A stretch of DNA of 33,646 nucleotides, from NCBI GenBank assembly GCA_002733985.1, contig NVXP01000022.1:22450-56095 (forward strand), in the 5' to 3' direction. The notes under the pieces are model-generated. The model did not search any database. It had not been told where the DNA came from and worked only from the letters and a program-made list of their open reading frames with translations. Both the position numbers and the translations under genes were made by a program. The stretch is from Fluviicola sp. (GTDB lineage: Bacteria > Bacteroidota > Bacteroidia > Flavobacteriales_D > Crocinitomicaceae). Below are positions 1 through 33,646 of the stretch, piece by piece (positions within the stretch are counted from its first letter, which is position 1; each line of letters opens with the position of its first letter).

Positions 1-870
1 GATACATGGTTTGCTTTGGGGCAGATTGTTACTGAGTTAGTAAAAAAAGATGTTATTCCTTTGGTGATTGGTGGAGGGCAGGATCTGACTGTGGCGTGCT
101 ACAAAGGATTTGAAAATCTCGAACGTCTGATTAATATTTGTTCCATAGATTCTTCTTTGGATATTGGCGAGCCAGATCAGGAGGTTAGATCCAATGGCTT
201 TGTGAGTCATTTGCTGATGCAACGGCCATGTTACCTCTTCAGTTTTGCGAATATCGGACTACAGCGTTTGTTGGCATCTCAACGGGAAATTGACCTATTT
301 GAAAGCCTTTATTTCGATGTCTGTCGTTTGGGTGAATTCAATCAGGACTTTAAAAAAGCTGAACCGCATTTACGTAATTCAGATCTAATTTCGCTTGATT
401 TTCAAAGTGTGAGAAGCAGTGATTCAGATGCTCGCTTCTACTCGAATCCAAATGGTTTTTATGCAGAACAACTATGCCAATTGTCAAAATACAGTGGTTT
501 AAGCGATAAATTAAGTTGTTTCGGGATTTTCAATGTGAATCCAAATCAAAATGAAGTTGCTTCTGACCTACTTGCTCAACTCATTTGGTACTTCATGGAT
601 GGCGTCGCGAATAGATACGGTGATTTCCCAATAGGAAGCAAAATCAATTATACAAAGTTCCATGTGCACCTCGAAGAGTTCGATGACGATTTAGTCTTTT
701 ACAAAAGTAACAAGTCCAATCGCTGGTGGATGGAAGTGAAATATCCTGCAGGTGAAGGGAGTAAGTATGAGCGGCATCACTTGATCCCATGTGACCGAGA
801 TGACTATGACGGTGCAGTCAATAATACCATTCCCAATTTGTGGTGGAAAACACTCCAAAAGTTGTCTTGA
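1..870 (+). CDS. Arginase/formimidoylglutamase-fold protein, 5' truncated, metal site degenerate
   Basis: The frame is open from base 1, so the start lies outside the window and only about 289 residues are seen. The order of motifs matches the ureohydrolase (arginase, agmatinase, formimidoylglutamase) fold: a glycine-rich GGGQD, then IDSSLD, then SLDFQSVRSSD. In active enzymes these positions read GGGH(D/E), DAHxD and SxDxDxxDP and bind two Mn ions. Here both histidines are replaced (by Gln and Ser), and the second Asp of the third motif reads Gln. A hydrolase with a normal dinuclear metal centre is therefore unlikely. Automated pipelines would probably call it formimidoylglutamase. From memory, arginase-like genes often sit just upstream of gldK in Bacteroidota, as here, which suggests a non-catalytic role linked to that locus, but this is inference. 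Confidence 0.8.
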   Translation, partial: DTWFALGQIVTELVKKDVIPLVIGGGQDLTVACYKGFENLERLINICSIDSSLDIGEPDQEVRSNGFVSHLLMQRPCYLFSFANIGLQRLLASQREIDLFESLYFDVCRLGEFNQDFKKAEPHLRNSDLISLDFQSVRSSDSDARFYSNPNGFYAEQLCQLSKYSGLSDKLSCFGIFNVNPNQNEVASDLLAQLIWYFMDGVANRYGDFPIGSKINYTKFHVHLEEFDDDLVFYKSNKSNRWWMEVKYPAGEGSKYERHHLIPCDRDDYDGAVNNTIPNLWWKTLQKLS

Positions 871-1012
871 TTTTTTTGTATTTTTTCTGTGATTTTTTGA
901 ACAATGGTTGAAAAAAATAGTCGTTTTCAAGAAAATTTCTTAACTTGGACGCCTTATAGGTATGTCTATATTCAATGTTATGTACGACAAACACTAGGAA
1001 AACTATTTTTTT

Positions 1013-1996
1013 ATGAAAAGAAGACTTTTAGTTTTTTCAACGCTTTTTATGCTTGCCTCGGGAGCTAGTTATGCTCAGCAAGATAAATTAATCACTCATT
1101 TTATCTTCGATAAGATGAGTTTTAATCCAGGAGCAACCGGTATTAATGACGGTTTTTGTGGGACATCTATTTATCGCAATCAATGGGATAAAGTGAATGG
1201 TGCACCAAATTCAGCTGTTTTGAATGTCGAAGGAGCGTTAGATCGCTGGGCACCGGTTGGTGTTGGTATTTCGTTTTATCATGACGCAATCGGATTTACT
1301 CGCCAAAACAATGTATTGTTGAACGGGTCTTACAAATTGAAAACAAACTACGGTACCTTAGGTATAGGACTTGGTCTTGGTATCATTAATGTTGGGATGA
1401 ATCCTGACTGGGTTGCACCAGTTACGAACAATGACCCTTCATTGCCTGTTGGTTTTGCTGATTTAAAATTTGATTTGAACGCTGGTCTTTACTGGAAAGG
1501 TTCTTCAGATTATTATGTAGGAATTTCATCTACTCATTTAACTGCACCTGTATTAGGTGATAGTTCTGGTGTGAATCCAGCAGGAGCTCCTGCAACTGTT
1601 ACGTATAACTCTGCTCGTCATTACTATGCGATGGGAGGTAAGACATTTAAAAATGCATTTGGCTCATATGGTCACTTAGATGCGAATGTTCTTCTTAGAA
1701 CTGATATGGTGAAAATGTCAGCGGATCTTAATTTACGATACATGTGGTTTGATAAAGCCTATGCAGGTTTAACTTACCGTACATCTGACGCTATAGCGAT
1801 CATGATTGGCGCTCGCCCTTTCTTAATAGTTAATCCCGGTACAGCAATGGATAATTTATTAATTGGATACTCTTACGACATTACAATTAATAAATTAGCT
1901 AGTGTTTCTCGTGGTTCCCATGAGATGTTGATTAAGTATTGTTATTACCTTCCACCTGTTCCGATTCAAAAATCGAAACATCCACGTTGGTTGTAA
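1013..1996 (+). CDS. PorP/SprF family type IX secretion system outer membrane protein
   Basis: This 327-residue protein begins with a clear Sec signal peptide (about residues 1-21, ending in SYAQ before QDK). The body alternates short beta strands rich in Gly, Tyr and aromatic residues, as in an outer membrane beta-barrel. The early segment with FNPGATG, followed by a Y-R-N-Q-W motif, is typical of the PorP/SprF family. Members are outer-membrane T9SS accessory barrels; SprF in Flavobacterium is needed to deliver the adhesin SprB, and PorP attaches to the periplasmic GldK/GldN-type ring. It lies 117 bp upstream of gldK on the same strand, the usual position for a PorP-like gene. Many genomes hold several family members, so SprF versus PorP cannot be decided. 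Confidence 0.88.
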   Translation: MKRRLLVFSTLFMLASGASYAQQDKLITHFIFDKMSFNPGATGINDGFCGTSIYRNQWDKVNGAPNSAVLNVEGALDRWAPVGVGISFYHDAIGFTRQNNVLLNGSYKLKTNYGTLGIGLGLGIINVGMNPDWVAPVTNNDPSLPVGFADLKFDLNAGLYWKGSSDYYVGISSTHLTAPVLGDSSGVNPAGAPATVTYNSARHYYAMGGKTFKNAFGSYGHLDANVLLRTDMVKMSADLNLRYMWFDKAYAGLTYRTSDAIAIMIGARPFLIVNPGTAMDNLLIGYSYDITINKLASVSRGSHEMLIKYCYYLPPVPIQKSKHPRWL

Positions 1997-2113
1997 AATT
2001 CATTTTTTATTAAATAATTGTAACCATTTCTAGGAAGGTTCCGTTATATCCAAGAATAAGATTGATCCTGTAAGTTGTTAATTGAGATATCCGGAAGATA
2101 AAAAAGAGGTAGA

Positions 2114-3661
2114 ATGAAGAAACTTTTGTTATTTGCTTTAGTTAGTGTAGTGTTGGCGTCATGTACGTCAAGGACTGGTCACTTAACAGGTTCTCAAGGT
2201 AGACGTGTCTACCACCCACAAATTCCATTGGGAATGGTGTATGTTCCTTCAGGAGCATTTCAGATGGGGGAGAACGATGGAGATGTACCATTTTTACATC
2301 AGACTCGACCGCGTACGGTTTCTGTTCAGGGTTTTTATATAGACCAAACAGAGATTTGTAACAATGAGTACCGTCAATTTGTGGATTGGGTGCGTGATTC
2401 AATAGCTCGTGAAAAAATCTACGAAGGTCTTGATGAGGATGAGGATGCTGAACGATTTATTAACTACAAAGATCGCTACTTCGATGAGGGAGCACTTGAG
2501 TATGTTGATTACGATGCATCAGATCGTCAACTAAACCGCGAGGTTTTTAACTTGAATTGGGATCGACGAATCGATTATTACGATGAAGACGTAGTTCCGT
2601 TGCTAGCAGATATGTATTATCCGCAGCCACAACGCTACTACAAACGTCGTGAAATTGATACACGTAAATTAATGTTCCGTTATTTCTGGATTGATTATGT
2701 TGAGGCTGCTCGTCGTGGTCGAATTAATATCACTCCGAATGGTTACGATAATCAAGGTAATAAGATTGTTGACGATCACCGTGAGTTGGAAACTCCTCCG
2801 CATCCGTTTACTGAAGAGCCTCAAGGGCAAGACCTCGACTTGAGTAATGGGATTAATAAAAAGGGACAAAACAACGGGATTCGTGGACATGCTAACCGTC
2901 AACGTTTCATCATTGATGAAATAATTAATGTTTACCCAGACACATTGTGTTGGGTACGTGACTTTACGTATTCATTCCATGATCCAATGACAAACATGTA
3001 TTTCTGGCATCCAGCGTACGATAACTACCCAGTAGTTGGTGTGACATGGGTACAGGCAAAAGCATTTTCTGTTTGGAGAACACAGCTTCTTAATTCATGG
3101 TTAGTATCAATGGGGGATTTATTTGTGAATGATTTCCGTTTGCCAACTGAGGCGGAGTGGGAAAGAGCTTCTCGTGGAGACTTGAATATGTCGCAATACC
3201 CATGGGGTGGACCTTATATCAGAAATGAGTCCGGTTGTTTCCTTGGAAACTTTAAGCCAATGCGTGGACGTTACTTTGAAGATGGAGGTTTCCATACTGT
3301 GAAAGTTTACTCGTACAATCCAAATGGATGGGGATTATACTGTATGGCAGGAAACGTTGCTGAGTGGTGTGAAACTGCTTATGACGAGTCGATGTACGAA
3401 TTCTCTCACGATTTGAATACAGAGTACCGTTACAATGCAATGGATTGGGATCCGCCATCGATGAAACGTAAAGTTATTCGAGGAGGTTCTTGGAAAGATA
3501 TTGGATACTACCTAAGAAATTCGACTAGAACGTATGAATACCAGGATACGGCGAAATGTTATGTAGGATACAGAAATGTAATGACACACCTTGGACGTGG
3601 AGGTAAGGATTTCACGAAAGAGGGAGGCGAGGAAATTCGAAGCGACATTCAACTTCGCTAG
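2114..3661 (+). CDS. gldK: GldK, T9SS ring lipoprotein
   Basis: GldK (PorK) is a lipoprotein that forms, with GldN (PorN), the large periplasmic ring under the outer membrane in the type IX secretion system. The 515-residue product has a lipoprotein signal with lipobox LASC (lipidated Cys17). The mature part is a formylglycine-generating-enzyme/sulfatase-modifying-factor-like fold: GMVYVPSGAFQMG near residue 40, DQTEICNNEYRQFV near 80, RLPTEAEWERA near 345, AGNVAEW near 415 and VIRGGSW near 455. The stretch between about residues 95 and 280 is an insertion rich in Asp, Arg and Tyr, usual for GldK. It heads the gldKLMN cluster, with a 50 bp A/C-rich, unstructured gap before gldL. Confidence 0.96.
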   Translation: MKKLLLFALVSVVLASCTSRTGHLTGSQGRRVYHPQIPLGMVYVPSGAFQMGENDGDVPFLHQTRPRTVSVQGFYIDQTEICNNEYRQFVDWVRDSIAREKIYEGLDEDEDAERFINYKDRYFDEGALEYVDYDASDRQLNREVFNLNWDRRIDYYDEDVVPLLADMYYPQPQRYYKRREIDTRKLMFRYFWIDYVEAARRGRINITPNGYDNQGNKIVDDHRELETPPHPFTEEPQGQDLDLSNGINKKGQNNGIRGHANRQRFIIDEIINVYPDTLCWVRDFTYSFHDPMTNMYFWHPAYDNYPVVGVTWVQAKAFSVWRTQLLNSWLVSMGDLFVNDFRLPTEAEWERASRGDLNMSQYPWGGPYIRNESGCFLGNFKPMRGRYFEDGGFHTVKVYSYNPNGWGLYCMAGNVAEWCETAYDESMYEFSHDLNTEYRYNAMDWDPPSMKRKVIRGGSWKDIGYYLRNSTRTYEYQDTAKCYVGYRNVMTHLGRGGKDFTKEGGEEIRSDIQLR

Positions 3662-3711
3662 AATAAACAACAACAACAAACAATAAATTAAACCTAAAAC
3701 AAGGAAAAACT

Positions 3712-4533
3712 ATGAAACCAGGAAGTAAAGGATGGAAAAAGTTTATGGCGAAGCTCTATGGAATTGGAGCAGCAGTCGTTATTATGGGAGCATTATTTAA
3801 AATTATGCACTGGCCATTCGCCGGACCTATGCTCGTTGTTGGTCTGAGTGCTGAGGCAGTGATTTTCATGTTCTCTGCATTTGAGCCGATTCATGAGGAT
3901 CCAAATTGGGAATTAGTTTACCCAGAATTAGCATTAGGTCATACAGATGATCTTGATCACGAAGCATTACCTGCTGCAGGTGGACGTCGTGGTGGAGGAG
4001 GTGGATCAGGAATTACTGATCAACTGGATAAAATGCTTGAAGAAGCAAAAATCGATGGTGAATTGCTTGAACGTCTTGGTGACGGAATGCGTGCATTAGG
4101 AGATAACGCTGCACAATTGAAAGGTGTTACTTCTGCAGCTGCTGCAACTGGTTCTTACGTTGATAGCTTACAAGCTGCATCTGATAAAGTGTCAAAACTT
4201 TCTGATGCATACGAAAGAGCATCTGTTTCTATCTCTGGAATGACTTCTTCTTCAGCTGAAGGTGAATCATTCGGTGAGCAAATGCAAAAAGTTTCTAAAA
4301 ACTTGGCAGCATTGAACAATGTGTACGAACTACAATTGAAAGGTTCTTCTGCTCATTTAGAATCAACTGAGAAGTTCCAAGGTCAAGTAACTGATATGAT
4401 GAAGAATCTTGCTGATTCAGCTGAAGATACTCGTCTGTACAAGGAAAATATGGCAATGTTGTCTAAGAACTTGACTGATTTGAATTCGGTTTATGGTAAC
4501 ATGTTGAAAGCGATGACAATTACCCGAGGATAA
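3712..4533 (+). CDS. gldL: GldL, T9SS/gliding motor inner-membrane subunit
   Basis: GldL (PorL) forms the pentameric inner-membrane stator that, with a GldM dimer, uses the proton gradient to drive secretion and gliding. The 273-residue product has two transmembrane helices (about residues 16-32 and 39-57) and a long cytoplasmic tail. Conserved polar residues sit in the helices: Lys30 and His33 at the end of helix 1, Glu48 in the middle of helix 2 and Glu58 at its end. By position Glu48 corresponds to the helix-2 glutamate (Glu49 in F. johnsoniae) proposed to carry protons. A Gly-rich linker (about residues 91-99) leads to a helical, Ser/Ala-rich tail likely to form coiled coils. The hairpin just downstream is listed separately. 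Confidence 0.96.
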   Translation: MKPGSKGWKKFMAKLYGIGAAVVIMGALFKIMHWPFAGPMLVVGLSAEAVIFMFSAFEPIHEDPNWELVYPELALGHTDDLDHEALPAAGGRRGGGGGSGITDQLDKMLEEAKIDGELLERLGDGMRALGDNAAQLKGVTSAAAATGSYVDSLQAASDKVSKLSDAYERASVSISGMTSSSAEGESFGEQMQKVSKNLAALNNVYELQLKGSSAHLESTEKFQGQVTDMMKNLADSAEDTRLYKENMAMLSKNLTDLNSVYGNMLKAMTITRG

Positions 4534-4541
4534 ATCTCTCG

Positions 4542-4565
4542 GATAAGTGTTACTTATCGTTTTTT
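4542..4565 (+). promoter_or_regulatory. Hairpin with T-run between gldL and gldM (possible attenuator)
   Basis: Nine bases after the gldL stop, GATAAGT pairs with ACTTATC around a GTT loop, followed by G and six T. A second short hairpin (CCGAG at 4524-4528 with CTCGG at 4538-4542) overlaps its foot and could compete with it. The structure resembles a weak intrinsic terminator placed inside the operon. It could let part of transcription stop after gldL, or protect the gldL mRNA end. The effect is inferred. Confidence 0.4.
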
Positions 4566-4609
4566 ATGAATTAACATGTAGTTATTAACCAAATGAAAAT
4601 TATTTAATC

Positions 4610-6358
4610 ATGGCAGGAGGAAAAGAAACCCCCAGACAAAAGATGATCGGGATGATGTACTTGGTACTCACCGCGCTTCTCGCCCTAAATGTATCAAAGT
4701 CTATTCTTGATGCCTTCGTGGCAATTGAGGAGAATATCCAAAAAGCAAACATTGTACAAGTTGATCGTGGTGACGGATTCATTGCTTCAGTAAATGAAGA
4801 GTTGCAAACGACACCAAAGGATGCCGAAAACAAATCAAAGCGTGAAAAGCTAACGTTTGTTTTGGATAGAATGAAACAAATTGATGTCATTTCAGGGAAA
4901 CTGATCAAGGAAATTGATGAAATTAAATCACATATCTTAACGGAGTCAGGTGAAGATATTTCTAAGGCAGTTGACAAGAATCACGAATTAATTTACTGGA
5001 AAAAGTACGACAAGAATAGTCAAGTACTACCAGCTCGAATGAATCTAAATGCTGTTCAAGCAAAGGATCAATACGATGTGCCAATGCACGAGATTATTGG
5101 TGAAGAGATCACAAATCCTACGGGATCTGGAATCAAGCTTTGGGATAACTTGAATAAATACCGTAAGGATATTGTTGGATTAGTCGGAACATATGATTGG
5201 GGAGGGAAACCATTCTCAGTAAATGTTAAGGACATCAATGCATTCAAAGACAACAAAGAATTGACTGCTAAGGTCAAGAAAATGGTAGAGGGAAGTAAGA
5301 CAAATCACATGGATGATGATAACGCCTTACAAGAACTTTACATGATGTTGACGAAAGAGGAAAAACGTGAAGTTCATGAAGTGAAAGGTGTTCACTGGAT
5401 TGGTGCTACGTTTGATCACTCACCGTTAGTTGCTGCTTTGGCATCATTGTCATCGTTGCAACAAGATGTATTATCTGCTCGAGCTTATGCTTTAGCACAC
5501 TGGAAGAGTAAAGTTTCTACTGGTGAATACAGCTTCAACAAAATTATGCCTTTGGCTTATGGACCTGCAGTTGCTAATGCTAACGACGAAGTCGAGCTGA
5601 AAGTAATGATGGCAGCCTTTGATTCGGATAACAACCCTGTTGTTACATCAACTCAAGGTTCTGTTGTATACCCTGCAGAAGGAGGTTATGCGTTGGTGAA
5701 AGTGAAAGCTGGAGGAACGACTATGACTGTTTCTGGTACAGTATCGATCAAAAACAAATCTGGTATTGAGAAGAAAGAAGATTGGACGCATGAAATTACA
5801 ATCATGAAGCCATCTGGTTCTATCGAACTACCTGAATTGAACGTATTATACCGTGGTTACCCAAACAAAGTTGATCCAACTGCGTCAGGTTACCCAACAA
5901 CGGTTCTTACAGGTTCTAACTGTAGCTTAAGCAAATCAGGATCTATTTATATTGCAACTCCTGGTAAAGGTAAAGAAGCGTACTTAACAGTATCTGGTAG
6001 AACAGTTGATGGTAAGACGGTTACCTTGAAAAAAGTTAAATACAGAGTTGTGAACTTACCAGATCCAGAATTATACTGGGGAGGTGTAGCGAGCGGAGGT
6101 AAAGCTTCAAGATCTCAAAAAGTTCTTTTCGCAAAATACCCACCTTCGATTCCTTTGAATGCTAAGTTCAGAATTATTAAATGGGAATGTCAAGTGCCTG
6201 GAGCACAAGGTAAGCCACCAGGAGGTCCTGGAGCTAACATTAGTGCAGCATCAAACTTGTTGCGCGCAGCGAAACCAGGAAGCCTTGTAAGTTTTATATG
6301 TACAGTAGTCGGTCCGGACGGTATTCAGCGTAAAAAAGCTGGAGCATTTAAAATTTAA
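4610..6358 (+). CDS. gldM: GldM, T9SS/gliding motor subunit spanning the periplasm
   Basis: GldM (PorM) has one N-terminal transmembrane helix that sits inside the GldL ring and a long periplasmic rod that carries motion to the GldK/GldN ring. In this 582-residue product the helix is about residues 11-30 (MIGMMYLVLTALLAL), preceded by the conserved KETPRQKM. The helical D1 domain follows and includes YMMLT at 244-248 and DVLSARAYALAHWKSK at 286-301. Beta-rich domains D2 and D3 run to about residue 400, and D4, which starts at about residue 401 with SGSIELPELNVLYRGYPN, ends the protein. It is longer than the roughly 515 residues I recall for other GldM/PorM proteins, mostly through loops. A shortened lipoprotein version of this protein is encoded at 27542-28720. 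Confidence 0.96.
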   Translation: MAGGKETPRQKMIGMMYLVLTALLALNVSKSILDAFVAIEENIQKANIVQVDRGDGFIASVNEELQTTPKDAENKSKREKLTFVLDRMKQIDVISGKLIKEIDEIKSHILTESGEDISKAVDKNHELIYWKKYDKNSQVLPARMNLNAVQAKDQYDVPMHEIIGEEITNPTGSGIKLWDNLNKYRKDIVGLVGTYDWGGKPFSVNVKDINAFKDNKELTAKVKKMVEGSKTNHMDDDNALQELYMMLTKEEKREVHEVKGVHWIGATFDHSPLVAALASLSSLQQDVLSARAYALAHWKSKVSTGEYSFNKIMPLAYGPAVANANDEVELKVMMAAFDSDNNPVVTSTQGSVVYPAEGGYALVKVKAGGTTMTVSGTVSIKNKSGIEKKEDWTHEITIMKPSGSIELPELNVLYRGYPNKVDPTASGYPTTVLTGSNCSLSKSGSIYIATPGKGKEAYLTVSGRTVDGKTVTLKKVKYRVVNLPDPELYWGGVASGGKASRSQKVLFAKYPPSIPLNAKFRIIKWECQVPGAQGKPPGGPGANISAASNLLRAAKPGSLVSFICTVVGPDGIQRKKAGAFKI

Positions 6359-6376
6359 TATTAAAAATTGAGGATT

Positions 6377-7399
6377 ATGAAAAGTCTATTCATGAGTGCA
6401 GTTGGAGTCTTCCTATTCGTAGGGACGACGTTAGGCCAGATTGAGGGAATCAATGGTGGGCCAGTAAATGTTCCAACGGAAGGAATTATCGATGGTGTGT
6501 ACATTCAAGAGCACATTCCAACTAAACGAATGATTCCATATACGAATGTTCGGGAGGCAGATGCAATCTGGAGCAGACGCGTGTGGCAATACATAGACTT
6601 GCGTGAGAAAATCAATCATCCATTGTATTACCCACTTGATGATATTACTCCCCTAGAATGGGTGCGTAACTCATCTCGTTGGAGTCTTTGGACGATCATC
6701 AGACAACATGTTATGAATGCTGATTTACGAGTTTTCTCTCCGTTTAATCCTATCAGCTATGGTCTAGGTGCTTGGGACGGTGATCAATTGAAGTACCCGA
6801 TCGACCCAGAGCAAGGAATGAATTTCTTTACTGATACTGCATTTAGAGAAGTAATGACAACATACCTTGGTCGGCTTGGACCTCAGAGTGATATACCATT
6901 GGTGGATGATTATGGTGATAACATCATTATTACTTTACCTGATGGCTCACAAACATTTGAGTATGAGCCGCGCGATACGACTTGGTTTCAATCATCTGAC
7001 ATCGTTCAATACAGATTGAAAGAGGATTGGTTCCTAGATAAACAGCGTTCAGTTTTGGATCAACGTATTATAGCAATTGCGCCAGTTCGTTACAAAGTTT
7101 CTTTGGATGCAAATGGAAACAAAACGATCGCTGGTTTACAAGAGATGTTTTGGTTGTACTTCCCGCATTGTCGTTTTGTATTCAATAATTACTTTGTTTA
7201 CAACGATAGAAATGATGCACAATGGATGAGCTTCGATGACCTTTTCTGGAAACGTCGCTTTAACTCTGTAATCTATAAGGAGAGTAATGTTCACGATCGT
7301 GAGATTGAAACATACCGATCTGGTTTAGATGCTTTGCATGAGTCTGATAAAATCAAAAATGAAATTAGAAACATCGAACATGATATCTGGTCTTTCTAA
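6377..7399 (+). CDS. gldN: GldN, T9SS ring protein
   Basis: GldN (PorN) is the periplasmic partner of GldK in the T9SS ring and receives the D4 end of GldM. The product has a signal peptide (MKSLFMSAVGVFLFVGTTLG, cleaved before QIEG) and the family pattern: HIPTKRMIPYTNVREADAIW, then SRWSLWTII near residue 100, then GDQLKYPID and a C-terminal block with FWLYFPHCR, NDAQWMSFDDLFWKRRF. I chose the ATG at 6377 over an in-frame TTG nine bases upstream because it gives a clean signal peptide. It follows gldM by 18 bp and a strong terminator ends the operon. A second copy lies at 7526-8521. Confidence 0.95.
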   Translation: MKSLFMSAVGVFLFVGTTLGQIEGINGGPVNVPTEGIIDGVYIQEHIPTKRMIPYTNVREADAIWSRRVWQYIDLREKINHPLYYPLDDITPLEWVRNSSRWSLWTIIRQHVMNADLRVFSPFNPISYGLGAWDGDQLKYPIDPEQGMNFFTDTAFREVMTTYLGRLGPQSDIPLVDDYGDNIIITLPDGSQTFEYEPRDTTWFQSSDIVQYRLKEDWFLDKQRSVLDQRIIAIAPVRYKVSLDANGNKTIAGLQEMFWLYFPHCRFVFNNYFVYNDRNDAQWMSFDDLFWKRRFNSVIYKESNVHDREIETYRSGLDALHESDKIKNEIRNIEHDIWSF

Positions 7400-7414
7400 T
7401 CATTAAATACTTTG

Positions 7415-7452
7415 AAAATCCCCTTTGCGTAATCGTAAAGGGGATTTTTTTT
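7415..7452 (+). terminator. Intrinsic terminator of the gldKLMN operon
   Basis: A 15-bp stem (7415-7429 with 7434-7448, one G-T pair) closes a TAAT loop. A run of eight T begins within the 3' arm and ends at 7452. It lies 16 bp after the gldN stop codon and separates gldN from its paralogue. Confidence 0.9.
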
Positions 7453-7525
7453 GCTTAGAATTGAGGTTCGGAGTAACCTTTTCTTGTTCGCTGGTTATGT
7501 TCTTAAATAACACAAACCTAGAACG

Positions 7526-8521
7526 ATGAATTACTTTCTCTCCATTTTCTTGATTCTACCACTACTGAGTTCAGCTCAATATGGACCCATTCCTGAAGCG
7601 AACGGTGTCCGAAATGGTTTATGGTCAACCGAGCATATCCCAACAAAGAGGCTCATTCAATATCCTCCGGTTTCAGAACGTGATGTACTCTGGAGTAAAC
7701 GTATTTGGCGCGCAATTGATATGCGAGAGAAAATCAACCAGCCAATGTATTATCCACTGGATGAAGTAACGTCCTTAGAATGGATTACAAATGCCTCACG
7801 GTGGAGTCTTTGGACCATCATTCGAAAGCATGTAATGAATGGAGATTTGAGGGTGTTTTCTCCGTACAACCCAAACAGCTACGGACTAGGAGCAGTGGAT
7901 GGCGATCAATTGAAATATCCTATCGATCCTCTTCCTGGAGAGAACTATTACACCGATGCTAATTTTAGATCGGACATTCTTTATTATTTGGGACGTCTAG
8001 GACCAGAAAGTGATATTCCTTTAGTGGATGAATACGGCGAACCAATGCTGGAGTTAGATGAGAATGGTAATGAAAGCTTCGTATATGAAGCTCCTGATAC
8101 CGTCTGGTACAATTCCAAAGATATAGTAGAATACCGTTTAAAAGAAGATTGGTTCTTTGATAAACAACGCGGAGAGATGGATGTACGCATCATTGCGATT
8201 GCACCTGTTGTTTATGACACGGAACTTGACATCAATGGAAATGAACAAATTACAGGAAAGAAAGAACTCTTTTGGCTCTATTTTCCCCATTGTCGCTATG
8301 TCTTCAATAACTATTTCACCTATAACGATAAGAACGATACACAATGGATGAGTTTCGATGACTTATTCTGGAAACGTAGATTCAGTAGTTACATCTATAA
8401 AGAGAGCAACAGTTTTGATCGTCCTATTGACAGTTATGCACATGGTGCCGAAGCGCTTTATGAATCGGAAAGAATTTCAAATGAAATACGCACCTTCGAA
8501 CACGACTTGTGGTCCTTTTAG
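7526..8521 (+). CDS. GldN/GldO-like paralogue
   Basis: This 331-residue protein repeats the GldN pattern along its whole length: a signal peptide (residues 1-17, before QYGPI), EHIPTKRLIQYPPVSERDVLW, SRWSLWTIIRKHVMN, GDQLKYPID, LGRLGP, KDIVEYRLKEDWF, LFWLYFPHCR and QWMSFDDLFWKRRF. It is clearly a duplicate of the gene just upstream, with differences spread evenly, so it is not a recent copy. In Flavobacterium johnsoniae the neighbouring pair gldN and gldO is partly redundant in secretion and gliding, and this may be the same arrangement. Here, however, a strong terminator lies between the two genes, so the second copy needs its own promoter and may be expressed differently. It ends 9 bp from the convergent stop codon of the next gene, leaving no room for a terminator. 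Confidence 0.92.
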   Translation: MNYFLSIFLILPLLSSAQYGPIPEANGVRNGLWSTEHIPTKRLIQYPPVSERDVLWSKRIWRAIDMREKINQPMYYPLDEVTSLEWITNASRWSLWTIIRKHVMNGDLRVFSPYNPNSYGLGAVDGDQLKYPIDPLPGENYYTDANFRSDILYYLGRLGPESDIPLVDEYGEPMLELDENGNESFVYEAPDTVWYNSKDIVEYRLKEDWFFDKQRGEMDVRIIAIAPVVYDTELDINGNEQITGKKELFWLYFPHCRYVFNNYFTYNDKNDTQWMSFDDLFWKRRFSSYIYKESNSFDRPIDSYAHGAEALYESERISNEIRTFEHDLWSF

Positions 8522-8530
8522 AAAGAGAAT

Positions 8531-9556
8531 TTATTTATTCAAATCCCAAGAATATTCCTGATAAGTGATCTTTTGTTTATCGAGCTGCTCAGTACGGTAT
8601 TTATTCATGAAATCAAATATGGTCTTACCGCCTTTCGTGAAGTCTGCACCATACCAATCGAAAATTTGAGAAATCTGAACTTCCTTATCTCCATAAGTAT
8701 TCTTCGAACTATCGTTTAAGAAGCGTTTTGTCTGAGAAGTCATCTTCGCGTATACAGTACTAGGTGTATATGCCATATTGAGAAGTACAGGACACGATTT
8801 ACTTGCACAATTCAATGCGAAGTGAATTCGCGGTTCATTAAATTGTTTTCGGATAATGTCGTTTTCTATCTGATTCAATGAATATGTCTTCCCATTCAAT
8901 TTGATAAATGATTTGTGCCAAGGTTTAGCCGTAATATTCGTGATGGATGATATCGGGTAATTGTCAACAATCAGTTTAATCGTATAGACATTGTATGCAT
9001 TGATCCAGTATGTTAATTTTTGGGCTGAACTCCATCCCGTTCCAGGGAAGTTTGACTCAAATTCCTTCGTGATGTCTTCCAATTGTGATTTATTCGCCTT
9101 GATCGAAGCGTAATTCACTTTTCCACCATAAGTAACATAACTTGAAAGCAGAGCACTTAATTTTGCGTAAGCATGAAAATTATATGCTTCTTCTTCTGAA
9201 GTCACAGTTTCGGGAAGGATTTCAGTTGGATCGGGCGTAGAGAGTTTTTTATCATTCGTCAAAAGTACACCTGTTTCCGCAATCTCTCGAATTTCCTCAG
9301 CAGTAGCTGGAGCTGTAGTTTTTACTTGAGTTCCATCTGCCTTTGTTTCAATCTTTGTTATGAGTCGATTGCCTTCGTCATCGATTGTAACCATTGTCTG
9401 AATTTTCTGTTCAGGTTCTATTTCTGTTGTTATTCCTTCTTTTAGAAGTCCCATAGCGTTATTTTCAGAAGGAAGCCCCTCGGGGGTATCACTACATGAA
9501 GGTAAGGTTAGGAGACTGGTTAGAACAATGGAAAAGTATATATTTAGTTTATTCAT
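8531..9556 (-). CDS. DUF547 domain lipoprotein
   Basis: The 341-residue product starts with a lipoprotein signal (lipobox LPSC, Cys21). A low-complexity acidic linker reaches about residue 125, and a DUF547 domain fills the rest. Recognisable DUF547 elements are LLSSYVTYGGKVNY, a Y-W-I-N-A-Y-N-V-Y-T-I motif, IHFALNCASKSCPVL and a final QISQIFDWYGADF. The family has a papain-like fold by remote similarity, and the N-A-Y-N and N-C-A-S-x-S-C-P segments are its conserved core. No substrate is established. The protein is probably anchored in the outer membrane. The gene is convergent with the GldN paralogue and lies 40 bp downstream of the next minus-strand gene. Confidence 0.9.
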   Translation of the reverse strand: MNKLNIYFSIVLTSLLTLPSCSDTPEGLPSENNAMGLLKEGITTEIEPEQKIQTMVTIDDEGNRLITKIETKADGTQVKTTAPATAEEIREIAETGVLLTNDKKLSTPDPTEILPETVTSEEEAYNFHAYAKLSALLSSYVTYGGKVNYASIKANKSQLEDITKEFESNFPGTGWSSAQKLTYWINAYNVYTIKLIVDNYPISSITNITAKPWHKSFIKLNGKTYSLNQIENDIIRKQFNEPRIHFALNCASKSCPVLLNMAYTPSTVYAKMTSQTKRFLNDSSKNTYGDKEVQISQIFDWYGADFTKGGKTIFDFMNKYRTEQLDKQKITYQEYSWDLNK

Positions 9557-9596
9557 AATGCTTAAGACGATTAAGTGGCCGAAAACTTACCACAAG

Positions 9597-10151
9597 TTAG
9601 TTCAATGATTTGTAATTTGCAATCCAATCTGGATCTGTTACATCTTTCAAAAGCATCCAAAAACTCGTATCGAGAAAGAAATCCCCGTCAATATGTTTGA
9701 TTCCGTACCGATCACCCAAATACATTTCCTGTTGAGGCGAGGGTTTATGATACTTGTTACTCCATCCGTTTTCATCGCGATTTCGAAAAGGATACACTGA
9801 AAAACGAATTTTCCACAAAGAATCAAACGGAATACAAGCTGGAATTTTTTGAAACGTTACGCTATCCTCAAACACATTGCAACTTAATCCATTTTGCGCA
9901 AAAAGATTTTCGCGCTTCGGGTTGTAAATGCTTGGCCAATGCCCTGAGACAATTTTAATGAATGTTGCCTTATCGCAAACACGTTTATGCAAAAGCGCAC
10001 GATCAGTCTGGATATAACAAACGTAAGTTGTCAACATTGAATTAGCACCAATTGATACGCGAACACCAAAAATTGGACGAGGTTGTGACGCAGGTGGAAT
10101 AATAGAGACGGAAATCCCCCAAATGACTAATACTACAAAGCGCCAACGCAT
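9597..10151 (-). CDS. Hypothetical protein with N-terminal signal or membrane anchor
   Basis: I do not recognise this 184-residue protein. It starts with a short hydrophobic stretch (about residues 4-20) that could be a signal peptide or an anchor. The rest is rich in aromatic residues and has several cysteines (residues 45, 59, 91 and 104), suggesting a small folded extracytoplasmic domain. Its codon use looks like that of its neighbours. It is followed after 40 bp by the DUF547 lipoprotein gene on the same strand, so the two may be co-transcribed. The upstream side is a repeat-filled spacer of about 380 bp. Confidence 0.7.
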   Translation of the reverse strand: MRWRFVVLVIWGISVSIIPPASQPRPIFGVRVSIGANSMLTTYVCYIQTDRALLHKRVCDKATFIKIVSGHWPSIYNPKRENLFAQNGLSCNVFEDSVTFQKIPACIPFDSLWKIRFSVYPFRNRDENGWSNKYHKPSPQQEMYLGDRYGIKHIDGDFFLDTSFWMLLKDVTDPDWIANYKSLN

Positions 10152-10238
10152 GATCTAAAGTAATGAAAATGATTGAATTGCTTGGGTTTATGGATTGCTT
10201 GGATTATTAGAGGGTCAAATGAATCTAATACACAGCCT

Positions 10239-10470
10239 CCAACCTTCTAAGGCGAAGCCTCCAAAAATCTAACCCTTCTCCCCCCAAAGCACTTCATCCA
10301 ACCTTCTAAAGGCGAAGCCTCCAAAAATCTAACCTTCTACCCCCAAACCACTTCATCCAACCTTCTAAGGCGAAGCCTCCAAAAATCTAACCCTTCTAAA
10401 CCCCAAACCACTTCATCCAACCTTCCAAGGCAAAGCCTCCAAAAGTCCAGTCCTTCTAACCCCAAACCAC
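10239..10470. repeat. Tandem array of four 59-60 bp repeats
   Basis: Four head-to-tail copies begin at 10239, 10298, 10357 and 10417, the last slightly short. Each holds a pyrimidine-rich strand (CCAACCTTCTAA), a small hairpin AGGC-GAA-GCCT and a second pyrimidine block ending in CCCCAAACCACTTCAT. In copy 4 only the hairpin loop changes (GAA to AAA), so the stem is kept. No reading frame is preserved because copy lengths differ. It fills the gap between 9597-10151 and the cyclo-ligase gene. Confidence 0.9.
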
Positions 10471-10474
10471 GTAA

Positions 10475-10504
10475 TCGGAGAATCTGACACTCGGAAAATC
10501 TGAC
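10475..10504. repeat. Short direct repeat (two copies, 16 bp period)
   Basis: TCGGAGAATCTGAC at 10475 and TCGGAAAATCTGAC at 10491 differ at one base. They adjoin the end of the 59-60 bp tandem array and may be a separate slippage product. Confidence 0.7.
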
Positions 10505-10532
10505 GATCGACTAAAAGTCTAGCCGTCTAATC

Positions 10533-11102
10533 TTATCCAAACCGGTAAATATTATTCGGAGTAATGCAAGCGTTCAATTTAATATCATGAAATTCTATCC
10601 CGTCAATTTTATCGAGCAGATCATCAAAGTGATTCAAACCAACAAACGTACAGCGCGGTGAGCATTTCTTAAGAAAACGATCGTAAAATCCTTTTCCATA
10701 CCCCACACGATTTCCTTGCTTGTCAATTGCTAATAAAGGAACGAACACATAATCAAAATGCTCTGCAGCAATCACACGACCCTTTTTCGGTTCTGGAATT
10801 CCGTATTCTGATATTTCCAGTTGGTCTTCTGATTCGAAAACCACCTGCTTCATCTCATTCGTCTTAAAGTTGGCCTTTGGAATCGCTACTTGAGCACCAA
10901 AAGACAAAGCCTTTTCCCAGATTTTATACGTGTTGATTTCTTTACTCCGTTCGATTGGAAGAAAGATGCTGATCTTTTTACCTTCTAATTGGTATTTACT
11001 GAATACCATGTGACACACAGCTTCCGAAATTTCTTCGAGCTGACGTGGCGAAAGCGCTTTACGCTTTTCAATATAACTTTCGCGAACTTCTTGTTTCGTC
11101 AT
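10533..11102 (-). CDS. 5-formyltetrahydrofolate cyclo-ligase
   Basis: This cytoplasmic enzyme converts 5-formyl-THF to 5,10-methenyl-THF using ATP, recovering stored folate for one-carbon metabolism. The 189-residue length fits the family. Visible motifs are the N-terminal KRKALSP segment, IFLPIERSKEINT (about residues 46-58), the substrate-side segment EYGIPEP (99-105) and the signature GNRVGYGKGFYDRFL (130-144), which includes the glycine-rich ATP-binding turn. The family is known as FAU1/MTHFS or YgfA. It starts 2 bp after the stop of the YbaB/EbfC gene, so the two are probably one operon. Confidence 0.95.
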   Translation of the reverse strand: MTKQEVRESYIEKRKALSPRQLEEISEAVCHMVFSKYQLEGKKISIFLPIERSKEINTYKIWEKALSFGAQVAIPKANFKTNEMKQVVFESEDQLEISEYGIPEPKKGRVIAAEHFDYVFVPLLAIDKQGNRVGYGKGFYDRFLKKCSPRCTFVGLNHFDDLLDKIDGIEFHDIKLNACITPNNIYRFG

Positions 11103-11104
11103 GA

Positions 11105-11404
11105 TTACATACCTGAAAATAGAGACTGAGTTGATGACATCACCTCTTTCTCATTTATTTCGTTGACCTTATCTAGTGTGCGATTGAATGCGACACAAAT
11201 CAAATCTTCTAAATCCTCTTTTTCAAACTGACTCAAATCAGCGTTAATTTGTACAGATTTTAATTCACGGTTTCCGTTCATTGATACACGAACCAAACCA
11301 TTACCTGCTTCTTCCGAAATTTCTAGCTCAGCGAGGCGCGTTTTGCTCTCTTCCGACTGACGCTTAAGATCTTGTAGTTTGTTGATTAAATCGTTATTCA
11401 GCAT
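11105..11404 (-). CDS. YbaB/EbfC family nucleoid-associated protein
   Basis: Members of this small family bind DNA as dimers and help to organise the nucleoid. The 99-residue product has the expected plan: an N-terminal coiled helix (LINKLQDLKRQSEESKTRL), a central three-strand sheet with GLVRVSMNGNRELKSVQI, and a C-terminal helix with AFNRTLDKVNEINEKEV ending in SLFSGM. The length and the G-x-V-x-V-x-x-N-G motif fit YbaB/EbfC closely. It lies first in a likely two-gene operon with the folate cyclo-ligase and is divergent from the cytochrome operon. Confidence 0.93.
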   Translation of the reverse strand: MLNNDLINKLQDLKRQSEESKTRLAELEISEEAGNGLVRVSMNGNRELKSVQINADLSQFEKEDLEDLICVAFNRTLDKVNEINEKEVMSSTQSLFSGM

Positions 11405-11522
11405 GCTTTTTGTTTATTGAACATAAATATAGTAAATTCGCTTGAGAGAGGTATTAACCTCCATTTAATTTGTATGTTTATCCTGATTACCTAGATCATA
11501 ACATCCATCAACCAATAGTATT

Positions 11523-12560
11523 TTGCAGAGAATAATTTTACTTTCATTCACCCTAATTGCCACTGTTGCACTTGTTACTTCTCTAAGTACAGGAATCAAC
11601 AAAGGCAAGATCGATAGAATGGACCCCAATTCCTACTCGGTAGAAGAAGTCTTGAATCAATTAGGTAATGAGCGACTTATTCACTCAATCACGCAAGTTG
11701 ATTTAGCAAAAGCAAAAATTGGAGAAGACCTTATATTTAATGGGTTTACCCTTCGTGATGGAAAGAAATCAAAACGTATTTCGACCTATTTTGTGTGTAC
11801 TGACTGTCACAACACTACACGTGAGTTTGATGATGCTAGTAGCGAATTAGCTGAGGATAGATTGCACTACGCAAAGGAAAATGGGCTTCCGTTTCTTCCT
11901 GGATCAACGCTTTGGGGAATTTACAATAGAACATCATTCTACAATGATGACTACGTTGAGAAATACGGTGACTTAGTAATTAATGCAAGAGACTCCTTAG
12001 CTAACGCTGTTCAACTTTGCTCGAAATATTGTTCTTCAGGTCGTTACATCGATGATTGGGAGATGGAAGCAATCATGCACTATTTCAAAAAGAATGAACT
12101 GCACTTGAGTGACCTCGATATTCCAGACAAGGATAAAAATGCTTTGATGGATGGCCGTTTATCTCAAACTCAGAAAGAAAACTTATCGAAGGCAATAACA
12201 AATTCTTATCGTCAGGCTTATTCTGCAACATTCATGGAAACAATGGATCGTGCTGAGCGTCCGTACGGTGACGGAGGGAATGCTGAAAATGGCAAACTCA
12301 TCTACAAAAAAGCGTGCATGTTCTGTCATGAAAACAAACGCGTGACGTATCTGCATTTAGACGATGGTAAACTGTCGGGACTTTTCCTTTGGAGAAATAG
12401 AAAGAAATATACGGATCAATCGATTTATCAAATTGTTCGGCATGGGACCTATTCGAAAGTGGGTAGAAAGCAATACATGCCGCACTTTACGAAAGAAAAA
12501 ATGAGTGATGACCAATTGAATGATCTTGTCGCTTATATCAAACAAATTGCCAAAAGATGA
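11523..12560 (+). CDS. Diheme c-type cytochrome
   Basis: The 345-residue product has an N-terminal hydrophobic segment (residues 4-22) that works as a signal peptide or anchor, and two covalent heme sites, CTDCH at 92-96 and CMFCH at 265-269. The C-terminal domain is a class-I-like cytochrome c, with Met319 in QYMPHF as the likely sixth iron ligand. A middle region has a further Cys pair (166, 170) without a following His. A TTG start at 11523 is needed to include the signal sequence: there is no in-frame ATG between the stop at 11499 and the hydrophobic segment. Its stop overlaps the start of the DUF5777 gene (ATGA), so translation is coupled. It is probably a periplasmic electron carrier; the donor and acceptor are unknown. 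Confidence 0.87.
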   Translation: MQRIILLSFTLIATVALVTSLSTGINKGKIDRMDPNSYSVEEVLNQLGNERLIHSITQVDLAKAKIGEDLIFNGFTLRDGKKSKRISTYFVCTDCHNTTREFDDASSELAEDRLHYAKENGLPFLPGSTLWGIYNRTSFYNDDYVEKYGDLVINARDSLANAVQLCSKYCSSGRYIDDWEMEAIMHYFKKNELHLSDLDIPDKDKNALMDGRLSQTQKENLSKAITNSYRQAYSATFMETMDRAERPYGDGGNAENGKLIYKKACMFCHENKRVTYLHLDDGKLSGLFLWRNRKKYTDQSIYQIVRHGTYSKVGRKQYMPHFTKEKMSDDQLNDLVAYIKQIAKR

Positions 12561-13411
12561 TGAAAAAAGTACTCGTTCTATTCTGCTTCGCGCTAGCATT
12601 CAATGCGCAATCGCAAAACGTAGAAGAAACATTTTCCGGAACACGCGTTATCAATGGGCATTCTGTTGAAACACTCAAAGGCCGTATTCTTGAATTTAGA
12701 ATCGAACACCGCTTTGGAGACATTGCCGGTACAAATGGTGGAATTCAGCAATTCTTCGGATTTGATCAAGCTGCAGATATTCGATTTGCATTCGAGTATG
12801 GAATTACGGATAAATTGATGATTGGACTTGGTCGTAGTAAAGGTACTGGTGCTCCATACAGATCACTTATCGATGGTTTTACAAAATACCGCTTCATGAC
12901 CCAAGAGAAGGATGGAAATCCACTGAGTTTGGCCGTGATGGGATCAGCATCTATTTCATATCAGAAAGCATCAGCAGATTTAACACAAGTAACCAGTTAC
13001 CCACAATTCTCACATAGAATGGCGTATAGCACTCAGTTGATTGCTGCACGTAAATTTGGTGAGCATATCAGTGTTCAAGTAATGCCAACGTACGTTCATA
13101 GAAATTATGTAAATATTGATGATGTCAACGGTTTGTTTTCTCTTGGTGGAGCATTGAACTATAAAATAAATAAGAAATACGGAGTCGTTGTTGAGTACTA
13201 TCAAAATTTCAATCCTTCAGGAATGAGATTGGACGCAAAAAATAGCCTCGGTGTTGCTTTCGAATGGACAACGAATGGTCACAACTTTAAAATGAACTTC
13301 ACAAATTCACGTGGGTTTGGAGAAACGCAATTTATACCGTACACAGTTTCGGATTGGCTAGATGGTGAATTCAGATTTGGATTTAGTATCTCAAGAAAAT
13401 TTAAACTATGA
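12557..13411 (+). CDS. DUF5777 family predicted outer-membrane beta-barrel protein
   Basis: The 284-residue product has a signal peptide (residues 1-19, ending FNAQSQ) and then repeated amphipathic strands ending in the C-terminal aromatic-rich FGFSISRKFKL, as in an outer membrane barrel. The opening segment FSGTRVINGHSVETLKGRILEFRIEHRFG, with LKGRILEFRIEHRFG as the clearest part, matches what I know of DUF5777. The function of the family is not established. It overlaps by 4 bp with the upstream cytochrome gene and by 4 bp with the downstream CX4CH lipoprotein gene, so all three are translationally coupled. A role linked to cytochrome function at the outer membrane is inferred from this layout. 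Confidence 0.85.
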   Translation: MMKKVLVLFCFALAFNAQSQNVEETFSGTRVINGHSVETLKGRILEFRIEHRFGDIAGTNGGIQQFFGFDQAADIRFAFEYGITDKLMIGLGRSKGTGAPYRSLIDGFTKYRFMTQEKDGNPLSLAVMGSASISYQKASADLTQVTSYPQFSHRMAYSTQLIAARKFGEHISVQVMPTYVHRNYVNIDDVNGLFSLGGALNYKINKKYGVVVEYYQNFNPSGMRLDAKNSLGVAFEWTTNGHNFKMNFTNSRGFGETQFIPYTVSDWLDGEFRFGFSISRKFKL

Positions 13412-13782
13412 GAAGACTAAGTTATTTTATTCTGAGTAGTGCTGTGGTTCTGTTAACGGTTGCATCAATTTCGTCGTGCAACAAGGATCAAACACCTCTG
13501 GCTGTTCCAGATCAATGTGCAGATACAATTTCTTTTGTTGGAATTGTGGAGCCAATGATTCAGGCAAATTGTTCAACAAGTGGCTGTCATAACGCTGCTA
13601 CGTCTTCTGCAGGATATAATTTAGAAGGACATGGGAATATCTCTGCCAACGGTATCGCAATTTTAAACGTCATAAGACATGAAAGTGGTTTTGCACCCAT
13701 GCCATTTGGCCAAGCAAAGTTGAACGATTCGATCATCAATCAGTTTGATTGCTGGGTAATACAAGGAAAATTAAACAATTAA
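13408..13782 (+). CDS. Small lipoprotein with CX4CH heme-like motif
   Basis: The product is 124 residues with a lipoprotein signal ending ISSC (Cys24). The motif C55-STSG-C60-H61 resembles the non-standard CX4CH heme site found in some small cytochrome-like proteins rather than the usual CXXCH. Pro/Met residues further on (APMPFG) could give an axial Met ligand. Two other cysteines (37 and 114) may form a disulfide. It lies between the DUF5777 barrel gene, which it overlaps by 4 bp, and a T9SS-sorted CXXCH protein gene 26 bp downstream. It is likely an outer-membrane-anchored monoheme protein. Heme attachment remains a prediction. Confidence 0.8.
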   Translation: MRRLSYFILSSAVVLLTVASISSCNKDQTPLAVPDQCADTISFVGIVEPMIQANCSTSGCHNAATSSAGYNLEGHGNISANGIAILNVIRHESGFAPMPFGQAKLNDSIINQFDCWVIQGKLNN

Positions 13783-13808
13783 AATCTTAAATATATAAAC
13801 GATTAATT

Positions 13809-14687
13809 ATGAAAAAAAGCTACATTTTATCTTCCCTAGCCCTTGCTTCTCTAGGATTTTTCGCTTTTCAACAAGCTGAAATGGAATCGAGCATCGTGCA
13901 AAAATTTTCAAAAGAACACCGCTTTTCAGCTGGTGGACAATCTGGTTTAACTGGTGCGCCAGGTGAAGCAAATTGTACACAATGTCATTCTGGATCTACG
14001 CAATCTGGTGCAACTCAGAATTCTGTACTTTTCTTAAGTGGAACAACACCAGTTACTGAATATACTCCTGGAAATACATATACAGTTACATTGTCACTAA
14101 CTTCTTCTCCAGCTAAATCTGGATTCTCAGCAACAGCTTTGGATGCAACAGATACAAAAGCAGGTACATTGATTGGTGCTGGTGTAGGAGGAACACAAAA
14201 CTTTGCGGCTTCAGGTCGTGATTATGTTTCTCATACTTTAACAAGTAACACTTCTGCACAATGGGCATTTTCTTGGATTGCTCCAGCGACAGACGTTGGG
14301 ATTGTAACTTTCTACTTTGCTTCTAACGAAACAAATGACAATGGTGCTACTTCTGGTGATGTGATTTACTTATCTGAGCACACAATTGGTGCTGCTTCTG
14401 GTGCGGGAATCGAAGAAACTTCTAACGAAGCGAAATTCACTGCTGGATACAACGCAACTTCAAACAAATTAGTTCTTGACTTCAACAGCTTTGCAGTTGG
14501 TGATATGAACTTGAACTTAGTTGACATGAGTGGACGTTCTGTATTTACTTATGATCTTGGAACTGCTGATCTTGGATCTAACAAAGAAACAATCGTTCTT
14601 CCTTCAGATTTAAATGATGGAATGTACGTTGTTCACTTCTTCGTTGGAAACAAAGCAATGTCTGCTAACATTCTTGTGAAGAAATAA
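13809..14687 (+). CDS. T9SS-sorted protein with choice-of-anchor V-like domain and CXXCH motif
   Basis: This 292-residue secreted protein has a signal peptide (about residues 1-22). Next comes a segment, TGAPGEANCTQCHSGS (about residues 50-65), whose CTQCH is a standard heme c site. A beta-sandwich domain (about 70-195) resembles the domain called choice-of-anchor V, related to reelin-type domains. The last 80 residues are a type A T9SS sorting tail: FAVGDMNLNLVDMSGRSVF, then LNDGMYVVHFFVGNKAMSANILVKK in outline. The protein should be exported and attached to the surface by the secretion system encoded at 1013-7399. It closes the cytochrome gene set and is followed by a terminator. Confidence 0.88.
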   Translation: MKKSYILSSLALASLGFFAFQQAEMESSIVQKFSKEHRFSAGGQSGLTGAPGEANCTQCHSGSTQSGATQNSVLFLSGTTPVTEYTPGNTYTVTLSLTSSPAKSGFSATALDATDTKAGTLIGAGVGGTQNFAASGRDYVSHTLTSNTSAQWAFSWIAPATDVGIVTFYFASNETNDNGATSGDVIYLSEHTIGAASGAGIEETSNEAKFTAGYNATSNKLVLDFNSFAVGDMNLNLVDMSGRSVFTYDLGTADLGSNKETIVLPSDLNDGMYVVHFFVGNKAMSANILVKK

Positions 14688-14703
14688 GAATACATTAATA
14701 TTG

Positions 14704-14751
14704 AAAATCCCACTTTATTCCGGTAACCATCGGAATAGGTGGGATTTTTTT
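14704..14751 (+). terminator. Intrinsic terminator after the cytochrome gene set
   Basis: Arms 14704-14722 and 14731-14748 pair over about 18 bp with one bulged T. The stem closes an eight-base loop, and seven T end at 14751. It follows the T9SS cargo gene, and its A-rich 5' side could also serve the opposite strand. Confidence 0.85.
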
Positions 14752-14806
14752 ATGTCATCATTCGGACGGGAAAAGATCAACGTGTACGAATCTCTAGATC
14801 AATTCT

Positions 14807-15232
14807 TCATTTTTTCTCCTCAGCAAGTTCTTTGAGTTTTTCATTCATAGCTTCAAACCCTTGCTTAATTTCGGTATCCAACTTTCTCTTCATGAATGGT
14901 ACCAAGATTCCACTGAAACCTTCTTTTTGAATCAAGGTAGTGCTGCCGTCATCATTGGACTGAAATAGAAAGGAATGACGACCGTCAAAAATCCCAGGAA
15001 TGAACAATCTTCCCAGCCAAGTAAACTCTTGATTTGGAGCATACACTTTTGTCGTCGGCTTGAATTTCATCCCGCCAATAGTTGCTTGAAAGGATTCACC
15101 AACTTTAATGGTACCTTGAATCGATTTAATGAATGGGTTCCAATTTGGATAATCTTCGAACTTCGTAAAAATATTCCAAACTGTTTCAACTGTAGCGTGA
15201 ATGGTGATAGTTGTGCTTATTTGATGCTTCAT
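14807..15232 (-). CDS. SRPBCC (START-like) domain protein
   Basis: The 141-residue product has the pattern of the SRPBCC ligand-binding fold: TTITIHATVETVWNIFTKFEDYPNWNPFIKSIQG at the start, a central sheet with FTWLGRLFIPGIFDGRHSFLF, and a long C-terminal helix (GFEAMNEKLKELAEE). Such proteins bind small hydrophobic ligands or lipids; the ligand is unknown here. I chose the ATG at 15232 over in-frame ATGs at 15244 and 15265 because the family begins just before ISTTITI. The gene lies downstream of the Crp/Fnr gene on the same strand, with its own promoter-like TTTG box in the 63 bp between them. Confidence 0.88.
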   Translation of the reverse strand: MKHQISTTITIHATVETVWNIFTKFEDYPNWNPFIKSIQGTIKVGESFQATIGGMKFKPTTKVYAPNQEFTWLGRLFIPGIFDGRHSFLFQSNDDGSTTLIQKEGFSGILVPFMKRKLDTEIKQGFEAMNEKLKELAEEKK

Positions 15233-15247
15233 AATGATCGTCATTTT

Positions 15248-15263
15248 GTGTAGTACAAAGATC
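15248..15263 (-). promoter_or_regulatory. Promoter-like box upstream of the SRPBCC gene
   Basis: On the minus strand GATCTTTG differs at one base from the Bacteroidota -7 consensus TAnnTTTG and leads into TACTACAC. The same 13 bases (GTGTAGTACAAAG on the plus strand) occur at 27387-27399, at nearly the same distance from another start codon. No good -33 element is seen. Confidence 0.35.
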
Positions 15264-15295
15264 AAACTCCATTTGTGCTTAGCTCTTGATAAATG

Positions 15296-15865
15296 TCAAG
15301 AAACAATCTTTTTCCGAATTCTGCTCAAGGTTTCAGGAGTCATGCCGAGCATCGAAGCGATATATTGGAGAGGAATGTGCTGTAAAAGCTCTGGTTTTAC
15401 TTCACACAGGTATTCATAACGTTCTTCAGCTGTCATAGAGATAAAGCCAAAAACCCGATCTTCAATGGTCATGAAACATTTGGCGATGAACAATTTTTCG
15501 ATCTCTGCCCAATTTTCAATATGATCACCAATTCTTTTGTAACTCGAATAGTCAAGAGAGTAGAGTTCGCAATCTGTTAGTGCCTGGATATTCCAACGAG
15601 CCGTCTGATCAAACATCAATGAGTTAATGTCTGTCACAAATTCACCGGGAGAAGAAACCCACTGAGTAACTTCTTTTTTTTCCGACTGCCGATAAATTCT
15701 AATGTAGCCTGACTTTATAAAACTAAGTTCGCCAAAGCGAGAACCTAGAGTCGTATGAAATTCGTCCTTTGCGAGTGTCTTTTCTGTAAATAGTGTCGCA
15801 ATCTTGTCCGATCGTTCTGTTTCAGTGTCAAAATAGGCGGAAATGTAGCTCGTTAGTTCATTCAT
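15296..15865 (-). CDS. Crp/Fnr family transcriptional regulator
   Basis: This cytoplasmic regulator has an N-terminal cyclic-nucleotide-binding beta-roll (about residues 25-115, with FIKSGYIRIYRQ) and a C-terminal winged helix with IPLQYIASMLGMTPETLSRIRKKI, the recognition helix being TPETLSRIRKK. Bacteroidota members of this short (about 190-residue) group often lack the cAMP-contact residues and their effectors are unknown. The start is the ATG at 15865; another in-frame ATG lies nine bases upstream. It may control the SRPBCC gene downstream or the divergent region upstream, but no binding site can be assigned. Confidence 0.9.
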   Translation of the reverse strand: MNELTSYISAYFDTETERSDKIATLFTEKTLAKDEFHTTLGSRFGELSFIKSGYIRIYRQSEKKEVTQWVSSPGEFVTDINSLMFDQTARWNIQALTDCELYSLDYSSYKRIGDHIENWAEIEKLFIAKCFMTIEDRVFGFISMTAEERYEYLCEVKPELLQHIPLQYIASMLGMTPETLSRIRKKIVS

Positions 15866-15876
15866 AGGTGCCATTT

Positions 15877-16437
15877 TTATTCCAAACGTTTTGTAACGAT
15901 CGAATCTATTCGCTTAAACAATTGCTCTGGCATATGTGTTCGCCAATCAATCTCTTCCATTTCGCCCCCCATTACTACGTAATGATCAATGCCAGTTTGG
16001 CACATTTCGTCCAAGACATGTTCGTGGAAATTGATAAACGCAATCCATCCATCTTCCACATCTTCGAACCATTCCTCGTAATAGCAGTCATCCGATCCAT
16101 GAAAGTTGAGCACGTTTTCGCCAATCATCAAGAACTTATCGATTCCTTGTGGAATCAATTCATCAATCAAGTTGCGCTTTAAGGTCATCACATCATTCTC
16201 GATCGTATCATTCCACTCTCCAATCAACTCAATGATACAGTAGCCCAGATCTTGATCAACATAAAGAATCTTTAGAAAGAGGGTGGGTGACTCAATTGAA
16301 TCCCACTGAGGATGAATGTAATAATTGTAAATTTTGTCTTGAAACTCGAACTCATTATACTCCCGACCATAAAATGGTGAATTAGGATCTTCTGAAGCAA
16401 CGTAATAATTCCGCCAGAGGTAATATGGTTCAATCAT
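15877..16437 (-). CDS. Conserved hypothetical protein of Bacteroidota
   Basis: The 186-residue product begins MIEPYYLWRNYYVASEDPNS and is rich in Tyr, Trp, Asp and Glu. Segments such as FYGREYNEFEF, YNYYIHPQWDSI, LIGEWNDTIENDV and GENVLNFHGSDDCYYEEW look strongly conserved; I remember close relatives in many Bacteroidota without a known role. There is no signal peptide or membrane segment once the correct start is used. Translation further upstream would add a spurious hydrophobic stretch lying antisense to the next gene. The gene ends just upstream of the Crp/Fnr start (11 bp) and may share its transcript. The function is unknown. Confidence 0.82.
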   Translation of the reverse strand: MIEPYYLWRNYYVASEDPNSPFYGREYNEFEFQDKIYNYYIHPQWDSIESPTLFLKILYVDQDLGYCIIELIGEWNDTIENDVMTLKRNLIDELIPQGIDKFLMIGENVLNFHGSDDCYYEEWFEDVEDGWIAFINFHEHVLDEMCQTGIDHYVVMGGEMEEIDWRTHMPEQLFKRIDSIVTKRLE

Positions 16438-16490
16438 GTGCATAAGCAAAGGTACGATTTGGAAACAATTTGATTGGCACAAAATATGCT

Positions 16491-16510
16491 TACAATTAAT
16501 TGTAAATTTG
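16491..16510 (+). promoter_or_regulatory. Palindrome overlapping a -7 promoter-like box
   Basis: TACAATTAATTGTA (16491-16504) is a perfect 14-bp palindrome whose last two bases begin TAAATTTG (16503-16510), a full match to the TAnnTTTG -7 pattern. It lies 30 bp before the start codon at 16541 and in the divergent space to the gene at 15877-16437. It could be an operator. No clear -33 element is seen at 19-21 bp. Confidence 0.4.
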
Positions 16511-16540
16511 ACTATCAATAAAATCAACTTCAAAACCAAT

Positions 16541-18013
16541 ATGAGTTTTAAAAAAATCACAATCGCTCTATTCGCCCTTCTATTCTTAGCAGCTTGTTCA
16601 GAAAATGAAGTGAAAAGAGACATGAATGAACATTTGTCTGCTTACTTGAATGATAACGAGGAAGTAGTAGCATTTGGAAAAGCGAACCTAAATACGATTC
16701 TCGAAAAAGCAGATTACACCAGTGTAAGCTTATTGGATATGGTACTTGGGAGTGAAATTGCACGGTACGAAACATTTATTGATGTAAAAGGCCCAATTTA
16801 TTACGCAGCTCATGGTCCATTAAGTGATGACGGAAGTCCGGAAAAGGTCGTACTGTTTATTCGAGTGAAAGATCAAGCGGCGCTTAAAGACTATTTACAA
16901 TCAGAAATGAGTTTTGACTTGAACGAAGGAGATGGTTTTGATTATGCAGCTTCTGGTGATATGGTTTTGGGCTTCAAGCAGCATTTAGCAGTCATTATTT
17001 TACAAGCTGGGAACGACAAGGAGATTGAATCGATTAAAGATGTATTCAAACGAGCAGATGGAAAAGTGAGTACAGGTAGGGTTGCAGAGATGCTGAAATC
17101 AAATAGCGGCGACATTCAAATAGGAGTGAGTCTAGCGAATTTATATGGAACAGCTTCTGGAGATTTGAAAACAGCACCAAAATCAAAACAAAAGGATTTG
17201 GAAAAAATGCTGAAGGAAGCCTTTGTAAAGTCATCAGTGAAATTCGAAAATGGTCGGGCCGTGATCGAGATGAAAAATTTATTCAGTAAAGAATTAGAAT
17301 CAAAAATGTTCTTGGTAGCAAACAGTTCTGCTCCGATTTTAAAGGAATTGGGTGCTGGAATACCACGCATGGGGTTCAGTATGAACATGAACGTTAAAAA
17401 GATGGAAGATCTTGTAAACGAACTTTCTCCAAATGCCATCAATAAAGGCTTGGGTAATCAGTACTTGATCGCCAAATTGGCAACTGGTTCAAGGGAATTG
17501 AATGACCTATGGGATGGACAAATTGGAATGGTGATGTTTGGTGAACCAGACGAGAGCGGTGCGTTTACACCTGAAGTAAATGCCTATGTTGGTGTTAGTG
17601 ATAGTGGTCGTGAAGCATTGAATAAATTGGAGAAAATGGGAATTGAAACTTCTCAGATTCCTGGATTACCTCCATTCTCAGTTGGGGAAAAGGGAATTTC
17701 TATCATGTCCAATCCTGGACTACTCAATGAGAAACTGACCTTGCCTGTTGGAGCAGAGAATTTTGGGAAAGCAGGAATTAACTTCTTCTTAAACTTGGAA
17801 GGACTGAATGCAGAAGACGTAGCAGAAATGTTTGACATGGAAGAATTGAAGATTATCCTTAAAGTGGCAAAATTCATTTCATTCGAATATAGCAATGATG
17901 GCGGGAAGTTAATCATCACAGCGAAAGACGGAAAAGAAAATGTTCTCAAACAAGCATTAACTGAAATCATGAAAGAATTTTCAGGGAAAATGGGAAATAA
18001 CTTTATTTTGTAA
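16541..18013 (+). CDS. DUF4836-like lipoprotein
   Basis: The 490-residue product has a lipoprotein signal ending LAAC (Cys19). It is long, without membrane helices, and has alternating segments in which predicted helices are followed by strands with hydrophobic/acidic patterns. The general plan (an early statement of per-residue [17 protein letters not shown], then repeated [16 protein letters not shown] units) reminds me of DUF4836 lipoproteins of Bacteroidota, but the match is from memory and only moderately certain. The start is the ATG at 16541; frames further upstream give no lipobox at the right distance. The msrB start lies 2 bp after its stop, suggesting co-transcription and an extracytoplasmic role. 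Confidence 0.75.
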
Positions 18014-18015
18014 GC

Positions 18016-18396
18016 ATGACCTTAGATAAAGAAAACTGGAACAAACTCACGGAGGAAGAGCAACGTGTGATCCTTCGTAAAGGAACAGAAATGCCTTTCA
18101 CAGGTGAATTCAATAAGCACAAAGGAACTGGAACCTTCGTTTGTCGTCAATGTGAAGCGCCATTGTATCATTCGCAAGATAAATTCAATTCGGGCTGTGG
18201 TTGGCCAGCATTCGATGATGAAATCGATGGTGCTGTGCGCCACGTAACGGATGCTGATGGTAGAAGAACTGAAATCTTATGCCAGAATTGTGACGGTCAC
18301 TTAGGACATGTATTCGTTGGTGAACAAATAACAGAAAAGAACACACGTCATTGTGTGAATTCTATTTCGTTGAAATTCGTTGATGGTGAATCCTAA
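18016..18396 (+). CDS. msrB: Peptide-methionine (R)-S-oxide reductase MsrB
   Basis: MsrB reduces methionine-R-sulfoxide in proteins back to methionine, repairing oxidative damage. The 126-residue product is a complete SelR domain with four zinc-binding cysteines in two CxxC pairs (Cys43/46 in CRQC and Cys89/92 in CQNC), the conserved GCGWPAF (60-66), HLGHVF (95-100) and the catalytic Cys113 in RHCVNS. It has no signal peptide, so it acts in the cytoplasm. It starts 2 bp after the upstream lipoprotein stop, so the two genes are probably co-transcribed. Confidence 0.97.
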
Positions 18397-18986
18397 ACAT
18401 CAATTGTTACCCATTCATTAATTAGTTTATTGATACTACTTATATGTAGTGTTTGCTCGAATTTCAGGTTCGACGGTTTCCAGTAAGTATAAGGGGAAAC
18501 TGAACTTGTACTAGTTCTACGATCATTTTTCATTCGTGCGTCTTTGCGTTATGAGTTACGTTCTATGTGGCTTCTTGTGGTAAGCTAATTCTGGCTTAAC
18601 CATTTTGGTGAAATCATTAGTCTCATTATCGGCCCCTTATCTAAACAGTTCCTCGTCACCTTTACTTTGATTACATCGTTCCATTGTTTAGAATTATACG
18701 CTGATCTGCACCAAACTATCATAGATCGTATCCTTTTTCAAGCTTACTGAAAACGATAAATCTTTCAGAAATAACACCAGAAGCATTTTCATTTTTTTGA
18801 TTCAAAATGATAAACCATTCTCACAATGGTAATTTATGTGCATAAATCCTTTTCACTGTATGTGTTTAATTAGTTGTAGAATAGCGGTTTAAGTGTGTTT
18901 TTGATTTTTTGGCGCGTTATTTCTTTATCGTATTTCAAAGAACAGATTGAGTTCGAGATGACACTCATTTGTTAAAATGAATACTT
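18397..18986. other. Gene-free spacer of about 590 bp
   Basis: I see no credible coding frame, tRNA or rRNA here. The DNA is AT-rich with stops in all frames at short intervals. A short inverted repeat, ACCATT-CTCAC-AATGGT, lies at 18813-18829. The promoter of the downstream secreted-protein genes should lie in the last part. Confidence 0.6.
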
Positions 18987-19287
18987 ATGAAAGTAATAGC
19001 GATAATAATAGTTTGTCTTTTTCCAATGCTATCGATTGCTCACAATACTGTAAAAGATGAGTGTGGAGATGTCAGGCTTTTAAAAAAGTCCACCACGATA
19101 TATCTAGCAAGAAATATTCCTATAGACGAAATCCCTAAAATATCTATACAATTTTTGGCTTCCTATCCGGAGTTAGTTTCATTGAAAAATCAACACAGAA
19201 ACAGATGGCGTTACCCTCTTTAATGCAGAATCTATTGATGATTTAAGCCGAAGCCAACTCATTTTTATTTTAAATAAACAACGATGA
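18987..19287 (+). pseudogene. Small secreted protein gene, apparently frameshifted
   Basis: The first frame gives 78 residues with a signal peptide (MKVIAIIIVCLFPMLSIAH) and stops at 19223. In the A5 run at 19185-19189 a one-base shift opens another frame that continues without a stop: INTETDGVTLFNAESIDDL, then SRSQLIFILNKQR, ending in a TGA at 19285-19287. That TGA overlaps the ATG of the next gene (ATGA). Removing one A would give a single 99-residue secreted protein translationally coupled to the T9SS cargo gene. The tail looks like real protein, and the exact overlap is hard to explain by chance. It may be a true frameshift mutation, phase variation in the A run or a sequencing error. The family is not recognised. 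Confidence 0.65.
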
Positions 19288-20555
19288 AAAATCTTACTTA
19301 TATCTTTTTTGTAGCGAGTCTATTGTTCTTTTCATTTGAAAGTAACGCACAATGTAATACGGCAACTTCTATCTGTAGTCAGGGCGTAGCTGGACCATTT
19401 GTTTTCAGTACTTCTGGGCCACAAGTGAGTACTTGTTTGGATTTTACCGGACCAGGATATGCATACATTATATTGTATATTACTCAAAGTGGACCATTGG
19501 AATTACTGATTGATGGTAATGCCAGTTCAGGATATTTGGATGTGGCAATATTCCTCATTCCTCCAGGAGAGGATCCCTGTGTTGCAATTCAAAATACGGC
19601 CAACCAAATTTCATGTAATTACGCGTCTTCTGCCAGTGGATGTAACCAGATTGGAACATATTTCTCTTGTGTTTCATCAATTCCTTCTCCCCAAGTTACA
19701 GCCGGAGATAAGCTTATGATTGTAGTCGAGAACTGGTCAGGAGTTTCATCAAATTTTATAATGGACTTAGCACCCGCTCCTGCTGCCCAATCTGGACCTG
19801 GGAATTCAACCATTGTTGCACCAGGTGCAGCAATATACACTTCAAGCTCTCAATTTCAGATGAATGCTATGGATAATGGTGGAGTTTGGTCTGGAATAGG
19901 CATTACACCTGGAGGAGTATTTGATCCGTCAATTTCAGGTCAGGGAGTCTTTACGATAACGTATACTCTAGGGATCCCCCCTTGCGATGAAACAAGTACT
20001 TATGATATAACAGTAAATTCACCGCTATCGGTTGAAATGAAAACGATTGATATCGTATGCGAGGAGGATCAAGTCAGCCTTATTTGGGAAACAGCATCTC
20101 AATTGAATTGTGATTATTTTTGTTTTGAAAGAAGTACGGACGGATATGACTTTCAAGTGATTGAAATTATTGATGGACTGGGGACAACAAGTGAGTTACA
20201 GCATTATGTTTCCACGATTCAATATGATTTTAGGTATGAATATTACAGGCTTGTAGAAGTAGACCTTAATGGAGAAAGGACTATCTATGGACCTTTCTTT
20301 AGAGATTGTGGAACAGATCCTTTAATCATTTATCCAAGTCCAACAACTGATTTAATTTGTATTAAATTCATGGGGTTTAACTTGAGCAATACTGAGCTAT
20401 CAATATATGATGCCTTGGGCAAGATCGTTATGTGTAAACGAGCTGAGCTAAATAAGATGCAACAAATGTCTCTTAAAGAATTGAGCGCGGGGGTATATAC
20501 ATTCGTTGCAGAAGATTCTTTTCACAAGGAAAAAAGGAAATTAATAAAGCTATAA
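19284..20555 (+). CDS. Secreted protein with type A T9SS sorting domain
   Basis: The 423-residue product has a signal peptide (cleaved after ESNA, before QCNT). The first domain (about 25-175) is cysteine-rich, with many C-N/C-V pairs, and resembles adhesin-like surface domains. An Ig-like/PKD-type linker follows (GGVWSGIGITPGGVFDPS, about 210-250), then a fibronectin-like segment with VSLIWETASQLNCDYFCFERS. The last 80 residues are a type A sorting tail: IYPSPTTDLICIKF, LSIYDALGKIV and LSAGVYTFVAED. It should be exported by the T9SS and fixed to the surface. Its start overlaps the stop of the frameshifted gene upstream (ATGA). The substrate or partner is unknown. Confidence 0.88.
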   Translation: MKNLTYIFFVASLLFFSFESNAQCNTATSICSQGVAGPFVFSTSGPQVSTCLDFTGPGYAYIILYITQSGPLELLIDGNASSGYLDVAIFLIPPGEDPCVAIQNTANQISCNYASSASGCNQIGTYFSCVSSIPSPQVTAGDKLMIVVENWSGVSSNFIMDLAPAPAAQSGPGNSTIVAPGAAIYTSSSQFQMNAMDNGGVWSGIGITPGGVFDPSISGQGVFTITYTLGIPPCDETSTYDITVNSPLSVEMKTIDIVCEEDQVSLIWETASQLNCDYFCFERSTDGYDFQVIEIIDGLGTTSELQHYVSTIQYDFRYEYYRLVEVDLNGERTIYGPFFRDCGTDPLIIYPSPTTDLICIKFMGFNLSNTELSIYDALGKIVMCKRAELNKMQQMSLKELSAGVYTFVAEDSFHKEKRKLIKL

Positions 20556-20611
20556 GTAATTTCTTCAATCGAAAAAGAGAATAGGGCAGAGCATCCGATA
20601 GTCGTTTTTGG

Positions 20612-20628
20612 ATTAGTGTACAACTAAT
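20612..20628. repeat. Small inverted repeat upstream of the PPK2 genes
   Basis: ATTAGT and ACTAAT flank a GTACA spacer in the 270 bp between the T9SS cargo gene and the first PPK2 gene. It could be an operator or chance. Confidence 0.25.
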
Positions 20629-20825
20629 GGTTCAATTTAAACAGACGGATTAACACCTTCCACGATGGCGGAAATTGTCCTATAATTCCTCTTATCTGAA
20701 ATCAATTTATAGACATTTGAACAGCAATTTTTATATTGGAGAAAATTACAATAATCAGTATCTTTCTCTTGCCGTTAATGATGAGCGAAAACGAATATAT
20801 TCAGAATAAATAACCAGACAGGTAA

Positions 20826-21674
20826 ATGGGCTTGACCGCAGAACAATTAAAAGCAGTAAAAACGAGGAGTGATCTAATTGCTATTGCAAAAGAGAACAAC
20901 ATTAAAGTTTCGAAAACGCTATCAAAATTAAGATATGAAGCTGAGCTCGCGATGTTGCAAGCTGAATTTGTGAACCTGCAAAAATGGATTGCACAAAAGA
21001 AAATGAGGCTTGCAATATTGTTTGAAGGAAGAGACGCAGCGGGAAAAGGCGGTTCAATAAAACGATTTAAAGAGCACTTGAACCCAAGATCGTCAAGAGC
21101 GGTTGCTTTATCGAAGCCTACAGAAGTTGAGAATGGACAATGGTACTTTAGACGATACATAAAAGTATTGCCCAACCCCGGAGAGATCGTATTGTTTGAT
21201 CGAAGTTGGTACAATCGAGCAGTAGTTGAGCCAGTAATGGGGTTTTGCACAGATGATCAATACGATCAGTTCATAAAGCAAGTTCCAGAATTTGAGCATT
21301 TGCTGTATGAGGACAATATGAAAGTGATCAAGTTTTGGTTCTCGATTTCTAAAAAAGAACAAAAAAAGCGCTTCGATTCCAGGTTGAATAACCCATTGAA
21401 GGAGTGGAAATATAGTCCAGTAGATATGAAAGGACAAGAATTGTGGGATCAATACACGCACTATAAGGAAGAAATGTTCAGTAAAACGCACACGAATTTC
21501 AGCCCTTGGATTATTGTTAAAACGAATGATAAAAAGCAAGCAAGGCTCGAAAGTATGAGGTACGTATTGTCGCAGTTTGATTACGAAGGAAAGGGAGATT
21601 CGGAAGTAGAACTTACGCCAGATCCCAATGTGATCATGAGATTTCATAGAAGTTCAGTCCAAATTGACATTTAA
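20826..21674 (+). CDS. Polyphosphate kinase 2 (PPK2) family protein, first copy
   Basis: PPK2 enzymes move phosphate between polyphosphate and nucleotides. The 282-residue product has the full core: Walker A GRDAAGKGG at 68-76, a lid-side segment with KPTEVENGQWYFRRYI, Walker B FDRSWYNRA around 124-132 (Asp125, Arg126) and the C-terminal SPWIIVKTNDKKQARLES. An N-terminal helical hairpin of about 60 residues precedes it. The class (ADP- or AMP-phosphorylating) cannot be settled by eye. It is followed after 10 bp by a second PPK2 gene, so the two probably act together in nucleotide/polyphosphate balance. Confidence 0.93.
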   Translation: MGLTAEQLKAVKTRSDLIAIAKENNIKVSKTLSKLRYEAELAMLQAEFVNLQKWIAQKKMRLAILFEGRDAAGKGGSIKRFKEHLNPRSSRAVALSKPTEVENGQWYFRRYIKVLPNPGEIVLFDRSWYNRAVVEPVMGFCTDDQYDQFIKQVPEFEHLLYEDNMKVIKFWFSISKKEQKKRFDSRLNNPLKEWKYSPVDMKGQELWDQYTHYKEEMFSKTHTNFSPWIIVKTNDKKQARLESMRYVLSQFDYEGKGDSEVELTPDPNVIMRFHRSSVQIDI

Positions 21675-21684
21675 GAAAAGTAAA

Positions 21685-22458
21685 ATGAACGATATAAATT
21701 TAGATGCTGAAGATCTTAAGTTATTGAACTCCAAAATTGGCTTGCATGCTCTTTTGAGAAATAAGAAAGTGGACTTGTCGAAGGCGTTGAATGAGGTGAA
21801 ATACATTACTGAACTTAAAAAAAACCAAGAAGAGTTAATCAAGCTTCAAAAATGGCTCATCAAGGAAAATAAGAAAATAGTGATCCTTTTCGAAGGACAA
21901 GATGCGGCAGGAAAGGGTGGAGCAATTCGGAGAATTACCCAGTACATAAATCCACGGCACTTTAATATCGTCGCCTTGGATATTCCAACGGAAGATGAAC
22001 GAAATCAATGGTTTTTTCAACGTTACATCAATCACTTACCAAGGCCAGGAGAAATCGTGTTCTTTGATAGAAGTTGGTACAATAGAGCCGTTGTGGAACC
22101 GGTAAATGATTTCTGTACGCAAAAGGAATATGAAATATTTATGTCTCAGGTCAACAACTTTGAACAAATGCTCGTTCAATCGGAGACCTATTTAATCAAG
22201 ATTTATTTCTCCATTTCAAAAGAAGAACAAGCGAAACGATTTAAGGAGATCAAGAACAATCCATTAAAGCGTTGGAAAATTACTCCTGTTGATGAAAAAG
22301 CCCAAGAATTGTGGGATGAGTATACATCTTACAAAAAGAAAATGTTTGAGGTAACAACAACGGAACATGCTCCTTGGAAAATTATTGAAGCCAATAAGAA
22401 ATCCAGTGCTCGCTTGGAAGCAATTCAATATATTTTGGATACTATTCCGTATGAATAG
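21685..22458 (+). CDS. Polyphosphate kinase 2 (PPK2) family protein, second copy
   Basis: The 257-residue product is homologous to the first copy along its length: GQDAAGKGG at 71-79 (Gln where the first has Arg), PTEDERNQWFFQRYI, FDRSWYNRAVVEPV near 127-140 (Asp128, Arg129), and APWKIIEANKKSSARLEA. The ATG at 21685 is used because an upstream TTG overlaps the previous stop. The two copies differ in many places, so the duplication is old. If they belong to different PPK2 classes, together they could drive AMP to ADP to ATP from polyphosphate; this is inference. Confidence 0.93.
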   Translation: MNDINLDAEDLKLLNSKIGLHALLRNKKVDLSKALNEVKYITELKKNQEELIKLQKWLIKENKKIVILFEGQDAAGKGGAIRRITQYINPRHFNIVALDIPTEDERNQWFFQRYINHLPRPGEIVFFDRSWYNRAVVEPVNDFCTQKEYEIFMSQVNNFEQMLVQSETYLIKIYFSISKEEQAKRFKEIKNNPLKRWKITPVDEKAQELWDEYTSYKKKMFEVTTTEHAPWKIIEANKKSSARLEAIQYILDTIPYE

Positions 22459-22626
22459 AGAGTGGTTTTGATAGTTTCAAATTTACGGATAGTATATCAA
22501 GGCGTCAATACTTGATCTCTTGCATCGATACTATTCCTCACTGTCAGAAACACGACCTTTGGGGTGAAATTGAATGCCTTTTCCTATATTGTTAGCGGAT
22601 TCAAATTGAGTCGAATAAAATAAAAA

Positions 22627-23760
22627 ATGAGAATTTTACTCCTGTCTAACCTCCTGTTTCTATCTTCCTTACTGTTTGCTCAGAATGATAGTGTCGCAAA
22701 AATCAACCTTTCAAATTCACAAGGACTCGGCAGTGGGTACGAGTACGAAAACAACGGGAAACTAGATTCGCTAACTGTGATGTCTCGTGTTTTTGAGAAA
22801 GATACAGTTTTGACTAAAGTACTGATCGCGAATACTGCACAGTTGAGTCGCGCACTTCGTGTAAACATGGCGTATTTAAACAAAAAGGGTTCTGGACAAG
22901 CATCTCGGCAAAATAGTCTCAGGTATAACTATCAGCAACTTCGAAAAGTAAACCAACTATTACAGACTGAAGAATCGGACTCGTTTGATTTGACAGGACT
23001 TGATTTACATAAAATTTGGGGAGAAGATAAAATGGGAAATGTTCACTTTACGAGCTATTACATCCCGATTATTGAAGTGAGTAATGTCAAAGATAGCGTC
23101 TACAAATATCCAATTTATAAAAAGCCAAGTTCTTCATACCTGCAAGGATTATCGAGAGTACAAATTGATCAACAGAAACTCTTGAGCGGTAAAAATCTAG
23201 AGATTGCATACGCCAAAAACTACTTCGATGTTTTTTCCATGCAAGTTCAAGGATCGGGATATGTTGAGTTTTCCGACAGCACAAAAAAACTGTTTTCGTA
23301 CGGAGGAAAAAACAACAAATCGTATTACAGCATTGGCCGGTATTTGATAGATGCTGGTCACATTCTGAAAGATGAAATTTCCATGCAGTCCATAAAATCA
23401 TGGTTTGACGCTAACCCAGACAGTCTTTCCATATTGATGAAAAATGCATCGTACGTGTATTTTCGAGAATCTTATAACGAACCTTCGGGAGCTGCGGGAG
23501 TGCCATTGGTGGATTTTGTGTCAATTGCTAGTGACTTTAAGTACTTGCCCAAAGGTGCGCTGATTTTGGGTGAAGTTCCCGTCCTTGATTCTAGAGGTGA
23601 CTTTTTAAGGCATGAATATCGAATATTGATTGTTCATGACACAGGCGGTGCCATAAAAGGCGCAGGTCATGTAGATCTATATGCTGGCGTCGGTCCTATT
23701 GCGGGAGAGTATGCAGGAAGAATGAAACACTATGGAAGGTTGTGGTTGATTCTGCCGTGA
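22627..23760 (+). CDS. MltA-type membrane-bound/secreted lytic murein transglycosylase
   Basis: This 377-residue protein has a signal peptide (MRILLLSNLLFLSSLLFAQ). The middle region (about 120-250) corresponds to the MltA-specific domain and holds VQGSGYVEFSD and YYSIGRYLIDAGHI. The C-terminal 3D domain has HDTGGAIKGAGHVDLYAG at 337-354, with Asp338 and Asp350 as the likely conserved catalytic/metal-side acids. MltA enzymes cut peptidoglycan between MurNAc and GlcNAc, leaving 1,6-anhydro ends. Unlike the E. coli enzyme there is no lipobox Cys, so it is probably a soluble periplasmic form. It stands alone, downstream of the PPK2 pair. Confidence 0.92.
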   Translation: MRILLLSNLLFLSSLLFAQNDSVAKINLSNSQGLGSGYEYENNGKLDSLTVMSRVFEKDTVLTKVLIANTAQLSRALRVNMAYLNKKGSGQASRQNSLRYNYQQLRKVNQLLQTEESDSFDLTGLDLHKIWGEDKMGNVHFTSYYIPIIEVSNVKDSVYKYPIYKKPSSSYLQGLSRVQIDQQKLLSGKNLEIAYAKNYFDVFSMQVQGSGYVEFSDSTKKLFSYGGKNNKSYYSIGRYLIDAGHILKDEISMQSIKSWFDANPDSLSILMKNASYVYFRESYNEPSGAAGVPLVDFVSIASDFKYLPKGALILGEVPVLDSRGDFLRHEYRILIVHDTGGAIKGAGHVDLYAGVGPIAGEYAGRMKHYGRLWLILP

Positions 23761-23814
23761 ATTTGCAATTGGTAGTTGTCTAGCTTGTTTTGAATATCGC
23801 TTTATACAATGGTG

Positions 23815-25116
23815 TTAGAATACATTCAAATTGTTCTTGATTTTTTCCTTCAGATCATTTCTTAATTGTGCTCGCTCTGCATAGTCGTTCCAAGATTTTA
23901 TGGTAACGTTAATTTCTTCAATAATTTTCGCTCCTTTTTTAATGTTGTTGTCCTTAGCTAGCGTCATTAAATCCTCTTTGCTGATTCCAAGTCGCTTTCC
24001 ATTAACACTTAGCGTTTGTTTGTTTACCCAATGATTACTTGGGTCGAAAGAAAAACATAAGTCATATGCCGGAGCTAGTTTCCAATTTTCACCCTTTTTC
24101 AGCATGAAAGAGAAATTCTTCGTGTGATCATCGTAGTTGGTTGCCAATACATTAAAGACCATTCTTCGAAACATTTGTTCAGCCTCAGGATAGGTTAAAC
24201 GTAGCAATCGCATGGTTTGAAATAACTGTTCATAACTGTAACCGTACATGTCGTTAAAGTCATAGTGTTGCAGACCACAAAATGATTGGATGTGATGCTT
24301 AACGTTTTGCTCTCGGTCAAAACGTTTGGTCATGAAATGAGCTCGTCCATTTTCTTCTAAGAGTTTACATTCATTGATTTCAATTCCGCAGTCAAGTGCC
24401 ATCAGATAGTAGGCGTATTCTACGCGCCCCCAACCGGAACTTTCCCCAAATTGTGCTCCACTAACACCATCTAATTTGAGTAGCCAATGCTCAAAGCCTT
24501 TGGGGACATTACCTTGTCCAGATCTTACTTCCTGAGTGGTGGGATTATATCCAATGACAGCTTTGGGACGTGCACCACCAGCAGAGGTTCCAATTTTTAA
24601 AATCTCCATCATTGCTTTCTCCTCGTCCTTGTTTAGATCGGCTGTAAATGCTTGTCGCTCATTGAGCATTTTTTTTGCCGCTTCAACCAAACTATCTAGT
24701 TCCAGTGAGAAGCTGTGTGTTCCCGTTTTGATTTGGCTTGGTTCAAACTCGATAGCACCCATTCCTCGTGTGCCTATAAAGCATAATTTCTCGACAGGGT
24801 TCATGCCATTTTCTGATCGACCTCGTTGTGCCAGCCATGCATTGATCAACTTATTCCCATACTTATCAGGCAAAGCATCAGACAACATTCCTGGTAAGCC
24901 CTTGAATGTGTCTTCAGTTTCATTTCGTCCTTTTCGCAATTCAGGAAAACTATATATCCGTGAACCTTGAGCGATGGGCATTTTAAGTGGTGATAAATCC
25001 CATCCCTTTTCAATGAATTTTGTGTCGTATTGGAAATACCCTAATTGATTCGATTCATCCCAACGGATGGCTCCTGCCAATTCTCCCCATATTTTTACTT
25101 CGGCTACATCTACCAT
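23815..25116 (-). CDS. hipA: HipA family serine/threonine kinase toxin
   Basis: HipA toxins phosphorylate a cellular target (glutamyl-tRNA synthetase in E. coli) and stop growth; the antitoxin HipB neutralises them. The 433-residue product contains the N-terminal domain (couple_hipA) plus the kinase domain in one chain. Visible motifs are GTSAGGARPKA at 176-186 (nucleotide loop with the possible autophosphorylation Ser), FMTKRFDR at 261-268, the catalytic-loop NYDDHTKN at 327-334 and LAPAYDL at about 347-353. All key acidic residues are present, so it looks active. It overlaps the antitoxin gene by 7 bp. The target in this organism is not known. Confidence 0.94.
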   Translation of the reverse strand: MVDVAEVKIWGELAGAIRWDESNQLGYFQYDTKFIEKGWDLSPLKMPIAQGSRIYSFPELRKGRNETEDTFKGLPGMLSDALPDKYGNKLINAWLAQRGRSENGMNPVEKLCFIGTRGMGAIEFEPSQIKTGTHSFSLELDSLVEAAKKMLNERQAFTADLNKDEEKAMMEILKIGTSAGGARPKAVIGYNPTTQEVRSGQGNVPKGFEHWLLKLDGVSGAQFGESSGWGRVEYAYYLMALDCGIEINECKLLEENGRAHFMTKRFDREQNVKHHIQSFCGLQHYDFNDMYGYSYEQLFQTMRLLRLTYPEAEQMFRRMVFNVLATNYDDHTKNFSFMLKKGENWKLAPAYDLCFSFDPSNHWVNKQTLSVNGKRLGISKEDLMTLAKDNNIKKGAKIIEEINVTIKSWNDYAERAQLRNDLKEKIKNNLNVF

Positions 25117-25463
25117 CCTAAATCTTCTTGTTTGCGATCACTAACGTGCTGCGGTGTGGCTTTTTTTCGTTGTTTTTTTTTGAGCTTTGCGTATTCGATT
25201 GGACTTATTTGTTCTTGAATGTTAAATATATCCATGACATAAAGTAGATCGAGCACTCTTAATACCTGAATAAAGCTATCCATTCGTACTTTTTCTCCTC
25301 TTTCGAGTAGGCTTAAGGTCGAACGACTTATTCCTGCTGAGGTCGCAACTTGACTTTGCGATTTATTTTGATTTAGTCGATGTGATTGGATAAATTTCCC
25401 AATGGTTTCCATGATTGATTTATCGGACATCGATTCCCATTTTATGTATGACTTATCATTCAT
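25110..25463 (-). CDS. hipB: HipB-like HTH antitoxin / autorepressor
   Basis: The 117-residue protein has an Xre-type helix-turn-helix at about residues 24-60 (SQSQVATSAGISRSTLSLLERGE) and a C-terminal tail rich in Lys/Gln ending in DLGW, likely the segment that contacts HipA. It should repress its own operon. The start at 25463 keeps a W-x-x-MSD segment (residues 9-14) that I recall from close relatives; alternatives are ATGs at 25430 and 25412. With the longer start, operator 3 overlaps the first six codons. It overlaps hipA by 7 bp. Three matching operators and a promoter-like pair are listed below. Confidence 0.92.
   Translation of the reverse strand: MNDKSYIKWESMSDKSIMETIGKFIQSHRLNQNKSQSQVATSAGISRSTLSLLERGEKVRMDSFIQVLRVLDLLYVMDIFNIQEQISPIEYAKLKKKQRKKATPQHVSDRKQEDLGW
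25445..25462 (-). promoter_or_regulatory. hipBA operator 3 (over the hipB start codon)
   Basis: TGTATGACTTATCATTCA matches operator 2 except at one base and overlaps the hipB start codon (25461-25463). Binding here would block translation initiation or transcription elongation. Confidence 0.65.
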
Positions 25464-25501
25464 TATCTCTGTTTATGATACTCTTTGAGTGCGATCTCAT
25501 T

Positions 25502-25532
25502 CAAATATATGAAATTATTTGGAAACTAACAA
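25502..25532 (-). promoter_or_regulatory. Probable hipBA promoter
   Basis: On the minus strand TTG (25532-25530) and TATATTTG (25509-25502) are 20 bases apart, fitting the Bacteroidota pattern TTTG-N19/21-TAnnTTTG. Transcription would start near 25495, leaving a leader of about 32 bases before hipB. Operator 1 lies directly upstream and operator 3 just downstream. Confidence 0.6.
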
Positions 25533-25538
25533 GTACAA

Positions 25539-25556
25539 TGAATGATAAGTCATTCA
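25539..25556 (-). promoter_or_regulatory. hipBA operator 1
   Basis: TGAATGATAAGTCATTCA is a palindrome with 7-bp arms (TGAATGA / TCATTCA) around four bases. It lies directly upstream of the -33 element. It is the exact reverse complement of operator 2. Confidence 0.75.
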
Positions 25557-25579
25557 GTATAGCCTTTATTTGGCATGTA

Positions 25580-25597
25580 TGAATGACTTATCATTCA
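25580..25597 (-). promoter_or_regulatory. hipBA operator 2
   Basis: TGAATGACTTATCATTCA has the same arms as operator 1. Its centre is 41 bp from that of operator 1, and operator 1 is 94 bp from operator 3. Both distances are close to whole helical turns, so all three sites face the same side of the DNA. Confidence 0.7.
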
Positions 25598-25804
25598 TGA
25601 TCGGGGATGGTCTTTGATTCTTTGAGTATGCTAGGTAAGGTTTGTTGTGTGGTCAAGTTCATGTTTACACTTCATCCTTGGGGACTAATAAAGATATTTC
25701 TACACGATCAGAAAAGACAATTATGCCTTTGAGCAAGCCACTTTTTATGCTTCAAGTACTACGGTACTCGGTCAATATTACTAATTATGTGAGGTGATTT
25801 AAAT

Positions 25805-25830
25805 AAACTTTCAATAGTTATTGAAAGTTT
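25805..25830 (+). promoter_or_regulatory. Inverted repeat, leader copy 1
   Basis: AAACTTTCAATA and its exact complement flank two bases (GT), 12-bp arms in all. The core TTTCAATA-N2-TATTGAAA recurs at 25913-25930. As DNA it is a good operator candidate for the membrane-protein pair; as RNA it would be a hairpin. Confidence 0.55.
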
Positions 25831-25850
25831 AGGAATTATTACTACATTAG

Positions 25851-25928
25851 ATGTATGGAAGAGAACGAATAATAGGATTGAGAGAATATGATCCTATTTT
25901 TTTAAGTTCAATTTTCAATATTTATTGA
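25851..25928 (+). other. 25-codon reading frame resembling a sigma-factor N-terminus (possible remnant)
   Basis: An ATG at 25851 opens MYGRERIIGLREYDPIF..., ending in NIY and TGA at 25926. The pattern (IIxGLRxxDPxxLxxIFxxY in outline) is like the start of region 2 of ECF sigma-70 factors. It contains the hairpin at 25871-25898 and overlaps repeat copy 2. It could be a leader peptide or a truncated sigma-factor gene. The likeness covers about 20 residues only. Confidence 0.3.
25871..25903 (+). terminator. Terminator-like hairpin in the leader of the membrane pair
   Basis: AATAGGAT pairs with ATCCTATT over an 12-base loop, followed by a T-run to 25903. It lies 46 bp before the first membrane-protein gene, so it may act as an attenuator or end an upstream transcript. 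Confidence 0.5.
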
Positions 25929-25932
25929 AAAT
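25911..25932 (+). promoter_or_regulatory. Inverted repeat, leader copy 2
   Basis: ATTTTCAATA and its complement flank TT. The 18-bp core is the same as in copy 1 except for the central two bases; the centres are 104 bp apart. It lies 17 bp before the start at 25949. Confidence 0.55.
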
Positions 25933-25948
25933 ACTAAATACAAGAGAG

Positions 25949-26308
25949 ATGAATTTTAACATAATCGGATATAGCATTTACATCGTAGTTATCATCTACA
26001 TAACCATCTTCATCGGTAAGAAATTTCATTCAAACGGTCGGGTTTTCATACATGAACTCTTTACGAATCACGATTTGTGCGAGGCGGTAAACAATATTCT
26101 CTTGGTCGCCTATTATCTCTTGAATATTGGAAATGCAATTCTCATGATGAGAACATGGCCTCAAATTCAATCCTTCGCCTCATTGATTGAAGCCATTTGT
26201 ACCAACATTGGACAAATCATCTTGCTTCTGGCTGTAATACACTATGTAAATATAATACTGCTCTTGGTGAGCAGAACTCAAATAAATAAAGTAACAATTA
26301 AACACTAG
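25949..26308 (+). CDS. Small integral membrane protein, first of a paralogous pair
   Basis: The 119-residue product has three to four hydrophobic helices: about residues 4-22, 47-65 and 86-108. A polar loop between the first two contains GKKFHSNGRVFIHELF and DLCEAVNNILL, followed by YYLLNIGNAILMM. The second gene encodes the same layout (ARNLFRNSEIFMLEIF, then ATNKLFEIGFYLLNIGYVLLIL), so the two are paralogues and may form a heteromer. I use the ATG at 25949, preceded by GAGAG, rather than a TTG at 25925 that lies within the inverted repeat. I do not recognise the family's function. Confidence 0.8.
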   Translation: MNFNIIGYSIYIVVIIYITIFIGKKFHSNGRVFIHELFTNHDLCEAVNNILLVAYYLLNIGNAILMMRTWPQIQSFASLIEAICTNIGQIILLLAVIHYVNIILLLVSRTQINKVTIKH

Positions 26309-26312
26309 TATC

Positions 26313-26711
26313 ATGGAAAACTCAATGATTATCATCGCGTATGCTACCTACTTACCGATAGCTATTTTGCTCACTTATTATGTCGCTCGAAACCTTTTTC
26401 GGAATTCAGAAATATTCATGCTTGAAATTTTCCGAGGGAAAAAGGACATTGCCCTTGCGACAAACAAACTATTCGAGATCGGCTTTTATTTGTTGAACAT
26501 TGGCTATGTCTTGTTGATTTTAAAAATGACGTACATTAATAATTATCAAGACGTAATAGAGCGAGTGTCTTTCAAATTAGGTGGCGTTTCTATTTACCTT
26601 GGAATACTGCTCTTTTTCAATTTATACTTGTTGTTTCGCGGAAAAAAAGCGTCTAAACAAAATGGTGAAAAAGTAATGGAGGTGCCTAATTCTGACTACC
26701 GTCCAGTATAA
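26313..26711 (+). CDS. Small integral membrane protein, second of a paralogous pair
   Basis: The 132-residue protein has helices at about residues 5-25, 54-72 and 88-109. It repeats the layout of its upstream neighbour, including the segment FYLLNIGYVLLIL, and has an additional charged C-terminal tail (RGKKASKQNGEKVMEVPNS) that is probably cytoplasmic. It starts 4 bp after the stop of the first gene, so the two form an operon, closed by a strong terminator. Function unknown; a role as a small transport, sensor or stator-like pair is possible but unproven. Confidence 0.82.
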   Translation: MENSMIIIAYATYLPIAILLTYYVARNLFRNSEIFMLEIFRGKKDIALATNKLFEIGFYLLNIGYVLLILKMTYINNYQDVIERVSFKLGGVSIYLGILLFFNLYLLFRGKKASKQNGEKVMEVPNSDYRPV

Positions 26712-26742
26712 GCAGAATTGCCTTCGTATCAAGATTTAATAG

Positions 26743-26791
26743 GGAACACCTCCAAACAGATAGTAAACTGTTTGGAGGTGTTCCTTTTTTT
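26743..26791 (+). terminator. Strong intrinsic terminator after the membrane pair
   Basis: A perfect 17-bp stem (26743-26759 with 26768-26784) closes an eight-base loop and is followed by seven T. Confidence 0.92.
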
Positions 26792-26868
26792 GTTTGTAAG
26801 GATTCGGCTAAAATGACGTGCGCCATTACCTGTGATTAAGGTTTGCCAAAAGTATGCTGCTAGAAGAT

Positions 26869-27369
26869 CTATTTCACCTCTCTTGAGTTTGAAAGTGCTT
26901 CGTTAAGTAGTTCAATGGCTCCTTGCTCGTATATCGATTCCACAATTTGAATGTCATCACCTTGTAATTCTCGGATTAACGTTTCGTATTGTTCTAAAGT
27001 CCACCCAGCAGTCTCACTGTTACCTCCTGGTATTTGACGTTTTGAAGCGCTATATCTACATGCCCCTGGAGCAAAGTATATCACGGACCACTTTCTTGAT
27101 TTGAGTTTCGCAAGGAAGTCGTCATCGCTTGTTGTTGGAATGTATTCCGCATTCCCAGTTAATGGAGGAACGATTTCGGAAAATTGTAGTGATAGCTGTG
27201 GATCACAACCACGTGCTAGGATGCTTTTTTTTGAGTTGTCTACTGAAGTAGAGTCTATTTCTTGTGTTGTATTCATATCCGTTTTTTTTTGACCTGTTTG
27301 ACTGTGACAAGACATAACAACCAATAATGTTGCTGTCATCACAAAGTGTTTTGCTTTATTTAATCGCAT
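26869..27369 (-). CDS. Hypothetical lipoprotein with a conserved cysteine-rich motif
   Basis: The 166-residue product has a lipoprotein-type signal with Cys21 after LLVVMS, a Ser/Thr/Asp-rich linker, then a compact domain (about 50-166). It contains RGCDPQL, WSVIYFAPGACRYSASKRQIPGG and WTLEQYETLIRELQGDDIQIVES. The phrase VIYFAPGAC resembles the start of a thioredoxin-like strand and loop, but with only one Cys and no CxxC, so I give no function. The gene has its own promoter-like box 26 bp upstream. Confidence 0.8.
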   Translation of the reverse strand: MRLNKAKHFVMTATLLVVMSCHSQTGQKKTDMNTTQEIDSTSVDNSKKSILARGCDPQLSLQFSEIVPPLTGNAEYIPTTSDDDFLAKLKSRKWSVIYFAPGACRYSASKRQIPGGNSETAGWTLEQYETLIRELQGDDIQIVESIYEQGAIELLNEALSNSREVK

Positions 27370-27386
27370 TGTTGATTAACCTTAAT

Positions 27387-27402
27387 GTGTAGTACAAAGG
27401 TT
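27387..27402 (-). promoter_or_regulatory. Promoter-like box upstream of the lipoprotein gene
   Basis: On the minus strand AACCTTTG followed by TACTACAC resembles the -7 box; 13 bases are identical to 15248-15260 upstream of the SRPBCC gene, with almost the same spacing to the start codon. Confidence 0.35.
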
Positions 27403-27541
27403 GTCAAATCACACTTTTCTTGAAAGGTCAAAAAGGGATAAAGGATGGTGAAAATTGGAGGGTTTTATACCTGAAAATTGGATAGAATGTTGATGTTCTT
27501 AAATGCGTGTTAAGTGTTAGGTATTCTGCGTTTCAAGCACA

Positions 27542-28720
27542 TTATTTTTCAAGCACATTTACTGACCATTCCCAGTTATATGTCTTTTCTAGGCCTGACA
27601 TAGTTTTAAGTCCCACAGTGCCTCGATACGTCTGAAGACCTGTACTTTCTGGTGATATCGTAATAATCCCTAGTCCTTCTTCATAGTGAATTACACCTGA
27701 ACCATCAATAGTAACTTTTGGGCTGTTGTACGAGTCATACGCTGCTACTATTACTGTAATATTAATAGGATTACCTTGGATTACCGTTGATGGTCCAGTA
27801 GCCACGGGTAATATTTCATCAAATCTATAACAGCAATGCCCTATTTTTGATTTCCAATGCGCAAGCGCTAATCTTCTTGCCGATAATACATCATATTGAA
27901 AGGAAGTAAGTGCAGATAAAGCTTCAATAATCGATGTGTTTTCAAAAGTGCTTTTTATCCAATGGTTTCCGCCGTCTTTACTGCTTTCAAGGGTTAACAT
28001 CATGTACAGGTCAATTAATACCTGTCGATCGTCTATTATATTAGCCTTTGATCCGTCTATCATTAATTCAACTTTCGATCTTAAATCTTTCGCTGAGCTA
28101 AACTTGTCGACGTTACTAATCTCTATTTTAAACTTCTGTTTCCCCCAATTATAACTTCCAGTGTGCTCAATTATTTTTTTTCTAAATAGAAGAAGAGTAT
28201 TCCAAAGATTTAAACTTTTTTCAGTTAATGCACCATCAGAATCGAGCATTACCTTGTTAGATATAGTTCTCCCTTTATTATTAATCGCACTGAGATTAAA
28301 CTTGACAGGTTGGGCGCTTTTCCTTGATTCTAATTTTCCCCATAGAATTGAATTATCATCACCCTGCTTTACTTTTTTTAAATCTTCGTTGGATTGTACC
28401 AAAAGTTCGTATTTGATTTCATCAACCAACGCAACAAGGATGTTAGAATAATTTTCAATACTATCCATCTTGCTTAGAAGATATTCTACTTTTTGGAGCT
28501 TTATTCTAGAGTCATCATTTCGTCTTGTTGATTCTATATTCCAATTGACTTCCTCATAATAACCTTGACCAATATCAAATTGAGTCAAACTGGCATCATA
28601 GACATCGCTTTCTAATTTTGCCATCCGCTTCAAAGTAATCTCGTTTTCTGATTTAGTCGAAGTACACCCTACGATAATTCCGATTATTAGTATGTAAGTG
28701 TAAATCAACTGTTTTTTCAT
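27542..28720 (-). CDS. GldM-like lipoprotein lacking the membrane helix and D4 domain
   Basis: The 392-residue product is clearly a diverged relative of GldM (4610-6358). Shared blocks include LWNTLLLFRKKIIEHTGSYNWG (GldM LWDNLNKYRKDIVGLVGTYDWGG), DLYMMLT at 237-243 (GldM 242-248), and DVLSARRLALAHWKSK at 277-292 (GldM 286-301). Two later blocks also match: VIVAAYDSYNSPKVT, and GTVGLKTMSGLEKTYNWEWSVNV (GldM GTVSIKNKSGIEKKEDWTHEI). Instead of the N-terminal transmembrane helix it has a lipoprotein signal ending IVGC (Cys19). It stops where D4 begins in GldM (about residue 400). It thus keeps D1-D3 and cannot insert in the GldL ring or, probably, contact the GldN ring. It lies 53 bp downstream of a VF530 gene. 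Confidence 0.9.
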   Translation of the reverse strand: MKKQLIYTYILIIGIIVGCTSTKSENEITLKRMAKLESDVYDASLTQFDIGQGYYEEVNWNIESTRRNDDSRIKLQKVEYLLSKMDSIENYSNILVALVDEIKYELLVQSNEDLKKVKQGDDNSILWGKLESRKSAQPVKFNLSAINNKGRTISNKVMLDSDGALTEKSLNLWNTLLLFRKKIIEHTGSYNWGKQKFKIEISNVDKFSSAKDLRSKVELMIDGSKANIIDDRQVLIDLYMMLTLESSKDGGNHWIKSTFENTSIIEALSALTSFQYDVLSARRLALAHWKSKIGHCCYRFDEILPVATGPSTVIQGNPINITVIVAAYDSYNSPKVTIDGSGVIHYEEGLGIITISPESTGLQTYRGTVGLKTMSGLEKTYNWEWSVNVLEK

Positions 28721-28740
28721 AGATGAGTTTTATTTGAACA

Positions 28741-28761
28741 TAACGTTTTCGCTAAACTGCG
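28741..28761. repeat. Short repeated motif, copy A
   Basis: Starts TAACGTTTT, then GCTAAA and CTGCG. A near copy with two extra bases lies at 32863-32885. It is placed between the VF530 gene and the GldM-like gene. Confidence 0.4.
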
Positions 28762-28773
28762 TTTTAAAGTAGT

Positions 28774-29142
28774 TCAGGTTTTGTCATCAGCTTTTTTATT
28801 TTTTTGTCCTTTTGGATCTATTCCTTTTTCCAACATCCTTATATAAATATCCTCAACATGCTCTCGAGCCCAATCCATTTTTCTTAAAAATTTCAAGCTT
28901 ACTTTCATTGTAGGGTTGCGCTTGAAACAAAGAATATTAACTTCGTCTGCCAGGTATTTCCAACCATAATGTTCCACCAGACTTTCTAATAGATCGGCTA
29001 GTTTCACCCCATGCAAGGGATGATCGAGTTGTTTTTGGGTAGCTTGTCTCCTAATTTTTTTAGCAGGTGTTTTCTCTTCCTGACCATCCGTCGTATTAGG
29101 TTTGTCAGTGGGCTTGTTCTCGTGATTGTTTTCTGTGTCCAT
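28774..29142 (-). CDS. VF530 family DNA-binding protein
   Basis: The 122-residue protein has a polar, charged N-terminal extension (about 1-38) and a VF530 (DUF2132) domain with [60 protein letters not shown] in outline. Proteins of this family are small and bind double-stranded DNA; the biological role is unsettled. It has no signal peptide. The gene is 53 bp upstream of the GldM-like lipoprotein gene on the same strand and may share its transcript, though a functional link is not evident. Confidence 0.9.
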
Positions 29143-29359
29143 TGTTGGCGTTATATTTAATTCCCTGTTTCAGCATTGCTAATAACATCAGAATATGTAC
29201 GATAGAGTACATGTCCCAATAATTCCATCTGATTTCCGACAATAAACGTTTACCAACGACAATCCTCGGGAAAGTTAGAATCCAAAATACACAATATTCC
29301 AGAAATAATTAAAGGGATAAAATGAATTATGCTCCAAGAGCAGGTAAAGCACTACGCTT

Positions 29360-29737
29360 CTAAGAAAGTTTATACTTCTCTTCTAAAATCGAAATAATTT
29401 CAGTCTCGTCAAGGTTTTCCTCGGCTGATTTCAAGCGATGGTATTCCTGTTGAACATATACCGCTAATACTGTCTCTGTCCAGTCAATTGAGTTACCAGA
29501 AGCGTACTCTTGGACGATACTTTTGAACTGTTCAAGATACTTATCCTCAGTACCTTTTTTTGTGAATAATTGAAGTGTCCATTTTGAAACATTCTTCATC
29601 TCAATACCTTCAGTACCATATTTTCCTATTCTCCACTTAATCGTCTTTCCTAAACTGTGAAGTGGGATTCTATATGAAAAATCCATGTTTTCAATGGAAA
29701 TATGGAGAAGGTCATCTTTAACCGAGTGCTTTATCAT
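29360..29737 (-). CDS. Hypothetical cytoplasmic protein
   Basis: I do not recognise this 125-residue protein. It has no signal peptide or membrane helix. The first 60 residues look like a small beta-rich domain (LHISIENMDFSYRIPLHSLG), and the rest is helical and acidic, ending in ETEIISILEEKYKLS. It lies alone between gene-free stretches of about 220 and 240 bp. A TATCTTTG box on the minus strand at 29882-29889 fits a -7 element, with a long leader of some 140 bases. Confidence 0.65.
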   Translation of the reverse strand: MIKHSVKDDLLHISIENMDFSYRIPLHSLGKTIKWRIGKYGTEGIEMKNVSKWTLQLFTKKGTEDKYLEQFKSIVQEYASGNSIDWTETVLAVYVQQEYHRLKSAEENLDETEIISILEEKYKLS

Positions 29738-29975
29738 GATTTTACTATCGTTTCAAAATTATATATGCAATTTTCTTACTGGCTCTGGAATACTTTTTTA
29801 TTCATCAGATTCCCTTTTTAAATATTCGCCAAGAGAGCTGCACTGTATTATCAGTGACGTTTAGGACCAATATTTATTTTGCAAAGATAAGGAAAAGCGA
29901 TGAAGCTTTTGAGTATAGTTTTGTTCAGTTTTAAGGATAACCGAAGCGCAAATTTGCACAGGAGTATTGGGGATG

Positions 29976-30695
29976 TTAGGAACGGATTTTTATTTTCTTT
30001 AAGCCAATCCATTCATGTTCTATATTCTTCATCAGTAATGCGTTATCAAATTTCACTGAACCCTTAGGGAAAATTGCCTCATTTTCAAAAAAACTAGATC
30101 TTACATCCTCGACTTCCAAAAGTGATACTTCCCAATTATATGCTTTCAACTCAAGTCCATCAAAATCATTTTTGTCAGGTGAATATCCAACAGAACCTTC
30201 TTCAAAAAAATCTGAAACACATTGTAAATTTTCGAATATGCTTTCTTTGTTCCAAGTAGTCGTTTCTCTGGCCTTAATTGACAATGATGTCTTATCACGA
30301 CTGACAAATCCGACTTCATAATTCCCATCTTGCTCATTTACCGTAAACTTTGCTAAATGGTGAATCCCAGGGAATATTGTTCCTCCAGCGAAAGCATTTA
30401 ATCTTGAAGAAGTATCTCTTCGTGGGATAAAAACACCTTCTTTTTGAATTCCATTTTCTGTCCATTCAACAGCAATTCGATGAGCTCCATTTTCTGAAGA
30501 AATACCAAATTGCCTAGGCAAACCTTTTGGTCTGATTTCTTTTAGTCTGATTAAGCAAATCCCTGCAATACCTTTTCCGTTTACCAATTTTGGTCTAAAA
30601 GGTTTGGGTAAATAATTTTCTAAGACTTCCTTATCAATTTGGTAGTTGATTAAAATCCGTCTGTCAATTATTCCTTTGATTCGTGGTATTTTCAT
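29976..30695 (-). CDS. DUF2071 domain protein
   Basis: The 239-residue product fits DUF2071: an N-terminal RRILINYQIDKEVLENYLPKPFRPKLVNGKGIAGICLIRL in outline, then PRRDTSSRLNAFAGGTIFPGIHHLAKF and a C-terminal sheet with LLMKNIEHEWIG. The family has an acetoacetate decarboxylase-like barrel by remote similarity, and no activity is known. There is no signal peptide, so it acts in the cytoplasm. Its start codon overlaps (ATGA) the stop of an open tail that seems to belong to the lipoprotein gene upstream. Confidence 0.9.
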   Translation of the reverse strand: MKIPRIKGIIDRRILINYQIDKEVLENYLPKPFRPKLVNGKGIAGICLIRLKEIRPKGLPRQFGISSENGAHRIAVEWTENGIQKEGVFIPRRDTSSRLNAFAGGTIFPGIHHLAKFTVNEQDGNYEVGFVSRDKTSLSIKARETTTWNKESIFENLQCVSDFFEEGSVGYSPDKNDFDGLELKAYNWEVSLLEVEDVRSSFFENEAIFPKGSVKFDNALLMKNIEHEWIGLKKIKIRS

Positions 30696-30787
30696 TTGTT
30701 CTTTTTCAATTGTCGTAAACGTTCTGCAGTCTTAAGGGCCTTTGCTAAGGTTTCATTTTTGGTGACGTCATCTACTGTATTTCTTAA
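30692..30787 (-). pseudogene. Open tail out of frame with the upstream lipoprotein gene
   Basis: A 31-codon open stretch with no start codon reads ...NTVDDVTKNETLAKALKTAER and ends LRQLKKNK-TGA, the TGA overlapping the DUF2071 start (ATGA). It overlaps the end of the lipoprotein gene at 30768-31112 in the +1 frame. Losing one base near 30784-30790 would join both into one protein of about 140 residues. It may be a frameshift, a sequencing error or a remnant. Confidence 0.45.
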
Positions 30788-31112
30788 TCAAATCGTCTTT
30801 TGATTTGTATGTCTTGTATTTGCCATCTATTTTCATTTGATGTATTTGTCCGTTGGTCCATATTGTGTCTACATCACTATTCGCATGAAAAAGGAAAATT
30901 CTATGGGACTTAATATACTTCATTGGTCCACACAATTTTGACTCATTCAAATCAGCGATTAAATCATTTTGAATTTCCGATTTAATTTCAACTTTTTCTC
31001 CAGAATAGCCATTGTCAATTTCAATTTTGGCGATAGTATTATCAATGACCATTCTTTCAGTAGTGGCGCAGGATGATAGTCCGATTAATACGATGTAGAA
31101 TGTTTTTTTCAT
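30768..31112 (-). CDS. Hypothetical small lipoprotein
   Basis: The product is 114 residues, with a lipoprotein signal ending LSSC (Cys15). The start at 31112 gives a standard signal; a second in-frame ATG lies nine bases upstream. The mature part is beta-rich and ends DDLIKKYSR. It has segments such as IAKIEIDNGYSGEKVEIKSEI and IHQMKIDGKYKTY. No family is recognised. It may have lost its true C-terminus through a frameshift (see 30692-30787). It lies 29 bp downstream of the DUF6090 gene on the same strand. Confidence 0.7.
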   Translation of the reverse strand: MKKTFYIVLIGLSSCATTERMVIDNTIAKIEIDNGYSGEKVEIKSEIQNDLIADLNESKLCGPMKYIKSHRIFLFHANSDVDTIWTNGQIHQMKIDGKYKTYKSKDDLIKKYSR

Positions 31113-31141
31113 AGTGATCATGTAATTAAGGTTCAGCGAAA

Positions 31142-31858
31142 CTACTTTTTATCTTTCAGCTCTTTTTCTATATTCTTCAAAAGTGATTTCACCAATTTTA
31201 TGTATTTCTTCCAACCCAAAATCTGATGATACTCAGTCCGGTGTTTAAGTGTCAGAATCGAAATGTACTCTTTGTCCAAGGCCAATGTTTCTATTTTTAA
31301 ATTGGGCAAATGACTTGGCTTATTTAAAATACTACCTATAAACTCCTGTGAAGGAACAAGTGTTTTGAAAAATTGAGGGTAGATATTCTCATAGATCTGC
31401 TTAATCGTATTATTATCAGTATAATTTCTCTTTGTAATTCTATAGTAATTGAATATTTGTTGTCTTATGGAATGAGTCTGAATACAATTGACCGTACCCG
31501 CAGCCATACTTTCATCAAAAGTGCCGCTGTTTAAATCAAAGTGGTTTTCATTTGCGAGCACAAAATTTAGTCTCAAGAATTTATTTACATCGTACTCTTT
31601 TGGCGCGTTTAGGATGGTGAAAATCGTGTCTATTTTGAGTTGTCTTTCTTCAGCACTTCGCACGTTGTTTTCCAATTGAGACATATCATTAGTTAAGTCG
31701 ACACTGAGATTTTGGAGAATTCTTATTTCCTCCTTGTTTTGTTTTGACTGATCACTCCAAGCATTTATTTGAAGTGCAATCAAAATTCCAAATACTATTT
31801 TTATGATTTCACCAAAAGTAGATTTCAGTGATTTAGAAATTTTGCTAGGGTTAGTCAT
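31142..31858 (-). CDS. DUF6090 family membrane-anchored protein
   Basis: The 238-residue product has the typical start of DUF6090: STFGEIIKIVFGILIALQINAWSDQSK, a single N-terminal membrane helix (about 16-35) followed at once by a charged, helical extracytoplasmic part with LQNLSVDLTNDMSQLENNV. It is common in Bacteroidota and without a known function. It is probably anchored in the inner membrane with its C-terminal domain in the periplasm. It lies 29 bp upstream of the small lipoprotein gene and may form an operon with it. Confidence 0.87.
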   Translation of the reverse strand: MTNPSKISKSLKSTFGEIIKIVFGILIALQINAWSDQSKQNKEEIRILQNLSVDLTNDMSQLENNVRSAEERQLKIDTIFTILNAPKEYDVNKFLRLNFVLANENHFDLNSGTFDESMAAGTVNCIQTHSIRQQIFNYYRITKRNYTDNNTIKQIYENIYPQFFKTLVPSQEFIGSILNKPSHLPNLKIETLALDKEYISILTLKHRTEYHQILGWKKYIKLVKSLLKNIEKELKDKK

Positions 31859-31948
31859 GTTTCTTATTATTAATTTTCTTTAAACCGTCAAAATGTAAAC
31901 TTGGCGGACTGGGTTAGTATGCACCACCTTTCGATTTGATTTAAAAGC

Positions 31949-32815
31949 CTATTTATTCTTCAAAAAATCCTTCGCAGTATCACACCAATGCTCCGCCAAA
32001 ACTTTTCTGTTCGCGCCAATTCCTTGAGCTAGATGTAAAGCGACTCCCATGATCATCACAGAAGCATCGTGAAGTTCTTGGTTCGTATTCAAAGCGCTAA
32101 ATTTTTCTTGAGCCTTGACTTGAAGCAATTCAGTGTGTTTTTGAACAAAGTTGATCGGATCTACACAGTCATTTGATATTTCAGGAATCATCAAACAATC
32201 CAACCATTCATGACCGATTCGATTTGCCAAGACTTCAGGAGATTCATTGCCCATAACTTCCCAAAGTGGTAGCGTTTTTGTGTCGCCAGATTCAGCCAAA
32301 CCGGTGTCGAGGAATAGCTCAAATGCCATATCCGCTAAATTTTGCATCAACTCTAAATACGCGTCTTGTGCCTTTTCGAAGTGCTCAGTTTCTTGCCCCT
32401 GAAGGTATTCGCCAACACTTAAATGAGGTAATTTTACAACTTCTGGACAGCCTTCCAAACATGGGAATTTAGCTCCTTGATAGATGTAGTGAACCTCGTT
32501 GCTGTGTATCTGCCTACCAATTGGAAATAAGCGACACGCCAAAGGACGTCCCAAGTGCACGCTACACCCAAATCCATCTACGTATTGACTGCACGCTTTC
32601 TTGTTTTTCCATCCCGCTTTACCATCGAATCTCAATTTAGTTCCGCCATACTCAGTATAAAGATCACGAAATTCCCTCGGCGTATTTTTTTTCTCCTTGG
32701 CAAGAGAAAACAACTCCCATGGATTGAGTAGCACTAAATTCCCGTGACAACAGGTTCCTGAGCGTGTGCAAGTGAGAGGTAATATGTCTTCTAGACTGAG
32801 TTGAGTTGTTTGCAT
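31949..32815 (-). CDS. YkgJ family cysteine cluster protein
   Basis: The 288-residue protein has the cysteine pattern of the YkgJ (CxxCxxCC-type) family: Cys16, Cys22-Cys23, Cys75, Cys84, Cys94 and Cys119/Cys123. The family phrases GTCCHGN, GCSVHLGRPLACRLFPIG and the like are visible. The cysteines probably bind zinc or an Fe-S cluster; the role is unknown. The C-terminal half (about 150-288) is helical with no recognised domain. It has no signal peptide and appears to be transcribed alone. Confidence 0.9.
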   Translation of the reverse strand: MQTTQLSLEDILPLTCTRSGTCCHGNLVLLNPWELFSLAKEKKNTPREFRDLYTEYGGTKLRFDGKAGWKNKKACSQYVDGFGCSVHLGRPLACRLFPIGRQIHSNEVHYIYQGAKFPCLEGCPEVVKLPHLSVGEYLQGQETEHFEKAQDAYLELMQNLADMAFELFLDTGLAESGDTKTLPLWEVMGNESPEVLANRIGHEWLDCLMIPEISNDCVDPINFVQKHTELLQVKAQEKFSALNTNQELHDASVMIMGVALHLAQGIGANRKVLAEHWCDTAKDFLKNK

Positions 32816-32862
32816 TTTGGGTGTATACGAAGGTAATTTGTTTTTGTGCTTATCGTCAAATC

Positions 32863-32977
32863 TAACGTTTTGGCTAAAAACTGCGGGGCTATTAACTAGA
32901 ATCTGTCTTTCGAAGATAGTAATAGTTTTTAACTAGAATTGATGTCTCGAAGCAGGGAATTCGTATAGATGTTAGCG
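32863..32977. repeat. Imperfect inverted-arm element in the spacer (attC-like shape, uncertain)
   Basis: The left end (TAACGTTTTGGCTAA...CTGC) and the reverse of the right end (TAACATCTATACG...CTGC) pair partly over about 23 bases, strongest at CTAAC and CTGC. The gene-strand end GTTAGAT fits the integron core GTTRRRY. Two copies of TTAACTAGAAT (32892 and 32929) lie inside. It follows the GyrI-like gene. Confidence 0.3.
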
Positions 32978-32996
32978 TATGTTAAGCGTATCTGTT

Positions 32997-33548
32997 TTAT
33001 TCATTTACAGATATAAAAGTTTCTACTTCTGCATTATCTCCATCATAATATTTTTTTCCGTGAATAGTAAAGTCAGCTTTATATGTTCGGGCTAGGTTCA
33101 GTTCATTATTACCCCATATTTCCATCCAAGTAGTAACAACCGCTTCTGGCATTGTGCCTTTTGAAACAAATTTTTGATATTCTGATTTTTCAATGGTTAT
33201 TCCAACAAAACCTTTGGGAATATTTTCTAACGAACTTACAGGCAATCCAATAGTTGTAGTGTATGCTCCATTGAAGTCGGTTTCATAATCTGTATAAACG
33301 GCATAAATATTATCATTTAATTTGTTCGGGATTTTTTCTTGAATTTTTTCATTCCAAAATTTCTCCCATATTGCTTCTATGTCTTTGGCAGACTGTCCAT
33401 TTTCATTAGTTGTTCTTATGGAAATTCCGATTACTTTAAATTCTTGGATAATTTGATTGTTCATAGTTTTGGCTTTGTTTGTCTGCACTTGAGCTTTGCA
33501 AGAGAATAGTATAGATGCAAAAAGAATGTAAATGAGAAAGTTTTTCAT
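32997..33548 (-). CDS. GyrI-like/effector-binding domain lipoprotein
   Basis: The 183-residue product has a lipoprotein signal ending LFSC (Cys17). From about residue 33 it follows the GyrI-like small-molecule-binding fold: KVIGISIRTTNENG, DIEAIWEKFWNE, YAVYTDYETDFNGAYTTTIGLPV, FVGITIEKSEYQKFVSKG and VVTTWMEIW. This domain is normally part of cytoplasmic AraC-type regulators or stands alone in the cytoplasm, so the lipoprotein form is unusual. An internal ATG at codon 29 would give a signal-less version. It may bind cationic or hydrophobic compounds in the envelope. Confidence 0.85.
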   Translation of the reverse strand: MKNFLIYILFASILFSCKAQVQTNKAKTMNNQIIQEFKVIGISIRTTNENGQSAKDIEAIWEKFWNEKIQEKIPNKLNDNIYAVYTDYETDFNGAYTTTIGLPVSSLENIPKGFVGITIEKSEYQKFVSKGTMPEAVVTTWMEIWGNNELNLARTYKADFTIHGKKYYDGDNAEVETFISVNE

Positions 33549-33646
33549 TATCGTTTATTAGGTTGCAAATGTAGAGTACTCTTGTGACAGCCTAGTGTCA
33601 GGGGTAGTAAATATTTTGTTCCGATGTGTAGACTGTTGGTAGTTGG

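Follow-up and report, generated by a model that had tools for sequence, protein, structure and literature searches.

The window, by which we mean the entire stretch of 33,646 nucleotides that was analysed, carries on its forward strand a porP/sprF-gldK-gldL-gldM-gldN-gldN operon (1013..8521), assigned by NCBIfam models scoring over their cut-offs and made up of porP/sprF (1013-1996), gldK (2114-3661), gldL (3712-4533), gldM (4610..6358) and two tandem gldN genes (6368-7399 and 7526-8521, both over the TIGR03523 cut-off). GldM of this operon is of full length (582 residues) and matches TIGR03517 with 196.3 bits (cut-off 180). On the opposite strand, 19 kb away, lies a real and intact gene (27542..28720) for a short protein of 392 residues, a lipoprotein with only the D1 and D2 domains of GldM, for which the GldM of the operon is the nearest full-length paralogue in the genome. 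An earlier note on this DNA had described the gene as not next to the gld operon, which is narrowly true, although the operon is found in the same window. A gene for a VF530 DNA-binding protein sits 53 bp upstream on the same strand, and a scan for promoters and terminators gave no signal above shuffled sequences. The same genome contains a second short lipoprotein of 395 residues (contig C6) and a second full-length GldM of 584 residues (contig C42, L007:4388-6142, forward strand); the frames listed around the latter include no gldK, gldL or gldN. GldJ is encoded on contig C171 (509.7 bits, cut-off 458.2) and so, together with the gld genes, gliding-type parts are present in this organism.

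In the alignment with its own GldM, the motor helix is replaced in the short protein by a signal peptide (residues 1-19; 28664..28720, reverse strand) ending in the lipobox IVGC, as the earlier note had read it, with Cys19, the predicted site of lipidation, fitting the canonical pattern [LVI][ASTVI][GAS]C. A missed N-terminal helix or a split-off D4, which that note had named as grounds for refutation, is not seen beside the gene. An in-frame TAA is found four codons 5' of the ATG, and tblastn over 26000-29500, taking residues 1-60 and D3-D4 of the own GldM as queries, detected no remnant of the N-terminal helix or of D3-D4, which together rule out both a missed helix and a split-off D3-D4 at the gene. 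A match to 25 residues of D4 at 29606-29680 (E 5.7) is no better than expected by chance.

Pfam places GldM_1st at residues 211-287 (27.3 bits, cut-off 25) and GldM_2nd at residues 298-384 (38 bits, cut-off 24.4), with no match to GldM_3rd or GldM_4th at E-values up to 1, and a sequence search matched PorM (7cmg) with an E-value of 1.4e-6. The most conserved helix of the family pointed out in the earlier note, DVLSARRLALAHWKSK, is indeed present at residues 277-292. Identity to the own full-length GldM is 33-34% (33% over D1-D2) and the TIGR03517 score is 45.5 bits, below the equivalog cut-off of 180 which the own GldM passes. The C-terminus of the short protein coincides in the alignment with the point where the own GldM continues from D2 into D3. 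The GldM_4th model is insensitive here, with no match reported in the own full-length GldM either, and therefore the absence of D4 was decided by length and alignment.

Predicted structure and conserved residues

An AlphaFold2 model of the mature protein (374 residues, 38-row alignment, mean pLDDT 84.8, pTM 0.71; the structure alignment took in 36 of 54 loci and two window proteins) consists of a helical D1 (residues 20-297; 27830..28663, reverse strand) and a beta D2 (residues 298-390; 27551..27829, reverse strand), with the last strand ending at residue 372 of 374 and the full chain at residue 392. The model is poor at the D1-D2 junction, where pLDDT falls below 50 (residues 295-302). Foldseek returned five PDB matches at E-values up to 0.001, all of them PorM or GldM. 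Superposition in VIA-align gave Z 19.6 for PorM 7cmg (rmsd 4.4, 245 aligned, chain residues 32-313), Z 15.9 for GldM 6ey4 (rmsd 8.0, 256 aligned, as far as residue 321), Z 17.3 for GldM 7sb2 and Z 17.6-18.1 for four GldLM/PorLM entries, in these last over D1. The boundaries given for GldM in PMC5790014 are 32-232 for D1, 233-320 for D2, 321-405 for D3 and 406-513 for D4. Pfam, the model, the superposition and this published D2 range thus agree on the domain content: the short protein is GldM-derived D1-D2 only, with a lipoprotein-type signal for the motor helix and with D3-D4 absent. The architecture of D1 to D3 claimed earlier has to be abandoned, being ruled out by Pfam, by the alignment with the own GldM and by the superposition, as D3 is missing too and the chain stops at the D2/D3 boundary. 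Of the related claim that the chain ends where D4 starts, the absence of D4 stands, but the end is reached already at D2/D3, since the model superposes to PorM residue 313.

The pattern of residues kept and lost is uneven along the chain. Near-invariant columns (with 90% identity or more among 53 full-length rows) were counted in 66 full-length and 13 short rows, three more distant rows being omitted. The control was a clade of 13 second copies of full length, with 46-50% identity to the nearest of the 53 rows. The short copies keep 0.28 of these residues in alpha1, 0.65 in alpha2, 0.30 in region 112-165, 0.52 in alpha3, 0.55 in 190-252, 0.51 in alpha5 and 0.69 in D2, against 0.97, 0.83, 0.78, 0.75, 0.59, 0.86 and 0.87, respectively, in the control. 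Alpha1, the first helix of D1 (residues 21-64; 28529..28660, reverse strand), has lost most of them, and the copy in the window retains 3 of 13. The short copy of L021, with a divergence like that of the control (48%), keeps 5/13 in alpha1, 10/14 in 112-165, 18/22 in alpha5 and 22/27 in D2, while the corresponding values for that of G203 (69%) are 5/13, 10/14, 14/22 and 20/27. Alpha1 is the most loosened part in these least diverged copies, and in others 112-165 and alpha5 are loosened too. This helix adjoins the lost motor helix and, according to PMC5790014, packs two D1 domains together in GldM, and we read the loss of its residues as the protein having left the motor. The pairing with GldM envisaged in the earlier note is disfavoured, as far as the D1 dimer interface goes, by the same numbers, with 28-30% of near-invariant alpha1 residues kept compared to 97% in second copies.

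Two adjacent cysteines, 296 and 297 (27830..27835, reverse strand), sit at the D1-D2 junction. Cysteines in this stretch are found in 6/13 short copies against 0/66 full-length rows, to which we attach little weight because the six form three pairs of relatives, cysteine is generally more frequent in short copies (1-5 versus an average of 0.7) and the model is of low quality in this area.

Distribution, ancestry and selection

The search of Bacteroidota genomes for the same architecture, proposed in the earlier note, revealed at least 13 D1-D2 short copies in at least 11 genomes of one family, the Crocinitomicaceae, and no D1-D2 lipoproteins outside it among the matches listed. Copies were counted from matches with frames under about 430 residues and by reading of the sequences; a locus search with the single protein as query gave no relative. 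The genome of the window (G000) and G003 have two copies each, and G004, G008, G018, G021, G076, G170, G115, G162 and G203 have one, so that by genus at least 8 of 34, at least 2 of 14 and at least 1 of 61 genomes carry a short copy. A full-length GldM is found for each of the 11 among the matches listed. Short GldM frames in G035, G178, G545, G530 and G214 were rejected as contig ends, that in G282 because the match stops 155 bases before the contig end, and those in G464 and G508 because GldM is split there over two frames; also left out of the count were G307, G232, G221, G196 (<400 bases from the contig start), G542 and L176 to L178.

In 8 of the 13 copies analysed with Pfam, GldM_1st was over its cut-off in six, GldM_2nd in five and GldM_3rd or GldM_4th in none, with the other copies assigned by the A1 profile. 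A lipobox-like cysteine is found in 11/13. A pattern test on 12 copies identified ten in which the signal ends in G, A or S followed by cysteine, four of which, including the one in the window, have the strict lipobox; G004 and G170 have no lipobox-like cysteine. The copy of G021 shows the same cysteine by reading, with the signal and the body of the protein in different frames (L042:7240-7330, forward strand), which represents either an assembly error or a real break.

Trees of the D1-D2 region indicate how these copies arose. The first tree, from which four pieces of frame-broken GldM and then 20 of 97 rows, as near-duplicates, had been dropped, joined all 13 with a support of 88 in the absence of G203 GldM, and this grouping broke up once that protein was added. 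In the resulting tree of 82 regions (three partial order-level rows omitted, eight added; quick method, SH-aLRT), the short protein of G203 is sister to its own GldM with support 100 and 70% identity, nine short copies including that of the window group with support 99, and those of G018, G021 and G076 lie on a very long branch beside the GldM of G021 and G076. Across the family, the second copies of full-length GldM branch together as a separate clade. A single clade of all 13 short copies is rejected (p-AU 1.6e-132), so one origin for all is excluded as a candidate. A single clade of the 12 without G203 is not rejected (p-AU 0.485), and hence we claim two origins and not three: under the tree model used, emergence of the short form at least twice is supported. 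In G203, as its alignment with the own GldM shows, a lipobox signal replaces the helix and the stop follows directly after D2.

Codon counts (NG86) gave pN < pS in all eight pairs compared, with pN/pS of 0.28-0.61, ratios which are rough since synonymous sites are near saturation in most pairs. The short protein of G203 and its own GldM differ by dS 1.18 and dN 0.24, and the G162-G115 pair by dS 2.33 and dN 0.37. Values of pS and pN are 0.78 and 0.22 for G018-G076, 0.78 and 0.26 for G021-G076, 0.77 and 0.26 for G018-G021, 0.75 and 0.41 for the window copy and that of G008, and 0.76 and 0.46 for the window copy and its own GldM, with 0.62 and 0.19 for full-length GldM from the window and G008 as a control. 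These counts point to selection against amino-acid change in the short copies.

Neighbouring genes and outer-membrane barrels

In G018, G021 and G076, a PorP/SprF-family gene lies upstream of the short gene on the same strand, with gaps of 47, 47 and 52 bp measured to the ATG of the signal. The barrels score 100.5, 82.9 and 74.6 bits against TIGR03519, where the cut-off of 90.55 leaves two of the three below it, and further barrel genes are found nearby in G021 (146) and G076 (148). SprF is tied to the gliding track by a Cys-X-Cys tail (Liu et al. 2025, PMC12635249), and no Cys-X-Cys is present in the last 45 residues of these three barrels. As far as gene order and sequence go, this suggests that the lipid-anchored GldM piece supplies the track link for tail-less barrels. 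The association concerns 3/13 copies from one lineage. Downstream, G021 and G076 have a gene for a Tricorn-like protease, and G018 a cut frame with TolB-like propeller matches. Other copies neighbour LytTR two-component genes, SDR enzymes, an HxlR regulator or DUF6855; an SDR-type gene is found beside three of them (G008, G115 and G162), with the best family model for G008 differing from that of the other two. Apart from the PorP lineage and the SDR-type gene, no neighbour is widely common among the copies.

The window itself contains several other genes of note. At 19284-20555 (forward strand) there is a likely type IX secretion substrate, with the C-terminal sorting domain Por_Secre_tail at 40.9 bits, followed by two overlapping tandem genes for PPK2 (polyphosphate kinase 2) at 20826-22458 (forward strand), a HipAB-type pair of a HipA-like protein and a helix-turn-helix partner at 23815-25463 (reverse strand), and, at 32997-33548 (reverse strand), a Cass2/GyrI-like effector-binding domain in an unusual location behind what looks by eye like a lipoprotein signal.

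Possible roles outside the motor

The short protein lacks what defines GldM as a motor arm, yet it derives from GldM. With GldM/PorM (TIGR03517), the arm of type IX secretion and gliding, it shares D1 and D2 by profile, predicted fold and ancestry, while it differs in having no motor helix, D3 or D4, in its lipoprotein signal, in the loss of alpha1 residues and in its position outside the operon. Without the helix and with alpha1 changed it cannot sit in the GldL ring, and without D4, which contacts PorN according to PMC12421860, it cannot push the GldK/GldN ring or the track; it would therefore not be a motor subunit. GldK and GldJ, the outer-membrane lipoproteins of the ring and the track, have a formylglycine-enzyme-like fold (PMC12421860) and are unrelated to GldM. 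The earlier note knew of no description of such a protein, and we found none of a lipidated or D1-D2 GldM in the open-licence papers searched, most subscription papers lying outside this search. The literature examined describes GldM solely as an entire arm that starts in the inner membrane and extends to the ring or track. The occurrence of a lipid-anchored D1-D2 with the same boundaries in at least two origins thus implies a separate use for this half, apart from the motor.

We tentatively propose, giving it a little under an even chance, that the short protein is a recurrently evolved accessory lipoprotein which has left the motor to serve as scaffold or adaptor, with the outer membrane as its probable site. 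After its predicted lipidation it would be carried to the outer membrane, where general lipoprotein sorting would place it, and hang N-terminus-up in the periplasm, inverted with respect to GldM. In the GldM dimer two strands are exchanged between the D2 domains, and the short protein probably still dimerises via D2. Its role would then be that of a stationary scaffold or an adaptor, and in one lineage at least it would serve alongside PorP/SprF-family barrels that have no cysteine tail. The periplasmic face is suggested by the residues after the cysteine in the window copy, TSTKSE at +2 to +7 (by eye), with no export motif of the K-(D/E)2, SDDDD or SDDFE type described in PMC5080379, motifs which may not be those of this family. 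If this is so, the protein offers a defined target for studies of the outer-membrane side of gliding and type IX secretion, their coupling or their regulation, especially in the PorP/SprF lineage. Judged by its sequences, the short GldM found in certain marine and freshwater bacteria has the look of a functional accessory component that is undescribed.

What else could the protein do? The D1-D2 fold might have been re-used for a task that has nothing to do with gliding or type IX secretion, such as envelope stress or service to another partner, possibly at the cell surface in some species. The few neighbours common to the copies (VF530, LytTR, SDR, HxlR, DUF6855) would fit such a task, and the acidic ASDEDT after the cysteine in G018 resembles export motifs of PMC5080379, but the linkage to PorP/SprF in three genomes, the presence of a full-length GldM for every short-copy genome among the matches listed and the TSTKSE of the window copy speak against it, and we regard this as unlikely, if with an appreciable chance. 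Rather less probable, in our opinion, is a brake or clutch, in which the lipoprotein pairs with GldM by D2 (and D1) to give an arm with one D4 that cannot step along the GldN ring, or else competes for a partner of D1-D2. In a published model PorM contacts PorN through a single D4 at any moment (PMC12421860), the D2 core is the best-kept part of the short proteins and the G203 copy shares 70% identity with the GldM of that genome. D2-mediated pairing with GldM is possible; alpha1, the packing helix of D1, is nevertheless what was lost most, in G203 too (5/13 kept), a parallel mixed dimer would require the lipoprotein to be in the inner membrane, and the window copy is just 33-34% identical to its own GldM.

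A distinctly improbable variant would make the protein a client of the track, with an outer-membrane D1-D2 that either is bound through Cys296-Cys297 to the invariant track cysteine in GldK or connects the track with tail-less barrels of the PorP/SprF family; if true, a discarded piece of the motor arm would have become cargo or coupling of the machine that the motor drives. Decay, with the short genes as truncated, dying GldM duplicates, could account for their patchy presence, their fast evolution and the frame difference between signal and body in G021. Since 12/13 frames are intact, a signal peptide has been newly acquired, copies of separate origin are cut at the same domain boundary and pN < pS holds in all eight pairs (most near saturation at synonymous sites), we consider it very improbable indeed, and the alternative of a lone decaying copy raised in the earlier note falls with at least 13 copies, at least two origins and the excess of pS in every pair compared.

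Other families, too, have GldM D1 in proteins that are not the standard arm, namely in GldL_N + GldM_1st fusions and in secreted proteins or lipoproteins with D1 only, neither of which appears closely related to the short protein, as the fusions keep a GldL-like membrane part and the D1-only proteins have no D2. A GldL_N-type membrane part and GldM D1 are combined in one chain, by Pfam, at L180:6110-7360 and L183:6587-7639 (both reverse strand), and L184:3898-4983 (forward strand) resembles these by N-terminal likeness alone; L183 and L184 adjoin a PorP/SprF-like gene (by eye), and the three are possibly one-chain motor-like proteins. The D1-only class includes L181:5939-6514 (reverse strand), of 191 residues with a lipobox-like LISC and GldM D1 as its only match (34.2 bits, cut-off 25), from a genome in the same class but of a different family, while L185:6836-7753 (reverse strand), of 305 residues with a signal-like start, matches GldM D1 with 89.7 bits and has no other GldM domain reported.
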